Below are positions 1 to 52,016 of a stretch of DNA of 52,016 bases, in pieces. Positions within the stretch are counted from its first letter, which is position 1, and every line of letters begins with the position of its first letter. The stretch is from Acidobacteriota bacterium (GTDB lineage Bacteria; Acidobacteriota; Terriglobia; Acidiferrales; UBA7541): contig QHYN01000204.1 in the NCBI GenBank assembly GCA_003224145.1, forward strand, positions 1-52,016, read 5' to 3'. Made by a program: the position numbers and the translations under genes. A model generated the notes under the pieces. That model was not told the DNA's origin. It did no database searches and worked only from the letters and a program-made list of their open reading frames with translations.

Positions 1-38
1 AATCTTTTGGTTAGACGGAAATGCGCCACGCTCTTCCA

Positions 39-986
39 TTACTGCACCGTCGCCTTCAAATTAGTGGGTGGCTGCACGGCCGCCCCACCAGTCCAAAACA
101 TTAGGTTCGGGGTGCTTGTCCAGTTCACCATAATGTTGTGGAAATAGGTCGTCGTGCCACCGGTATAGAATCCGTTCTCGTTGTTGCCAAAGTACATCTG
201 GTGCAGACCCCCGCCGCCTTTATTGCCTGCGATAACAGTTGCCGCACCATTCGATAGACACGTGGATGAAACAGCGCCGCAGGAAATCTGAGTGCCCCCC
301 GACGTGAATGCGTACAGGTAGGTAACTCCAGTGTTGATGTTCCAATAGAGAGAAAACCAATAGGTTTGCTGCGGCAGAACATAAATGCACGAGGAGTGCG
401 CGGTTGGCTTAACTTCGATGCGAGCGCCGATGTAGCCCGCAGGTGGAGTGCAACCGTTTTGGTTGTTGAATTGTAAAACGGCGTAATTCCCAGCTGTGTT
501 GAAGAATATAAGACGGTCGTAGTCCGAACCGGACAAAGGCTGCGCCGGAGGCCCAATGGTGAGGCAGACAAGGGCCGATACTGCCGTTGCGGAAGCCGCC
601 GAACCACTAAAGGTCATAATCTCATTTGAACCTGGTCCAGGCACGCTATCGTTGTAAGCAATACTGTTGAAGTTCAGCGCTTGGGCAGGGTAGAGCGTAC
701 CGCCGGTGCCATTCATCTGCACAGGGCCGAGATTCCCGCAGGCTGGCAGACCAGAACCCACACTGAAAGCGTTGGTTGTCGGTGCTGCCCAAGTGCATAT
801 CGTCCCAGGAGTGCAATTAACGCTTACCGTCCCCGCCGTCATAATGCTTGCGGTCAGCGCTGTGCCAGGGCTACTGGTTTTCATATCCACTAGTAGGTCC
901 GCTGGGAGGGTTGACCAAGTCTGGCCAAAAGAAGAAACCGTGCACTGGAGGCACAGAACGAATGTGCAGACAAGGATTTTCTTCAT
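39..986 (-). CDS. Secreted protein of unknown function at the end of the polysaccharide operon
   Basis: The start at 986 (MKKILVC...) is chosen over an in-frame start 14 codons upstream because it begins directly with a signal peptide: Lys-Lys, a hydrophobic stretch, then cleavage around SSFGQ. A purine-rich GAGGGCGGAG precedes it. The mature part (about 290 residues) is rich in Thr, Gly, Asn and aromatic residues, with few charges and several Cys. It looks like a beta-sandwich extracellular protein, and a LamG/concanavalin-like fold is possible but not provable by eye. The protein ends in a PPTNLKATVQ tail. It lies about 215 bp after the Cys2-less asparagine synthetase-like gene on the same strand, so it may be the last gene of the exopolysaccharide unit or have its own promoter. 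I do not recognise a specific family; a secreted or matrix role is inferred. Confidence 0.7.
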   Translation of the reverse strand: MKKILVCTFVLCLQCTVSSFGQTWSTLPADLLVDMKTSSPGTALTASIMTAGTVSVNCTPGTICTWAAPTTNAFSVGSGLPACGNLGPVQMNGTGGTLYPAQALNFNSIAYNDSVPGPGSNEIMTFSGSAASATAVSALVCLTIGPPAQPLSGSDYDRLIFFNTAGNYAVLQFNNQNGCTPPAGYIGARIEVKPTAHSSCIYVLPQQTYWFSLYWNINTGVTYLYAFTSGGTQISCGAVSSTCLSNGAATVIAGNKGGGGLHQMYFGNNENGFYTGGTTTYFHNIMVNWTSTPNLMFWTGGAAVQPPTNLKATVQ

Positions 987-1200
987 CTCCGCCCTCTGGT
1001 GTCGTAAATGCTCTACCAAATCCGTCATGATCGGCGAACGGACTGGAACTACTGACCCCCCTAGGCTAACAGCTTAATTCTCGCTTTGCTGCAATCCTAC
1101 TGGCCCTAAGTACAATTTGTGAGCAGGGATGCAGACCTGTACGGTTATTGTGCCCTGGCCAAAAGGGGCGTACGTCAGATGTTCGCAATCGACAGCGGCG

Positions 1201-3039
1201 CTACCGGACGCCTTGTGCAGACCCATCTACAAATTGGCGGTGTAACAGCTCCAGGGTTAACGCCTTGTGAATCTCTTCTGTGTAATTCCTGTCGCCTTTA
1301 ATGTGCCTGCGGACCAGCGTCTCTAGCCCCTTTCGTTCGATGTAGGGGCGCGAAAGGCTACGCGAATCCAATAATGTCTCTCGCACGTACTTTCCCAGCA
1401 CGCTTCGGTACCAGATCCGGAAGTGATAAACCTTGTGTCTTCCAAGGAACAGCCGTTCGAAGTGCATAAAAGAAAGCATATGGTCGATTTGGGCGACCCA
1501 TTGGGGCATCCCCATGTCGTAGCCATATTCGGCTTTGAACAGGAACTCAAGGAGCGCGTGGGCGGCTAGCTCTGGTATGCCTCTCCGCTTTCCCCCTACA
1601 CCGCGGTCCGTCGGGATTCGGGAAAGGTCCGGGCTTCCATCCGCAATCAGCCGCAAGGAGGCCTGATCGTTGTCTAACGCCGAGCCGGAGGCGCGATATA
1701 CGGTTCGGACCAAATCGTTGTCGAGGTACGGGGAGCGCATGGAAAGCTGCGTCTGCTCCAGGGCAAGAATCCCATAGTTATGCCACGGGCTCTGTTTGAA
1801 GGCGGCAAAAGTTACCGGATGGGCTCGAACGAGACCTTTATAGGTTTCCCTTGCCTGGTTGAGATGGGCCAGAAAATCCGGATGGAATAATCCAGGAGCA
1901 GGCATTTCGGGCTTGAACGCACGGAAGTGGCGAAGGATCTCACCGCCAAAGACTCCTGTCATTCTTACAGGGGCGATTTCGCGAGCCTTCTCGTTCAAGT
2001 AAAGATCGGGGGCGCGGCTCACGTCCACACACGCGTCGGTCAGATACACGGCGCGCTCCGCGTAGTGCGGAAATCGCAATAGAAATTCCTGGCTGGCAGG
2101 AATTTCTTGAAAGGGCTGCCTGCAGACTTCCGCCACACGCCGGGCTATGCGCACATCCTGATTCTCGCGCAACATGCTGCCGAACGTGTAACAAGGCACG
2201 GACACAGACTGGGCCTTCCGCCAAGCCATAATCATGCGAGTGTCCAGCCCCCCCGTGAGCGACATTCCTACGCGCTCATTACCGTTAAAATAGCGCGGGA
2301 GGTTCCGCGCGAAGACATCGTGGAATTCCCTGTAATACGCCTCCGGTTCCAGGAGCGCTTGGTTTTCCCATTCGCGTGGATCGAAATAAGTTCCCTTTTC
2401 CGCGAGCGACCCATTGTGAAAAACCCATTTTGATCCGCCAGGCAGCAAGTGGATTCCCTTAAAGAGCGATCGGCCCTCGAGTGTGCAACCGCAGGCGACA
2501 AACTCACCCATGCTGCGAAGATCGATCGTCCGAAGCTCAGGCCGGACCGCGAGAATCGCCTTGGCCTCGGCTGCGAAATAGAACGCCTCTTTTGATTGGT
2601 GAAAGTAAATCCGATGCACGCCGTAGCGGTCATTGAAGAGCGCCGCGGCTCCTCGGTTCTTATCGATCAACAATCCGTGGAACCTTCCATTTAATGCCAA
2701 CGGAAAAGAGCCATCCTCTTCGTAAAGGTGCACAAGGTAGGAAGAACCTGCCGGACTCAAATCATGGCCGCGCTCTTTGAGCCGCTGTGCTGTTGTTGGT
2801 TCCGGAAACTCCTCTCCCGAAAAAATGAGCACCGCGTCTCCCCGTTCGTTTCGTAGGGGCATGCCGTCAGAAAACGAATCCTTCCGAGCGACCCAGCCGA
2901 CGTACACTCCGAGGGACTCGTCCATCCATGTGCCGCCTATGTAGAAAGACTCATGGCGAAGAGTTTCTAGCATCCGCAACAGTTGCGGCTCAGCGCATTC
3001 ACGGGGCATTCCGGTTATCAGACCAACAAGACCCGGCAT
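1201..3039 (-). CDS. Asparagine synthetase-like protein lacking the N-terminal nucleophile Cys
   Basis: The 612 residues have the two-domain layout of glutamine-hydrolysing asparagine synthetases: an N-terminal Ntn-type domain (about 1-210) and a C-terminal ATP-pyrophosphatase-like domain (about 230-560). The N-terminus reads Met-Pro-Gly, not Met-Cys-Gly, so the catalytic Cys2 of the glutaminase is absent. The PP-loop, normally SGGxDS, reads LTGGLDTR near residue 264. Family knowledge says loss of Cys2 abolishes glutamine hydrolysis, so this enzyme probably uses free ammonia or another nucleophile, or has another adenylating role. Such divergent AsnB paralogues recur in capsule and exopolysaccharide loci. 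The start is supported by AAAAGGAAT about 9 nt upstream. It is the second AsnB-type gene here; the canonical copy is at 6159-8051. Confidence 0.85.
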   Translation of the reverse strand: MPGLVGLITGMPRECAEPQLLRMLETLRHESFYIGGTWMDESLGVYVGWVARKDSFSDGMPLRNERGDAVLIFSGEEFPEPTTAQRLKERGHDLSPAGSSYLVHLYEEDGSFPLALNGRFHGLLIDKNRGAAALFNDRYGVHRIYFHQSKEAFYFAAEAKAILAVRPELRTIDLRSMGEFVACGCTLEGRSLFKGIHLLPGGSKWVFHNGSLAEKGTYFDPREWENQALLEPEAYYREFHDVFARNLPRYFNGNERVGMSLTGGLDTRMIMAWRKAQSVSVPCYTFGSMLRENQDVRIARRVAEVCRQPFQEIPASQEFLLRFPHYAERAVYLTDACVDVSRAPDLYLNEKAREIAPVRMTGVFGGEILRHFRAFKPEMPAPGLFHPDFLAHLNQARETYKGLVRAHPVTFAAFKQSPWHNYGILALEQTQLSMRSPYLDNDLVRTVYRASGSALDNDQASLRLIADGSPDLSRIPTDRGVGGKRRGIPELAAHALLEFLFKAEYGYDMGMPQWVAQIDHMLSFMHFERLFLGRHKVYHFRIWYRSVLGKYVRETLLDSRSLSRPYIERKGLETLVRRHIKGDRNYTEEIHKALTLELLHRQFVDGSAQGVR

Positions 3040-3120
3040 GTGCGATTCCTTTTAACTCAGGCAGCGGGATCCTCTAGATCGATTGGCAGTAGTTCCGCAG
3101 GTGGGAGGGTCGCTCCCAGG

Positions 3121-4155
3121 TTAAGTACTGGAGCCGGCGGGAGGACTTGAACGCTCCATCCGCCGATTACGTTTCGGCTGCTCTGTCGTTGAGCTACGCC
3201 GGCTCATGAAAGCCGTGAAATTATACCATAGAGACCGCGCGCCCGTGGCCATTCTGATTACTGAATGAGGGAGAATACCGATAAGACCCCGATGAAGCTT
3301 CGCTTTCACGCAAAGCCCCCCCCATCGGCTCAACGGTACGAAAAATCTGGGCATAAGGATCTCTTCAAACCCGTTACGGATTTTGAACGTACGAAGAGGA
3401 TGGTCGCGCTTATTTCCGTAATTATACAGGCCGTACGTAATGTATGAGATGCCTTTTGCTTCGCATACTTCCACCGCCTTAGACACCAAGGCGTTGGCCG
3501 GTCTCTTGTCAAAATGGCTTGGCTTCGTGGTCAGATTCAAGATCGATGCGACCTCTGCCCGGTAGACCAAATGCAGAAAGCCGATCAGCTCATCGCCGAA
3601 GTAGGCGCAGATGAAGTCGCATCGATCGACAAACTCGCCATAGAGCTTCTTGGTCTCCTCGGAGCTTTTGCCGTAGTACCCGTTACGCATGCCTTGCCGC
3701 AGCGGAGACTCGTCGTTCACTTCCCGGATTCCCTGAATCAGATCGTCATCGAACTCCCTGATCCTCACCACCACGCCACGTCTCTGGGACCGCCTCACGT
3801 TTTTGCGGGTTTCCTGGGGGAGGCCTCCCCACCACTGTTTGAAGCTAACTAGGCGGATGGCGGCAACGCTCTCCCATTCCATGGGATAGGGATATTTCGG
3901 GAGCGTTGCAGGTAGTTTTTGAGTGAAAGTAAAGATGTCAGCCTTCAACGCATCGTTCGCATCGCCCTTCAGCTTCTTTATGTACACTTCGGGATTTTCC
4001 AGCTCATTCTCCATCATGTCCTCGCCGCGGACCATAGCCGTCCTCAGCCACTTTCCCGTGGCGATGAGCTTCCTACCATTGACATCCACTGCAGGTATGG
4101 TGATCCAGCGTCCCCTGACCCTGATTTCAACGCAGTTCTCTTCCGTGGGCATCAT
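3121..4155 (-). CDS. GNAT/FemAB-type acyltransferase, C-terminus reading through a tRNA remnant
   Basis: The central part (WWGGLPQETRKNVRRSQ, then VNDESPLRQG, and CAYFGDELIGFLHLVYR followed by a NLTTKP-type stretch) resembles GNAT-fold acyltransferases of the FemAB-like group found in polysaccharide loci, which usually acylate amino groups on sugars or peptides. The start is uncertain: an in-frame ATG lies at 4197, but 4155 or 4152 (MMPTEEN) fits a Shine-Dalgarno-like AAGGGGGG better. The last roughly 26 codons (SRRSSTTEQ... to the stop) lie in the antisense-free reading of a decayed tRNA-Thr gene, so the natural C-terminus may once have ended earlier. A truncated, frameshifted paralogue lies immediately upstream at 4203-4543. 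The acetyl- or acyl-transfer substrate cannot be deduced. Confidence 0.8.
   Translation of the reverse strand: MMPTEENCVEIRVRGRWITIPAVDVNGRKLIATGKWLRTAMVRGEDMMENELENPEVYIKKLKGDANDALKADIFTFTQKLPATLPKYPYPMEWESVAAIRLVSFKQWWGGLPQETRKNVRRSQRRGVVVRIREFDDDLIQGIREVNDESPLRQGMRNGYYGKSSEETKKLYGEFVDRCDFICAYFGDELIGFLHLVYRAEVASILNLTTKPSHFDKRPANALVSKAVEVCEAKGISYITYGLYNYGNKRDHPLRTFKIRNGFEEILMPRFFVPLSRWGGLCVKAKLHRGLIGILPHSVIRMATGARSLWYNFTAFMSRRSSTTEQPKRNRRMERSSPPAGSST
3129..3203 (-). tRNA. Degenerate tRNA-Thr(CGU) remnant, probably a pseudogene
   Basis: Read on the minus strand, the 75 nt fold as a tRNA: a 7-bp acceptor stem (GCCGGCG/CGCCGGC), a D-arm GCTC/GAGC, a perfect 5-bp anticodon stem GCCGA/TCGGC, and discriminator T followed by an encoded CCA. 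The anticodon position reads CGT, which would decode ACG (Thr). Several near-invariant features are broken: the anticodon loop is AACGTAA, so U33 is A; the D-loop has GA where GG is expected; and the T-stem (GAGCG against CCTCC) pairs poorly, as if a base were inserted into GGAGG. The T-loop TTCAAGT is retained. I call it a decayed tRNA or attachment-site duplicate rather than a working tRNA. It overlaps the 3' end of the GNAT reading frame on the same strand. Confidence 0.6.
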
Positions 4156-4202
4156 GTTCTGGCACCGCCCCCCTTCTGAGGGACGGTTAACCCCCAAATT
4201 CC

Positions 4203-4543
4203 CCGAACGAGTACATCGTCAACGGGCACTTCTCGGACCACAACCTTCTTTTCAGCGTGCCTGGCTTTGTTCCGTGCCTCGAACCCGCTCTGCTGTGTCG
4301 ACCAGTGCTCAAACGTGGAGACAGGCAGGACAGCCATATTGTCCCATTCCATCGGGTAATCGTATTTCGGCGATGTGTCCGAGAGCTTTTGAATGAACGT
4401 GAAACGTCAATGCGTATTGGTGATTTTCGTAGTGTCTCGAGTAGCGGTTCCGGGTCCTCCAAAGACTGGTACCCCTCCCCTTCGAGGAACGCAGTCCGGA
4501 TGAGCTTTCCCTTGATACGCAACTCCTTGCCGCAAATCTTCAA
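4203..4543 (-). pseudogene. Frameshifted, truncated duplicate of the GNAT acyltransferase
   Basis: Two reading frames together match the N-terminal half of the intact GNAT protein next door. Frame one gives a GKLIRTAFLEGEGYQSLEDPE stretch, matching GKWLRTAMVRGEDMMENELENPE. After a frameshift near 4405 the other frame gives FTFIQKLSDTSPKYDYPMEWD, matching FTFTQKLPATLPKYPYPMEWE, and then VREVPVDDVLVRGI, matching VRIREFDDDLIQGI. Similarity ends near 4205, just before the start of the intact copy, so the C-terminal catalytic half is missing. This is a tandem duplication in which the upstream copy has decayed. Any N-terminal remnant between 4544 and 4625 is interrupted by stops. Confidence 0.8.
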
Positions 4544-4628
4544 AGATCACCTTCGAGTGTGGTGCAGAAGGGACACCGCGGGAACAAGAGGCCCGTTGGA
4601 CTCTGTTTCACGCCGCTGTTGAGCGAGA

Positions 4629-6146
4629 TTACCTGTGTCGCATCATTTCAAAACTAGACTGCGGAAAAGGTTCCACGGTGTCCACGTTGGTGCGCTTGGC
4701 AAGTTCGCCCCCAGGATCCTCGGCGGGCTCATGGACCTCAATCGCAAAGAGAAGGAAGGCAACCCAGATTAGACTAGACCGAAAAGCAGCCTCCGTGATG
4801 TTGTAGAAAAGCATGACGGCGAAGAGGGCCAGACTGAGTGAGGCTAGGCTGGAAGAAAGTGACAGCCTCCTACAGATTTTCCGGTAGCTACTAAGCAGGA
4901 ATACGCAAAGAAGTGCCAGCCCCGTAAGGCCAAGGTTAAGATACATCTCAAGGTAACCGTTGTGTGCCTCATTTATGCTCCCCACTTTGCTCCAAACGTA
5001 TTGGAGCCGAGGCCCTATCCAGAAGCTTTCGTAGCCCGTGCCAAGGAGGGGATTGGTTCTTAAGCTCAAAACGGTCGTCCATATTGAAGTTCTATCGGTT
5101 AGTGTGGGATCCCGTCCAACGGCCGCGGCTAGGTTCCCGTTCATGTCACAGCCGAATGCCAGCAGAAGATACAGACAGAAGAAGGCAGGGATTAGTGCTT
5201 TGAGGAATGTAGGACGGCGTTGGGACACTTTACGATGCGCGGCAATTAAGATCACACAGCCCAGTACAAGGCAAACGGTGGAAGTCGCGCTCCTGGCCAA
5301 GTGCAGCAACCAAAAAGTCATTGCAATAAACGCGAAATTGAGGCGAATGATCCTTCGTGTCCGCCGTTCCTTACGGTCGCGCCAGCGCGTCACGGTGTCC
5401 CAGAAAAAGAAGATGCCGCTGACCAAGCACGCAGCGCCAAGCATGTTCTTGCTCGTTGCAGCTCCCACAAACAGCGAGGCACCCGACCAAAATTCGTATT
5501 CCTTGCCGATCTGGGGAAAATATTTGATAACCAGAATCGAGAGCGGAATCAACAGATAACACAGACGGCGGAGAAGCGCGCGGACTGCTTCAAGCGGCCG
5601 AGGATCAGAGAGAACGACTAGGATGGTTAGGTAGTTGCCGAGATCCCGGAACCAGCGCTTGACGGAGACGAGGGCGAAGTCGGACCAAAACACGCTGACC
5701 AGGCCGAAAAGGACGAAGGCAAACAGGGCCACGTTGGATCTAAAAAACCTCCCCCAGTTGAACCGGCGCAACACCAGGGTGCCAATCGCTAGTAGCATCA
5801 AAAACGAGAGGACGACGCGGTCCAATGAATTCCCCTCTTCGAGGGCCTGGGCGCTGGATTGGATCGAACTGCTGCCGAGCCACTGTGAAGGAAGCCGCGA
5901 TCCAAGGATGAACATCCAGGTTACTGGCACCCACAAAGCCCAAGAGGTGCCGGGGTCCTTAGCGGGGTCGAACAACAACAAGGCCAGCAGAAGAACAAGC
6001 CAGAGAATCAGCGCCAGTGTCGGAGGCATCTTATCAATCCTGTTTGCCGCTAGACTGCGATTCCAATATGTGAAAAAATCGCGTAGGCCACAAGCCGCCG
6101 ACTCTGCGTTGGTTGCTTCAGGAATCCACAGATTGGCACTTGACAC
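4629..6146 (-). CDS. O-antigen ligase/polymerase-like membrane protein
   Basis: The 505 residues form about 10-12 hydrophobic segments with a large periplasmic loop near residues 335-400. That loop contains DRTSIWTTV, the NPLLGTGYESFW stretch and the NEAHNGYLEMYLNLGL stretch, the signature region of the Wzy_C/WaaL (O-antigen ligase) family. Members join or polymerise lipid-linked oligosaccharides in the periplasm. The conserved loop His (AHNGY) is present. The start at 6146 is a GTG 12 bp after the asnB stop with a GAGGA box; an internal ATG at 6029 (MPPTLALILW) is an alternative that removes a 39-residue leader. In this operon it is the best candidate for the polysaccharide polymerase. Confidence 0.85.
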   Translation of the reverse strand: MSSANLWIPEATNAESAACGLRDFFTYWNRSLAANRIDKMPPTLALILWLVLLLALLLFDPAKDPGTSWALWVPVTWMFILGSRLPSQWLGSSSIQSSAQALEEGNSLDRVVLSFLMLLAIGTLVLRRFNWGRFFRSNVALFAFVLFGLVSVFWSDFALVSVKRWFRDLGNYLTILVVLSDPRPLEAVRALLRRLCYLLIPLSILVIKYFPQIGKEYEFWSGASLFVGAATSKNMLGAACLVSGIFFFWDTVTRWRDRKERRTRRIIRLNFAFIAMTFWLLHLARSATSTVCLVLGCVILIAAHRKVSQRRPTFLKALIPAFFCLYLLLAFGCDMNGNLAAAVGRDPTLTDRTSIWTTVLSLRTNPLLGTGYESFWIGPRLQYVWSKVGSINEAHNGYLEMYLNLGLTGLALLCVFLLSSYRKICRRLSLSSSLASLSLALFAVMLFYNITEAAFRSSLIWVAFLLFAIEVHEPAEDPGGELAKRTNVDTVEPFPQSSFEMMRHR

Positions 6147-6158
6147 CGCCCGGCGTCC

Positions 6159-8051
6159 TCAAATCAAAGTGCTCGCGGGCTCTCCGTGGGCCCGAAGCCA
6201 TTCCTCAAAAACGACTAGGCTAAAGAGAACCTTGTGATTGTCCTGGCACCCAGCGGCATGTTGCGCGAACAATTCGCGCACGGCTTGTGGGCGAAGGTAC
6301 TGGTAGAGCTTCGAGCCACCGTCAAGGAGCGTATCGCCCATCTTGTTATCCACGACACTCCGGAACCAATCATCGACGACATTGCTGGCAAACCCCCGTT
6401 TCGGCCGTTTTAGGAACGAATCGGGAAGAGAGGTCCGGCACACCTGGCGGTGCAGCCACTTCCGGGAGCCATTTCTCACTTTAAAGCTTGCGGGCAACCT
6501 CTCGACGTATTCAACAATTTCTTTGTCGACATACGGCACCCGGAGTTCGAGACCGTGCGCCATCGAGAGCTTGTCCGCGTACATGAGAAGTTCGTCTGGG
6601 AGGGTCGAGCGCACTTCCAGAAACTGGAGTCCGCCCAACTCGTCTGTTTCAGTCATGAGATCCGTAAGGTCCCTCCAACATTCCAAAATAGTGTCTCCGG
6701 AGCTCGGACCGAGGAGTCCGTCTTGGAACAGGTTTTCGATTTGGTCCCCTGGCAGGAGCGAAAGTACATGTTGATACCGGCGCATGCGGTCCGGAATCGC
6801 CAGGGAATAAACTCCGCGCTTAAGGGTCTCATTTCGCGGTAAGGCTGCAACCGTCGAGGAGATGGGTGTGCGCAGCCAATCCGGCAAGCCCGCCCACAAG
6901 GCGCCGTAGCGGACGCCGAGATGCCGGAGATATCCCCCAAACAACTCATCCGGGCCCTGTCCGACTAAGGCAACTTTGACATCCTTACGGGCTCGTTCAC
7001 AAACGAAATACATTGGCACAATAGAAGAAGTTGCTACGGGTTCCTCTAATACAGCCACGATCTTTGGAAGCGCTTCCTCGAAGACCGCCCTTGTGATCGT
7101 TACGTTTGTGTGTTTTGATGCCAGGACGTGAGCGGTCTGCGAGGCATCTTCCAATTCATCGTCCGCGAAGGCCGCACCATATCCCACAGTGTAGGTCGGC
7201 CACGAACTACCGCTAAGATTCATCAACGCAAGCAGCAGCGCCGAATCGATGCCTCCGCTCAAAAGCAGGCCCACCGGCACGTCGCTGATAAGCTGCCGCC
7301 GCACTGCATCTTTGTACAGGGATAACAATTCCTCTCTGGCCTCTCCAGGCGACTTTGTCGGTGCAAAAGGAACGGGTTTGAAGTTGTACCATCGACTCAC
7401 CTGGCAGGCGCCATTTTCAACTATGAGTTTGGTCCCCGGGGCGAGTTTGCGCACTCCCTTGAGTATCGTGTAAGGGGATGGAGTATAACGATAGCGCAAA
7501 AAGAGATTCAGGGAGATAGGATCAATCTCCACTTTGTCTGGTGGCATGGTTGCTTGGATCGCGCGCATCTCGGAACCGAAACACAGACCATCGCCGTCGA
7601 TTCTGTAATAGAGCAGCTTGATGCCAAACGGATCACGGGCGAGTACCAGCCGGCTCAGTCGAACGTCCCAAATTGCCAGGCCAAACATGCCATTGACGTG
7701 GTTCAGCACCTCATCGCCCCACTGTTTGTATCCGTGCAGGATTACCTCAGTGTCGGAATTAGTGCGAAACACATGGCCATAGCTCTGCAGCTCACGCTTA
7801 AGCTCCTGGAAGTTATAGATCTCGCCGTTGAAAATCACCCATACAGACTTTTCCTGGTCCGACATAGGTTGGTGACCGCCCGCAAGATCGATGATCGAGA
7901 GCCTACGAAACCCGAATCCGAGCGGTCCGTCAATGTAGTAACCCTCGTCGTCAGGCCCTCGATGGGCGATGGACTTTGCCATCGCCTCAATTTCCCGGCG
8001 CCGAATGGGTGTCGGGTTCCTATAGTTATATTGTCCGCAAATTCCGCACAT
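6159..8051 (-). CDS. asnB: Asparagine synthetase (glutamine-hydrolysing), exosortase-locus type
   Basis: The protein is a full-length class II asparagine synthetase of 630 residues. The N-terminus MCGICGQYNY has the Cys2 nucleophile after Met removal, HRGPDDEG and FNGEIYN are the glutaminase-domain motifs, and LLLSGGIDSALL carries the intact ATP-pyrophosphatase loop. It transfers amide nitrogen from glutamine to a carboxylate activated as an acyl-AMP. In exopolysaccharide loci such enzymes are thought to amidate sugar carboxylates such as uronic acids rather than to make free asparagine; that role is inferred here. It sits 8 bp downstream of the toroid gene and 12 bp upstream of the O-antigen ligase-like gene, which points to co-transcription. 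Confidence 0.92.
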   Translation of the reverse strand: MCGICGQYNYRNPTPIRRREIEAMAKSIAHRGPDDEGYYIDGPLGFGFRRLSIIDLAGGHQPMSDQEKSVWVIFNGEIYNFQELKRELQSYGHVFRTNSDTEVILHGYKQWGDEVLNHVNGMFGLAIWDVRLSRLVLARDPFGIKLLYYRIDGDGLCFGSEMRAIQATMPPDKVEIDPISLNLFLRYRYTPSPYTILKGVRKLAPGTKLIVENGACQVSRWYNFKPVPFAPTKSPGEAREELLSLYKDAVRRQLISDVPVGLLLSGGIDSALLLALMNLSGSSWPTYTVGYGAAFADDELEDASQTAHVLASKHTNVTITRAVFEEALPKIVAVLEEPVATSSIVPMYFVCERARKDVKVALVGQGPDELFGGYLRHLGVRYGALWAGLPDWLRTPISSTVAALPRNETLKRGVYSLAIPDRMRRYQHVLSLLPGDQIENLFQDGLLGPSSGDTILECWRDLTDLMTETDELGGLQFLEVRSTLPDELLMYADKLSMAHGLELRVPYVDKEIVEYVERLPASFKVRNGSRKWLHRQVCRTSLPDSFLKRPKRGFASNVVDDWFRSVVDNKMGDTLLDGGSKLYQYLRPQAVRELFAQHAAGCQDNHKVLFSLVVFEEWLRAHGEPASTLI

Positions 8052-8059
8052 AAGAATCT

Positions 8060-9325
8060 TTAGTTTGCAACCTTTAAGGGCAGACGCTGAAGAGTGTCCG
8101 CGGCGCTTCTGTTTCTTGGCCCTTTAATTCGAGATAAGAAAAAGCAGAGACTGCGAAATACCTGAGCCTGCGCCCAGCGATGCATTGGCACGTTGTCCCA
8201 GCCGACGAAAAGCTGGCGGGACCTAAATGAACCATCAGGTCTTTGCCAGCGAGCCAGGAGATCCGCGACAACCGCCGTCACGATCCTGTCCAACTCTGGG
8301 AAACGCCCTTGCAAAAGGGCGCCGAGATTGATGCACTCGGCATAGTCATAGAGTTCTCTGCGATACACCGTGAGCCGCGGCCGCTTGGAAAATGGCAAGG
8401 GCAAACCGGCAGAATCGAACAAGTTTCTTACATAATAGCTGACACCCTGCTCGATAGCCCTGTGACACCGCCCGCACCCGGTCAGTTGTTCGATTTTTGC
8501 GAGCGCCTTCAGAACAAAGCATGTATGAAAGTGGTCTACAAAGTCCCTGACGTTATCCGTGGAGTAGTACCAGGAGCCGTCTGGATTTTGGGACTCAAGG
8601 ACAAAGTTGAGATTTCGCTCCGCAACTCTCTGAAATCCTGGCTCCGAGAAGTCCAACGCTGCACTGGTGAGGAGAAAAGCCCGGTAGGCACTCGCATTGA
8701 CGACACTACTCGAGTCACCAGGTCCGGGTGTATAGCAACAGGTGGAAGCATTCGCCGAAGCCTCAATATCTTGATAGTCTTCCAACGCATGCCGCGCGAT
8801 CAAATGCATGATTTTCCGCCACCGAGGGTTGTGATCAAGGTGGTAAATCTGACGGAAGGCCTCATAGACATAAGGTACCGTCGTGATCAGGGGAGTCCCT
8901 TCTTTGATGGTTCCCCGCCGTGTTTCCCAGTGGAACGGGTAGCCCCAAGCGTAGTTCTCAAAGCCTGGACAGCGGGTTTCAATGAGTACTTCCAGAAAGT
9001 GAATGGCTCGTTCATAGTGTGACTCCGCTCCCAAAATCTGGGAAAGAAGGGCGAAGCCCATGGCATAATGCGCGTCCGCAATGGGGAACCGTTGCCGTTT
9101 CCAGAAGAAGCGTCGCGTTGAGGGGACGAAGGCCTCTGAGAAGACCATAGGAGACACGGCCAGCTTGCCAAACAGAGGTTTTTGATAGTAGAGAGCCTTA
9201 GCCCTTCGTCCCAGGGCACTCGCAAAATAGCTCTGGTAGTCATACGAGGTTTCACCGTAGCGACCAAGCCAAATTGTAAAGCGGCTGAGGGCCGTTTTGA
9301 TTTGTACAGCTTGTGTCTCACTCAT
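8060..9325 (-). CDS. Predicted alpha/alpha-toroid protein of unknown function
   Basis: The 421 residues are mostly alpha-helical with repeated Trp/Tyr-rich motifs such as QNPDGSWYYS (about residue 280) and RPDGSFRSRQL (about 375). These resemble the QW-type repeats of alpha/alpha-barrel enzymes (terpene cyclases, glycoside hydrolases, uronate epimerases and lyases). No signal peptide or membrane segment is visible, so a cytoplasmic protein is likely. A conserved DHFHTCFVLKAL stretch and a WDNVPMHRWAQAQ stretch could line an active-site cavity. The gene is tightly packed between a glycosyltransferase (30 bp) and asnB (8 bp), so a role in building or modifying the repeat unit is the best inference. 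I cannot assign a reaction. Confidence 0.75.
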   Translation of the reverse strand: MSETQAVQIKTALSRFTIWLGRYGETSYDYQSYFASALGRRAKALYYQKPLFGKLAVSPMVFSEAFVPSTRRFFWKRQRFPIADAHYAMGFALLSQILGAESHYERAIHFLEVLIETRCPGFENYAWGYPFHWETRRGTIKEGTPLITTVPYVYEAFRQIYHLDHNPRWRKIMHLIARHALEDYQDIEASANASTCCYTPGPGDSSSVVNASAYRAFLLTSAALDFSEPGFQRVAERNLNFVLESQNPDGSWYYSTDNVRDFVDHFHTCFVLKALAKIEQLTGCGRCHRAIEQGVSYYVRNLFDSAGLPLPFSKRPRLTVYRRELYDYAECINLGALLQGRFPELDRIVTAVVADLLARWQRPDGSFRSRQLFVGWDNVPMHRWAQAQVFRSLCFFLSRIKGPRNRSAADTLQRLPLKVAN

Positions 9326-9355
9326 AGTGGCGTTCTCTTGCGCGGAAAAAGTCCT

Positions 9356-10285
9356 CTATTCGGGCAGGAGCGTGAATTTATCGATTGGCTTAAACGTGAG
9401 TAAAGATTTTATGATGATCTTCAGCTTCTGCATCTGCTCCCGGCGGTGGAACGCCATGAGCTCCTTGGAGACCGGACGCTCTACTCTTCGCAGCATTGCC
9501 CACCAATAACCCAAGCCCAGAGCGAGCCCTTCGACCAAATAGGGTGGTTTCGTCATTCGATACGCAGCGCGGAAGACTTCCCAAAGCGGATGTCCGCCAA
9601 GGTAATAGTCCTTCTCACCGTAGGAGAATGCTGCAGCGAATGGGCTGCGCTCGGCTGTTCCCAAATGCCGGTAATGAAAGAACGATTTCTCTCGAAATGA
9701 TCTTGTCTTCCAGCCCAGCATCCGGGCCGTCGCGACTGCGATCCAGTCGATGCCTCCGGCCTTATTTGCAAAATACCCCCCTATGTCCTGAAAGCATTGG
9801 CGCCGGAACATCTGGCATTGGCCTGATACGTGGAGCTGCCCTTCAAAGCTATCGGTTTCCGAGTTGTAGCCTCCTTCCTCTTTGAAAACTGTCCCAGCCA
9901 CGCCAAGGCGGGGCTCTTCCTTGAATTTACCCAGGAGGAATTCAAAATGATCCGGGTCCAAAGAAACATCGGAATCCAGATTACCAATAATCTCGTAGTT
10001 AACTTTCTTCAGTCTTTCCTGACCGGCGTTAAAGGCATAAACCTTAGCGGCAAAATTGCGCTCCCGGCGCTTCGGAAGATTAACCAGTTCGATCCACCTG
10101 TACCTGGAAAGATAGCGGTTGACGAGCTCGCCGGTAGCGTCCGTCGAGCCGTCGTTCACGATGATCCACCTCAAGGGTAGACACGTCTGATGGATCACGG
10201 ACTCGATGGTCTTCTCCATGAAAGCCTCTTCGTTACGGGCGGGTGTGATTAGCACGTAAGAGGGGAGGCACTGCTGCCTTTCCAT
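9356..10285 (-). CDS. Family 2 glycosyltransferase
   Basis: The 309-residue GT-A type glycosyltransferase starts with the family 2 pattern: ITPARNEEAFMEKTIESV, then VNDGSTDAT (nucleotide binding) and NLDSDVSLD (metal-binding DxD). The middle has QMFRRQCFQDIGGY and GGIDW, the acceptor-side region, and the C-terminus is basic and amphipathic, suggesting membrane association. It transfers a sugar from an NDP-sugar to a lipid-linked acceptor or growing chain; donor and acceptor cannot be read from sequence. AAGGAAAG 6 nt before the ATG supports the start. It is the only clear glycosyltransferase in the window, which is few for such an operon and implies that others lie outside it. Confidence 0.9.
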   Translation of the reverse strand: MERQQCLPSYVLITPARNEEAFMEKTIESVIHQTCLPLRWIIVNDGSTDATGELVNRYLSRYRWIELVNLPKRRERNFAAKVYAFNAGQERLKKVNYEIIGNLDSDVSLDPDHFEFLLGKFKEEPRLGVAGTVFKEEGGYNSETDSFEGQLHVSGQCQMFRRQCFQDIGGYFANKAGGIDWIAVATARMLGWKTRSFREKSFFHYRHLGTAERSPFAAAFSYGEKDYYLGGHPLWEVFRAAYRMTKPPYLVEGLALGLGYWWAMLRRVERPVSKELMAFHRREQMQKLKIIIKSLLTFKPIDKFTLLPE

Positions 10286-10315
10286 GTAAGCTTTCCTTGC
10301 ATCCGCGTGACTGCG

Positions 10316-11377
10316 CTAATCAGCATCACGAGACGGCTGGTGCGCGTAAACCTCAGTTCGCTCTTCGGCCAGTGATTTGTCGTAGACCTGGTCGGGTTCA
10401 TGCACGACGACGTGGCTGCCGCGATTGGAGAAAGCGAACGGTACACACAGGAGGTTCTTAAGCCGCATCCGCAATTCCTTGCGCCGCTCCGGGGGCACGA
10501 AGAAGAGCATGAAGCCGCCGCCTCCGGCCCCCAGCAGCTTGCCTCCGAGGGCGCCAGCGCTGCGTCCGGCCTCGTAGATATCATCGAGTCTCGTGTTCGT
10601 GATGCTTTGCGTCAGCGTTCTCTTAATCTGCCAGGACTCGTGAAGCAAATGGCCAAATTCCTCCAGCGAACGACTTGCATCCGTGACGATCGCTTCGGCC
10701 TCATCGACCATCTGAAACATGAGCCCCAGCTCATGCTTCCGGTGAGGCGTCAATCGAATCTGCACTTTGGCAATTTCCGAAGCAGTACGCGAAAAACCTG
10801 TAAAAAAGAGAATGCAGTGCTGCTGCAGCAGAGCTAGCCTGTCTGGCGGCATTATGATCTGGTTGACTTCGAAACTCCCGTCCGTCTTGAAGTTGACGCG
10901 ATTGAAGCCTCCATAGGCGGCATTGATCTGGTCCTGCGACCCCACGGCCTCCTTCAGCAGTTCCTGCTCTACGTGGATGGCATCGAGCGCGAGCGCGTGT
11001 TTGTTGCGCATCTGGTCTCTGAGCGCATAGAGTCCCAGTAACAGGCCCACCGTAAAAGCGGAACTTGTGCCCAGGCCGGTTCGCGCAGGCAGGTCCGCCA
11101 CGTGGTGGATTTCCACTCCCTCATCGACTCCCAGATATTGCAGGCACGCGCGCACAGAAGGGTGCGCGATCGCGCTGTTTTGATTGACGTTTTCTACCTT
11201 TGAATAAGAGATGCGGCTGTGGTATTCAAAAAAAGGCGGCAGCCTCCGGCACGTAATGTAGCAGGCCTTGTCAATCGCGGTGGACAACACGGCGCCACCG
11301 AACTCACGATGCCAAATGGGGTAATCCGTGCCTCCACCAAAGAAAGAGATGCGGAGCGGAGTGCGGGTTATAATCAT
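10316..11377 (-). CDS. hddA: GHMP-family sugar kinase, D-glycero-D-manno-heptose 7-phosphate kinase type
   Basis: The start at 11377 (MIITRTPLRISFFGGGTDYP) is the family's usual N-terminus; the longer open frame runs back into the neighbouring gene. GAAGGAAG lies about 8 nt upstream. The product has 353 residues. GLGTSSAFTVGLL is the GHMP ATP-binding motif, and GGKLLGAGGGGFMLFF near the C-terminus is motif 3. The HddA group phosphorylates D-glycero-D-manno-heptose 7-phosphate at C1 on the route to GDP-heptose; fucokinase-like and related kinases share the fold, so the substrate is inferred. The HddC-like nucleotidyltransferase 61 bp upstream strengthens the heptose reading. No sedoheptulose-7-phosphate isomerase (GmhA) or phosphatase (GmhB) gene was seen here. 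Confidence 0.85.
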   Translation of the reverse strand: MIITRTPLRISFFGGGTDYPIWHREFGGAVLSTAIDKACYITCRRLPPFFEYHSRISYSKVENVNQNSAIAHPSVRACLQYLGVDEGVEIHHVADLPARTGLGTSSAFTVGLLLGLYALRDQMRNKHALALDAIHVEQELLKEAVGSQDQINAAYGGFNRVNFKTDGSFEVNQIIMPPDRLALLQQHCILFFTGFSRTASEIAKVQIRLTPHRKHELGLMFQMVDEAEAIVTDASRSLEEFGHLLHESWQIKRTLTQSITNTRLDDIYEAGRSAGALGGKLLGAGGGGFMLFFVPPERRKELRMRLKNLLCVPFAFSNRGSHVVVHEPDQVYDKSLAEERTEVYAHQPSRDAD

Positions 11378-11438
11378 ACGGCTGGCTTCCTTCTTTCCAT
11401 ACTCCCGACAACTGCTGATCGTGCATACATGCCCTGGG

Positions 11439-12176
11439 CTAATGCCGTCCCTGGTCGCAAAGCCTCGGCAAAGCCGCCTTATAGAGACTGCGGTGGAGTT
11501 CTTGAGCACGTGCGTAATTTTCCGGCGTCCCGATGTCGATGAACATTCCACGCTGCTCAAATGCATATACGCCATGATCGAGTATGCGCGGAAAAACATC
11601 CTTCTCGAGGCTAGCGGGCCCCTCCGGAATATATTGGAGAACGGCGCGGTCAAAGACGTATACACCGCCGTTTATCAAGCCAGGAGTCTGATTCCCCATT
11701 TTTTCCCTAAAGCTAACCACTCGCTGGTGCGCGTCCATTTGAACGGTTCCGTACCGGGCTGCATCCTTGACCTTGCAGACAGCCATGCTCACCAATCCGC
11801 CGCTTTCCCCATGGAAGCGAATGAGCTCATGCAAATCAAGCTCCAGGAAAGAATCGCCATTCATTACCAAGAACCCGGATCTCTCCAGTAGATAAGGGGC
11901 TGCAAACTTGACCGCCCCCGCCGTTCCGAGCGGCCGCAATTCTCTCGAATAGCTGATTGCGACATCCCATTTATGGCCATCGCCGAATTCTTCCTCAATC
12001 TGATCGGCCATATGGCCAGTACACATCACCAGGCGACGGAAACCCTGAGATCGCAGCTGCAGAACCAGCAGCTGAAGGAAGGACACATTCCCGATCGGTG
12101 CCAGTGGTTTCGGCGTGGACGGCAGTGCCGATCGCAGGCGCGTCCCCAGTCCGCCGACGAGAAGGACAGCGCTCAT
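11439..12176 (-). CDS. hddC: Nucleotidyltransferase, heptose 1-phosphate guanylyltransferase type
   Basis: MSAVLLVGGLGTRLRS followed by TPKPLAPIGN is the classic sugar-nucleotidyltransferase start (GG-GTR loop, then the PKPL segment). NGDSFLELD carries the metal-binding Asp, INGGVYVFD binds the sugar, and FIDIGTPENYARA closes the domain. Its 245 residues match the short HddC/RfbF-like family. The start at 12176 is chosen because GAGGGG precedes it and the family begins there; in-frame starts at 12224 (ATG) and 12245 (TTG) would add 16-23 residues. Next to an HddA-type kinase the likely reaction is GTP plus heptose 1-phosphate to GDP-heptose, although mannose- or glucose-1-phosphate cannot be excluded. 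Confidence 0.82.
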   Translation of the reverse strand: MSAVLLVGGLGTRLRSALPSTPKPLAPIGNVSFLQLLVLQLRSQGFRRLVMCTGHMADQIEEEFGDGHKWDVAISYSRELRPLGTAGAVKFAAPYLLERSGFLVMNGDSFLELDLHELIRFHGESGGLVSMAVCKVKDAARYGTVQMDAHQRVVSFREKMGNQTPGLINGGVYVFDRAVLQYIPEGPASLEKDVFPRILDHGVYAFEQRGMFIDIGTPENYARAQELHRSLYKAALPRLCDQGRH

Positions 12177-12283
12177 ATCCCCTCGAGTGGCGTCCGCCAG
12201 GGAACAGATATTTGGTTCAGAACTCATCACTAACACGCTGTTCAATCGCGTTTCAGAGAGGCAGTCCCGCGTTCCCCTAGGTA

Positions 12284-13231
12284 TCAGAGGACGGCATCCC
12301 AGTATTTCAGCATAGACTTCAACGTCTGCTCAATCGAATTTACCGGCTTCCAACCTGTGTCCCTACGGATCTTGGCAGTGCTCCCAAAGATAATCTTTTC
12401 GTCCGAGGGACGCATCAACCGTGAGACCGGCCGAACCTCGGCTTTCACCCCACATAAGCGAATTGCAGTGCGCAAGATTTCGTGGACCGGATATGTACGC
12501 GCGGCACACAGGTTATACGCCTCGCCTCTTTTCCCTTTCATTGCGGCGAGATAAAGCCCCCGCACCGCGTCGTTCACATCGAGGAATGCCCGGCGAGGCT
12601 TCAAGTTGCCCACCTCAATTACAGGCGCCTGCAGGCCCTTCTTAATGCGGGCTAACTGCCGCACGAAATCCGAGGGTGCATCATTCGTCTTCCCTGGCCC
12701 CGTGGTGTTAAAGAGCCGCACGTTGATTGCCGGAATGCTGTAATCCAGAAAATATTCGCGGGCCAACAGGTCCAGACAAACCTTGCTGATGCCGTAGGGA
12801 TGCAGCGGTCGAAGAGGGTGTTCCTCCTTAACCGGCATGGCAGACGGGGCCACATGTCCGTATTCGGCGCTCGAACACGCTGAAACGACAACGGGAGCAC
12901 GTCTCAGACGTCGAACCGCCTCGAATAGATGCAAGGAACCCATGATATTCGAGTCAAAAGTTGTGACGGGATCCTCCCACGAAACTGTGGGAAGGCTCTG
13001 CGCTCCCAAATGAAAGACGTGCGTCGGCCGATACCGCTTCAAGATTTGCGTCACGCGGCGCGCACTTCGAAGGTCGCACTGCGTAAAAGTCAAACGGGGC
13101 AGCTTCGGAAACGATGGCGTGCGCACATTCAAATAAGAACCAATGACTTTCCAACCTTTGACTTGAAGAAACTTCACCAGATGAGATCCGACAAAGCCTT
13201 CTGCACCTGTAACTAGCGCAATTTTGGTCAT
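12284..13231 (-). CDS. NAD(P)-dependent NDP-sugar epimerase/dehydratase (SDR family)
   Basis: This is a 315-residue extended short-chain dehydrogenase. VTGAEGFVGSHL is the Rossmann GxxGxxG loop, FHLGAQS is the conserved stretch after beta 4, SACSSAEYG carries the catalytic Ser/Thr, and HPYGISKVCLDLLAREY carries the YxxxK pair. The closest shape is the GDP-mannose 4,6-dehydratase/GDP-4-keto-6-deoxymannose reductase group. Together with the HddA and HddC homologues it could act on GDP-heptose to give a 6-deoxy-heptose derivative; this is inference. It lies 38 bp upstream of the nucleotidyltransferase frame and about 165 bp downstream of the aminotransferase gene. Confidence 0.87.
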   Translation of the reverse strand: MTKIALVTGAEGFVGSHLVKFLQVKGWKVIGSYLNVRTPSFPKLPRLTFTQCDLRSARRVTQILKRYRPTHVFHLGAQSLPTVSWEDPVTTFDSNIMGSLHLFEAVRRLRRAPVVVSACSSAEYGHVAPSAMPVKEEHPLRPLHPYGISKVCLDLLAREYFLDYSIPAINVRLFNTTGPGKTNDAPSDFVRQLARIKKGLQAPVIEVGNLKPRRAFLDVNDAVRGLYLAAMKGKRGEAYNLCAARTYPVHEILRTAIRLCGVKAEVRPVSRLMRPSDEKIIFGSTAKIRRDTGWKPVNSIEQTLKSMLKYWDAVL

Positions 13232-13395
13232 CAGGTATGGGAAATCGTTTCTGTCGACAGCTCTTGTTCTTGAAAATAGTTCTTGCCCTTTTGTACAACC
13301 TGCGGGCTGGCGTGGTCTAGGATTAAGTTGGCTGCACAGTGCGCGGGTCTTTCCTTGTCGGCAGCAAAGCTGGCTATCGTACAGTCTTGGCCGGC

Positions 13396-14607
13396 TCAGG
13401 GAGTCATCGCCACTCTTTCATCCAAAAACTCTCTCACCTTAGTGACGACCAAATCCTGCTGGCCATGACTGAGTTGAGGGAACATGGGGATCGACAAGAT
13501 TTCGCCCGCGACTCGCTCGGTGACAGGGAAGGCGCCCTGCCTGTAACCCAGATGTTCGTAAGCTTTCTGGAGGTGCAGGGGAATGGGGTAGTGGATGCCG
13601 GTCCCGATCCCCGCGTCGGCAAGTGCCAACCGCAATCCGTCGCGATCCGGCACTCGAATGACGTAGAGGTGGTAAACGCCCCGCATCCATGGCGCTTCCA
13701 CGGGGACGACCACAGCATCTCCCGCATCGGCAAATAGCTCATGATAGCGGTGAGCGAGTCGGCGGCGCGATTCATTCCAATAACCCAGGTGGCGAAGCTT
13801 AACCGACAGCCAACCGGCCTGCATAGAATCGAGCCGTCCATTGTAACCTTCGATGTCGTGGTAGTACTTCTGTGCCTGGCCATGATCACGAATCATCTTC
13901 ATCCGCAAGGCCAGGGATTCGTCATCGGTCGTGATCGCGCCACCTTCACCACAAGCGCCAAGATTCTTTCCGGGATAAAAACTGAAAGCCGCTGCCTTGC
14001 CAATCGAACCTGCCTTTTTCCAAGCATTGGCCTTCTTTGAAAAGTATTCCGCACCATGGGCCTGGCAAGCATCTTCAATAACTACAAGGTTGTATTTCGC
14101 AGCCAGATCCATGATCGAATCCATGTCCGCCATCTGTCCGTAGAGATGAACCGGAACGATCGCGGCAACTCTGCGCCTGGTAGCACGCTCGGTCAGCTTT
14201 CCCGTCTGAGCGTCGAATTCGCAGTTCTTCTCGATGAATTCCAATAATTTTTCGGGATCGAGGGTATAAGTTTGCGCGTTGATGTCAACGAAGGCGATCC
14301 CTCCTCCGGCTTGGGTGATGGCCTCCGTCGTAGCAATAAAGGTATTCGGTGCCGTGATTACGATGTCGCCGTGATCGATGCTCGCAGCCATTAACGCGAA
14401 GCGCAGCGCATCCGTACCGCTGCCTACGCCGACACAGTGTTTCGTGCCGCAGAACTCCGCGAACGCGTGTTCAAATTGCTCGACCATGGGGCCGCCAATG
14501 AAGCTGGCAGCGTCCAGTGCGCGATGGAATACTTCCGTCAGTTCCAGCCGGAGCTCGCGGTGAGTAGTAACCAAATCGAGAAATGGAATGGCGTTTCTTC
14601 CGTTCAC
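13396..14607 (-). CDS. DegT/DnrJ/EryC1/StrS-family PLP-dependent sugar aminotransferase
   Basis: This is a full-length (403 residue) fold-type I aminotransferase. GVGSGTDALRFALMA binds the PLP phosphate, PVHLYGQMADMD and VVIEDACQAHGAEY place the PLP-ring Asp, and SFYPGKNLGACGEGGAI holds the Schiff-base Lys. The family transfers an amino group from glutamate to a keto sugar bound to a nucleotide. Its start overlaps the stop of the acyltransferase gene by 4 nt, and the oxidoreductase lies directly before that. The order oxidoreductase-acyltransferase-aminotransferase matches the WbpB/WbpD/WbpE module that makes 3-acetamido sugars, so this is likely the WbpE-type step. The exact sugar is inferred. 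Confidence 0.92.
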   Translation of the reverse strand: MNGRNAIPFLDLVTTHRELRLELTEVFHRALDAASFIGGPMVEQFEHAFAEFCGTKHCVGVGSGTDALRFALMAASIDHGDIVITAPNTFIATTEAITQAGGGIAFVDINAQTYTLDPEKLLEFIEKNCEFDAQTGKLTERATRRRVAAIVPVHLYGQMADMDSIMDLAAKYNLVVIEDACQAHGAEYFSKKANAWKKAGSIGKAAAFSFYPGKNLGACGEGGAITTDDESLALRMKMIRDHGQAQKYYHDIEGYNGRLDSMQAGWLSVKLRHLGYWNESRRRLAHRYHELFADAGDAVVVPVEAPWMRGVYHLYVIRVPDRDGLRLALADAGIGTGIHYPIPLHLQKAYEHLGYRQGAFPVTERVAGEILSIPMFPQLSHGQQDLVVTKVREFLDERVAMTP

Positions 14608-15113
14608 TCTTTGTCTCCCATGGCAACGGGTACGTTGGCATCGATGTATCTCTTTACCTGGGCAGGATTTCCCACCACAATGGCATTGGCGGGGACATCC
14701 TTAGTGATAACGCTTCCGGCGCCGACAATCGCGTTCTCCCCGATCGTTACGTTGGAAAGAACTGTCGTTCCCGAACCGATCGAAGCGCCTTTCTTAACCA
14801 ACGTTCGCTCCACCCTCCAATCCTTTTCACTCTGCAACTGGCCGTCAGCCGTAGTTGCGCGTGGATAGGAATCGTTGATGAACGTGACGCCGTGCCCGAT
14901 AAACACGTTGTCTTCTATCGTCACGCCTTCACAAATGAAGCTGTGGCTTGAGACTTTACAATTCTTCCCGACCGTGGCGTTTTTCTGGATCTCGACAAAT
15001 GCACCAATTTTCGTGTTGTCACCAATTTCGCAGCCATAGAGGTTGATGAACTTGGACAGCTTGACTCCTTCTCCTAATTTCACGTCTGCAGCGATCGAGC
15101 AGAATTCATTCAT
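14604..15113 (-). CDS. Left-handed beta-helix acyltransferase, WbpD-like
   Basis: The 169-residue protein consists almost wholly of hexapeptide repeats ([LIV]-G-x4), for example GVKLSKFINLYGCEIGDN, GVTIEDNVFIGHGV and GENAIVGAGSVITKDVPAN, the hallmark of trimeric left-handed beta-helix acyltransferases. The C-terminal VVGNPAQVKRYI is typical of N-acetyltransferases acting on NDP-amino sugars. The start at 15113 is set by an ATGA overlap with the stop of the oxidoreductase gene; the longer open frame to 15458 lies inside that gene and is rejected. It presumably acetylates the amino group installed by the downstream aminotransferase. Confidence 0.9.
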   Translation of the reverse strand: MNEFCSIAADVKLGEGVKLSKFINLYGCEIGDNTKIGAFVEIQKNATVGKNCKVSSHSFICEGVTIEDNVFIGHGVTFINDSYPRATTADGQLQSEKDWRVERTLVKKGASIGSGTTVLSNVTIGENAIVGAGSVITKDVPANAIVVGNPAQVKRYIDANVPVAMGDKE

Positions 15114-16111
15114 AGCCGGATCAACTCCCCCCTCTTTTGGATGGAGCATTCGGCCGCTTCCAGCATCCGGACGACTCGAAGCCCGGCATGTCCGTCGTTG
15201 AATGGCATCTTGTTGTTCATGATGCAATCCACAAAGTATCCGAGCTCGACGCGCAGCGCCTCCGTTTGTTCGATCTGTGGTGCCCACATGTCGCCGGTGC
15301 GATAGCTCACCAGGAGATCGCGGATTCCCTCTCCCGCGCTGATCTGGACGCCCTTGTCGTACACGCGCACCTTTTCGTCGGCCACCAGATCGTTCCACAC
15401 GAGCATCTTTTTCTGGCCACCGATCAAGGTGGTCCGGATCTTCACTGGCGAGAGCCAATTCACGTTAATGTGCGCGATCACATTCTGTGGGAAGTAGATC
15501 GTCATGAACGCGACGTCTTCCACGCCGTTCAAATGCTTTTCACCGGTTGCAACGATTGCTTCCGGTTCCTTTCTTATCAGGTGATCCATGATGGAGAGAT
15601 CGTGTGGCGCTAAATCCCAAATTACACTGACGTCGTGCTGAAAGAGCCCAAGATTTACACGCAAGGAATCGTAGTAGTAGAGATCGCCCAGATCACCCCT
15701 GTCCACCAGTTCGCGAATCTTGCGAACCGCCCCGGTGAAAAGGAAGGTGTGGTCCACCATGATGGTCAATTTCTTGCGTGCTGCCAGCTCGATGAGTTCC
15801 TCGGCCTGAACCGCGCTGGATGTGAAGGGCTTCTCCACAAAAACATGTTTGCCATTCTCCAGTGCTGCCTTGGCTAGCTCGTAATGCGTCCAGACAGGTG
15901 TGATCACGGCGACGGCGTCGATCTGGGGCGATCGCAGCACCTCGCAAGGGTCAGACGTTGTTGCAAGGCCAGGATAAGACTTCCGCGCATGGGCCAGCGC
16001 TGCCGGGCTTTTGTCGCACACCATCTCGACGCGCGTGTTATCCAGACCATGGAGATTCCGGACGATATTGGGGCCCCAGTATCCGTAACCGATTACACCG
16101 ACTCGAATCAT
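15110..16111 (-). CDS. Gfo/Idh/MocA-family NAD(P)-dependent sugar oxidoreductase, WbpB-like
   Basis: The product has 333 residues. MIRVGVIGYGYWGPN is the Rossmann start, HVFVEKPFTSSAVQAEEL contains the conserved EKP motif, and DLAPHDLSIMDHL supplies the catalytic-site His region of the family. The start at 16111 is chosen because the family begins here and GGAAGAG precedes it; 21 extra codons upstream are not needed. In the WbpB role the enzyme oxidises C3 of an NDP-sugar acid to a 3-keto sugar for the aminotransferase. It is the first gene of the long minus-strand polysaccharide operon, behind a 459-bp gap holding a sigma-54-type promoter. Confidence 0.9.
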   Translation of the reverse strand: MIRVGVIGYGYWGPNIVRNLHGLDNTRVEMVCDKSPAALAHARKSYPGLATTSDPCEVLRSPQIDAVAVITPVWTHYELAKAALENGKHVFVEKPFTSSAVQAEELIELAARKKLTIMVDHTFLFTGAVRKIRELVDRGDLGDLYYYDSLRVNLGLFQHDVSVIWDLAPHDLSIMDHLIRKEPEAIVATGEKHLNGVEDVAFMTIYFPQNVIAHINVNWLSPVKIRTTLIGGQKKMLVWNDLVADEKVRVYDKGVQISAGEGIRDLLVSYRTGDMWAPQIEQTEALRVELGYFVDCIMNNKMPFNDGHAGLRVVRMLEAAECSIQKRGELIRL

Positions 16112-16325
16112 GTCTGCTCTTCCGTCTGGGGAGAAGGGTTTCTCGAGATCGCTAGTGATCGTTGAAGGGAACATTTAGGACTCGATAGGCCATTGTCAAG
16201 ACTGGAACAGGCTACCGCCTAAATGTCACTTCCTAAAATGCTAAATTCTTCTAACTTTACTCTATGTCGCTTGAAATCAATAACTTACAGTAGCTCAGGG
16301 GATTCCAAACGACATCTAGTACAGT

Positions 16326-16341
16326 CGCAATCAGTCTGCCA
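16326..16341 (-). promoter_or_regulatory. Predicted sigma-54 promoter of the polysaccharide synthesis operon
   Basis: The minus strand reads TGGCAGACTGATTGCG against the consensus TGGCACgnnnnTTGCw: the -24 GG and -12 GC are 12 bp apart and both boxes match well apart from the last base. Transcription would start near 16315, giving a leader of about 200 nt before the oxidoreductase ATG. The remainder of the 459-bp gap (16112-16570) is AT-rich and shows no gene. Two ATTGGC repeats near 16421-16439 could be activator sites but are unproven. Confidence 0.6.
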
Positions 16342-16570
16342 TTATCTGGTAAGGCTTATGCGCCGGCTGACCGATGCCGCTCTCTCATAAGTTAATGAAA
16401 ATACTACATTTATTCATGCGATTGGCCCAGAACATTGGCAAGCATGGTTGAAAATTCTGTGATTGGTCGATTTGTGGGGAAAAATCTTACCACCATTTGA
16501 CAACACCATTCCGCAGCGGCCGTTTAATTGCGATGTGCTGAACTCTGGATAGTTCCGGCGTTTTGCAGAA

Positions 16571-17527
16571 TCACTTCTTGTTTGGCAAAGAGCCTGCCGA
16601 TGAGCTCATTCGAAAACGCGAGAGGACCTCGCCAAGGTTCTGGATGAAGGCTTCTGAATTGTAAAGCTCCGCACTCGTCCGCAGATTCTCGGGTGAAGCA
16701 GTTGGTTCGACCTGATCCAACTGAAACTCCCGTGCGACATCCTCGATGATCTTCGGTTGAATCGGCCGCTGTTGTTCCACGTAGGCGTTAATCAATGCAT
16801 GTTCGCACAGCAGGTTCACTACTCGGGGAATCCCTAGAGAATACAGGTGGACCGTTTCCACGGCAGCAGGGCTGAAGATCGGTTGCCCGCTCGGAGTTGC
16901 TCCCGCAATTTTTAATCTTTCGAGAATGTAATCGTGCGTCTGGTCCTTCGTCAGTGGGCCAGTCTTGCAACGAATCATGATGCGTTGCCGCAGCTGCCGG
17001 AGTTGAGGCAGATTCAGCTTCTCTTCGAACTCAGGCTGGCCGGAAAGCACAATTTGCAACAATTTCTCTGTGGATGTCTCCAAGTTGGTGAGCAGACGGA
17101 TCTCTTCCAGCACTGGAAATGTGAGATTTTGCGCTTCGTCAAGAATGAGTACCGCAGTTTCGCCCTTGCGGAAGCGTTCCAAAAGCCACTGATTCAATTT
17201 CATCAGTTGCTGGCTCTTGGAATTCGATTCACAGTGAATATCAAATTCTGCCAGCACAAAGTCGAACAGCTGGGCCGAGTTCATCCGGGAGTTGAACAGA
17301 AATGCCGTCTTCGTTGCGCTCTCGCGAAGCCGATCCAGAAGCCTGTTCACGAGTGTTGTCTTACCTGTCCCCACCTCACCCGTGAGCGTGATAATGCCTT
17401 TTCTAGTCTGGACGCCGTACATGAGACTAGACAATGTCTCCTCGATTTGCTCCGTAAGAAACAGATACCGCGGGTCCGGACTGACATTAAATGGGTTTTC
17501 TTTTAGGCCGTAGAATCCTTTGTACAT
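16571..17527 (-). CDS. ExeA/GspA-like AAA ATPase, PEP-CTERM-locus type
   Basis: The 318 residues start with MYKGFYGLKENPFNVSPDP, the usual N-terminus of ExeA-type ATPases. GEVGTGKTTL is Walker A and AVLILDEAQNL is Walker B; SGQPEFEEKL and LRQRI (sensor and arginine-finger region) follow, and GIPRVVNLLCEHAL is a late sensor motif. ATPases of this subfamily are regularly found in exosortase/PEP-CTERM exopolysaccharide loci as a putative secretion ATPase. Here the gene closes the export operon downstream of the beta-barrel protein. No membrane segment is visible, so it probably works on the cytoplasmic side. Its mechanical role is not established for the family. Confidence 0.9.
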   Translation of the reverse strand: MYKGFYGLKENPFNVSPDPRYLFLTEQIEETLSSLMYGVQTRKGIITLTGEVGTGKTTLVNRLLDRLRESATKTAFLFNSRMNSAQLFDFVLAEFDIHCESNSKSQQLMKLNQWLLERFRKGETAVLILDEAQNLTFPVLEEIRLLTNLETSTEKLLQIVLSGQPEFEEKLNLPQLRQLRQRIMIRCKTGPLTKDQTHDYILERLKIAGATPSGQPIFSPAAVETVHLYSLGIPRVVNLLCEHALINAYVEQQRPIQPKIIEDVAREFQLDQVEPTASPENLRTSAELYNSEAFIQNLGEVLSRFRMSSSAGSLPNKK

Positions 17528-17644
17528 AGTCTCTTTTTTCTGTGGGGCCGTTCGTACTGGTTCTAGATTTCTTCCTTCGAATTCCTATTACCTTGCTCAC
17601 GCGAAGATCTGCACTCGCCATCGAGCCGGAGTCGTGCCTCCACG

Positions 17645-19081
17645 CTATCGTAACACTTGTGGTGCCGCATGCCACTGAACGCTCAGCAGAATTTGGTGGG
17701 TCGTATTGTTCTTCCCGCAATTCGCAGTACCGCACAGGGCCACATTGGAATTTTGAATCTGCGCTTGATATCCTAATGAAAGATTAGTTGTCCTGCCGAA
17801 CGGCCGAGTTAATCCTGCTCCTGGTATCCAAGTATCGTAGCTCGGCGAGGTCGCGCCTGTTACAGGCACAATCTGGCTGTTCTTGGCGTACCCGAAATTC
17901 AAAGCGCCGCTCCACACTCGAGTGAGCGGTCGGCTCCAGTAGGCACTGACCTGATCCGTGCTGGCGCCGCTAAACACCCCGCTCCCGCTGCTTACTCCAT
18001 GCGTGTAGTTCAGCCTGACGGTGGTCAGGGGAAAGGCATAGACTAGCGATCCGGCTCCCGATCCCGAGACCCTCTGCTTCGAACCGTTGATGGGGACGCG
18101 AAACGTGGTCACGTCGGGTCCGCCGTCAAGGTTCAGTGCCAGCCTCCCTGTGATCTTTCTTCCATACGCAAGATGAGCTACATGATCGCCCACCGCCTGC
18201 GGACCACCTGGATAATGATAAGCAGTAAATCGGTAGACCACGCCCAGGTAGTCCCTGCGCGTGATCTCATAGTTGTACCCGACATTGAGGGTTTCGGTAT
18301 CACTGTTGATATTCCCGGAGTTGATAAATCGCAGCAACCCGTGAACCCCTCCGACCGTAATGGATCCGCGCCGGCTCACATCGTAGGTCAGCTGCGCTGC
18401 AGAGGAATTGCTGTAGCGCGGACCGGTCGCCGCCAGGATGGACTGACCAGGCACGAATCCATTCTGAAGTCCGGGCGATGGCGCGGCTAGACTGCCCGTA
18501 ATTCCCGGAGATGCTAGTCCGCTTGCGCCCCCAAACCCAAACGAGCTCTGGGGCAGGTAGGAGAACTGGTCCATAAAGAGTGCCTGCCATCTTCGTTGAT
18601 CAATCTCCAGAGCCGATGCCAGATGATGATATTGCCCGTTTCCCTGGGTCTGATCCTTTGAAAAGAAGCCGCCACCCGAATAATTCATTGAAAGCAGGGC
18701 ATGGCTCCATGCTTCCAGCAAGCTTAAGTTGCCATTCACATAACTCGTCGTAGTCCATCCAGGGCTCCCTGCTGCACTGGAGGAACGAGACTGTGCAATA
18801 TTGCCGTATTGAACCCCAGGCACCCAGTAACTGTGGCGAAGCTCCGAAGTACCTAGTGTCGGACTCTGTACGCCTGTCACCGGCCCCGTGTCTGGTTGCA
18901 TTGTCTGCGTACCCTGATCTGCGTCTTGCTGATTACTGTTCAGATCGGGGAGGGGCAGGAGCACGCGCGCCGCGGGCTTCGGTTTTTCATCCCCCTCTTG
19001 CTGGGCCCATAGCGGTCGTGCCTGGAGCCCAATTGCCATTGTCCCAAGAATCCCGCAGGTTAATTTTTTCCAGATTTTCAT
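17645..19081 (-). CDS. Outer-membrane beta-barrel protein of the export operon
   Basis: The start at 19081 (MKIWKKLTCGILGTMAIGLQARPLWAQQ) gives a clean signal peptide cut after PLWA; the longer frame overlaps the preceding gene. The roughly 450-residue mature part alternates Gly/aromatic strands and turn motifs (YDVSRRGSITVGGVHGLL, TLNVGYNYEITRRDYLGVVYRF) as expected of a transmembrane beta-barrel of about 16-18 strands, and it ends with a QILLSVQW-like strand. A Pro- and Gln-rich linker follows the signal peptide. PEP-CTERM-type exopolysaccharide operons commonly contain an uncharacterised beta-barrel (EpsL-like) at this place, likely an outer-membrane conduit. It starts 10 bp after the polysaccharide export gene. 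Confidence 0.85.
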   Translation of the reverse strand: MKIWKKLTCGILGTMAIGLQARPLWAQQEGDEKPKPAARVLLPLPDLNSNQQDADQGTQTMQPDTGPVTGVQSPTLGTSELRHSYWVPGVQYGNIAQSRSSSAAGSPGWTTTSYVNGNLSLLEAWSHALLSMNYSGGGFFSKDQTQGNGQYHHLASALEIDQRRWQALFMDQFSYLPQSSFGFGGASGLASPGITGSLAAPSPGLQNGFVPGQSILAATGPRYSNSSAAQLTYDVSRRGSITVGGVHGLLRFINSGNINSDTETLNVGYNYEITRRDYLGVVYRFTAYHYPGGPQAVGDHVAHLAYGRKITGRLALNLDGGPDVTTFRVPINGSKQRVSGSGAGSLVYAFPLTTVRLNYTHGVSSGSGVFSGASTDQVSAYWSRPLTRVWSGALNFGYAKNSQIVPVTGATSPSYDTWIPGAGLTRPFGRTTNLSLGYQAQIQNSNVALCGTANCGKNNTTHQILLSVQWHAAPQVLR

Positions 19082-19091
19082 TTCAGTTCCC

Positions 19092-19736
19092 TCACGGCAC
19101 CACAACCACATCTCCCGGTTGCAACTCGATGTTTTGCGCAGGATTTCTTCCGGCGATCGCCTCTTTGTAATTGAATGGAATCTTCACGGGCTTGCCATTC
19201 TCGGTCCTCAAGACGTAAATGTTCTTTATGCGGGCAAACGCCGTAAAGCCGCCGCTTCCCGCAAGCGCCTGCAGCACCGTCATGTGCGGGAGAAGCTGAT
19301 ACGCGCCTGCCTTCGAGACTTCTCCAGTGACGTAGATTCTCCGGCTGTTGATTTCCGACACACTTACCGTCACTTGCGGGTTTGTTATGTACTTCTTCAG
19401 TTCCTCGCGAATTACGCCCGCCAACTCCATGGGTGTCAATCCAACCGCTTGAACATCATTCAGCAACGGCAAAGTGATTTTCCCGTCTGGTCGCACTGGA
19501 ACTATTCGTGTCAATTGCTCTTCTCGCCAGACGTCAATTTTCAATACGTCTTGCGCTCCAATCTTGTAAGTCGGGTCCTCCGCGGCCGGTTGTGCAGCAC
19601 TTGGAGTTGCCTGGCTTTTCGTGTCCTTGGTGTCTTCTTTCTTGTCTTGCGTGGCGGGATTCTGGCTATTTGCGGACGCGCCTCTCGCGATTACGAGGGC
19701 CCCCAGAATCACTAAAATCGACGCTCTGATTGTCAC
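19092..19736 (-). CDS. Wza-like polysaccharide export protein (Poly_export plus SLBB)
   Basis: A signal peptide (MTIRASILVILGALVIARGASA) is followed by a Lys/Asp/Thr-rich linker, then the Poly_export domain starting at YKIGAQDVLKIDVW with VRPDGKITLPLLNDVQAVGLT, and one SLBB domain (RRIYVTGEVSKAGAYQLLPHMTVLQALAGSGG). The 214 residues are shorter than E. coli Wza (about 380), with a single SLBB domain and no lipobox Cys. It probably forms the periplasmic or outer-membrane part of the export channel with the beta-barrel encoded next. The gene begins 4 bp after the stop of the activator gene, so the two are co-transcribed. Confidence 0.92.
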   Translation of the reverse strand: MTIRASILVILGALVIARGASANSQNPATQDKKEDTKDTKSQATPSAAQPAAEDPTYKIGAQDVLKIDVWREEQLTRIVPVRPDGKITLPLLNDVQAVGLTPMELAGVIREELKKYITNPQVTVSVSEINSRRIYVTGEVSKAGAYQLLPHMTVLQALAGSGGFTAFARIKNIYVLRTENGKPVKIPFNYKEAIAGRNPAQNIELQPGDVVVVP

Positions 19737-19740
19737 TTCC

Positions 19741-20706
19741 TCACCTCCGGTCCTTCCGATCCCCTTCCAGCCCTGTCTGCTTTATCTTATAAAGGAGGGA
19801 TTTGTAGCTGATCTGAAGTTCCTGGGCCGCTCGCTTCCGGTTCCAATGTGTCCGTTCAAGCGCTTTTGCGATCAAGTCTCGTTCTGTTCGTCGCGAAGCT
19901 GCTCGGGCCGCTACTTTCAAGGAAGAGCCCCGAGGCTCCTCCGCCAGCGCCGGTTCCAGCCTGGGCATCGCACAAAGCTCTTCAATCGCCCTCCTGGAAT
20001 CACCAAGCACTACGATCTTTCTTGCAAGATTTTCCATTTCACGCAAGTTTCCCGGCCAGTCATGTGTTATAAGCAGTTCCGTTTCCTGGTCGCTCAGCGC
20101 GGGGACCTCCCGTCCCAACTCTGCAGCATGTTTCGCGAGAAAATGCCCCATGAAGACGAGGATGTCTTCTTTTCTGTCTCTCAGGGGAGGCAGGCGCAGG
20201 CAGACTCCGTTAATTCGGAAATACAGCTCCCTTCGGAATCTTCCCGATTCGATCTCCTTCTCGAGATTCCGCGAGGTGGAGGCAATGATGCGCACGCGCT
20301 TAGAACTACTATCCTCGGTCTCTCCGTCCGGCATAAGCGAGAGCAGTGCCCTCTGGCTCTCAAGATCCAATTCATCGATCCCGTCCAGGAAGAGCGTTTG
20401 TAGGCCGTCTTCAGGGCTCTCAGCGCTCTTGCGCAGATCCGATTTCAGCAATGCGAGGAGCTCTCCTTGATCCACCGCCCGGCAGTTCACCTTCTTAAGT
20501 GGCCATTGCCCCTGCTTGGAAAGCCGATGAATCGCTCGCCCGTAGACTTCCTTCCCAGTCCCGCTCTCCCCCTCCAAGAGCACCGGAATACTCGTGCGTG
20601 CAATGTCCTCCACAACCGCATTTAGCCTCTGGATCGCAGGGGAATGGCCCAGAACCAACAGACTGTTCGGGGGATGGAACGCGGCGCCAGTTAGAGACAG
20701 GCTCAT
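19741..20706 (-). CDS. NtrC-type AAA+ regulator lacking the GAFTGA loop
   Basis: The 321 residues have no receiver or sensor domain. The AAA+ core carries Walker A GESGTGKE (46-53), Walker B LFLDGIDELD (105-114) and the arginine-finger region SGRFRRELYFRING (154-167). A Fis-type helix-turn-helix lies at about 274-312 (ALERTHWNRKRAAQELQIS). The segment between ELLALLKSD and LQTLFLDG (about 84-105), where bacterial enhancer-binding proteins have ELFG then GAFTGA, reads KSDLRKSAESPEDG and has no GAFTGA. Family knowledge says this loop contacts sigma-54, so the protein may not remodel it directly; TyrR-like regulators also lack it. GGAGG lies just before the ATG. It is the first gene of the export operon and sits behind a sigma-54-like promoter. 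Confidence 0.9.
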   Translation of the reverse strand: MSLSLTGAAFHPPNSLLVLGHSPAIQRLNAVVEDIARTSIPVLLEGESGTGKEVYGRAIHRLSKQGQWPLKKVNCRAVDQGELLALLKSDLRKSAESPEDGLQTLFLDGIDELDLESQRALLSLMPDGETEDSSSKRVRIIASTSRNLEKEIESGRFRRELYFRINGVCLRLPPLRDRKEDILVFMGHFLAKHAAELGREVPALSDQETELLITHDWPGNLREMENLARKIVVLGDSRRAIEELCAMPRLEPALAEEPRGSSLKVAARAASRRTERDLIAKALERTHWNRKRAAQELQISYKSLLYKIKQTGLEGDRKDRR

Positions 20707-20726
20707 AAACCTCCATAGCGATCAAG

Positions 20727-20742
20727 TGCAAATCCCCTGCCA
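20727..20742 (-). promoter_or_regulatory. Predicted sigma-54 promoter of the activator/export operon
   Basis: The minus strand reads TGGCAGGGGATTTGCA, matching TGGCA and TTGCA with GG and GC 12 bp apart. The start point would be near 20716, only about 10 nt before the ATG, leaving a leader that is little more than the GGAGG ribosome site. The promoter suggests positive control of the activator and the three export genes behind it. Confidence 0.6.
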
Positions 20743-20857
20743 GGTAGAATTTCACGGAGAAGGTCACCTTCCTTTATTAACGTGTTTTCTTTCAACGGTT
20801 TACGAGGAGGTGTAGGATTGGGCTTCAAAGAAAAGTAGTGGCTAAAGTCCTAGTTTT

Positions 20858-20874
20858 GTGCCAAGAAGTGCCAA
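20858..20874 (-). promoter_or_regulatory. 10-bp-phased direct repeat, possible upstream activator site
   Basis: The plus strand shows GTGCCAA twice with a 10-bp period (20858-20864 and 20868-20874). That is 140-160 bp upstream of the predicted start point of the activator/export operon, the usual place for enhancer-type sites. One helical turn between copies fits a dimeric activator on one face of the DNA. Part of the motif resembles half of a -24 box, but no correctly spaced -12 box follows. Confidence 0.3.
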
Positions 20875-20940
20875 TTTTTTTTCCTTCTCAGTTCCTATGA
20901 GGGTCTGAAAGCGCGGGCGATTCGACTTCCACAAAATAGC

Positions 20941-20970
20941 TGACCCCGCTCCAAGTCTGGGGCGGGGTCA
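20941..20970 (-). terminator. Stem-loop terminator behind the PEP-CTERM gene
   Basis: A perfect 9-bp inverted repeat (TGACCCCGC and GCGGGGTCA) is separated by 12 nt. On the minus strand it is followed by GCTATTTT, a weak U-tract. It lies about 30 nt beyond the PEP-CTERM stop codon (21004) and before the activator promoter region. Confidence 0.6.
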
Positions 20971-21003
20971 TGGGACTGAGGGTGTGTCCAAAATTCAGAG
21001 AAC

Positions 21004-21621
21004 TTAATTGGTTAGAAAGCGACGGCCGGCGAGCGCGCCTAGAGCCAGCAATCCCGTGCCAAGCAACAGCATGCTGGAGGGTTCTGGGACGTTAGTCGTA
21101 GTAATCAAGCTGGAACTCCATGGGCTCACAGCGACCAAGTTTCCGCTGGAATCCAACAGAAAGGCAATGAAAATCGTCCCCGCTGGCACGCCGCCCGGGA
21201 GGGTAACCGACTGGCCTACATTCACGTTTCCAGTCCAAGCCCCCACCTGGAAGGACGTGGCACTGAAGCTGCCCGCAGTCATACCCGTGGCTAACTGCTC
21301 CTGGCTCACTGTGCTGGCAAAGTTGGGGAATACTTGAGTTGGACTTACGCCAAGCACCGCCCAGAGGTTGGTACTGCTGTTAAAGTTTCCGCCGGTACCA
21401 GTGTTCGGCGTCAGCACGGCAATGAACAGCGTCTCGCTGCTATTGGCCGTGCCGAAGGCCCATGCTTGCGTTGTCCCCACTGAAACTTGGATCGCGTTGC
21501 CGGCATTGCAGGTAGTAAATTGATTGATATCGCATAAATGAATGTTGTCGGCCATTGCCGGCGCGCTGTAACACAGGGCAACCGTCGCCAAGGCCAAAAC
21601 CAGTAAAGTCTTCCGAATCAT
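21004..21621 (-). CDS. PEP-CTERM sorted surface protein
   Basis: The start at 21621 (MIRKTLLVLALATVALCYSAPAMA) gives a signal peptide, with GAGGGC about 6 nt upstream; 17 further upstream codons are left out. The 205-residue product ends in the tripartite PEP-CTERM signal: NVPEPSS, then a hydrophobic helix (MLLLGTGLLALGALAG), then the basic tail RRFLTN. Exosortases recognise this signal and cut near the PEP motif, releasing the protein to the cell surface or matrix. The mature part is Thr/Ser/Asn/Gly-rich with few Cys. It is the only PEP-CTERM protein seen in the window, lies divergent from the exosortase gene, and has a strong sigma-54-type promoter. Confidence 0.93.
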   Translation of the reverse strand: MIRKTLLVLALATVALCYSAPAMADNIHLCDINQFTTCNAGNAIQVSVGTTQAWAFGTANSSETLFIAVLTPNTGTGGNFNSSTNLWAVLGVSPTQVFPNFASTVSQEQLATGMTAGSFSATSFQVGAWTGNVNVGQSVTLPGGVPAGTIFIAFLLDSSGNLVAVSPWSSSLITTTNVPEPSSMLLLGTGLLALGALAGRRFLTN

Positions 21622-21667
21622 GCACGCCCTCGCAGTCCTACAGAGATAAGAACACGTGCTCTGTGCC

Positions 21668-21683
21668 AGCAATCGCTATGCCA
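21668..21683 (-). promoter_or_regulatory. Predicted sigma-54 promoter of the PEP-CTERM gene
   Basis: The minus strand reads TGGCATAGCGATTGCT, nearly the full sigma-54 consensus with GG and GC 12 bp apart. The start point would be near 21657, giving a 36-nt leader with a ribosome site before the ATG at 21621. This is one of the two best matches in the window. RpoN control of PEP-CTERM genes is known from other bacteria with exosortase systems. Confidence 0.7.
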
Positions 21684-22160
21684 TATCAATCCAACATCCC
21701 TAGACTGGACAACCCATCCAAGTTATGTGTTTTCATATAGTTATACGGATCAAGTCGATTTAAGACTTCGACCGGCCAGCTCCCCACTATAGCTTTGGGA
21801 AAACTTCTGCGCATTCTTGTACTTTCCACGACAAAAGGCCTAACTCCGCAGATATCTGGTGGCCGGCCCGTCGACCAACATCGCCGTGCACGCGGAGTGA
21901 CGTACCATTCCGGCCCGCCATGCCGTCACGTTCTAAACGGTGAATAGTGCGGTGCAAAACGCCGTTCTCGCCCCTTGAGTCTACCATGTTCCTTCGCTCC
22001 CCCTGTCGGTCCGAAGGCCTCGCCATTTCCATCTCATTGCGTTCACTCCAGTAGCTAATTCAATGTCTCCCAATCATTTCCCCGGCCCTTCGAGTCCGGA
22101 ATCAGATACACTTCTGGACAGAAGAGGGAGCAGGTCCTGGCCACGGCCGACACAACCGAG
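21684..22160. other. Intergenic region between divergent PEP-CTERM and exosortase genes
   Basis: About 480 bp without a supportable gene. An 81-codon minus-strand open frame at 21787-22032 has no ribosome site and an ordinary shadow-like composition. No sigma-54 match was found in the exosortase direction, so the exosortase is probably under another sigma factor. Confidence 0.5.
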
Positions 22161-23048
22161 GTGAGTGATTCTAGTTCAGCCTGGACGAAGCGGTGGCTGT
22201 TGTTTTCCTGTTGGATGGTTCTCTCATCCTTGCTGTTCAAGAATCCTGTCGGTGCCCTCGTCCGATTGTCTCTTTCGCAGGACGATGCCTCCTACCTAGT
22301 ACTCATTCCGTTTATCAGCGCCACGGTTCTTTACTTGGAGCACTCCAGAATTTTTCTGCGTCTCGCAGGCGATAAAATGCTCGCAGCCATTTTCCTTTTT
22401 TTCGCCGGCTGTGCCGCGCTCGCTTCGCATCTTGCGGGGAACCATTCATCGCTCGGCGTTCAACTCTCAGGCTGGATCCTTTCCCTCGTGTTGGTTTGGG
22501 TGGCAGGCTTTGCTCTTTTCTTTGGGAAAGCCGCTCTAAAAGCAGCGCACTTCTCCCTGCTCTTCCTCTTACTGATGATTCCCCCACCTAATTTTCTTCT
22601 GGATCGCATCATCTACTTCCTCCAGGAGGGCTCCGCTTGGATAACGGGAGCCTTGTTCGACCTTTTCAGAGTCCCCGCATTGCGCGAGGGCTTAGTGTTT
22701 CATCTCGCACGAGTCGATATTGAGGTGGCAAAAGAGTGCAGCGGCATCCGCTCTAGCATGGCTTTGCTCATCCTGGCGCTGCTCATTTCCCATTTTCGTC
22801 TTAAGAGTTTTTGGTACAAGACATTGTTCGTCGCCTGCGGTCTGTTCATGATGATCTTAAAGAACGGAATCCGCATTGCTACGCTTACACTTCTTGCAAT
22901 ATACGTCGACCCGAATTTTCTTTTTGGCAGATTGCATCACCAGGGAGGCGTGGTCTTTTTTGTGCTGGCCCTTCTTTTGTTATTGCCCTTGCTGTTTTTC
23001 CTGCAGCGCGTGGAGGCGAAGAGGGGCAAAACGGCAGAGCCATATTAG
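22161..23048 (+). CDS. Exosortase (membrane Cys protease/transpeptidase for PEP-CTERM proteins)
   Basis: The 295-residue protein has about eight hydrophobic segments. The catalytic residues of the exosortase/archaeosortase family are all visible: Cys193 in VAKECSGIRSS, Arg238 in KNGIRIATLTLL, and His259/His260 in GRLHHQGGVVFF. The enzyme processes PEP-CTERM tails of exported proteins at the inner membrane. No C-terminal EpsI (DUF3485) domain is fused, and no separate EpsI gene follows, unlike many proteobacterial loci. The start is a GTG; a Met at codon 19 is possible. The gene lies divergent from its likely substrate and convergent with the BY-kinase gene, with a 203-bp gap. Confidence 0.93.
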   Translation: MSDSSSAWTKRWLLFSCWMVLSSLLFKNPVGALVRLSLSQDDASYLVLIPFISATVLYLEHSRIFLRLAGDKMLAAIFLFFAGCAALASHLAGNHSSLGVQLSGWILSLVLVWVAGFALFFGKAALKAAHFSLLFLLLMIPPPNFLLDRIIYFLQEGSAWITGALFDLFRVPALREGLVFHLARVDIEVAKECSGIRSSMALLILALLISHFRLKSFWYKTLFVACGLFMMILKNGIRIATLTLLAIYVDPNFLFGRLHHQGGVVFFVLALLLLLPLLFFLQRVEAKRGKTAEPY

Positions 23049-23251
23049 ACATCCAGCCGGGGACCTACAGCACCAGACCACTTTACGCTCTAGAATCCGG
23101 AAGAATCTAGTTTGCGGAGGCACCCCCATCCTGCAAATGGCGCGGCACTCGGGCGCAAAACTCCGTAGAATGACGCGTAACTATATAATGGGTAAGGACT
23201 TGGGCGGCGCTTTCCGCGCATTAGGGATAGATATAAGGCAACCAACCCGCT

Positions 23252-24166
23252 TTAGTCGCGCTCGGCGTAGTAATTTTGGTATTCGTCGCCGTAAGAATCG
23301 CTTCTTTCAACCTGATTGAGCACCACTCCGAGAAGGTTCTTGCCTTGGAATTCAGCCGCGGTTCTCTCCGCAATTGCGGCATCCGTTGAGCCCGCCCGGA
23401 TCACAAACAAAACTCCATCCACCAGATCAGCGAGAATACTTGCATCATGGACCGGTAAGGTCGGCGGAGAATCGATGATGATCCAATCGAAGCTCGGAGC
23501 GACTAGATTGAGCAGGTGCTTCATCCTCTCATTCAGCAGTAGCTCGCTCGGGTTGGATACCAGACTCCCGCCCGGGATCAAGAAAAGATTCTCCTTCGTG
23601 CCTTTCTGAATTACCGCATACTCGTCCGCGTCACCTCGCAAGTAGTCCGAGAGTCCTGGGCAGCTCGGCGCTCCAAACAGCACGTGCAATCGCGAAGACC
23701 GCAAGTCTGCGTCAATAAGCAGAACTCGCAGTTCCGGCTGTTGAACAATCGATTGGGCGAGATTTGATGCCACGAAGGTTTTCCCTTCGGCGGCAACTCC
23801 GCTAGTAATGAGAACCTTTTGCAGCTTACGTGTGGATGCAATTTTGTACAGCCGCGAGCGCAAAGTACGAAACCGTTCAGGCCCGCCTTCGCCCGGTTTC
23901 GAGTTTAGAAACACACTACTGACCGGATCGAGTCGCCACTCGACTTGTGCACAGCGCTTTATTAGCTCTTCGTAATGAAAAGGTACATCTTGATTGTCAC
24001 CGGTTGGGACCCGTGGAGCAGCTGTGGGCTGTGCGATTCCTGGTCCTTGCGTGATCGGGCGTCTGAGTTCCCCTGTAACTTCCACGACCCCGGTTTCGAG
24101 TCCTGCCGCGAGCTGCGCGGATCTCTCTTCGGCGGCTTTCTTCAACGCTTCATGAATGCGACTCAT
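23252..24166 (-). CDS. CpsD/CapB-type bacterial tyrosine kinase (BY-kinase)
   Basis: The 304-residue P-loop kinase has Walker A SGVAAEGKT (122-130), Walker A' RVLLIDADLR (about 147-156) and Walker B DWIIIDSPP, the three-motif set of BY-kinases that control polysaccharide polymerisation. A tyrosine cluster at the end (YGDEYQNYYAERD) is the usual autophosphorylation tail. The N-terminal 80 residues form a helical SRIHEALKKAAEER start seen in PEP-CTERM-locus kinases. The gene lies 28 bp downstream of the Wzz-like gene, so the transmembrane activator and the kinase are separate proteins expressed together. Confidence 0.93.
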   Translation of the reverse strand: MSRIHEALKKAAEERSAQLAAGLETGVVEVTGELRRPITQGPGIAQPTAAPRVPTGDNQDVPFHYEELIKRCAQVEWRLDPVSSVFLNSKPGEGGPERFRTLRSRLYKIASTRKLQKVLITSGVAAEGKTFVASNLAQSIVQQPELRVLLIDADLRSSRLHVLFGAPSCPGLSDYLRGDADEYAVIQKGTKENLFLIPGGSLVSNPSELLLNERMKHLLNLVAPSFDWIIIDSPPTLPVHDASILADLVDGVLFVIRAGSTDAAIAERTAAEFQGKNLLGVVLNQVERSDSYGDEYQNYYAERD

Positions 24167-24194
24167 CGTCTCCTCGGAAGTCCCTCTACTCCAT

Positions 24195-25694
24195 TCAATC
24201 TCTTGCGACGCCGGACCGCTTCAGAAATCCCGCGCCAGTCCTTCCAGCAGCAGCTTCAAGAACGGGCAGACTGGTGAGGACAGGGAGCTTAAGATACATC
24301 TCGACCTCCCTTTCCGTGTGTAAAGTCTTGTCCATTGCCATTAACAAATACAGGATGGTCAAACCCAACACCGCACCTCCTCCCAGGCCTCCCCCCGCGA
24401 AATTCAGCATCTTGGGGAAGGATGGGCCCGTCGGCAAGCTCGGTGGGTCCAGCACGCGAAATTGCTCACCCTCCTGCTGATGAACCAGGTCTCTTGCCAT
24501 CGCGGAATTGTCCCGCTTCTTCAACAGGTCGTTGTAAAAAGCCAGGGCACTGTCATAATTGCGCGTCAATTCTTTTAGCTGCAGCTCTACCATTGGGCTG
24601 GCCTCGATGTGGCCCTCAATCACTCGGATTTGATCCTGAATCTTCACCTGTCGCTTCCCCAGTTCAGCGTAGTTAAGTTCCTCCTGTCCTATTCTTGTGC
24701 GAAGCTGTTGAATCTGAGGAGGTTCTGTCTGTTTACGGGACTTGATTGACGAATCGTCGGCACTTGGCATTTGCTCAATCTTCTTTTCGAGCTCAGCAAT
24801 CTCATTTTGCAGCTTTGCCACATCTGGATGGTCTTCCGTGTAGCGTGATTTGAGAACTGTCAATTGCTCCTGCCGAGTCCGCAGTTGTTCCTCGAGGGTT
24901 TCGGCGCTCTGCGCCGCCGTTTGGGAGGCCTTCCAACTTGCCTCCTGCTGACTCAAGAGGGTTTCATTCATTGACTTGTCCTGCTGCTCCCGAGTGAGCG
25001 CCTGGGTCGTGGCATCCAGTTCAGAATTCAGGCTCGACAAGAGACTGAGATTGCGCTGTTCTTGTTCCGGCAACAACCCCATGTATTGGCGCTTGAATTG
25101 AGCCAGCTTGGCATCCTGCTCATTTAGCTTGGTCTTCGCTTCTTCCAGTTGCTGGCCAATAAAGGAGGTGGTGCGGCTGACCTGCTGTTCCAACGATCGT
25201 GCATTTTGTTCCATGAACATCGAGGTGATTTCCGTGCAAATCTGCTGCGCGATTTGCGCATCGTTGAACGATACGTTCACAGAAAACCCGGGCAAATTTC
25301 GATCCTGAGTGCCGGGCATCGCTTCAAGGGCAGAAATCACAATCGCTTTTCGCAAGCGTTCAATCAAATCTTCCATGGGGAGCTTGGCTCGGTCATTGGC
25401 GTAAAGGTTGAATCTTTCGATGATTGGCTCTAGTCGGGTCCGGCTCAGAATCTGTTCCTTCATCGAGGCGAGGCGCTGGCTCAAATCCTCGGTCACGACA
25501 GGCTTCACGTACTCCTCTGGGACGGTCGGCCTCGCCACGAGCACAAGTGTCTGGGACGTATACAGCTTCGGAAGCTGCGTCGCCACCAAGATGCTGAGAA
25601 TCCCGCAGCCCAAAGCGCAGGCCGGAAGGATCCACCAGTGCTTGCGCAGCACTCTTTTTACATCCGCAGTACTGAATTCGCCGTTCCGAACCAT
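24195..25694 (-). CDS. Wzz/GumC-like chain-length determinant protein
   Basis: The 499-residue protein has two membrane segments: one near residues 20-40 (HWWILPACALGCGILSILVA) and one near 435-460 (NFAGGGLGGGAVLGLTILY). Between them lies a long periplasmic domain rich in Gln, Glu, Lys and Leu heptads (about 170-340), a coiled coil. The N-terminal Wzz motif LYTSQTLVLVARP and the Pro-rich segment before the second membrane helix (LDPPSLPTGPSFPKML) are typical. It sets chain length and activates the BY-kinase encoded next. GGAGAG about 8 nt before the ATG supports the start, and a sigma-54-type promoter lies 50-65 bp upstream. Confidence 0.93.
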   Translation of the reverse strand: MVRNGEFSTADVKRVLRKHWWILPACALGCGILSILVATQLPKLYTSQTLVLVARPTVPEEYVKPVVTEDLSQRLASMKEQILSRTRLEPIIERFNLYANDRAKLPMEDLIERLRKAIVISALEAMPGTQDRNLPGFSVNVSFNDAQIAQQICTEITSMFMEQNARSLEQQVSRTTSFIGQQLEEAKTKLNEQDAKLAQFKRQYMGLLPEQEQRNLSLLSSLNSELDATTQALTREQQDKSMNETLLSQQEASWKASQTAAQSAETLEEQLRTRQEQLTVLKSRYTEDHPDVAKLQNEIAELEKKIEQMPSADDSSIKSRKQTEPPQIQQLRTRIGQEELNYAELGKRQVKIQDQIRVIEGHIEASPMVELQLKELTRNYDSALAFYNDLLKKRDNSAMARDLVHQQEGEQFRVLDPPSLPTGPSFPKMLNFAGGGLGGGAVLGLTILYLLMAMDKTLHTEREVEMYLKLPVLTSLPVLEAAAGRTGAGFLKRSGVARD

Positions 25695-25742
25695 ACATTT
25701 CTCTCCGCGAGAGACAGCTCAGACTGTCCCATCGCAGGGGGG

Positions 25743-25758
25743 AGCACGCAACATGCCA
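25743..25758 (-). promoter_or_regulatory. Predicted sigma-54 promoter of the Wzz/BY-kinase operon
   Basis: The minus strand reads TGGCATGTTGCGTGCT: the -24 box TGGCA and the -12 box TGCT are 12 bp apart, with one mismatch in the TTGC part. The start point would be near 25732, 38 nt before the ATG. Confidence 0.55.
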
Positions 25759-25829
25759 CCGCCCTCCCAACCGAAGAAAAGGCGAATGAAGGATAACATG
25801 CTTTTTAATCAATACTTTACGGCCCCATC

Positions 25830-25849
25830 ACCTCTCCCCCAAGAGAGGT
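25830..25849. other. Perfect stem-loop in the Wzz/TPR intergenic region
   Basis: ACCTCTC and GAGAGGT form a perfect 7-bp stem around CCCCAA. It lies in the 370-bp gap between the divergent Wzz and TPR genes, about 100 bp upstream of the Wzz start point. The rest of the gap (25850-26085) is AT-rich and shows no convincing gene. Confidence 0.35.
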
Positions 25850-26085
25850 AACCTTGCCCAGCTTTCGATGAACTTGAAAAGTGGAACTTTTGTATCCAGA
25901 ATATCCCTAAATTTGGCCATGAACCCTCATCTTTTCGGGGATGGGCAAATCAAGAACGCTCAGTCGGAAGAGAATGCACTTCCGGGTCGAGCTTATAGTC
26001 TTTTGTTTCATAAGCTTAGGATTTCCGTTTTTGATCTCCACTCGATGCTTTCTCGGATGTAGAATTGCTTTCCAGGCATCCTGTC

Positions 26086-28410
26086 ATGGGAAAACTTTGC
26101 AAGCAGGGCGCCTCAGTGCCCTCTACATTCGCGCGGCGCGCGGTTTTGTTGTTCGGGATCACCCTGCAGGTCTGTATTTTACTGGCTGGCTGCCTACGCG
26201 ACCGCAACGTACGAAAACAGAGGTTTCTGGCCGAGGGGGATCGATATGCCGCTCAAGAAAAATATCCTGAAGCCTTGCTGACCTACGGTCGCGCTCTCCA
26301 GATTGATCCCAAAGCGGGCGATGTCCACTACAAGATCGCAAAGTGTCACCTTAAGCTGTCGAATTGGGCATCGGCCTATGGAGAATTGCAGCGCACGATT
26401 GAACTTGAACCCCAAAACTGGAATGCCCAGTTGGATCTAGGCCAGTTGTATCTGGCTGGGGGCAAAGCATCGGATGCAAAAGACCAAGCTCTCACGATCC
26501 TGAGGAGCAATCCCACGGATCTTGGGGCCCAGATCCTCCTGGCAAACGCTGACGCGCAGTTGGGCAACCTACAGGACGCGCTGTTGGAAGCAAAGAACGC
26601 AGTTAGCGCATCCCCCAACAATCCGGACCCCTATGTGAACCTTGCAAGGATTCAGCAGAAAGCTTCGGCCTACGGAGACGCAGAAGCAAATTTGATGAAG
26701 GCCAGAAAGTTATCTTCTGACTCTATTGCCCCGGCAATGGCTCTAGGAGAGCTTTATTCGGCGCAGAAACGTTGGGCAGATGGCGAGGCGGCTTTTCGGA
26801 CAGCGATTTCGATCGCCCCGAAGAATCCTGCCCCCCGGGGTGCTCTAGCATCAATGTATATCGCCCAAGGCCAGAATGACTTGGCCGAAGGAGTTCTGAG
26901 GGAGGCAAAAACACAGTTGAGCGGTGACCCTATCGCCTACAGATTATTGGGAGATTTCTACCTATTCCAAGGAGATAGCGCAAAAGCGCTCACAGAGTTC
27001 GCCTCACTTTTGAAGGATCATCCGGCTGACCTCAGAGTCCGCAAGTCCTATATCCAATTGCTAATCTTGTCTCATCGAACTGACGAAGCAACGAGATTGA
27101 CGGACGAAATTCTGAAAAGATCGCCTCAGGATAGCGACGGACTCATCCTGAAAGGCCAAATTTTACTTCAAACCGGCAAATCCGACGACGCCCTCCACAC
27201 TCTGGAGCAGGGGGTCAAGGAGAATCCCGCGAATGCGGTTGGGCATTACCATCTCGGGATGGCCTTCTTTTCCAAAGGAAATGTGAATCAGGCAGAGGGT
27301 GAGTGGAGGGCAGCCGTGCAGCTGCGCCCGGATCTGACGGACGCTTGGATTGCCTTGGGCAAGAGTGCTACCGACCGTCGCGACTGGAGCGATCTCGAGA
27401 CGATAGGCGTGCAACTGATGAAAGTTGCTCCGAACACTCCGGGCGGTTATCTTTTCCACGCAACTGCGCGGGTGAATCGGGGTGATGCAGCCGGCGCGGA
27501 AGCCGATTTGAAACAGCTGATTCAGGTTTTCCCACAGAGTCCGTTGGGTTATGCCAAGTTCGGGCAACTTCGCGCATTAACCAAGCGTTGGAACGAAGCG
27601 GAAACCCTCTATCGGGAGGCCCTGAATCGTTCGCCAAATTTCCTCGATGCAATCCAGGGAATGGTCGACCTCGATTTTCAACGTGGAAAGCCGGGGGACG
27701 CGCTTCAATTCATTCAAGGGAAGATTAATCAAGATCCGAATAACGCCGCACTCTACCTCCTGCAGGGTCAATCGTTCCTGCGGGTCAAGCAGCCCGCCGA
27801 TGCAAAGCAGTCCTTTTCGCGCTGTATCGAGCTCGACAAGCAGAATCTGACCGCCTTCATTCAACTTGCGCAGGTGGAGCAGAGCCTCGGTAATGTGGCG
27901 GAAACAATCGCAAACTACCGGCATGCCATCGCCCTTGCCCCGAATCGCGCGGGACTATATACGATGTTGGGGGTCTTCTACGCAGGTCAGGGTAACTGGC
28001 AGGAAGCCCAAACACTCTATCAGCGGGCCGTGGCGATCCAGCCGGACGAAGCTCTTGCGGCGAATAACCTGGCGTATCTCATGCTTGAGCATGGCGGCAA
28101 TGTGACCGTGGCTCTGACGCTGGCCCAGGCGGCCCGCCGAGGGTTTCCAAATGTTCCGAACTCCGCGGACACACTGGGGTGGGCCTATTATCAGAATTCA
28201 GCTTATTCCCTGGCGGCGCCGTTGCTGGAGGAAGCCGTAAAAGGCGCGCCTTCCAACGCCACGTATCGTTATCACCTGGGAATGGCCTACCAGAAGTTGA
28301 GTGACGTTAAGCGGGCGCGAATTGAGTTCGAGAAATCGATTCGTATCGCCCCGAATACTCCTACGGCTGAAAAGGCTTCACAAGCCCTGGGCGAGCTTTC
28401 GAGCAACTGA
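26086..28410 (+). CDS. TPR-repeat lipoprotein, PEP-CTERM-system (PrsT-like)
   Basis: The start at 26086 (ATG) is preferred to an upstream in-frame TTG at 26065. A basic N-terminus and hydrophobic stretch end in a lipobox, LLAGC, with Cys36. The remaining 740 residues are about 20 tetratricopeptide repeats, visible as W/Y-x-x-L-G-x-x-Y spacing every 34 residues, for example YPEALLTYGRALQIDPKAG and WQEAQTLYQRAVAIQPDEA. Lipid-anchored TPR scaffolds of this size are standard partners of exosortase/PEP-CTERM polysaccharide loci and probably help assemble the export machinery. The gene runs alone on the plus strand, divergent from the Wzz/kinase pair. Confidence 0.9.
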   Translation: MGKLCKQGASVPSTFARRAVLLFGITLQVCILLAGCLRDRNVRKQRFLAEGDRYAAQEKYPEALLTYGRALQIDPKAGDVHYKIAKCHLKLSNWASAYGELQRTIELEPQNWNAQLDLGQLYLAGGKASDAKDQALTILRSNPTDLGAQILLANADAQLGNLQDALLEAKNAVSASPNNPDPYVNLARIQQKASAYGDAEANLMKARKLSSDSIAPAMALGELYSAQKRWADGEAAFRTAISIAPKNPAPRGALASMYIAQGQNDLAEGVLREAKTQLSGDPIAYRLLGDFYLFQGDSAKALTEFASLLKDHPADLRVRKSYIQLLILSHRTDEATRLTDEILKRSPQDSDGLILKGQILLQTGKSDDALHTLEQGVKENPANAVGHYHLGMAFFSKGNVNQAEGEWRAAVQLRPDLTDAWIALGKSATDRRDWSDLETIGVQLMKVAPNTPGGYLFHATARVNRGDAAGAEADLKQLIQVFPQSPLGYAKFGQLRALTKRWNEAETLYREALNRSPNFLDAIQGMVDLDFQRGKPGDALQFIQGKINQDPNNAALYLLQGQSFLRVKQPADAKQSFSRCIELDKQNLTAFIQLAQVEQSLGNVAETIANYRHAIALAPNRAGLYTMLGVFYAGQGNWQEAQTLYQRAVAIQPDEALAANNLAYLMLEHGGNVTVALTLAQAARRGFPNVPNSADTLGWAYYQNSAYSLAAPLLEEAVKGAPSNATYRYHLGMAYQKLSDVKRARIEFEKSIRIAPNTPTAEKASQALGELSSN

Positions 28411-28463
28411 TCTCCCCTCAATTAGGTGAAGTTAGACTGCGAGGATAGGAATCCTGTGCGGAG

Positions 28464-29378
28464 CTAGGGGATCACTGCGGAAACTTGATTCGAGTAGGCG
28501 CTCTCCATGCCAGTGGAATCCACTGCGGTTGTCACATAGTAGTAGGTGGTGCCGTTTTGTACCGCTGTGTCTGTGTACACAAGAACTGCGACGAGGGCTG
28601 AATTAACTCTTGTGAAGCCTGTCCCGCTCACGGTGCTGCGATAAACGTTGTAACCGGTCACCACTGAGGTGCTCGCGTTCCAGGATAGCGCTACAGAGTG
28701 CGTTTGCTGGACCGTGGCGGTGAAATTCACACCGGTTTTATTTGCACCATTTACCGTCACACTCTGGCTGACCGGGCTAAACGTGTATCCGATATTGCTC
28801 GGGGTCACCGCGTAAGTTCCGTTGGCCAATCCCGGGAAAGTATAATTCCCAGAAGTGTTCGCAGTCGTCACGGCGGGGGCGGCACCACTCAGTGTGACGG
28901 TGGCTCCGCTTCCGCCCGCTGTTGGGGTAATTGTCCCGGAGATGCTAAGAGTGCCAACTTGCGCTGTCGCCGTGAAATTGACTCCTGTAACGTTAGCCCC
29001 GTTGATCGTGGCAGTCTGACTGGTCGGGGTAAACGTGTAACTCGTGTGGCTAGGAGTTACCACGTAGGTTCCGTTTGCTAATCCCGTGAAAGTATAGTTG
29101 CCAGAGCTGTTGGCTGTGGTCGCGGCGGTCGCTGCGCCGCTCAACGAGACCGTGGCCCCGTTGCCGCCCGCTGTCGGACTTATTACTCCTGAGATGGAAT
29201 ACGTTGTCGGTGCGGGAGTGGTCTGACTAGCTTGGCCGGTGACGAAGCCGGAGCATCCCGCGACAAAAGCCATCAGCCCGAGAATCGCAGCCACAAAAAG
29301 CGCTTGTCCCGCTCGAGGAACAACCCCCAGCGGGTGTGAAGAGCGGCCAAATTGGTTTCTGCTTTGGTCGCGTTTCAT
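28464..29378 (-). CDS. Surface lipoprotein with two carboxypeptidase-regulatory-like domains and an FN3-like domain
   Basis: This is a 304-residue lipoprotein: a long basic leader, a hydrophobic segment and a lipobox MAFVAGC (Cys42). Two copies of a roughly 75-residue beta-sandwich follow, each with GATVSLSGAA/GATVTLSGAA, the SGNYTFxGLANGTYxVTPS motif and GANxTGVNFTATxQ; this is the carboxypeptidase-regulatory-like (CarboxypepD_reg) pattern. The C-terminus (HSVALSWNASTSVVTGYNVYRS, TYYYVTTAVDSTG) is a fibronectin type III-like domain. The same C-terminal module ends the larger lipoprotein upstream, so the two genes are paralogous in part. No Shine-Dalgarno is visible before the ATG; a hairpin sits there instead. 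Likely role: cell-surface or matrix attachment, inferred. Confidence 0.85.
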   Translation of the reverse strand: MKRDQSRNQFGRSSHPLGVVPRAGQALFVAAILGLMAFVAGCSGFVTGQASQTTPAPTTYSISGVISPTAGGNGATVSLSGAATAATTANSSGNYTFTGLANGTYVVTPSHTSYTFTPTSQTATINGANVTGVNFTATAQVGTLSISGTITPTAGGSGATVTLSGAAPAVTTANTSGNYTFPGLANGTYAVTPSNIGYTFSPVSQSVTVNGANKTGVNFTATVQQTHSVALSWNASTSVVTGYNVYRSTVSGTGFTRVNSALVAVLVYTDTAVQNGTTYYYVTTAVDSTGMESAYSNQVSAVIP

Positions 29379-29379
29379 C

Positions 29380-29408
29380 GTCTAGGCATCTCGGGCGGCT
29401 GCCTAGAC
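29380..29408 (-). promoter_or_regulatory. Hairpin abutting the lipoprotein start codon
   Basis: GTCTAGGCA and TGCCTAGAC (9 bp, perfect) flank an 11-nt loop, and the stem ends one base before the ATG at 29378. On the transcript it would occupy the ribosome-binding position, and no purine-rich site is seen. It could repress initiation unless opened. Confidence 0.45.
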
Positions 29409-29455
29409 ATTAGGTTACGTTCATATCTGTCTCCGAGGAACTGATTAGAGGTCCA

Positions 29456-29526
29456 GATTAGGTACAGGTATGGACCCTGTCCTTCGGACGGGTAGGGCCT
29501 CGAACACCGACTTCCCCTACCTAATC
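29456..29526 (-). promoter_or_regulatory. Structured leader with mutually exclusive stems
   Basis: Three stems can be drawn. The outer 9-bp stem pairs 29456-29464 (GATTAGGTA) with 29518-29526 (TACCTAATC). An alternative perfect 7-bp stem pairs 29491-29497 with 29515-29521 and so competes for 29518-29521. Inside are small hairpins 29464-29480 and 29479-29489 (GTCC/GGAC). The competing pairings resemble a riboswitch or attenuator expression platform in the 234-nt leader of the lipoprotein gene. I could not match it to a known riboswitch class. Confidence 0.35.
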
Positions 29527-29612
29527 CTCAGATTCCTCCGCACTTACGTGATGGCTGAAGGGTGCAGGTCCGCTACGCTTCATCAATTTTCTCCGTCCCG
29601 CTAGGAGTACCC

Positions 29613-32600
29613 TTACGGTATGGCGGCCGATACTTGGTTCGAGTAAATGCTCTCATTGCCGCCGGAATCCACGGCCGATGTCACATAATAGTAGGTCGTT
29701 CCGGTCTGGACATTCGAGTCGGTGTATGTCAGGACACTGACCAGCGACGAGTTCAACTTCACGTACCCGCTGCCGCTGACCGTGCTGCGATATACGTTGT
29801 ACCCCGATACCGTCGACGTGCTCGCATTCCAAGTGAGCGCCACCGAGTGCTGTACCGGAGTTACGCCCGTTCCGAATAGGGTCACCGCTGCTGGCGATCC
29901 CGTTGCATTGCTCGCAATCGAGATAGTCCCGTTTGCAGTGCCCGCAACGGTCGGATTGAACACCACTGACAGGGTAAGGCTTTGCAAGGGCGACAGTGTC
30001 ACCGGCGCGCTTCCCCCGGTCATGGAGTACTCTGCACTCAAAGTGATTGATGAGATCGTCACGTTGGCATTACCAGTGTTGGTAATGGTGACGGTTTGCG
30101 GCGCGGAAGAAGTCCCCGTTGTTATGCTACCGAAGCTCAGGCTCGTGGGGTTAATTCCCAGTGTATAGATCGCAGCAATCCCAGAGCCGCTAAGATTGAC
30201 AGGCGTTGGTGAAGTGGGCGAATTGCTCACGATGGAAATAGTTCCAGAAACAGGGCCAACCACGGTGGGTACAAACGCCACAGTGATGGTTTTCTGCTGT
30301 CCGGCGTTCACGCTTAACGGCAGCGAGAAGCCGCTGACGCTGAAGACGGAGGCGGACACGCTTATTTGCGCGATGCTCAGCGTGGCCGTGCCCGTGTTGG
30401 TAATGATCAAGGGTTGGGAAGTGGTGGTACCAACTACGTCGTTGTTTCCAAAGTTGATCGAGGTGGGATTCACCTGAATCGCTGGCGCCGGGGCCGGATT
30501 CACCGTCAGCGTCGCTGCACTGCTCGTTGCTGTACCGGCGGTGTTCGTTACCATGACTCGGAATGTGGACCCACTATCTGCGGTTGTCGTCGCTGGGGTC
30601 GTGTAACTCGCTGCCGTCGCCCCCGCGATGTTTCCCCCGTTCTTCTGCCATTGGTAACTGAGCGGCGCGGTCCCCGTCGCCACCACCGTGAACGTCGCCG
30701 TCTGCCCCGCCGTCACCGTCTGGTTCGCCGGCTGCGTGGTGATCGTTGGCGCTACCGGTGCCGGATTCACCGTCAGCGTCGCTGCGCTGCTCGTTGCTGT
30801 ACCCGCCGTGTTCGTTACCACGACTCGGAATGTGGACCCGCTGTCTGAAGTCGTCGTCACTGGCGTCGTGTAACCACTCGACGTGGCCCCCACCATGCTC
30901 ACTCCGTTCTTCTGCCACTGGTAACTGAGCGGCGCCGTGCCCGTCGCCACCACCGTGAACGTCGCCGTCTGCCCCGCCGTCACCGTCTGATTCGCCGGCT
31001 GTGTGGTGATCGCCGGCGCCACCGCGGCTGCGTTCACCGTCAGCGTCGCTGCGTTGCTCGTTGCTGTACCCGCACTATTGCTCACCACCACCGCAAATGT
31101 CGACCCGCTATCTGCTGTTGTCGTCGCCGGCGTCGTGTAACTACTCGACGTGGCCCCCGCGAGGTTCGCTCCGTTCTTCTGCCACTGGTAACTGAGCGGC
31201 GCCGTGCCCGTCGCCACCACCGTGAACGTCGCCGTCTGCCCCGCCGTCACCGTCTGATTCGCCGGCTGCGTGGTGATCGCCGGCGCCACCGCGGCTGCGT
31301 TCACCGTCAGCGTGGCCGCCGCGCTCGTCACCGTCCCCGCCATGTTGTTCACTACCACCGCAAATGTCGACCCGCTATCTGCTGTTGTCGTCGTCGGCGT
31401 CGTGTAACCACTCGACGTGGCCCCCACCATGCTCACTCCGTTCTTCTGCCACTGGTAACTGAGCGGCGCGGTGCCCGTCGCCACCACCGTGAATGTCGCC
31501 GTCTGCCCCGCCGTCACCGTCTGGTTCGCCGGCTGCGTGGTGATCGTTGGCGCTACCGCGGCTGCGTTCACCGTCAGCGTGGCCACCGCGCTCGTCACCG
31601 TCCCCGCCATGTTGTTCACCACCACCGCAAATGTCGATCCGCTATCTGAAGTCGTCGTCGCTGGTGTCGTGTAACTGCTCGACGTGGCCCCCGCGAGGTT
31701 CCCCCCATTCTTCTGCCACTGGTAACTGAGCGGCGCGGTCCCCGTCGCCACCACCGTGAACGTCGCCGTCTGCCCCGCCGTCACCGTCTGGTTCGCCGGC
31801 TGCGTGGTGATCGCCGGCGCTACCGGTGCCGGATTCACCGTCAGCGTCGCTGCGCTGCTCGTTGCTGTACCCGCCGTGTTCGTTACCACGACTCGGAATG
31901 TGGACCCGCTATCCGCCGTCGTTGTCGCTGGTGTTGTGTAGCTCGCTGCCGTGGCCCCCGCGAGGTTCGCTCCGTTCTTCTGCCACTGGTAACTGAGCGG
32001 CGCGGTGCCTGTCGCCACCACCGTGAACGTCGCCGTCTGCCCCGCCGTCACCGTCTGATTCGCCGGCTGCGTGGTGATCGTTGGCGCTACCGGTGCCGGA
32101 TTCACCGTCAGCGTCGCTGCGCTGCTCGTTGCTGTGCCCGCACTGTTGCTCACCACCACCGCAAATGTCGACCCGCTATCTGAAGTCGTCGTCACCGGCG
32201 TCGTGTAACTACTCGACGTGGCCCCCGCGAGGTTCACCCCGTTCTTCTGCCACTGGTAACTGAGCGGCGCGGTCCCCGTCGCCACTACCGTGAATGTCGC
32301 CGTCTGCCCCGCCGTCACCGTCTGGTTCGCCGGCTGCGTGGTGATCGCCGGCGCTACCGGTGCGGGATTCGCCGTAAAGTCCACTCCTGCGACGTTCGCC
32401 CCATTAAGCGTTGTATTCTGGGTACTTGGAGTAAACGTATAACCTGCATGATTCGGAGCAACCCCGTACTTCCCATTCGGCAATCCGGCAAGCACGTAAT
32501 TGCCCGAGTTGTCTGCTGTCGTGGTCGTGGTCGCCGCCCCAGTCAGCGTCAGCGTCGCCCCGCTTCCTCCGGCTGAAGGGCTAATCGTGCCTGAAATGCT

Positions 32601-33140
32601 AAAACCAGTTGTCTTGAACCCGTTGCCACCGCGCCCGTAGTGGTTACCCTTGGAATCGGTCGAATTAACTTGGTAAGAGTAGGTCGTGCCGGCGGCCAGA
32701 CCGGAAAGCGTCACCTGGTGGCTCGTGACCATCGTTGAATCAACTGGAGTGCTGGTTCCGTAGGAGGGGGTGGTTCCATAATCGACCGATGAGCTTGCTG
32801 GGACGTTCGTTGTCCAGACGATCTGAGTGGTGTATGCCGTAATGGATGTGGCTTGTACGTTGGTAATGCTAAGAGTAGAGGGCGACGGATTGGTGCTGCT
32901 GCCACTAACCAAGCCCGCGCAACCACTCAACACGAATGGCACCAGCGCCAATACGGTCAAGAGCACACAGCCCTGCCAAGAATTCTGGAGCTCGCGAAAC
33001 CTTTTACTATGTGTTTGTGTTTGCGGAGTGGCCTGCCGACCCTTTACAAAATTTCCCCGCTGCTGTTTGTCAGAGAAAAAACCAAAAGCGTGTTCAGACG
33101 CGAAAAACTGGCGAGATGTCTGACTCTCTTTCGCTCTCAT
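29613..33140 (-). CDS. Large Ig-repeat surface lipoprotein
   Basis: The start at 33140 (MRAKESQTSRQFF) has AGAGG 5 nt upstream; the longer frame to 33299 is not needed. The 1175 residues comprise a long basic leader, lipobox FVLSGC (Cys74), an FN3-like domain (about 85-180), one carboxypeptidase-regulatory-like domain (about 180-260), seven Ig-like repeats of 89 residues, two ASH-like choice-of-anchor domains (NPTSINFGNNDV..., NPTSLSFGSITTG...) and a C-terminal FN3-like domain shared with the neighbouring lipoprotein. Each Ig repeat contains ITTQPANQTVTAGQTATFTV and PLSYQWQKNG. The protein is probably a rod-like adhesin or matrix protein on the outer membrane. The 5' part is preceded by strong stem-loops around 33306-33349. 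Confidence 0.88.
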   Translation of the reverse strand: MRAKESQTSRQFFASEHAFGFFSDKQQRGNFVKGRQATPQTQTHSKRFRELQNSWQGCVLLTVLALVPFVLSGCAGLVSGSSTNPSPSTLSITNVQATSITAYTTQIVWTTNVPASSSVDYGTTPSYGTSTPVDSTMVTSHQVTLSGLAAGTTYSYQVNSTDSKGNHYGRGGNGFKTTGFSISGTISPSAGGSGATLTLTGAATTTTTADNSGNYVLAGLPNGKYGVAPNHAGYTFTPSTQNTTLNGANVAGVDFTANPAPVAPAITTQPANQTVTAGQTATFTVVATGTAPLSYQWQKNGVNLAGATSSSYTTPVTTTSDSGSTFAVVVSNSAGTATSSAATLTVNPAPVAPTITTQPANQTVTAGQTATFTVVATGTAPLSYQWQKNGANLAGATAASYTTPATTTADSGSTFRVVVTNTAGTATSSAATLTVNPAPVAPAITTQPANQTVTAGQTATFTVVATGTAPLSYQWQKNGGNLAGATSSSYTTPATTTSDSGSTFAVVVNNMAGTVTSAVATLTVNAAAVAPTITTQPANQTVTAGQTATFTVVATGTAPLSYQWQKNGVSMVGATSSGYTTPTTTTADSGSTFAVVVNNMAGTVTSAAATLTVNAAAVAPAITTQPANQTVTAGQTATFTVVATGTAPLSYQWQKNGANLAGATSSSYTTPATTTADSGSTFAVVVSNSAGTATSNAATLTVNAAAVAPAITTQPANQTVTAGQTATFTVVATGTAPLSYQWQKNGVSMVGATSSGYTTPVTTTSDSGSTFRVVVTNTAGTATSSAATLTVNPAPVAPTITTQPANQTVTAGQTATFTVVATGTAPLSYQWQKNGGNIAGATAASYTTPATTTADSGSTFRVMVTNTAGTATSSAATLTVNPAPAPAIQVNPTSINFGNNDVVGTTTSQPLIITNTGTATLSIAQISVSASVFSVSGFSLPLSVNAGQQKTITVAFVPTVVGPVSGTISIVSNSPTSPTPVNLSGSGIAAIYTLGINPTSLSFGSITTGTSSAPQTVTITNTGNANVTISSITLSAEYSMTGGSAPVTLSPLQSLTLSVVFNPTVAGTANGTISIASNATGSPAAVTLFGTGVTPVQHSVALTWNASTSTVSGYNVYRSTVSGSGYVKLNSSLVSVLTYTDSNVQTGTTYYYVTSAVDSGGNESIYSNQVSAAIP
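30489..32357 (-). repeat. Seven tandem 267-bp repeats encoding Ig-like domains
   Basis: The period is exactly 267 bp (89 codons), recognisable by the recurring plus-strand phrase GCCGTCTGCCCCGCCGTCAC and by alternating VAPAITTQ/VAPTITTQ starts. Copies differ mainly in the segment after QWQKNG (VNLAGATSS, ANLAGATAA, GNLAGATSS, VSMVGATSS, GNIAGATAA). High DNA-level identity suggests recent amplification or gene conversion, and copy number may vary between strains. Confidence 0.92.
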
Positions 33141-33527
33141 TATTTCCTCTGGGCTGAGGTCAGGACGTACTCGGAAACGGGGGTGGGGTCCGCTCGGGTC
33201 GCTGCTCTGGATTGCCCTAACTCCACTACACGTGGATGATAGACAGACGAACACTCCGCTAACTACTGGTGTGAGGAACAGTTTTGGTGCAGGGCTCAAA
33301 TCCGAACTGCATGCTTCGCGTGCAGTGTCCTTCGGCCAGTTACCAACTGCCCGATTGGACGAGTCCCCTAAGAGATATACGGGGAGGAATTTAATTATTG
33401 AATCTTCTTCTGTTGGTGAAGAGTCGGATGCTTACAGCAAAAGAATTGTGAACGCAAATGAATCAGACTATTGAATCGTATCGCTTGGAGAAGTTCCGGA
33501 CGAAAAGAAAGCTTGTCGTAGGATCCG
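33141..33527. other. Leader and intergenic region upstream of the Ig lipoprotein
   Basis: This 387-bp gap has no supportable gene. It contains a strong imperfect hairpin (ACTGCATGC 33306-33314 and GCGTGCAGT 33318-33326 around TTC, one mismatch) and a small CAGTT/AACTG stem at 33337-33349. The phrase TGTCCTTCGG (33326-33335) also occurs at 29478-29487 in the structured leader of the neighbouring lipoprotein gene. No sigma-54 match was found. Confidence 0.4.
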
Positions 33528-34601
33528 TTAGTCTGCGGCAGAAGGAGATCGACCCGCCTCGTCTTCCTGCCTCGAGGCCATACTCTTACGTTTTGCGGCC
33601 AAGCCAGCATCGCGAATCTTGTATATCAGGAGTCGATAGCTGATCTTTAGTTCTTGAGCTGCTTTTCTTCGATTCCAGTGATTGGCGCGCAGCGCTGAGA
33701 GGATTATGTTTTTTTCGCTGGCCCGGATGGCCTCTTTGCACAGGCTCTTTAAAGGAACGACTCCCTCACGAATCGACGCCGAAGGGAGAGACGAAGTAAC
33801 CGACCGTGTCACCTCCTCCGTGATTGATGCGGTTGGACCAAGGAGGACATGCCGCGCAATGCCGTTCGAGAGCTCGCGGATGTTTCCAGGCCATTCCATG
33901 CACTGCATATAGTGCAGCGTTTCCATGCTGAGCGGCTCTGCCTGCTTTTTGAATTGTTCTTGGCACCGCACGAGAAAATGTTCGGCCAACAAAGGAATGT
34001 CTTCCCGGCGATCGCGTAAGGGTGGCAACTTTAGGCAGACTACGTTGATGCGATAGTACAGATCCGCCCGGAACGATCCCTTTACAATTTCCTCGTCGAG
34101 ATCTTTATCGGTAGCGCAGATCAATCGCGTTTCGACCGATCTCTCCACCTCATCGCCGATTCGAGAAAAACAGCCATCCTGAAGAAACTGCAGCAGCTTG
34201 CTTTGCGAAGCCAAATCGAGGTCCGCAATTCCGTCGAGAAACAGCGTGCCATTATGCGCAAGTTCCACTCGCCCCGGCTTCGGCTCACGCGCTCCGGTAA
34301 ACGCGCCCTTTTCGTAGCCGAATAGTTCACTTTCCAGCAGCGTTCCGGGTATTGCTGCACAATTGACCTTGACGAAATGGCTGTGGCAGGCGGCCGAATG
34401 ACTGTGAATCCATCTTGCCAAAAGCTCTTTCCCCGTTCCCTTCGGGCCATACAGCAATACGGCAATACTGGTCCCCGCGATTTTCGCCGCTCGCTTGCGA
34501 ACCTCTTTCATGGCCTCGGAACGGCCAAATAGAACCTCATCTGGCGGCAACGCGTTAGCCAGTTCAGTGCTCGTTGTTTTTGTCCGTTGTTCGGCAGACA
34601 T
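33528..34601 (-). CDS. Sigma-54-dependent activator without receiver domain
   Basis: The 357 residues have a short N-terminus and then an AAA+ domain with Walker A GPKGTGKE, an intact GAFTGA loop in GYEKGAFTGAREPKPG, Walker B TLFLDGIADLD and arginine-finger region KGSFRADLYYRIN. The Fis-type HTH near the C-terminus (ALRANHWNRRKAAQELKISYRLLIYKI) closely resembles that of the GAFTGA-less regulator at 19741-20706. The protein should contact sigma-54 and drive ATP-dependent open-complex formation. With no receiver, activity is probably set by expression level or a partner protein. It could be the functional activator for the sigma-54 promoters of the polysaccharide locus; that link is inferred. 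Confidence 0.92.
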   Translation of the reverse strand: MSAEQRTKTTSTELANALPPDEVLFGRSEAMKEVRKRAAKIAGTSIAVLLYGPKGTGKELLARWIHSHSAACHSHFVKVNCAAIPGTLLESELFGYEKGAFTGAREPKPGRVELAHNGTLFLDGIADLDLASQSKLLQFLQDGCFSRIGDEVERSVETRLICATDKDLDEEIVKGSFRADLYYRINVVCLKLPPLRDRREDIPLLAEHFLVRCQEQFKKQAEPLSMETLHYMQCMEWPGNIRELSNGIARHVLLGPTASITEEVTRSVTSSLPSASIREGVVPLKSLCKEAIRASEKNIILSALRANHWNRRKAAQELKISYRLLIYKIRDAGLAAKRKSMASRQEDEAGRSPSAAD

Positions 34602-34901
34602 ATTCCGCTCAGGGATTTAGTGGAGGAAGGGAAGCACACGACAGACCATCGAACGAATCCGGCCACAAAGTCATTTATGGTCAGGTTCGTCCATTAACCT
34701 GTTTGCTTGAAAGGACTTAGACCGGGAAGAGGCGGAGTGGTTTTAGTACCGCCCTAAGAAGCTAAACTGTTGCCGTAGGAATTAAATAGTAAAAACTTCT
34801 CCCACGCTCGAAAATAATTTTCTCTCGCTGGATACTGTAGTGCTCAATTCCATCTTCAAGGACCGATCGGTGCGTTCTCAATCTGCCGATTCGAACAGGC
34901 T
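34602..34901. other. Intergenic region between the activator and CBS genes
   Basis: This gap of 300 bp is AT-rich. A minus-strand frame at 34762-35145 overlaps the CBS gene in another frame and is a shadow. I see no clear promoter or terminator here. Confidence 0.4.
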
Positions 34902-35336
34902 CTATCTTGGTGGAAAAATAAACGCTTCTAACAGGTCCGCCCTGGCCTTCTCGTCCGACGCCACCACCCGCAAGATGTCGCTCACTGAGAGCATTCCCCG
35001 GAATCCCTGGTGCTCTTCGAGCACGATGAGATGGAAGATGGTGTTCTGCTCCATCAATCGCAGGCATTCCTCCATGGTCATCTCGGGCGTAACGGTTACG
35101 AGCTCCCGCGTCATGATGTCCGAAGCCTTCATCCACGCAGGACACTTGTTTTCCGCTGCCACTTTGTCGGAAACATCGCTGTGCGAGATTACACCCACGA
35201 TCTTTCCGCTAGCATCCACCACTCCTACCGAGCGCACCTGTTTCTCTCGTAGATACAGAGCCACCTGATGCACGCTGGTTTCTTCAGTGACGGAATAAAC
35301 TTCCTTGCGGGAACCTATAAGATCGCCAACCTTCAT
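34902..35336 (-). CDS. CBS-domain pair protein
   Basis: This 144-residue protein consists of two CBS motifs. The first is MKVGDLIG... VGVVDASGKIVGVISHSDVSD, the second MKASDIMTRELVTVTPEMTMEECLRLM... GMLSVSDILRVV. CBS pairs bind adenine nucleotides (AMP, ATP, c-di-AMP in some families) and act as energy or ligand sensors. There is no attached catalytic domain, so it is probably a stand-alone regulator. It sits in a block of signalling genes between the sigma-54 activator and a PilZ protein. Confidence 0.88.
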   Translation of the reverse strand: MKVGDLIGSRKEVYSVTEETSVHQVALYLREKQVRSVGVVDASGKIVGVISHSDVSDKVAAENKCPAWMKASDIMTRELVTVTPEMTMEECLRLMEQNTIFHLIVLEEHQGFRGMLSVSDILRVVASDEKARADLLEAFIFPPR

Positions 35337-35500
35337 TGGACCCTCCCCGGAGGCTCATCTGGCCGGATACTAGGCCTAAACCGTCAGGGATGCAAGATGC
35401 GTTCCAAATTACTGCGGTCCGTAGCGAAAGCCCCAAAAAACGGGAAAAAACTGCCTTTGAACTCACCCGCGGGATACAGACCTGTTCGAAAGAGGTTGCC

Positions 35501-35848
35501 TCACGCCCGGGCTGCTTCTCCTCGGACAATATCGTACCGGTCAATCACCGCAGCAACGCCCATTCGGGCATTGCCGTCCTCCACTCGCGACTCCACGCGG
35601 ATAACCTTTCCCTGAGCGCGGACAAACACCTCTGAACCGTGCGTTACCTCTGCCGGCAGTGTCAGCGTTAAATCAAGTTCCGATCCGGCTTGTAGGTCTT
35701 GATCCATTACGAAATAAAGACCGCGTGTCGAGATGTCGCGGGTCTTGCCCTCTTGTGATTCCAACGACATCCCCATTGGGACTCGAATGATGATCGGTAA
35801 GGATAGATCATACCGTCGAGTAGTGCGACGTTCCGTTATTCCCCCCAT
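35501..35848 (-). CDS. PilZ-domain c-di-GMP receptor-like protein
   Basis: The start at 35848 (MGGITERRTTRRYDL) is chosen because the PilZ domain begins there, though the ribosome site GGAGA is close to the ATG; an upstream frame adds 53 residues with no domain sense. The 115-residue product has the RxxxR-type motif RRTTRRYDL and the later DISTRG (D/NxSxxG) of c-di-GMP-binding PilZ domains. The second messenger usually reshapes motility or polysaccharide output through such proteins. The neighbouring genes include a GGDEF protein, a likely source of the ligand. Confidence 0.8.
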   Translation of the reverse strand: MGGITERRTTRRYDLSLPIIIRVPMGMSLESQEGKTRDISTRGLYFVMDQDLQAGSELDLTLTLPAEVTHGSEVFVRAQGKVIRVESRVEDGNARMGVAAVIDRYDIVRGEAARA

Positions 35849-36134
35849 TCTCCAATTCACGCCGCGGATATTCGCTCTTCCCCGCGTTCCCTTCTTCGAA
35901 TTGAATTTACAAACGATGGATCCCGCGTGTCGCCCAGGCTGGCTCTCGAACCGATTTCTTGCCTGCTCATTTGCTACCCAACTCATTGCGGGTTTTGTCC
36001 GGGACAAAGTAACTCAATTTTCCGAAAATGCGCTATCGTTTTCTTTATACGTTGACGAAGTTACTTATCTCCAAGTCCCCATAGCCCTTTCGTGAACCCG
36101 CCAACCGTCGGAAATAAGGGAGAGGCTGGCAATG

Positions 36135-37592
36135 CTAGTCTTGTCGCGTCCCCACCGGCGAAGGGTTTGCCTCAGTGCCTACTGCCGCTGATTTCCGGGT
36201 GCGAGGCGTATCCAGGTTGAATTGCCGCATCTTGTAGAGCAGTGCCTTGTAGCTGATCCCCAGCATCTTGGCGGCGTCCTTCCGGCACCAGCGTGTCTTC
36301 TCAAGAGCGTCTGCAATCGCCTCCATTTCGGCCTCGTCTTTCAACCCGCGAACCAGCGCTTTGAGCCCCTGCTCCTTGGGTGCTACCGGCTCATCACGCG
36401 GCGAAGTTCGTTGGCGTGTGGAGGACATCTCCACCAGTTCGCGCAAGCTCCCTTCGTCATCCTCCAGGATCACATAACGCTTTACGAAGTTCTCCAGCTC
36501 CCGCAAATTTCCCGGCCACGGATAACTCAATGCCGCATCCAGCAGATGCTTGGAGGGTGGCTGCCCCGGCTTGCCGTATTTCTCGCTGTATTTCAGCAGG
36601 AAATGTTGGAAGAGAAGGGGAATCTCCGTCGTCCGCTCTCGCAGCGGCGGCACATTGATCGACAAAACGTTGAGTCGGTAATAGAGATCTTCACGAAAGC
36701 GCCCTGACTTCATGGCTTCGTGAACATCTACGTTTGTTGCGGCCAGCACGCGCACATCGGTTTCTACCATGTGTCGCCCGCCGAGTCGCGAGTACTGATG
36801 GTCCTGCAAGACGTGCAGCAGTTTTGCCTGCAAGTGCGTGGTCATTTCCGCGATTTCATCCAGGAAAATCGTGCCTTTGTTGGCCAGTTCAAACTTGCCC
36901 GGCTTGCTCCGCACTGCTCCTGTGAAAGCGCCCTGATCGAATCCAAAGAGCTCCGATTCCAGAAGCTCTCCCGGTAACGCCGCGCAATTCACCTTCACGA
37001 AGGGCTGGTTCCGCCGCTTCGAACGCAGGTGAATCATCCGCGCGACAACCTCCTTGCCCACCCCGCTCTCACCGCAGATGAACACCGGCACATCCACCGG
37101 CGCTATCTGCAGGATCTGCTGCCGGATTCGCACCATTTGCGGGCTGGCCGCCAAAAAGCTCAAATCTTCCGTCACTTGGTCGCAATAATCCCGCAGCGCC
37201 TGGTTTTCCGTCGCCAGCTGCTTCTTCTGGCGCGATTTCAGCATGGCCGCGTCCAGTTCGGTTTTCTCGAAGGGCTTGGTCAAGTAATCGTGCGCTCCGA
37301 TGCGGATGGCCTCGACTACCGTCCCTACCTCATTCGAACAAGACAGCATGATCACGTTAAGGCTCCGGTCAACCTGCATGAGTTCTTTCAGAGTCTCGAT
37401 ACCATTCATCTCCGGCATGAGCACATCGAGAATGATGAAATCAGGCCGCTCGCCCTTCTTCACCTTTTCCAAGGCCTCTTTACCGGAACTGACCGCCTCG
37501 ACTTCGAATCCATCCACCTCCAACAGTGTGTGAAGGTACTTTCGAATGCTCGGCTCATCATCCACTACCAGTATTCGTTCTTTCGGAACCAT
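36135..37592 (-). CDS. NtrC-family response regulator (receiver, AAA+, Fis HTH)
   Basis: The start at 37592 (MVPKERILVVDDEPS) has AAGGAAGAG just upstream; an in-frame TTG at 37625 would overlap the kinase stop. The 485-residue protein has a receiver domain with acidic D11/D12, phosphoacceptor D56 in FIILDVLMPEMNG and K106 in LTKPFEK, an AAA+ domain with Walker A GESGVGKE and GAFTGA at 221-226, and a C-terminal HTH (ALEKTRWCRKDAAKMLGISYKALLYKM). It is a classical sigma-54-dependent activator phosphorylated by the adjacent kinase. The pair resembles PrsK/PrsR-type systems that control PEP-CTERM genes in other bacteria; that equivalence is inferred. Confidence 0.93.
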   Translation of the reverse strand: MVPKERILVVDDEPSIRKYLHTLLEVDGFEVEAVSSGKEALEKVKKGERPDFIILDVLMPEMNGIETLKELMQVDRSLNVIMLSCSNEVGTVVEAIRIGAHDYLTKPFEKTELDAAMLKSRQKKQLATENQALRDYCDQVTEDLSFLAASPQMVRIRQQILQIAPVDVPVFICGESGVGKEVVARMIHLRSKRRNQPFVKVNCAALPGELLESELFGFDQGAFTGAVRSKPGKFELANKGTIFLDEIAEMTTHLQAKLLHVLQDHQYSRLGGRHMVETDVRVLAATNVDVHEAMKSGRFREDLYYRLNVLSINVPPLRERTTEIPLLFQHFLLKYSEKYGKPGQPPSKHLLDAALSYPWPGNLRELENFVKRYVILEDDEGSLRELVEMSSTRQRTSPRDEPVAPKEQGLKALVRGLKDEAEMEAIADALEKTRWCRKDAAKMLGISYKALLYKMRQFNLDTPRTRKSAAVGTEANPSPVGTRQD

Positions 37593-37621
37593 TGGCTCTT
37601 CCTTTTCAAAAATCGTCGACG

Positions 37622-38851
37622 TCAACTCTGATCCATCGGCAATAAAAATGTAAATCTGCTTCCACTGCTTGGCTCGCTCTCCACCCAGATCTTTCCCCGG
37701 TGCGCCTGGATCAGTCGCTTCGCGATCGCCAGCCCCAGGCCCATCCCGGAAGTATTACGGTCCACGCGCACGAAGTCTTCAAAAATCTCTTGGTGATGTT
37801 CCGCTGGGATGCCAGAGCCCGAATCCGCCACGCTTACCTCCACGCTGTTTGGCCGTGGCAAGCGGAACCTTCGTCGCTCCTGCAAAGGAGCCATGGCTGC
37901 TACTCGCCGTTCCCAGAAATGCGGCGCCGCTAGGAGCGTTACCGTGCCGCCGCTTGGCGTGTGCTTCAGCGCATTATCCAGCAGGTTCGCCGCCACTTGC
38001 TGCACCTTTTGGTAATCGAATCGGAACGTAGTTATTGAAGGGTCGATGTTCGCATCCAGCCGCACGCCCTTACGCTGAAATGCTTCCGACCAGCGCTTGG
38101 AAAGTTCATCCAGGCAATCTCGCAGGTCGTTTTCGCGCAGTTGCAGAACCAGCTTGCCGCTTTCCAGTGCGGAGTAATTCAGAAACATGGAAACCAGTCG
38201 CACCAGTCGTTCGCAACTGTCTTTCGATTCTTCGAGTATGTCGCGCTGTTTATCCGTCAATCGGCCTAGGGATCCTGCAAGCAGTAGATCGTAATATCCC
38301 TTGATCACCGCCAGCGGCGTTTTCAATTCATGTGCTGCTGACGCCAAAAACACAGTTTTCTGCCGGTTCACTTCCTGCAGTTTCAGGTATGCGGCGAGAA
38401 GATTTCGGTACGTGATCTCGCGTTCCTGAAGCAATTCTTGCACCGTGAGCTGTGTCGTAGGGTCAGCCTCAGTTTGTGCTTCTACCGTGTTTTCGATTTC
38501 CACTACCAGCCAGTCTGGTTCTGGCATCCATTGAATCCGCGCAACCGTTTTCTTTTCCGCCGGCCCGATTTGCACTTTAACTTCGTGCTCCCCCCTTTCG
38601 ATCTCACAAAAGATCTTCCGTGAATCCATCTTCAGAAAATCACTGAAAAGATTCGGCTCTTCCGTTTCTTTAGATCCCTGGTTTTCTAGGCACTGGCGGG
38701 CGCGCGCGTTCACTAGCAGCAGACTTCCACTGCGTTCTGCAACGATCAGAGGTTTTTCCAAGGTATCCAGAAGCCGGTTGACCGCTCCTACGGAAAGCGA
38801 CAAGCGATTCTGCTCTTCCGCCGCTGGAGGCATAGTTGTCCGTCCGGCCAT
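37622..38851 (-). CDS. Cytoplasmic sensor histidine kinase
   Basis: This is a 409-residue kinase with no membrane segment. An N-terminal PAS-like domain (about 20-120) and a short coiled coil lead to the HisKA domain with phosphoacceptor H174 in SAAHELKTPLAV, then an HATPase domain with NLLDNALKHT (N box), VADSGSGIP (G1) and GMGLGLAIAKRL (G2). It should autophosphorylate and pass the phosphate to the NtrC-type regulator 29 bp downstream. The signal is unknown but must be cytoplasmic. Confidence 0.93.
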   Translation of the reverse strand: MAGRTTMPPAAEEQNRLSLSVGAVNRLLDTLEKPLIVAERSGSLLLVNARARQCLENQGSKETEEPNLFSDFLKMDSRKIFCEIERGEHEVKVQIGPAEKKTVARIQWMPEPDWLVVEIENTVEAQTEADPTTQLTVQELLQEREITYRNLLAAYLKLQEVNRQKTVFLASAAHELKTPLAVIKGYYDLLLAGSLGRLTDKQRDILEESKDSCERLVRLVSMFLNYSALESGKLVLQLRENDLRDCLDELSKRWSEAFQRKGVRLDANIDPSITTFRFDYQKVQQVAANLLDNALKHTPSGGTVTLLAAPHFWERRVAAMAPLQERRRFRLPRPNSVEVSVADSGSGIPAEHHQEIFEDFVRVDRNTSGMGLGLAIAKRLIQAHRGKIWVESEPSSGSRFTFLLPMDQS

Positions 38852-39078
38852 TGACTAACCTTGTCCTTCGAGAATTGTGGTAAATATTTTCCCGAGCCGA
38901 CCGCTCATAGTTGCAGAGGGGCTTCCAAGAGTCAATGGTAAAAGCGTTCCATTTGCACATATGAGGAAAGGAAGTGGATTTCTCAGGCAATCCTTGCATC
39001 TCACAAAGTCTCTCTGTTTGAGATACGTTCTAAATGGTTCTTTCCAAAAGATTTAATTTGAGTTCAAAACAATTTCTC

Positions 39079-39094
39079 TGGCATTCAAGATGCT
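39079..39094 (+). promoter_or_regulatory. Possible sigma-54 promoter of a PilZ gene
   Basis: The plus strand reads TGGCATTCAAGATGCT: TGGCA and TGCT with 12-bp GG-to-GC spacing, one mismatch in the TTGC box. The start point would be near 39105, just before the first possible ATG at 39113. It sits across from the NtrC-type kinase/regulator genes. A weaker case than those in the polysaccharide locus. Confidence 0.4.
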
Positions 39095-39112
39095 GGCATC
39101 CGTACTAGGTCG

Positions 39113-39487
39113 ATGGTACTAAACTGGGGAGTCTCCGTGCTTCGCGACGTGATGGGGGAGAAGAGAGGCTTGGAGGTACGCTCGACAAGACGCTCGCCTC
39201 GCATCCGTTTGCAAGTCCCCGTCTTTGTGCGAGGGACGGACGCTTTCGGGTCGGAATTCATCGAGCTAACTAAGACGCTTAATATCAGTGCGATAGGTGC
39301 CTGCATAGCTTCGCAGCACGTCCTTCGGCTGGATCAGACCGTCCACCTGACGATTCCGACTCCTTCTGCTGCCACCTCTGGCCTCGTCCCTAGCGAAACT
39401 CCACCAATCGTCGCTAAAGTTTTGCGCCAGGACCTTGTCGGTGAAACCCGCCTCTTCGGTTTAGAGTTCCTCCGTCCCCTCGAGTAA
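39113..39487 (+). CDS. PilZ-domain protein
   Basis: The 124-residue protein carries a PilZ domain: RSTRRSPRIRLQVPVFVRG holds the arginine motif and LNISAIGACIA the D/NxSxxG-type motif (here N-I-S-A-I-G). The start is uncertain; ATG at 39113 has no good ribosome site, and GTG 39149 or ATG 39152 are alternatives. It lies divergent from the histidine kinase gene and 265 bp upstream of the GGDEF-PilZ gene. Likely a c-di-GMP effector. Confidence 0.75.
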   Translation: MVLNWGVSVLRDVMGEKRGLEVRSTRRSPRIRLQVPVFVRGTDAFGSEFIELTKTLNISAIGACIASQHVLRLDQTVHLTIPTPSAATSGLVPSETPPIVAKVLRQDLVGETRLFGLEFLRPLE

Positions 39488-39752
39488 TTTGTCTCCTCAA
39501 CTCTTCCCTTAACCACAGCTGTTGGGTAATTTTGTTACACTCGCTCCGCTACGCAGGCATTTTCCTCTACTTTTCGCTCCTTTTGGGCCCTATCCTGTAA
39601 TACGATGCCCGAACCCTCGGAGGACCTGTTGGTTCAGAGAAGGACCAGGGTCCAGTACGAATGGACTCTTGGTTGCTTCATAGATCTGTAGAAAACTCGT
39701 TATGCTTTCCCCAAACCCGCGGGGATAGGCAGAGGTTAGGTTTATACCGGTC

Positions 39753-41042
39753 ATGCCCAGCCCCGGCGCCCCTGCGCCCCCGCGCTTGCCGATCGAGGAT
39801 ACGTATCTCGAGCTGCTTGCGGATACCCTCGAGAGTCTCGATCTGCCTGCGCGCGGACAATTCCTCCAGCGCTTTCTTCGCGCAATCACTCACCTCGATT
39901 TGCGCGAAACTCAGTGTGTACAAGTTTGGGATGAGATGCTCACTCGGCGGCGTGAGCTGACCGATTTGGCGGGCCGTCAGGTTTCCTTGAAAACCGCTCT
40001 CATGGACGTGCTCACAAGCTCCGCTCTTCTTCGTGTCCCCATCATCATCGAATATGAAGAACTGAAAAAACTCGAACTGAATGCCGTTACTGATCCCTTG
40101 ACCGGTCTGTACAACCGCCGGCTTTTCGGTGAATCCTTCGAAAAGGAATTGAATCGCGCTCGCCGCTACGGCCAGCCACTCGGTTTGGTGATCCTGGATC
40201 TTCACCGCTTCAAGGAAGTGAACGACCAGCACGGCCACCCTCGCGGCGATGATGTCTTGCGCGCCACAGCTGCCACTCTTAAGAAAGCGCTGCGCACTTC
40301 GGACTCTGCATTCCGAATCGGCGGCGATGAATTCGCTCTGCTCTTGCCACAAACGGATTCTGCTCAGGCCCTCGCTCTCAGCCGCCGTGTTGAAACCGTC
40401 TTTGCCGAAATGATTCAGCCTCTCCAGCTTGCCGTCGGCGTCGGCATGGATCATGGCGTTGCCGTCTTTCCCCAGGACGCGGAACAGGCCGATCAACTCG
40501 TTCGCATTGCTGACGAACGCCTCTACCGCCAGAAACACGCCAATCACAAGAAACCCGCCAACGGCGCGCGCCCCATCGAGGTACAACCCTCGCCCGAAGC
40601 TGCTCCTGAACCTCCTGCATCCACGGAACACCCCGTTTCGGCACCTCAACCCATTTCCATCGAGACCAAGCGCCCTCCGGAAAAAACCGAGATCACCATC
40701 GAGGCTGCTGCTTCCGCAAGCTCCGCCGCGATTTCCGCGGATTTAAGGCCGGTTCCTCCTCCGCGCGTCTTCGCGGTGCAGCGCAAGGCCGAGCGCGTCT
40801 CCATGGCCGGCACAAACGCTTACGCCGTTCTCGCTGAGCAAGGCGCAAAGCGCGCCCGCGTGCTTGATCTTGGCTTCGGTGGCGTTGCCATCGAGCTGGA
40901 TTCACTGCAAGATCTTCCGGAGAACCTGCTCGCCGTCTTGCACGTCCCGATTCTCCCGCCTGTTCGCGTGAATCTGAAGCCCGTGTGGAAACAGCAAACC
41001 GCGCAAGGTGGCTTCCGCGTCGGCTGCGCCTTTGTTTCCTGA
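39753..41042 (+). CDS. Diguanylate cyclase with C-terminal PilZ-like domain
   Basis: The 429-residue protein has an N-terminal helical domain (1-100), then a GGDEF domain: DPLTGLYNRRLF, ILDLHRFKEVNDQHGH and RIGGDEFALL (GGDEF at 190-194). The inhibitory site RTSD (181-184) lies five residues before GGDEF, so product inhibition is expected. A Pro/Glu-rich linker (about 270-340) leads to a C-terminal PilZ-like domain (about 345-429) with a DLGFGG motif, which lacks the full arginine motif. The enzyme makes c-di-GMP from two GTP. Fusion of a cyclase to a PilZ-like domain suggests local sensing of its own product. Confidence 0.9.
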   Translation: MPSPGAPAPPRLPIEDTYLELLADTLESLDLPARGQFLQRFLRAITHLDLRETQCVQVWDEMLTRRRELTDLAGRQVSLKTALMDVLTSSALLRVPIIIEYEELKKLELNAVTDPLTGLYNRRLFGESFEKELNRARRYGQPLGLVILDLHRFKEVNDQHGHPRGDDVLRATAATLKKALRTSDSAFRIGGDEFALLLPQTDSAQALALSRRVETVFAEMIQPLQLAVGVGMDHGVAVFPQDAEQADQLVRIADERLYRQKHANHKKPANGARPIEVQPSPEAAPEPPASTEHPVSAPQPISIETKRPPEKTEITIEAAASASSAAISADLRPVPPPRVFAVQRKAERVSMAGTNAYAVLAEQGAKRARVLDLGFGGVAIELDSLQDLPENLLAVLHVPILPPVRVNLKPVWKQQTAQGGFRVGCAFVS

Positions 41043-41202
41043 AATTTCATTTCTGAGTTTTTTCCGTCTCAGTTCCGCGCGAGCTTCGCGGATTTCCGCC
41101 AACCGCTCGCCACACACCCCGTCCGAATGCGGATTACTTCTCCCTCTCGCCTTGCAGCCTGCTACAATTTCGCCCCATCTTCGGACTCGGAGAGGTCTCG
41201 CT

Positions 41203-41709
41203 ATGCTCGGACCAGAAGTCAGTCGGCCCTACTGGCCCGACGCTCTGCAAAAACCATCCAAAGATAAGGCAGGCCTTAAGCCTTGGTCCTGGGCCCTCGA
41301 GCGCCTCGAAAAGTCCCACAATTATTGGATCGCCACTTCACGTCCCGAATCTCGTCCGCATCTCATGCTGGTTTGGGGCATCTGGTGGCAGGATGCTTTC
41401 TGGTTCAGCACCGGCCCGCGCACGCGCAAGGCAAAAAACATCGCCGCTCATCCCTACGTCGTTATCGGAACCGAAAAAGCGGACGAAGCCGTAATCCTCG
41501 AAGGCGTCGTGGAAGAAATCTCAGATCGAGCCGTCTGGAAAAAACTGGCTCAGGTCTACAATCGCAAATACGGCGGCGATGTCGAGCCCCTATTGATGAG
41601 TTCGGGGGGCTGCGTCTTTCGCGTCCAGCCCCGTGTTGTTTTTGCCCAGGACGAACACGCGGAGAATTTCGCCGACGCCGTCACCCGCTGGCATTTCTTA
41701 GAAGACTAG
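41203..41709 (+). CDS. Pyridoxamine 5'-phosphate oxidase-fold protein
   Basis: The start at 41203 (MLGPEVSRPYWP) is supported by GGAGAGG 8 nt upstream; an upstream open frame lies within the previous region. The 168-residue product shows the split-barrel pattern: NYWIATSRPESRPHLMLVWGIWWQD, FWFSTGPRTRKAKNIAAHPYVVIGTE and a C-terminal VFRVQPRVVFAQ. Family members use FMN, FAD or F420. The ligand and substrate are not clear from sequence. Confidence 0.82.
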   Translation: MLGPEVSRPYWPDALQKPSKDKAGLKPWSWALERLEKSHNYWIATSRPESRPHLMLVWGIWWQDAFWFSTGPRTRKAKNIAAHPYVVIGTEKADEAVILEGVVEEISDRAVWKKLAQVYNRKYGGDVEPLLMSSGGCVFRVQPRVVFAQDEHAENFADAVTRWHFLED

Positions 41710-41825
41710 CTTCGACAACTCCGCCTCACCCGAAATGGAATCCGAACTAAAATGCACCCATTTTGCGAAATTTGACTCTTCGCGTATGATTGAGAATTGC
41801 CTCGCGACCTAGCGACGCGGCTGTA

Positions 41826-41847
41826 CCTCACCCCTCCAGGGGTGAGG
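41826..41847. promoter_or_regulatory. Strong stem-loop upstream of rpmE
   Basis: CCTCACCCC and GGGGTGAGG form a perfect 9-bp stem around TCCA, about 55 bp before the rpmE start. It may terminate the upstream gene (the following U-run is weak) or lie in the rpmE leader, where L31 autoregulation is known in some bacteria. Confidence 0.4.
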
Positions 41848-41902
41848 CTCTTCTCCGCAATACGGAACGCCGTGCAGACCGGACGCGACGAAATGGAGCC
41901 TC

Positions 41903-42136
41903 ATGAAACCTGGTATTCATCCCGACTATCATCCCGTCACGGTGCACTGTGCCTGCGGCCACACGTTTCAGACTCGTTCGACCATCAAGGGCGACATGCT
42001 TCGCGTGGAAATCTGCTCGAACTGCCATCCCTTCTTCACCGGAAAGCAGAAGCTCGTTGACACCGCCGGCCGCGTCGAGCGCTTCACCAAGAAGTACGCC
42101 GACGCCGCTGCCAAAGCCGGCGCCGCCAAAAAATAA
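41903..42136 (+). CDS. rpmE: 50S ribosomal protein L31 (zinc-binding type)
   Basis: The 77-residue protein starts [19 protein letters not shown] and carries four Cys residues (C16, C18, C38, C41), the zinc-type L31 pattern. It binds the large ribosomal subunit and helps bridge the subunits. The C-terminal tail is Lys/Ala-rich and ends in AAKK. It is followed directly by a near-perfect intrinsic terminator. Confidence 0.95.
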
Positions 42137-42144
42137 TCATTGTA

Positions 42145-42170
42145 GGGCGCAACATGTTGCGCCCCTTTTC
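42145..42170 (+). terminator. Intrinsic terminator of rpmE
   Basis: GGGCGCAACA and TGTTGCGCCC form a 20-nt perfect palindrome followed by CTTTTC, 8 nt past the rpmE stop. A spurious in-frame ATG for the next gene falls inside this hairpin and is therefore rejected as a start. Confidence 0.85.
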
Positions 42171-42194
42171 TACATTTCTTATCCCTATCGATTT

Positions 42195-42235
42195 TCTCTG
42201 TGCTCTCTGTGTCCTCTGCGCGCTCTGTGTTAGAT
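42195..42235 (+). repeat. CTCTGTG-type microrepeat
   Basis: Several degenerate copies of CTCTGTG follow each other between the rpmE terminator and the thyX start. It is low-complexity spacer DNA with no clear function. Confidence 0.4.
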
Positions 42236-42243
42236 TCTTCATC

Positions 42244-43833
42244 GTGGCTACTCAATCCCGCATGTTCGATGGCGCGCGCCCCGGCGAATTCGTCGAAACC
42301 GCTCCGCCTCGCGTCACTCTTCGCAACTACTTCTCGCACCCCTTCGATTCCGCCATTGCCGCCGCACGCACCTGCTACGCGCCTCGCCTGATCACTCCTG
42401 AAGAGATCACCGACAAGCAACGCCTCAACATCGGCGCGGCTACTTTCTACAGCGGCCATCACACCGTCTACCAGCACGCCCATTTTGAATTCGGCCTTGA
42501 AAACGTTAGCCGCCAGTTCGTTTGGTCTTTTCTCCACGCTCATCCCTTCTACAATTCTGAACAGCAGAGCCAGCGCTACGTCCGCCTCGACCGCGCTCAA
42601 GCCTACATCCCGCTCGTCTCGCTCTTCTTCGACGAAGTTTCGCGCCAAATTTATGAAGCCGCCATCGCCCGCGCGTGGCATTGCTATCGCGAGCTTTCCG
42701 CACTCTTGATCGGCGACGCCCGCAATATTCTCAATGACATTTGGCACGTTGGCCCCATGTCCCACCCCAAGCGCCTGCAAAAAATCGAGCGCGCCGCCGA
42801 AAAGCGCGCCATCGAAATCGCTCGTTACGTTTTACCCATCGCCGCCTTCACCACCATGGTGCACACGCTCTCCGGCATTGTCCTTCACCGCCTCTGGCGC
42901 ATGTGCTCCGCTTCCGACACGCCCAGCGAAGCCCGCAGCGTCATCGGCGCCATGGTCGCCCAGGTCAAGGAAATCGACGCTCAATTCTTCGATCGCTTCG
43001 GAACGGAGCCTCTCGAAGAATTGCCCGAATGGAAGGGAGCGCCTGCCAACGTTTCGAATGGCGAATCCTTCGCCCGCGAATTCGACGCCAAGCTCGCCGG
43101 CAAAACTTCCCGCCTTGTCGATTACTCGCCCAATGCCGTCCGCGTCATGGCCGAATCCTATCGTGCCGTCGCGGGCCTCATCGCCTCACAATGCTCCGAC
43201 GCCGAGGCCCTCGACCGCCTGCTCAACCCCGCGCGCAATCTCTACCGCCTCGAAACGCTCAACGTCGGGGTCCACGCTCCCATGATGCGCGCTCTCCAGC
43301 ACGTCAACTACACCTTCGCCAAAAAAATCAGCCACACCGCCGACAGTCAGGACCAGCGCCATCGCATGGTCCCTGGCTCGCGTCCTCTGCTCACCCTCGC
43401 CGACACGCGCGAACCCGACTACATCACGCCCGCGCTTCTCGCCGCCAACCCTCGCGCCAAAGAAGTCTACGATTGCGCCATGCACGACGCCTGGTCCGCC
43501 AAAAACGCGCTCCTCGACCGCGGCGTGCCCCTTGAAATCGCTCTCTACGTTCTCCCCAACGCCAAGTCCATCCGCCTCTACGAATCCGGCTCGCTCCTCC
43601 ATCTTCTCCACAAATGGACCATGCGCACGTGCTTCAACGCTCAGGAAGAAATCTATCAGGCCTCCATGGATGAAATCGCTCAGCTTCGTGAAGTCCATCC
43701 CGAGCTTACCCGCTACATCGGCCCGCCCTGCCATCTCCGCGCCGGCATCACCACGCCCATCTGCACCGAGGGCTCGCACTTCTGCGGCGTCAAAGTCTGG
43801 CTCGACTTCCCCAACATCTCCCGCCGCATCTAG
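42244..43833 (+). CDS. thyX: Tandem ThyX-type flavin-dependent thymidylate synthase
   Basis: The 529-residue product (GTG start; ATG at 42262 is an alternative) holds two ThyX-like domains. The first (about 15-230) has RLITPEE, GHHTVYQHAHFEFGL and a variant of the signature, HPFYNSEQQSQRYV. The second (about 250-520) has ISHTADSQDQRHRMVPGSRP, which retains RHR. ThyX makes dTMP from dUMP using FAD and methylene-tetrahydrofolate and normally acts as a tetramer of single-domain subunits; here each polypeptide supplies two domains and the signature residues are divided between them. The gene follows the rpmE terminator closely, with no obvious ribosome site. Confidence 0.85.
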   Translation: MATQSRMFDGARPGEFVETAPPRVTLRNYFSHPFDSAIAAARTCYAPRLITPEEITDKQRLNIGAATFYSGHHTVYQHAHFEFGLENVSRQFVWSFLHAHPFYNSEQQSQRYVRLDRAQAYIPLVSLFFDEVSRQIYEAAIARAWHCYRELSALLIGDARNILNDIWHVGPMSHPKRLQKIERAAEKRAIEIARYVLPIAAFTTMVHTLSGIVLHRLWRMCSASDTPSEARSVIGAMVAQVKEIDAQFFDRFGTEPLEELPEWKGAPANVSNGESFAREFDAKLAGKTSRLVDYSPNAVRVMAESYRAVAGLIASQCSDAEALDRLLNPARNLYRLETLNVGVHAPMMRALQHVNYTFAKKISHTADSQDQRHRMVPGSRPLLTLADTREPDYITPALLAANPRAKEVYDCAMHDAWSAKNALLDRGVPLEIALYVLPNAKSIRLYESGSLLHLLHKWTMRTCFNAQEEIYQASMDEIAQLREVHPELTRYIGPPCHLRAGITTPICTEGSHFCGVKVWLDFPNISRRI

Positions 43834-43955
43834 TTTGGTCGCGAGAACGGAACCGCCTCCCAAAAACGCATTTGATTTCATAACGATGTCGGCTCCCTCG
43901 ACCCTAGTAGACTGTGGTTGTTCAACGACCAGAGTTCGGGAGGAAGGAGCCGAAC

Positions 43956-44689
43956 ATGTTGATTATAGGCGTAGATTATCATCCGAGCTTTCAGCAAATC
44001 GCGTTTATGGATCAAGGAACTAGGGAGTGCGACGAACGGCGACTGTGCCACAGTGATGGAAGCAGAGAAGTTCTATCGGGACCTGAAGCAGAGAGGAGTC
44101 AGCGTTCGCGTGGGGATGGAGGCCACCGGATATGCACGCTGGTTCGAGCGGCTCCTGGCAGAACTGGGTTTTGAGCTGTGGATTGGAGATGCGGCGGAGA
44201 TAAAGACCAAGCGAGTCCGGAAGCAGAAGACCGATCGCCAGGATGCCCAACTTCTGCTGAAGCTGCTGTGGGAAGATCGCTTTCCTCGAATCTGGGTACC
44301 CAGTCCGGCGAATCGTGATCTGCGGCAATTGCTTTGGCATCGGCATCGACTGGTGCAGATGAGGATGCGCATCATGAATCAGCTGCAGGCCGCAGCCATG
44401 AACGAAGGGCTGAGACGCAAACCAGGACTGTGGAGTGAGCGGGACGGACCCAGTTAGTGTCGTTGCTGTTAGCTCCGTGGGCCACACGGCGCCGGCAAGA
44501 TTTGTTGGAGCTGCTGGACCGCTTGGACCCCACCATCAAGGAGTTAACCGCAGCCGTCGAGCAAGAAGCCAAGAAACCGCCCGAAGCATTGCGGCTGATG
44601 ACGCTCCCTGGCGTGGGCCCACTCACAGCGCTGGCCTTCCTGCTAATCAAAAAGAGTTTGACAGAGCCGACATTGTTAGAGATGTCCGG
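43956..44689 (+). pseudogene. Decayed IS110-family transposase
   Basis: Three frames together give an IS110-type DEDD transposase: MLIIGVDYHPSFQQIAFMD at 43956, then after a frameshift near 44060 MEAEKFYRDLKQRG..., GMEATGYARWFERLL, KTDRQDAQLLLKLL (the DxxDA part), and after a second frameshift near 44445 LAPWATRRRQDLLELL and LMTLPGVGPLTALAFLL. The C-terminal Ser-containing region is missing; the frame breaks at about 44689 where a short inverted-repeat element begins. The element is inactive. IS110 elements lack terminal inverted repeats, and no ends were mapped. Confidence 0.85.
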
Positions 44690-44790
44690 TAACCCCCAAT
44701 ACTTGCCAAACCTTTCTAAAGTCCGCTCCAAATCACGTGCCAGCGGTTAGTACCGGGTTTACACCTCTAGCCAGATTGGGGGTTTTTCCG
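44687..44790. mobile_element. Possible MITE-like fragment with imperfect terminal inverted repeats
   Basis: CGGT-AACCCCCAAT at 44687-44700 is mirrored by ATTGGGGGTTTTTCCG at 44775-44790. The roughly 104-bp segment interrupts the IS110 remnant. It codes for nothing recognisable. A simple bidirectional terminator is the alternative. Confidence 0.35.
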
Positions 44791-44842
44791 TATTGCAGGC
44801 CTACTGTTCCCGTGTGAGCCTGCGTGCCCAAGGGGTTCGCCG

Positions 44843-45679
44843 ATGCGGGAAAATGACTCTTTTGCGGTCAGCCCCGGGTCTACAGGTGGAGGACCGGGGA
44901 GAATCTTGGTCATTGCGGAAGATCCCTGGGCACGCGACACCATACGTGTCTTCTTGAGCAGCATGGGCTGTCACTGTGTCATGGCGTCTAGCATAGAGCA
45001 CGCTCTGGCCAAACTTGGCCAAGAAAACCCTGACGCCGCCATTGCGGATACGCATCGCACAACCGCCGCAACTTCGCCGAGACTTTCCGGGCTTGATGAA
45101 ATTTGTCGTCGCCTGCGTGGCCGCATCATTATCGTCACAGGTGAGGGTCACGACCCGGAAGTGGCTGCCTTGATTCAGAAATACTCTCTCCCTCGAATTT
45201 GGCGGGAACGCTTGCTTCAGGACCTCTGGGACACCCTCAATTCCTTGCCCCAGCCGAGTTCGGTAGTTCGCCGGGTCATCTACTCTGCCCGCCTCATCTT
45301 TGACAGCTTTCTGCAACCCGCGCCCGCCGGCATCCGGATTTCGCAGCCTGCCGGCCGACGGTTTGTGTACCAGGCATATAGCCTGATGGTTGATCTCGCC
45401 CTCGAGCCGTCCCAGACCGACTCCCGTCGCATCTCACTTGTTGGCCAGCTCTTGGATTCCGCCGAGCCGGAACGTCAGTTGGATGCTCTTTCGGTCGCGC
45501 TCCAGGGCCCCAAGGGGCCAATCGCCGTCGCGTCCACCAACAAGTTCGGGGAATTCCATTTCGAGCTCGACTTGGAGCAGAACGTCAAACTGGAGATCGA
45601 AACCGCTGCAAACCAGTGGATATCCCTCGTTTTGCCGCGTCAGGAGTGGTTCCAACGAGGTGTTGCGGGAGCTGCATAG
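44843..45679 (+). CDS. Pseudo-receiver protein with C-terminal beta-rich domain
   Basis: This 278-residue protein starts with a receiver-like domain (about 18-135): RILVIAEDPWARDTIRVFL and AAIADTH, where Asp is kept, but the usual Lys-Pro near the end of receivers is replaced by LPRIWRERL. It may therefore not be phosphorylated normally. The C-terminal half (about 150-275) has GRRFVYQAYSLMVDLALE, RISLVGQLLD and KFGEFHFELDL, a pattern seen in Acidobacteria proteins with carboxypeptidase-regulatory-like folds. AAGGGG lies 9 nt before the ATG. The secreted subtilase gene follows 77 bp downstream, probably in the same transcript. Confidence 0.7.
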   Translation: MRENDSFAVSPGSTGGGPGRILVIAEDPWARDTIRVFLSSMGCHCVMASSIEHALAKLGQENPDAAIADTHRTTAATSPRLSGLDEICRRLRGRIIIVTGEGHDPEVAALIQKYSLPRIWRERLLQDLWDTLNSLPQPSSVVRRVIYSARLIFDSFLQPAPAGIRISQPAGRRFVYQAYSLMVDLALEPSQTDSRRISLVGQLLDSAEPERQLDALSVALQGPKGPIAVASTNKFGEFHFELDLEQNVKLEIETAANQWISLVLPRQEWFQRGVAGAA

Positions 45680-45756
45680 CGCACCCCGGGAGGTTTTCTT
45701 AAACGGTCGCAAATCCTCAGTTCCGAAGGCTTACGAAATGAGGCGAGGAGCAGCAC

Positions 45757-47121
45757 ATGAAATGTAGGATTTTGTACCTCTTCCTATTCGCCTGTCTGTT
45801 ATCGGCGACGAGAGCCGCGCCGCAGACCTTATCGGTAGTTTCCACTACAACCACCAGCCTCTCAGCGACGGCCCCGGCCACCACCTACACCCGTTTCATC
45901 GTCCGGAATCCCGCCGGGCTCGCTCCTCTCCAGCAACTCTGCCTCACGCTTGGTTGCAATGTGGCTGGCGGTATCGATGGCAGCCTCGGCAAGGTTTTTC
46001 TGGTCACCGCCCCATCCGGGATCGATCCCAACGCCTTCCTGCAAACGCTTCGCAGCCAGCCAGGAGTCACAAACGCGGAACTCGACGCCCTGCTGAAAGT
46101 TATGCAGTCCACTACTCCCGCCGCGCCTGGCGGGCTCTGGGACTCCACCCCGGTGAATTATTTCGGCACTACCGTGTGGCACGGCTACGTCGCGCAGCCC
46201 GCCGGCACAATCGTCCGGCTCCCCGACACACAATCTGCCTTCAACGTAACCGGCGTCGGCATCGTTGCAGACATCGACACAGGAGTGGATCCCAATCATC
46301 CGGTTCTGCAACCCGTTTTGCTGCCCGGTTACGATTTCACCCGGAATCAGCCTGTTGGTTCGGAGATGAATGACTTCACTGGAGCGCCCCCACCGCCCAA
46401 CTCGACGAACATCGCCAATGTGAACCAATCCACTGCCGCGGTGTTGGACCAATCTACGGCCGCGGTCCTCGATGGAGGCCAGCAATATGCCGCATTCGGT
46501 CATGGGACTATGGTCGCTGGTATCATCCATCTCGTGGCGCCTACAGCGCAGATCATGCCTCTGAAGGCATTCCAGGCCGACGGCACCGGCTACTTGTCAA
46601 ACATCCTGCGTGCCATTTATTTTGCCGTGCAAAATGGCGCCAAAGTTATCAACATGAGTTTCAGCCTCCCAACCTATTCTTGGGAAATGGCCCAAGCCGC
46701 GAAGTATGCCGTTCGCCATCAGGTGATCTGCGTCGCTTCCGCGGGCAACGACGGGAAGGAAGAGATGGTCTTTCCGGCCGGGCTGGCCAGTGTCATAGGT
46801 GTAGCCTCCACCGCCAACGATGATACACGCTCGACATTCTCTAATTACGGTGAGGACCTTGTTTGGGTCGCGGCCCCAGGCGAAGGCGTGATCACCACGT
46901 ATCCCTTCGGCACTTACGCGGCCGGCTGGGGAACATCGTTCAGCACGCCCATGGTTTCAGGCGCGGCCGCCCTTTTGTTAAGTGTCAGCGCCAACTGTAA
47001 CGAGTCCTGCGCCGAAAAGTCTGTGGCCAACGCCGTGCCCCTTTCCTCCGATTTGAGCAACGGCCGCCTCGATCTCTACCAGGCCGTCTCCTACATCCGA
47101 AGCTCCCCCAGTTCACACTGA
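45757..47121 (+). CDS. Secreted subtilisin-like serine protease (S8 family)
   Basis: The 454-residue protein has a signal peptide (MKCRILYLFLFACLLSATRA), a propeptide-like region (about 25-125) and an S8 catalytic domain with the full triad: D174 in VADIDTGVD, H249 in AFGHGTMVAG, S394 in WGTSFSTPMVSG, and the oxyanion Asn331 in ASAGND. GAGGAG about 6 nt upstream supports the start. A short direct repeat (VNQSTAAVLDQSTAAVLDGG) lies just before the His motif. It is probably exported and self-processed. Its substrate is not known. Confidence 0.92.
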   Translation: MKCRILYLFLFACLLSATRAAPQTLSVVSTTTTSLSATAPATTYTRFIVRNPAGLAPLQQLCLTLGCNVAGGIDGSLGKVFLVTAPSGIDPNAFLQTLRSQPGVTNAELDALLKVMQSTTPAAPGGLWDSTPVNYFGTTVWHGYVAQPAGTIVRLPDTQSAFNVTGVGIVADIDTGVDPNHPVLQPVLLPGYDFTRNQPVGSEMNDFTGAPPPPNSTNIANVNQSTAAVLDQSTAAVLDGGQQYAAFGHGTMVAGIIHLVAPTAQIMPLKAFQADGTGYLSNILRAIYFAVQNGAKVINMSFSLPTYSWEMAQAAKYAVRHQVICVASAGNDGKEEMVFPAGLASVIGVASTANDDTRSTFSNYGEDLVWVAAPGEGVITTYPFGTYAAGWGTSFSTPMVSGAAALLLSVSANCNESCAEKSVANAVPLSSDLSNGRLDLYQAVSYIRSSPSSH

Positions 47122-47242
47122 GCGTATTCGAAGACGTGCCCCAGGCCCGCCAGGTTGTCCTAAAACAAATGGGCCCCCAGACAAGAAGGAGATTGTGGAT
47201 GAGCGACGGGATACTCGGAAATAATCCATATGCCTAATAATG

Positions 47243-47300
47243 CGCTTATCGGAGAAGTGGAATCGACGTCGAAATCAGCTGAGCAGATCTCCGATAAGCG
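47243..47300. repeat. 58-bp palindromic element with 13-bp inverted repeats
   Basis: CGCTTATCGGAGA (47243-47255) and TCTCCGATAAGCG (47288-47300) are perfect complements separated by 32 nt. A second small stem (GGGCTT/AAGCCC) follows at about 47301. It lies between the subtilase stop and the decayed nitroreductase, and has no U-tract typical of a terminator. A MITE remnant or IS end is possible. Confidence 0.45.
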
Positions 47301-47346
47301 GGCTTCACGATAAAGCCCTGACAATACCAGTCTTCCGGCAAGTCGG

Positions 47347-47854
47347 CTAGACAGTGCGAGCAGGAACGTTCTCGAAAACGCGGTGGCTGCGGGGGGCAGT
47401 TATAAAGTCGGATAGAGGTGCGTCGGGTGGAACGGAAAAGGTGCGCGGGAGAACGAACCCGCGTAGCGGCAATGCCTGGCGAGGGCCCAACACCTCTTTG
47501 AGCACGGCCCCGGCGCTCTCTGGAGGCAAATCCACAACAGTGATGGGTCGGAGGCTGCTACCCTCGGCTGAGTACGCTTTCACTTCACCGGCCGCACGAA
47601 GATTGCGCACCCAATTGGAGCTCTCCTGGCGATGTAGTGGAGACTAGAAAACTGCGACCATTGCGCTCGAATAGGTCTACAGGGAGTGGTGCGAGGCTCT
47701 CCTGACTTTCGGCCACGCACGGTGAGCAGCACCATCGGTCCCATGGGGAGGCCGGCGCGCAGAGTCCTTTGAGGATCCAGGTGACGGCAAGAAAGAGTTT
47801 GTGGCCCAGAGTCGGACCCTGGTGGGGGGACGCGGCCTGGACGGAGGCTGGCAT
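47347..47854 (-). pseudogene. Frameshifted deazaflavin(F420)-dependent nitroreductase-family gene
   Basis: Reading across three frames restores the family pattern: LGHKLFLAVTWILK, then LRAGLPMGPMVLLTVRGRKSG (with EPRTT next), then PLPVDLFERNGRSFLVSTTSPGE, then SSNWVRNLRAAGEVKA. At least three frameshifts (near 47760, 47690 and 47610) break it. The restored protein would be about 150 residues, typical of F420H2-dependent quinone reductase/nitroreductase relatives. It is a dead gene on the minus strand, flanked by a palindromic element. Confidence 0.75.
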
Positions 47855-48083
47855 GGTGCTGATCACCAGATGATACGCCCGGGCGGGCGAGAATCGGAAA
47901 GATAAATATCGAAAACAAAGGTTTCCAGGGCCTATGTTCGGCGCAGCCATTATGAGATAGTTTCTAGCTAATGAGACGCGCCCACCGGAAACTGTCCCGA
48001 GCACCCCTTCTCATCGGCCGTTCGCTTCGCCCCGAAACCGCGCTATCATTCTTACGCGTCTAACAAGTAGGGAGATACCTTCT

Positions 48084-48746
48084 GTGCCTTCATCTTTCCG
48101 CCCCCTCCTCGCGCTCCTCACTGCGGCCATACTACTACCCGCGCCCTGCTCTGCCTTCAACACTCCTTTGTCCGACGAAGCTGTCCGCGAAGCCTACTTC
48201 CTTGGCCAGCGCCACGACGACTTCATGGCTCGCCTTCTCAGCCGCTACACCAGATTCCTGCCTCCGCCTTCCACAGGCCCTCACATTTATGCCGTCACGT
48301 TTTTCACGCCCTTCGCTCTTCTCGTCCAGCATTCCAGCCGGCAATTGAACTACAGTGCCCAGCAGGCCGCAAAAGATCATCATGCCGACGATGAAATCGT
48401 TTCCATCTCGATCGAGATTCTGCTCACCCAATCCTATGGCGCTTTGATTACCAGGCCCACGAGTTCCCGCTCGGGCTCTCCCATCGGCTACCAGTTCCGC
48501 TCTTCCAGCTTCTGGCGCACGTTCGAGCTCCGCGTCTTCGATGGTGACGAAGAGATCACCACCGATGACCTCACCGGCGAACCCACTTACCTCTGTGCTT
48601 CAGAGGGGGGTTGCCGCCTCACAGGCGCGATCATCCATCTCAAATTACCCGCAACCGCCTTCAGCTCCGACACCGCCAGCATCGACATCACTCCGCCCGA
48701 AGGCGATCCCGTCGCCGTCGACTTCGACCTCTCCCGCCTCCGCTAA
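48084..48746 (+). CDS. Secreted protein of unknown function
   Basis: This 220-residue product has a signal peptide (MPSSFRPLLALLTAAILLPAPCSAF) from a GTG start, with GGGAGATA about 10 nt upstream. The mature part shows a helical start and then beta-rich segments (IYAVTFFTPFALLVQHS, IVSISIEILLTQSYGALIT, WRTFELRVFDGDEEI) and two Cys (CASEGGC). No known domain is recognised. Confidence 0.7.
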   Translation: MPSSFRPLLALLTAAILLPAPCSAFNTPLSDEAVREAYFLGQRHDDFMARLLSRYTRFLPPPSTGPHIYAVTFFTPFALLVQHSSRQLNYSAQQAAKDHHADDEIVSISIEILLTQSYGALITRPTSSRSGSPIGYQFRSSSFWRTFELRVFDGDEEITTDDLTGEPTYLCASEGGCRLTGAIIHLKLPATAFSSDTASIDITPPEGDPVAVDFDLSRLR

Positions 48747-48858
48747 TCCGTCAGCTCTGTGTCTGACGTCCGCGACGGCGTAACGTAGGGTTCCAATTCC
48801 ATCAATTTTCCTTGATTTTTCTTAGGTACTCGGGTATCATTACTCCCGTTCGGTAGTG

Positions 48859-48890
48859 CGCCTCGCATCCTTGCGAGGCGTTTCCTTTTT
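48859..48890 (+). terminator. First of two tandem intrinsic terminators
   Basis: CGCCTCGC and GCGAGGCG form a perfect 8-bp stem with loop ATCCTT, followed by TTTCCTTTTT. It lies 113 bp after the upstream gene and 69 bp before the next. Confidence 0.75.
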
Positions 48891-48895
48891 GTGCC

Positions 48896-48923
48896 GCCGA
48901 CATCCGCGTCGGCTCTTTTTTTT
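48896..48923 (+). terminator. Second tandem intrinsic terminator
   Basis: GCCGAC and GTCGGC pair around ATCCGC, followed by TCTTTTTTTT. It ends 36 bp before the next start codon. Both hairpins begin with GTGC and have an ATCC loop core, so they look duplicated. Confidence 0.75.
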
Positions 48924-48958
48924 AGCGAATCCCAAATTCAACTCTTAGGAGAAAAACC

Positions 48959-49801
48959 ATGCCATCTCTCAGTCCAAAGGACCGCGTGTCCCTGTGCCGT
49001 TTCACCTTCACTGATGGCCGCCGCTGCCGCACCCCCCGCACCAGCAGCCACCCGCATTTCTGCTACGATCACGCCCAAAAAGAGGCCCGCGCCTGCGCCG
49101 CCGAAACACTCGGCAAAGACCTCGCCTTCTTCTTTTCCGGCGACTACCTCTCGGCCAACGATCTCAGTACCGCCCTCGCACGCCTCATTCCCGCCGTCGT
49201 CCAGGGCCACGTCAAACCCCGCGCCGCCTCCACCATCGCCTATCTCCTACAAACTCTCGTCCAAGCCATCCGCATCTCTCAGGACGAATACATCAACGCC
49301 TTCGGCACCGACGGCTGGCGCAAAGCCATCCGCAGCTCGGTCAACGGCAATCTCGACTACCGCTTCCCACCCGACCCTGAACCCGGCCAGCCCGAATCAT
49401 CCCAATGCCAGTCGGCGCAGCCGCAAGCTCAAGCCTCCACTCCGGCCTCAACTCCAGTCTCTGCTCCACAACCAACTACTCCCCAGACTGCCCCAGCTTC
49501 AGCCCCAGCCGGTTCCCCCACCAACCACACCACGCCACCCCCAGCCCTAGCCTTATCTCCTGCAGCCGAGCCCCCGGCACCTGCCAACCAAGCCGCACCA
49601 CTCGCATCCCTGGCCGTATCGCCTGCAGCTGAGCCCCCGGCACCCACAAACCAAGCCCCAACAAGAGCATCTCAATCAAAAATTCTACCTCCGGCTACCC
49701 AATCTACTCCGCAATCCCAGCCCAACGCCCCCAATAGGGATCCCTACGCTGCGCATTTTGATTCCAACTACCGCCTCCGCGAATCGCCGAAACCCTTTTA
49801 G
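48959..49801 (+). CDS. Cys/His-motif protein with Pro/Ala-rich tail
   Basis: The 280-residue protein has an N-terminal metal-site-like pattern: Cys13, then RRCRTP (second Cys), then HFCYDH (Cys and His), followed by a helical region (about 40-135, ETLGKDLAFFFSGDYL and AASTIAYLLQTLVQAIRIS). The C-terminal half (about 145-260) is Pro/Ala/Ser/Thr/Gln-rich and disordered, with two copies of a block containing SPAAEPPAP. AGGAG 6 nt before the ATG supports the start. The gene sits right behind two intrinsic terminators. Function unknown; a zinc-binding regulatory or adaptor protein is a guess. Confidence 0.7.
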   Translation: MPSLSPKDRVSLCRFTFTDGRRCRTPRTSSHPHFCYDHAQKEARACAAETLGKDLAFFFSGDYLSANDLSTALARLIPAVVQGHVKPRAASTIAYLLQTLVQAIRISQDEYINAFGTDGWRKAIRSSVNGNLDYRFPPDPEPGQPESSQCQSAQPQAQASTPASTPVSAPQPTTPQTAPASAPAGSPTNHTTPPPALALSPAAEPPAPANQAAPLASLAVSPAAEPPAPTNQAPTRASQSKILPPATQSTPQSQPNAPNRDPYAAHFDSNYRLRESPKPF

Positions 49802-49936
49802 AATCAACACCTACAAACCTACCTCGCAACTGTTGATTCTAAATCACTTACGGTTACCGCTAAATCCTTTAGCTGCAACACTTACGAAAAACCCCAGGGG
49901 GAGGGGACAACGGATAACTGAGGATTGTCCGACTTT

Positions 49937-51064
49937 CTACGACCGCCACCTTAGCGTCACCGGCCCGTCCATCGGATGCACCATCGGCGTCCCGGTCCGC
50001 CGCGACTCGAGCAGATTCGCCTTCAGCGCAAAATACCATTTCGCTTGCCGGTCCGCGTCATCGATCAGCATCAGCCGCGGATTGTGCTTCAATCCTTCGG
50101 ACTGCTGGATCATGGTCTGCTGGTCCTGCCGCAGAAACTTTTTTGCAAACGGTCGAAAGAGGAAAACCGGAAGCGGTAAGTTCCACGCCGCCACAAAATC
50201 AATCCGGCAAAGGTCGCGCTGCACCGGCGTCACCGTCGCGCGGCTGGAAAACCATAGCTTCCCGCTTTGATCGATCTCCGTGCGTAAGTTAGGCAAGACG
50301 AAATCAATCGTCGTGGTCACCGGCTCGCCCGTAAATTTCTTCAACAACTGGTAGGGGGCGCTGTTTGTGCTCGGCGTATGCGGACTCATGCGGAAACCGT
50401 TCGGGATGGGCTCGAACTGCTTGGTCTTCTCGTGAATGCTCGCGCGTTTCCGCCAGAACCACGAGTGATGCACAAACGGCCCGTGCGCCGGGTCCATCAA
50501 TCCGATGATTCCGTGGTCAATGTGTGATGGCAGCTCGCACGAAAGATGCGTGATCTTGTACTTCTCGCTGAAGACCGCCAGCGCCGGCGCCGGCGAAATT
50601 TTCTCCGGCAGCCGCGAGTCTGGAGCATTCATGTACACCCAGACGTACCCGTCGCGCTCCTCGCAGGGATAATGCCCCGCGAAGATGCGCTCCACTTTCA
50701 GTTTATCTTGCGACGTCAGCGATGGAATTTCGACGCATTGGCCGCTGCACGCATCAAACCGCCATCCGTGGTAGCGACATTCGACGACCTCGCCCTCCAG
50801 GCGGCCGTACGATAGCGGCATTCCCCGGTGCGGGCATGCATCCCGCATCGCAAACACTTTTCCCTCGGCGGTCCGTCCCAGCACGAGTGGCACTTCCAGC
50901 AGTAGCGCCTTCGCGAGCTTCTGTCCGCGAAGTTCCGTGCTTCGCGCCGCCGGATACCAGAAGTCCCACAGGAAGCCCGGATCCGCCTCGCGCTCACTCT
51001 CGCGCGATGCCTCCCGCGCTGCCTCGGTGCTCCTCTGCAGTAATGTTCGCACCGCTTCACTCAT
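49937..51064 (-). CDS. Rieske [2Fe-2S] aromatic-ring oxygenase-like protein
   Basis: The start at 51064 (MSEAVRTLLQRS) gives a 375-residue protein; an upstream frame to 51220 overlaps the next gene and is not needed. The Rieske cluster motif CPHRG (C77, H79) and CRYHGW (C96, H99) is intact. The C-terminal domain has HIDHGIIGLMDPAHGPFVHH, which carries the two-His-Asp-type metal site of ring-hydroxylating oxygenases. The family adds oxygen to aromatic, sterol or pigment substrates. The substrate and the partner reductase are unknown; none is encoded nearby. Confidence 0.9.
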   Translation of the reverse strand: MSEAVRTLLQRSTEAAREASRESEREADPGFLWDFWYPAARSTELRGQKLAKALLLEVPLVLGRTAEGKVFAMRDACPHRGMPLSYGRLEGEVVECRYHGWRFDACSGQCVEIPSLTSQDKLKVERIFAGHYPCEERDGYVWVYMNAPDSRLPEKISPAPALAVFSEKYKITHLSCELPSHIDHGIIGLMDPAHGPFVHHSWFWRKRASIHEKTKQFEPIPNGFRMSPHTPSTNSAPYQLLKKFTGEPVTTTIDFVLPNLRTEIDQSGKLWFSSRATVTPVQRDLCRIDFVAAWNLPLPVFLFRPFAKKFLRQDQQTMIQQSEGLKHNPRLMLIDDADRQAKWYFALKANLLESRRTGTPMVHPMDGPVTLRWRS

Positions 51065-51207
51065 AGTCGTGGATGCATCGTAGTATACCGCTTCGCGCCA
51101 GAGCAACAGCGCCACAGGATGGTTTGGAGGGTGGATCAGTTCCCGATTGCCATGGACAACGGGACATTTGCGGCCTGAACCAGTAGAGTAGATGCATCGA
51201 GTATTCA

Positions 51208-51720
51208 ATGGATTCGACAATTCACCTTTCGTTCCGATACTCAGAGCTAGACTACGTCCGAGCGATGCGCGCTCACTACGCTTCGCGCCTCAGACTTAAA
51301 CTCGATGTCGCAGTAGCCGTGGTCACGACCCTGCTAGGTGTCTACTTGTGGCAGTCACGAGATTCACGCTTATGGGGCATCGGTCTAGTTTGCCTTTCGG
51401 CCGTATTAGTCCTGATGCTAGTCGCAACATTTGGCGTCATACCTAAGCTGATTTTCCGTCGTGAGCCTAAGTTTCGCGATGAATATTCACTTACGTTTTC
51501 ACCAGAGGGCATTCATTTCCGCACAGCTCATATCAATTCCCAACTCCAATGGGCCATGTATAGTCGCGCACTCGTCGACCCTCACTCATTCATTCTCTAT
51601 CACGGAACCCATTCATTTTCGGTAATTCCGAAGCGTGTTTTCGAAACTACCGAAAAGCTAGCTGCATTCGAGCAATTAGTTTCAGAAAAAATTCCAGAGA
51701 TATCCAAGAAAAATTCATAG
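51208..51720 (+). CDS. YcxB-like membrane protein
   Basis: This 170-residue protein has a soluble N-terminus (STIHLSFRYSELDYVRAM), two hydrophobic helices (about 33-50 and 58-80), and a YcxB-like C-terminal part (YSLTFSPEGIHFRTAHINSQLQWAMYSRAL, YHGTHSFSVIPKRVF). It is a small inner-membrane protein of unknown role. It is divergent from the Rieske oxygenase gene, with a 143-bp gap between start codons. Confidence 0.8.
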   Translation: MDSTIHLSFRYSELDYVRAMRAHYASRLRLKLDVAVAVVTTLLGVYLWQSRDSRLWGIGLVCLSAVLVLMLVATFGVIPKLIFRREPKFRDEYSLTFSPEGIHFRTAHINSQLQWAMYSRALVDPHSFILYHGTHSFSVIPKRVFETTEKLAAFEQLVSEKIPEISKKNS

Positions 51721-51991
51721 GCTCTGACTTGCTCACCGACATCGACGCACTTGGGTGTGCAACGCACAAATCGGAACCTCACACCGATCGGGATTTGCAA
51801 GAACTTGAAATCGGCGTTATTCTTAGGGCTGAGCAAAACGATGTACGCCGCGTTCTATTAGCTGACCCGCCTTCCGCTCCCTTTCGGGGAGCCTGCACTC
51901 CTCTGCAAACTGGAAACGCTTTTTCATCTAACTTCCTTTTCTCTTACTGAGATCCTGTGAACTGATCACTGAAAACTTTTGAGGTACTGCA

Positions 51992-52016
51992 ATGGCCGTT
52001 CTTACACTGAATGAAA
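51992..52016 (+). CDS. Start of an unidentified gene, cut by the window end
   Basis: ATG GCC GTT CTT ACA CTG AAT GAA begins at 51992 with TGAGG 8 nt upstream. Only eight codons are visible, so no function can be given. The preceding gap (51721-51991) holds a GCTCCC/GGGAGC hairpin near 51877-51893. Confidence 0.45.

Follow-up and report, generated by a model that had tools for sequence, protein, structure and literature searches.

PEP-CTERM genes are known to come under sigma-54 control in the PrsK-PrsR-PrsT PEP-CTERM/EpsH system, in which, among the species discussed, sigma-54 motifs were found only in Proteobacteria (Haft et al. 2006, PMC1569441). There, a 17-nt element ending in TTTACA (motif 1) lies at a mean of 62.8 nt before the sigma-54 motif (PMC1569441). 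Aquincola tertiaricarbonis, also a member of the Proteobacteria, provides a direct demonstration of RpoN dependence for a PEP-CTERM gene: pepA has a mapped -24/-12 promoter and its transcription requires rpoN (RpoN1) (PMC9850573). Polysaccharide synthesis in Aquincola is reportedly RpoN-independent, according to the title of a 2017 paper cited in PMC9850573, and this counts against the regulon that we propose below. More generally, Francke et al. (2011, PMC3162934) linked sigma-54 with exopolysaccharide genes and presented it as a controller of the cell exterior in bacteria. The main text of that paper contains neither "acidobacteri" nor "PEP-CTERM", and no open-licence PubMed Central paper combines the terms Acidobacteri, exosortase and PEP-CTERM.

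Here we analyze a 52,016-nt stretch of DNA from an uncultured acidobacterial soil bacterium ("the window"). In common with the PrsK-PrsR-PrsT system, it has sigma-54 sites before PEP-CTERM genes with a second upstream element, an NtrC-type response regulator and a histidine kinase, a PrsT-like TPR protein (TIGR02917, 306.5 bits, just below the cut-off of 312.2), an exosortase, and polysaccharide genes nearby (PMC1569441). prsT is unaffected by rpoN1 in Aquincola (PMC9850573), and the prsT gene of the window has no sigma-54 site upstream. The differences lie in the upstream elements and in the genes included. The proximal element found here (D2) is a 30-nt dyad located 34-45 nt upstream of the site and ending in TTA(C), and is thus longer and closer than motif 1 as described in the text of Haft et al., whose published logo is a figure (PMC1569441). 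There is also an extra distal element (D1), and the exporter, Wzz, sugar, PilZ, and GGDEF genes are included in addition. The response regulator scores under the PrsR cut-off (TIGR02915, 375.6 bits versus 502.6), and no PrsK model is among the best 25 of 80 profile matches.

We consider it likely, on the strength of sequence comparison, that four sites in this locus function as -24/-12 promoters and belong to a single sigma-54 regulon, which depends on an enhancer, is driven by a response regulator, and is wider than four units. A logic similar to that of proteobacterial sigma-54/PEP-CTERM control, with other upstream elements, would then operate across an uncultured Acidobacteriota family. 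It would span the exporter, chain-length, and sugar genes and the sorted protein, plus PilZ and GGDEF genes, and it points to a testable activator. The comparison also brings to light a conserved activator-like protein without GAFTGA, encoded beneath a sigma-54 promoter site.

Matches to the -24/-12 pattern

A first-pass annotation of this DNA had listed four matches to TGGCA-N7-TGC, each 5' of a transcription unit in the right orientation. All four are present on the minus strand: TGGCAGACTGATTGCG (16326..16341) before a GFO/IDH/MocA oxidoreductase gene heading sugar/polysaccharide genes, TGGCAGGGGATTTGCA (20727..20742) before the operon EBPd – exporter – 488-aa protein – ATPase, TGGCATAGCGATTGCT (21668..21683) before a PEP-CTERM gene, and TGGCATGTTGCGTGCT (25743..25758) before the Wzz – tyrosine autokinase unit. 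Each is intergenic and lies 22-153 nt ahead of a minus-strand gene, taking 21621 as the start of the PEP-CTERM gene. The exact pattern itself occupies 16327-16341, 20728-20742, 21669-21683, and 25744-25758. The sites have the GG and GC of a sigma-54 promoter with 10 nt between them, in the context TGGCA..TTGC, and the genome encodes rpoN (C335, 406.5 bits, cut-off 277).

The accompanying argument that four such matches are unlikely by chance proved weak. While the four intergenic minus-strand matches exist, the window total is seven exact matches as compared to 2.15 expected, and 2 of 100 shuffles reach seven. Two of the seven (16583+ and 21258+) fall in antisense coding sequence, inside genes of the opposite strand. 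A fifth intergenic match that had not been listed (39079-39093, plus strand) lies 20 nt ahead of a PilZ gene. In 20 other contigs of the same genome, totaling 186,874 bases, the exact pattern occurs 4 times. Scanning with a sigma-54 matrix, which the annotation had proposed as a check, gave 26.9 matches scoring at least 10 for every 100 kb of the window, compared to 18.7 for the control contigs; the locus is enriched, but only mildly. Across the whole genome TGGCAN6TTGC has 59 matches, compared to 34 for the reversed pattern. As proof, bare pattern statistics were therefore not decisive, whether taken from the window, the whole genome, or the control contigs; it is conservation in relatives that settles whether the sites are real.

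Conservation of the sites in relatives

The site matrix was trained on the exporter, Wzz, EBP2, and sugar promoters of relatives, with EBP2 of L062 excluded. Conservation was most extensive at the exporter operon, where the site is kept in 38 of the 39 relatives with sequence available and missing in one (L088). TGG-N8-TTGC occurs at 34 of these 39 promoters, whereas spacers of 3-7 and 9-14 occur at 0-5 and the opposite strand has none. Mean column identity of the aligned promoters is only 36%, yet the site and its spacing are kept.

The fourth site precedes genes for a Wzz-type chain-length determinant (24195..25694, minus strand; TIGR03007, 237 bits, cut-off 279) and, next to it, a tyrosine autokinase (23252-24166, minus strand). 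TGG-N9-TGC is found at -45 to -64 in all four relatives in which Wzz heads its own unit (L060-L063, matrix scores 14.4-17.7). In contrast, where Wzz lies within the exporter gene run, there is no site within 130 nt upstream (15/15 relatives). These counts, and that for the sugar-operon site below, cover homologues with at least 40% identity and a start within the first 60 residues; L064 and L069 fall outside them because their Wzz homologues are weaker. L064 does carry a site.

The PEP-CTERM protein (21004..21621, minus strand) scores above the cut-off of PF07589. Among relatives, five of seven PEP-CTERM genes have a sigma-54 site; these genes were picked by pattern rather than by Pfam, one of them (L069) has little upstream sequence in its locus, and an eighth (L091 11078) was not counted because it reads out of frame at the exosortase gene. 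The search covered approximately 310 nt per gene, for which the control-contig rate predicts about 0.03 sites scoring at least 10. Within the genome itself, both PEP-CTERM genes that pass the family cut-off, and a third that falls short of it, have a sigma-54-like site near the start, although at the other confident gene the spacing from D2 to the site does not fit. Two weak matches (C123 and C338) are candidate PEP-CTERM genes only. A Dechloromonas genome, taken as a proteobacterial comparison, was uninformative: it has two genes ending in VPLPG/VPLPA-type sequences, with no good sigma-54 site. The only exosortase gene found in the genome (22161..23048, plus strand) had been said to show no match. 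This is true in the window, but relative L091 has a sigma-54 site and a proximal element 59 nt upstream of its exosortase gene.

The sugar-operon site is the weakest of the four. It is kept in two of the seven relatives with the gene (L065 and L080), and a chance origin of this one site is possible.

Three more genes have conserved sites, and on this comparison of sequences the putative regulon is larger than first read. EBP2, an AAA+ enhancer-binding protein (33528..34601, minus strand) with GAFTGA present, no receiver domain, and the Walker B glutamate replaced (LFLDG), is preceded by TGGTCTGTCGTGTGCT (34633..34648, minus strand), which the first-pass annotation had missed. TGG-N9-TGC lies at -41 to -69 of EBP2 in 12 of 13 relatives examined, L062 being without a site; although these sites were taken at a looser level than those of the exporter, all 12 have this form. 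The PilZ-domain protein (39113..39487, plus strand; PF07238, E 8.7e-8) follows TGGCATTCAAGATGCT (39079..39094, plus strand), also missed initially and conserved in all four relatives whose compared loci include a PilZ homologue. The GGDEF diguanylate cyclase gene (39753..41042, plus strand; PF00990) follows TGGACTCTTGGTTGCT (39662..39677, plus strand), and its counterparts have TGGTCTCTTGGTTGCT at -92/-93 in the three relatives with the gene in the compared loci.

Two shared elements upstream of the sites

Two elements recur upstream of the sites: the distal D1, with a core of approximately GGNNAANNNTTNNCCAC, and the proximal dyad D2, GTAA...TTAC. In the window, D1 begins 131-156 nt upstream and D2 ends 34-45 nt upstream. 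Both were trained only on the exporter promoters of relatives, with the window excluded; L080, whose promoter falls outside its contig, and L088, which has no site, were also excluded, and two rows with D1 below 10 of 15 were dropped from model R2, leaving 36. Because the elements had first been spotted by eye in the relatives, tests on those sequences are biased; the bias does not extend to tests made with the window or with other promoters.

The exporter promoter has the full form of D1 (20846..20886, minus strand), with the core beginning 144 nt upstream of -24, and D2 (20777..20806, minus strand) 34 nt upstream of -24. The D1 model built from 36 relatives has this promoter as its sole match in the 4.79-Mb genome (E 3.7e-5). 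A combination of the long, EBPd-type D1 with sigma-54 picked out the exporter promoter only, and the remaining promoters had to be scored with the shorter D1 core. This core lies at 25880..25899 for Wzz, where, in four of four relatives, no other upstream position matches D1 better, at 16475-16494 for the sugar operon, at 34785-34804 for EBP2, and, weakly (score 9.0), at 21795..21814 for the PEP-CTERM gene. The corresponding D2 elements, found by D2 scoring, are at 25794..25823, 16387-16416, 34694-34723, and 21718..21747 (score 23.2 at the PEP-CTERM promoter), all on the minus strand. D2 is absent at the GGDEF promoter of the window, and it is weak or absent (score <5) at 9 of the 12 EBP2 promoters of relatives.

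We combined site, D1, and D2 into a composite score trained without the window. Five window promoters, namely the four originally listed and that of the activator gene EBP2, score 38-65, with the exporter promoter best (64.9) and the next place in the window at 19.2. Among 2,612 control candidates the best composite score was 34.1 and the next 18.6. A census of 650 kb of relatives' sequence gave 13 matches beyond the training promoter sets, compared to one in 187 kb of control; 11 of the 13 precede Wzz, nucleotidyltransferase, exosortase, NusG-type, PilZ, or PEP-CTERM-type genes.

Searching the whole genome with a D2+sigma-54 model, for which no PEP-CTERM promoter was used in training, gave 26 matches, with the exporter promoter second, the PEP-CTERM promoter third, and the Wzz promoter 11th. 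The top match (C275:2658) is oriented into the 3' end of a different gene. None of the 26 is the EBP2 promoter, and the sugar promoter was matched only at a D2 dyad downstream of the site, the promoter itself scoring 4.4 bits. We rejected D2 as a signature of sigma-54 promoters only, since 19 of the 26 matches are D2-like dyads without a site; D2 is therefore not specific to these promoters.

Candidate regulators

The best and most likely candidate for the activator is the NtrC-type response regulator (36135..37625, minus strand), whose Walker A, Walker B, and GAFTGA motifs are intact. Counting its own genome, 76 of 95 genomes from the order have a match to it at E <= 1e-150. The adjoining histidine kinase (37622..38851, minus strand) is its cognate by position.

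EBPd (19741..20706, minus strand), the leading gene of the exporter run both here and in relatives, encodes an AAA+ and Fis-type HTH protein, as judged by profile matches and motif comparison. GAFTGA, the sigma-54 contact, is absent from EBPd in all 40 relatives. The distance from VNC to Walker B is 35-45 residues, as compared to 50 in EBP2 and the response regulator, and the stretch with the L1 loop is 5-15 residues shorter. Walker A and the arginine finger are kept, and the recognition helix ISYK[SA]LLYK is nearly identical to those of the response regulator and EBP2. A structure model (pLDDT 79) resembles FleQ and VpsR in fold, and EBPd has the sigma-54 interaction domain fold with GAFTGA deleted. 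Its AAA+ domain begins near residue 19, with no receiver domain present. VpsR and NtrC, unlike EBPd, have a receiver domain, although not every GAFTGA-less member of the family does.

GAFTGA is changed or deleted in V. cholerae VpsR, TyrR, and HupR (PMC3162934), and a GAFTGA-less NtrC occurs in Caulobacter (PMC10274813). Polysaccharide genes, the setting proposed for EBPd, are also among the targets of VpsR and of Caulobacter NtrC (PMC3162934, PMC10274813). To find such a protein heading an operon with a conserved sigma-54 promoter site is, on the sequences compared, a new observation. Lacking the sigma-54 contact motif, EBPd is probably not the activator, and it is more likely to be a modulator or feedback regulator. 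One tentative and rather doubtful idea, prompted by where the gene lies, the loss of the loop, and the resemblance of the helix, is that EBPd could be a built-in brake that occupies shared enhancers or poisons mixed hexamers, capping output of the polysaccharide/PEP-CTERM/c-di-GMP regulon. If so, the arrangement would be a conserved form of feedback, with a disarmed paralogue holding its own activator family in check.

One regulon or independent promoters

The first-pass annotation had placed sugar synthesis, export, chain length, and the sorted protein under a single sigma-54 regulon, and this is supported by the conservation in relatives and by the two shared upstream elements. From the features seen directly (the sites and their spacing, their conservation, the shared elements, and the intact or lost protein motifs) we infer sigma-54 dependence, the operon limits, a pairing of proteins with elements, a signal, and a role for EBPd. 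Sigma-54 RNA polymerase bound at the sites would remain poised until activated by an enhancer-binding protein at D1 and/or D2. The activator would be the NtrC-type response regulator, driven by its histidine kinase, and its targets would be the exporter operon, Wzz and its kinase, the PEP-CTERM protein, the sugar-synthesis genes, EBP2, PilZ, and GGDEF. Polymer synthesis and export would then rise in step with the sorted protein and with c-di-GMP signaling.

It could be speculated that the sites are chance matches in intergenic DNA and that transcription comes from ordinary sigma-70 promoters. The bare pattern is indeed expected about twice in the window and occurs in plainly antisense coding sequence; however, the exact spacing of the exporter site and the presence of the Wzz site precisely where Wzz heads its own unit make this very improbable, and conservation argues against it at five sites, those of the exporter, Wzz, EBP2, PilZ, and GGDEF genes. 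Another possibility is that the sites are real but that each neighboring promoter is independent, with a separate activator and no single regulon. Only the exporter promoter has the full distal element, D1 variants differ among promoter groups, D2 is missing from the GGDEF promoter and weak at most EBP2 promoters of relatives, and proteins like EBPd are numerous in the genome (15 matches to EBPd in G000 at E <= 1e-30). Nevertheless, a D2 model that had seen no promoters except those of the exporter ranks four others in the window (PEP-CTERM, Wzz, sugar, and EBP2) above all but 2 of the 2,612 control candidates, and the D1 cores at four promoters rank 1, 2, 9, and 19 among all window positions (ranks 4, 7, and 8 are at no promoter considered). 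We therefore regard separate activators as unlikely.

EBPd itself might be the sigma-54 activator of the locus, through an unusual contact replacing GAFTGA. Its leading place in the exporter run and its retained Walker A and arginine finger would fit, but the shortened L1-loop stretch and the loss of GAFTGA throughout the relatives argue against it, and such deletions have been described as rendering homologues non-functional for sigma-54 (PMC3162934). We think this highly unlikely and favor the response regulator as the activator of a common regulon.

A candidate site before the histidine kinase gene (38927, minus strand) had a high score for site and D1, but its D2 was poor and there was no site in four of four relatives examined, and it was dropped. 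Two D1-core-like boxes lie before this gene, at 38876..38895 and 38934-38953 (minus strand), ranking 3 and 6 in the window. GGGAAAATATTTACCAC is visible by eye before the kinase gene in L061-L063.

Genes and proposed promoters of the locus

The window corresponds to contig C47; the genome has 4.79 Mb in 359 contigs, and one rpoN gene and one exosortase gene were found in it. An oxidoreductase gene (15110-16174, minus strand) heads the sugar and polysaccharide genes; aminotransferase, nucleotidyltransferase, glycosyltransferase, asparagine-synthase-like and Wzy-type genes follow 3' of it on the same strand to the window start, and we infer that the whole run is a single operon. Also on the minus strand are genes for an ATPase of the PEP-CTERM-associated type (16571), a 488-aa protein (17645), a Poly_export/SLBB exporter (19092), EBPd (19741-20706, an activator-like protein encoded first in the exporter operon), a PEP-CTERM protein (21004), a tyrosine autokinase (23252) and Wzz (24195). 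The exosortase (22161-23048) and a PrsT-like TPR protein (26065) are encoded on the plus strand. Further along lie genes for EBP2 (33528, a second enhancer-binding protein), a response regulator (36135), a histidine kinase (37622), a PilZ protein (39113) and a GGDEF protein (39753). The exosortase passed the general exosortase/archaeosortase signature but reached the cut-off of none of the named types, XrtW scoring best with 132 bits against 425; it is an untyped variant. Between the PrsT-like gene and EBP2, a 1228-aa protein (29613-33299, minus strand) carries seven Ig-type stretches and ASH/HYDIN-like domains.

The first-pass annotation placed sugar synthesis, export, chain-length control and the sorted protein in one sigma-54 regulon with four promoters. 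Our analysis supports this predicted control and widens it to seven promoters (exporter, PEP-CTERM, Wzz, sugar, EBP2, PilZ and GGDEF), the least certain being that of the sugar operon, whose site was kept in 2/7 relatives.

All four originally proposed TGGCA-N7-TGC sites are indeed intergenic, each 22-153 nt 5' of a minus-strand gene. The window holds seven exact matches where 2.15 were expected, and at least seven occurred in 2/100 shuffles. A fifth intergenic match (39079, plus strand) lies 20 nt ahead of a plus-strand gene, and the other two fall within opposite-strand genes. Control contigs had 4 matches in 186,874 bases, and a sigma-54 matrix alone (score 10) was mildly enriched, with 26.9 hits per 100 kb in the window versus 18.7 in the control contigs. 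Given these shuffle, control and matrix counts, the pattern by itself is compatible with chance, and the earlier argument from pattern counts was weak.

Conservation in relatives

We collected 40 loci from relatives (EBPd identity 47-72%). A sigma-54 site was found 5' of EBPd, at -32 to -120, in 38/39 loci with sequence available, the sole exception being L088. TGG-N8-TTGC occurred there in 34/39 loci, compared with 0-5/39 for spacers of 3-7 and 9-14 and 0/39 for the opposite strand. Across 47 aligned promoter sequences mean column identity was 36%, while T-GG and T-GC were invariant; the search had demanded GG and GC but not each of the two Ts.

Where Wzz heads its own unit, TGG-N9-TGC was present at -45 to -64 (4/4 relatives); where it lies inside the exporter gene run, none was found within 130 nt (0/15). 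Sites were also kept for EBP2 (12/13 relatives, matrix scores 11.5-17.2), PilZ (4/4) and GGDEF (3/3). PEP-CTERM genes in relatives' loci had a site in five of seven cases, with ~0.03 sites expected per gene at the control rate. In the own genome, sigma-54-like sites scoring at least 11 lie near the start of three PEP-CTERM genes, namely the two that pass the family cut-off and one that falls short of it; two weaker family matches may not be genes. In one relative (L091, 10979, plus strand), unlike the window, a site with the proximal upstream element D2 lies 59 nt 5' of the exosortase gene.

Upstream elements D1 and D2

Upstream of relatives' exporter promoters we found a distal element, D1 (consensus AAAGGGAAAAnAnTTTGCCACTTnGTGGAA), in most rows ~120-140 nt ahead of -24 as measured from its TTGCCAC part, and D2, a dyad (GTAA...TGAAAATAAA...TTA) whose end lies mostly 33-38 nt ahead of -24. 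D2 was weak at most relatives' EBP2 promoters beyond the closest genomes. When a D1-core matrix trained on relatives only was ranked over all window positions, the exporter came 1st, sugar 2nd, the histidine kinase 3rd and 6th, Wzz 9th and EBP2 19th; ranks 4, 7 and 8 fell at other places.

By combined site and D1 score, the four proposed sites and EBP2 were within the top six of 600 window candidates, all of them scoring higher than any of 2,612 control candidates. The remaining one of the six, a histidine kinase site, was not conserved in relatives and was set aside. Adding D2 set these five clearly apart in the window, giving 64.9 for the exporter, 43.7 for PEP-CTERM, 38.5 for Wzz, 38.2 for sugar and 38.0 for EBP2, with the next window candidate at 19.2 and the best two controls at 34.1 and 18.6. 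D2 dyads at 16262-16291 and 16384-16416 flank the sugar-operon site, one downstream and one upstream.

A census at fixed thresholds recovered exactly these five promoters in the window and one place in 187 kb of control. Over 650 kb of relatives it gave 13 hits outside the promoter sets used in training, 11 of which precede genes of this type: Pfam-checked Wzz (L064), nucleotidyltransferase (L067), exosortase (L091) and NusG-type genes (L076, L088); PilZ (L079); PEP-CTERM genes recognized by their tails (L067, L070, L091, L096); and one gene whose PEP-CTERM-like product has PTP in place of PEP and matched no Pfam family (L070). The remaining two were L069 3792 and L070 1078. At the NusG-type genes (L076, 4777, minus strand; L088, 3599, minus strand) a sigma-54 site accompanies D2; these genes could possibly serve antitermination of polysaccharide genes.

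Candidate activator and known systems

In the response regulator the Walker A, Walker B (LDE) and GAFTGA motifs are all intact, and this protein has a close match in 76/95 genomes of the order, own genome counted. EBP2 has GAFTGA in 12/13 relatives, and the window copy is missing the Walker B glutamate. EBPd keeps Walker A and the arginine finger, lacks GAFTGA in all 40 relatives, and has 35-45 residues across a stretch where the other two have 50. Recognition helices are similar in all three proteins, and D1-core boxes lie 5' of the histidine kinase gene. The motif losses in EBP2 and EBPd, the kinase boxes and the intact, widespread response regulator make the latter the best candidate for the activator, judged from sequence.

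The predicted EBPd fold is that of a sigma-54 activator; the nearest solved structures are 1ojl (ZraR), NtrX, FleQ and NtrC1, with VpsR also listed. In its motifs EBPd is more like VpsR or Caulobacter NtrC. Those proteins are described as acting on polysaccharide genes without GAFTGA (PMC3162934; PMC10274813).

RpoN control of PEP-CTERM genes elsewhere, mentioned in the first-pass annotation as known, is on record: Haft et al. 2006 (PMC1569441) describe sigma-54 sites 5' of such genes together with PrsK, PrsR and PrsT, in Proteobacteria only among the species discussed in that account, and RpoN dependence of one PEP-CTERM gene is reported as demonstrated in Aquincola (PMC9850573). The window response regulator scored 375.6 bits, below the PrsR cut-off of 502.6, and the PrsT, ATPase and Wzz proteins fell under their XrtA-system cut-offs by smaller margins. 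The upstream elements also differ in length and spacing from those that account gives for the PrsR regulon. In its predicted behaviour the locus resembles the PrsR regulon, yet it does not qualify as part of that group.

Whole-genome search

Among 26 hits of a D2-plus-site model over the whole own genome, the exporter promoter ranked 2nd, PEP-CTERM 3rd and Wzz 11th; the EBP2 promoter was absent, and the sugar promoter was reached only through the D2 dyad downstream of its site. The top hit (C275:2658) is directed into the end of another gene. A sigma-54 site is lacking at 19/26 hits, so D2 may belong to a protein that acts more widely. Across the genome, full D1 matched a single place, the exporter promoter.

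At L162 (own genome, C45:36132-36178, plus strand), D2 (score 24.2) is followed by a sigma-54 site, TGGCCCGCAAAATGCT, ahead of a pilin-like gene whose product has an N-terminal methylation motif. A near-identical dyad, TTTGTATGAATTTCAAAACAAAGGAGTTAC, occurs without a sigma-54 site at L165, L167, L170, L171 and L173 (own genome), and in looser form at L174; it is perhaps the operator of another regulator. The L171 dyad occupies the same place as in L113, where, judged by eye, it lies ahead of a transporter-like gene.
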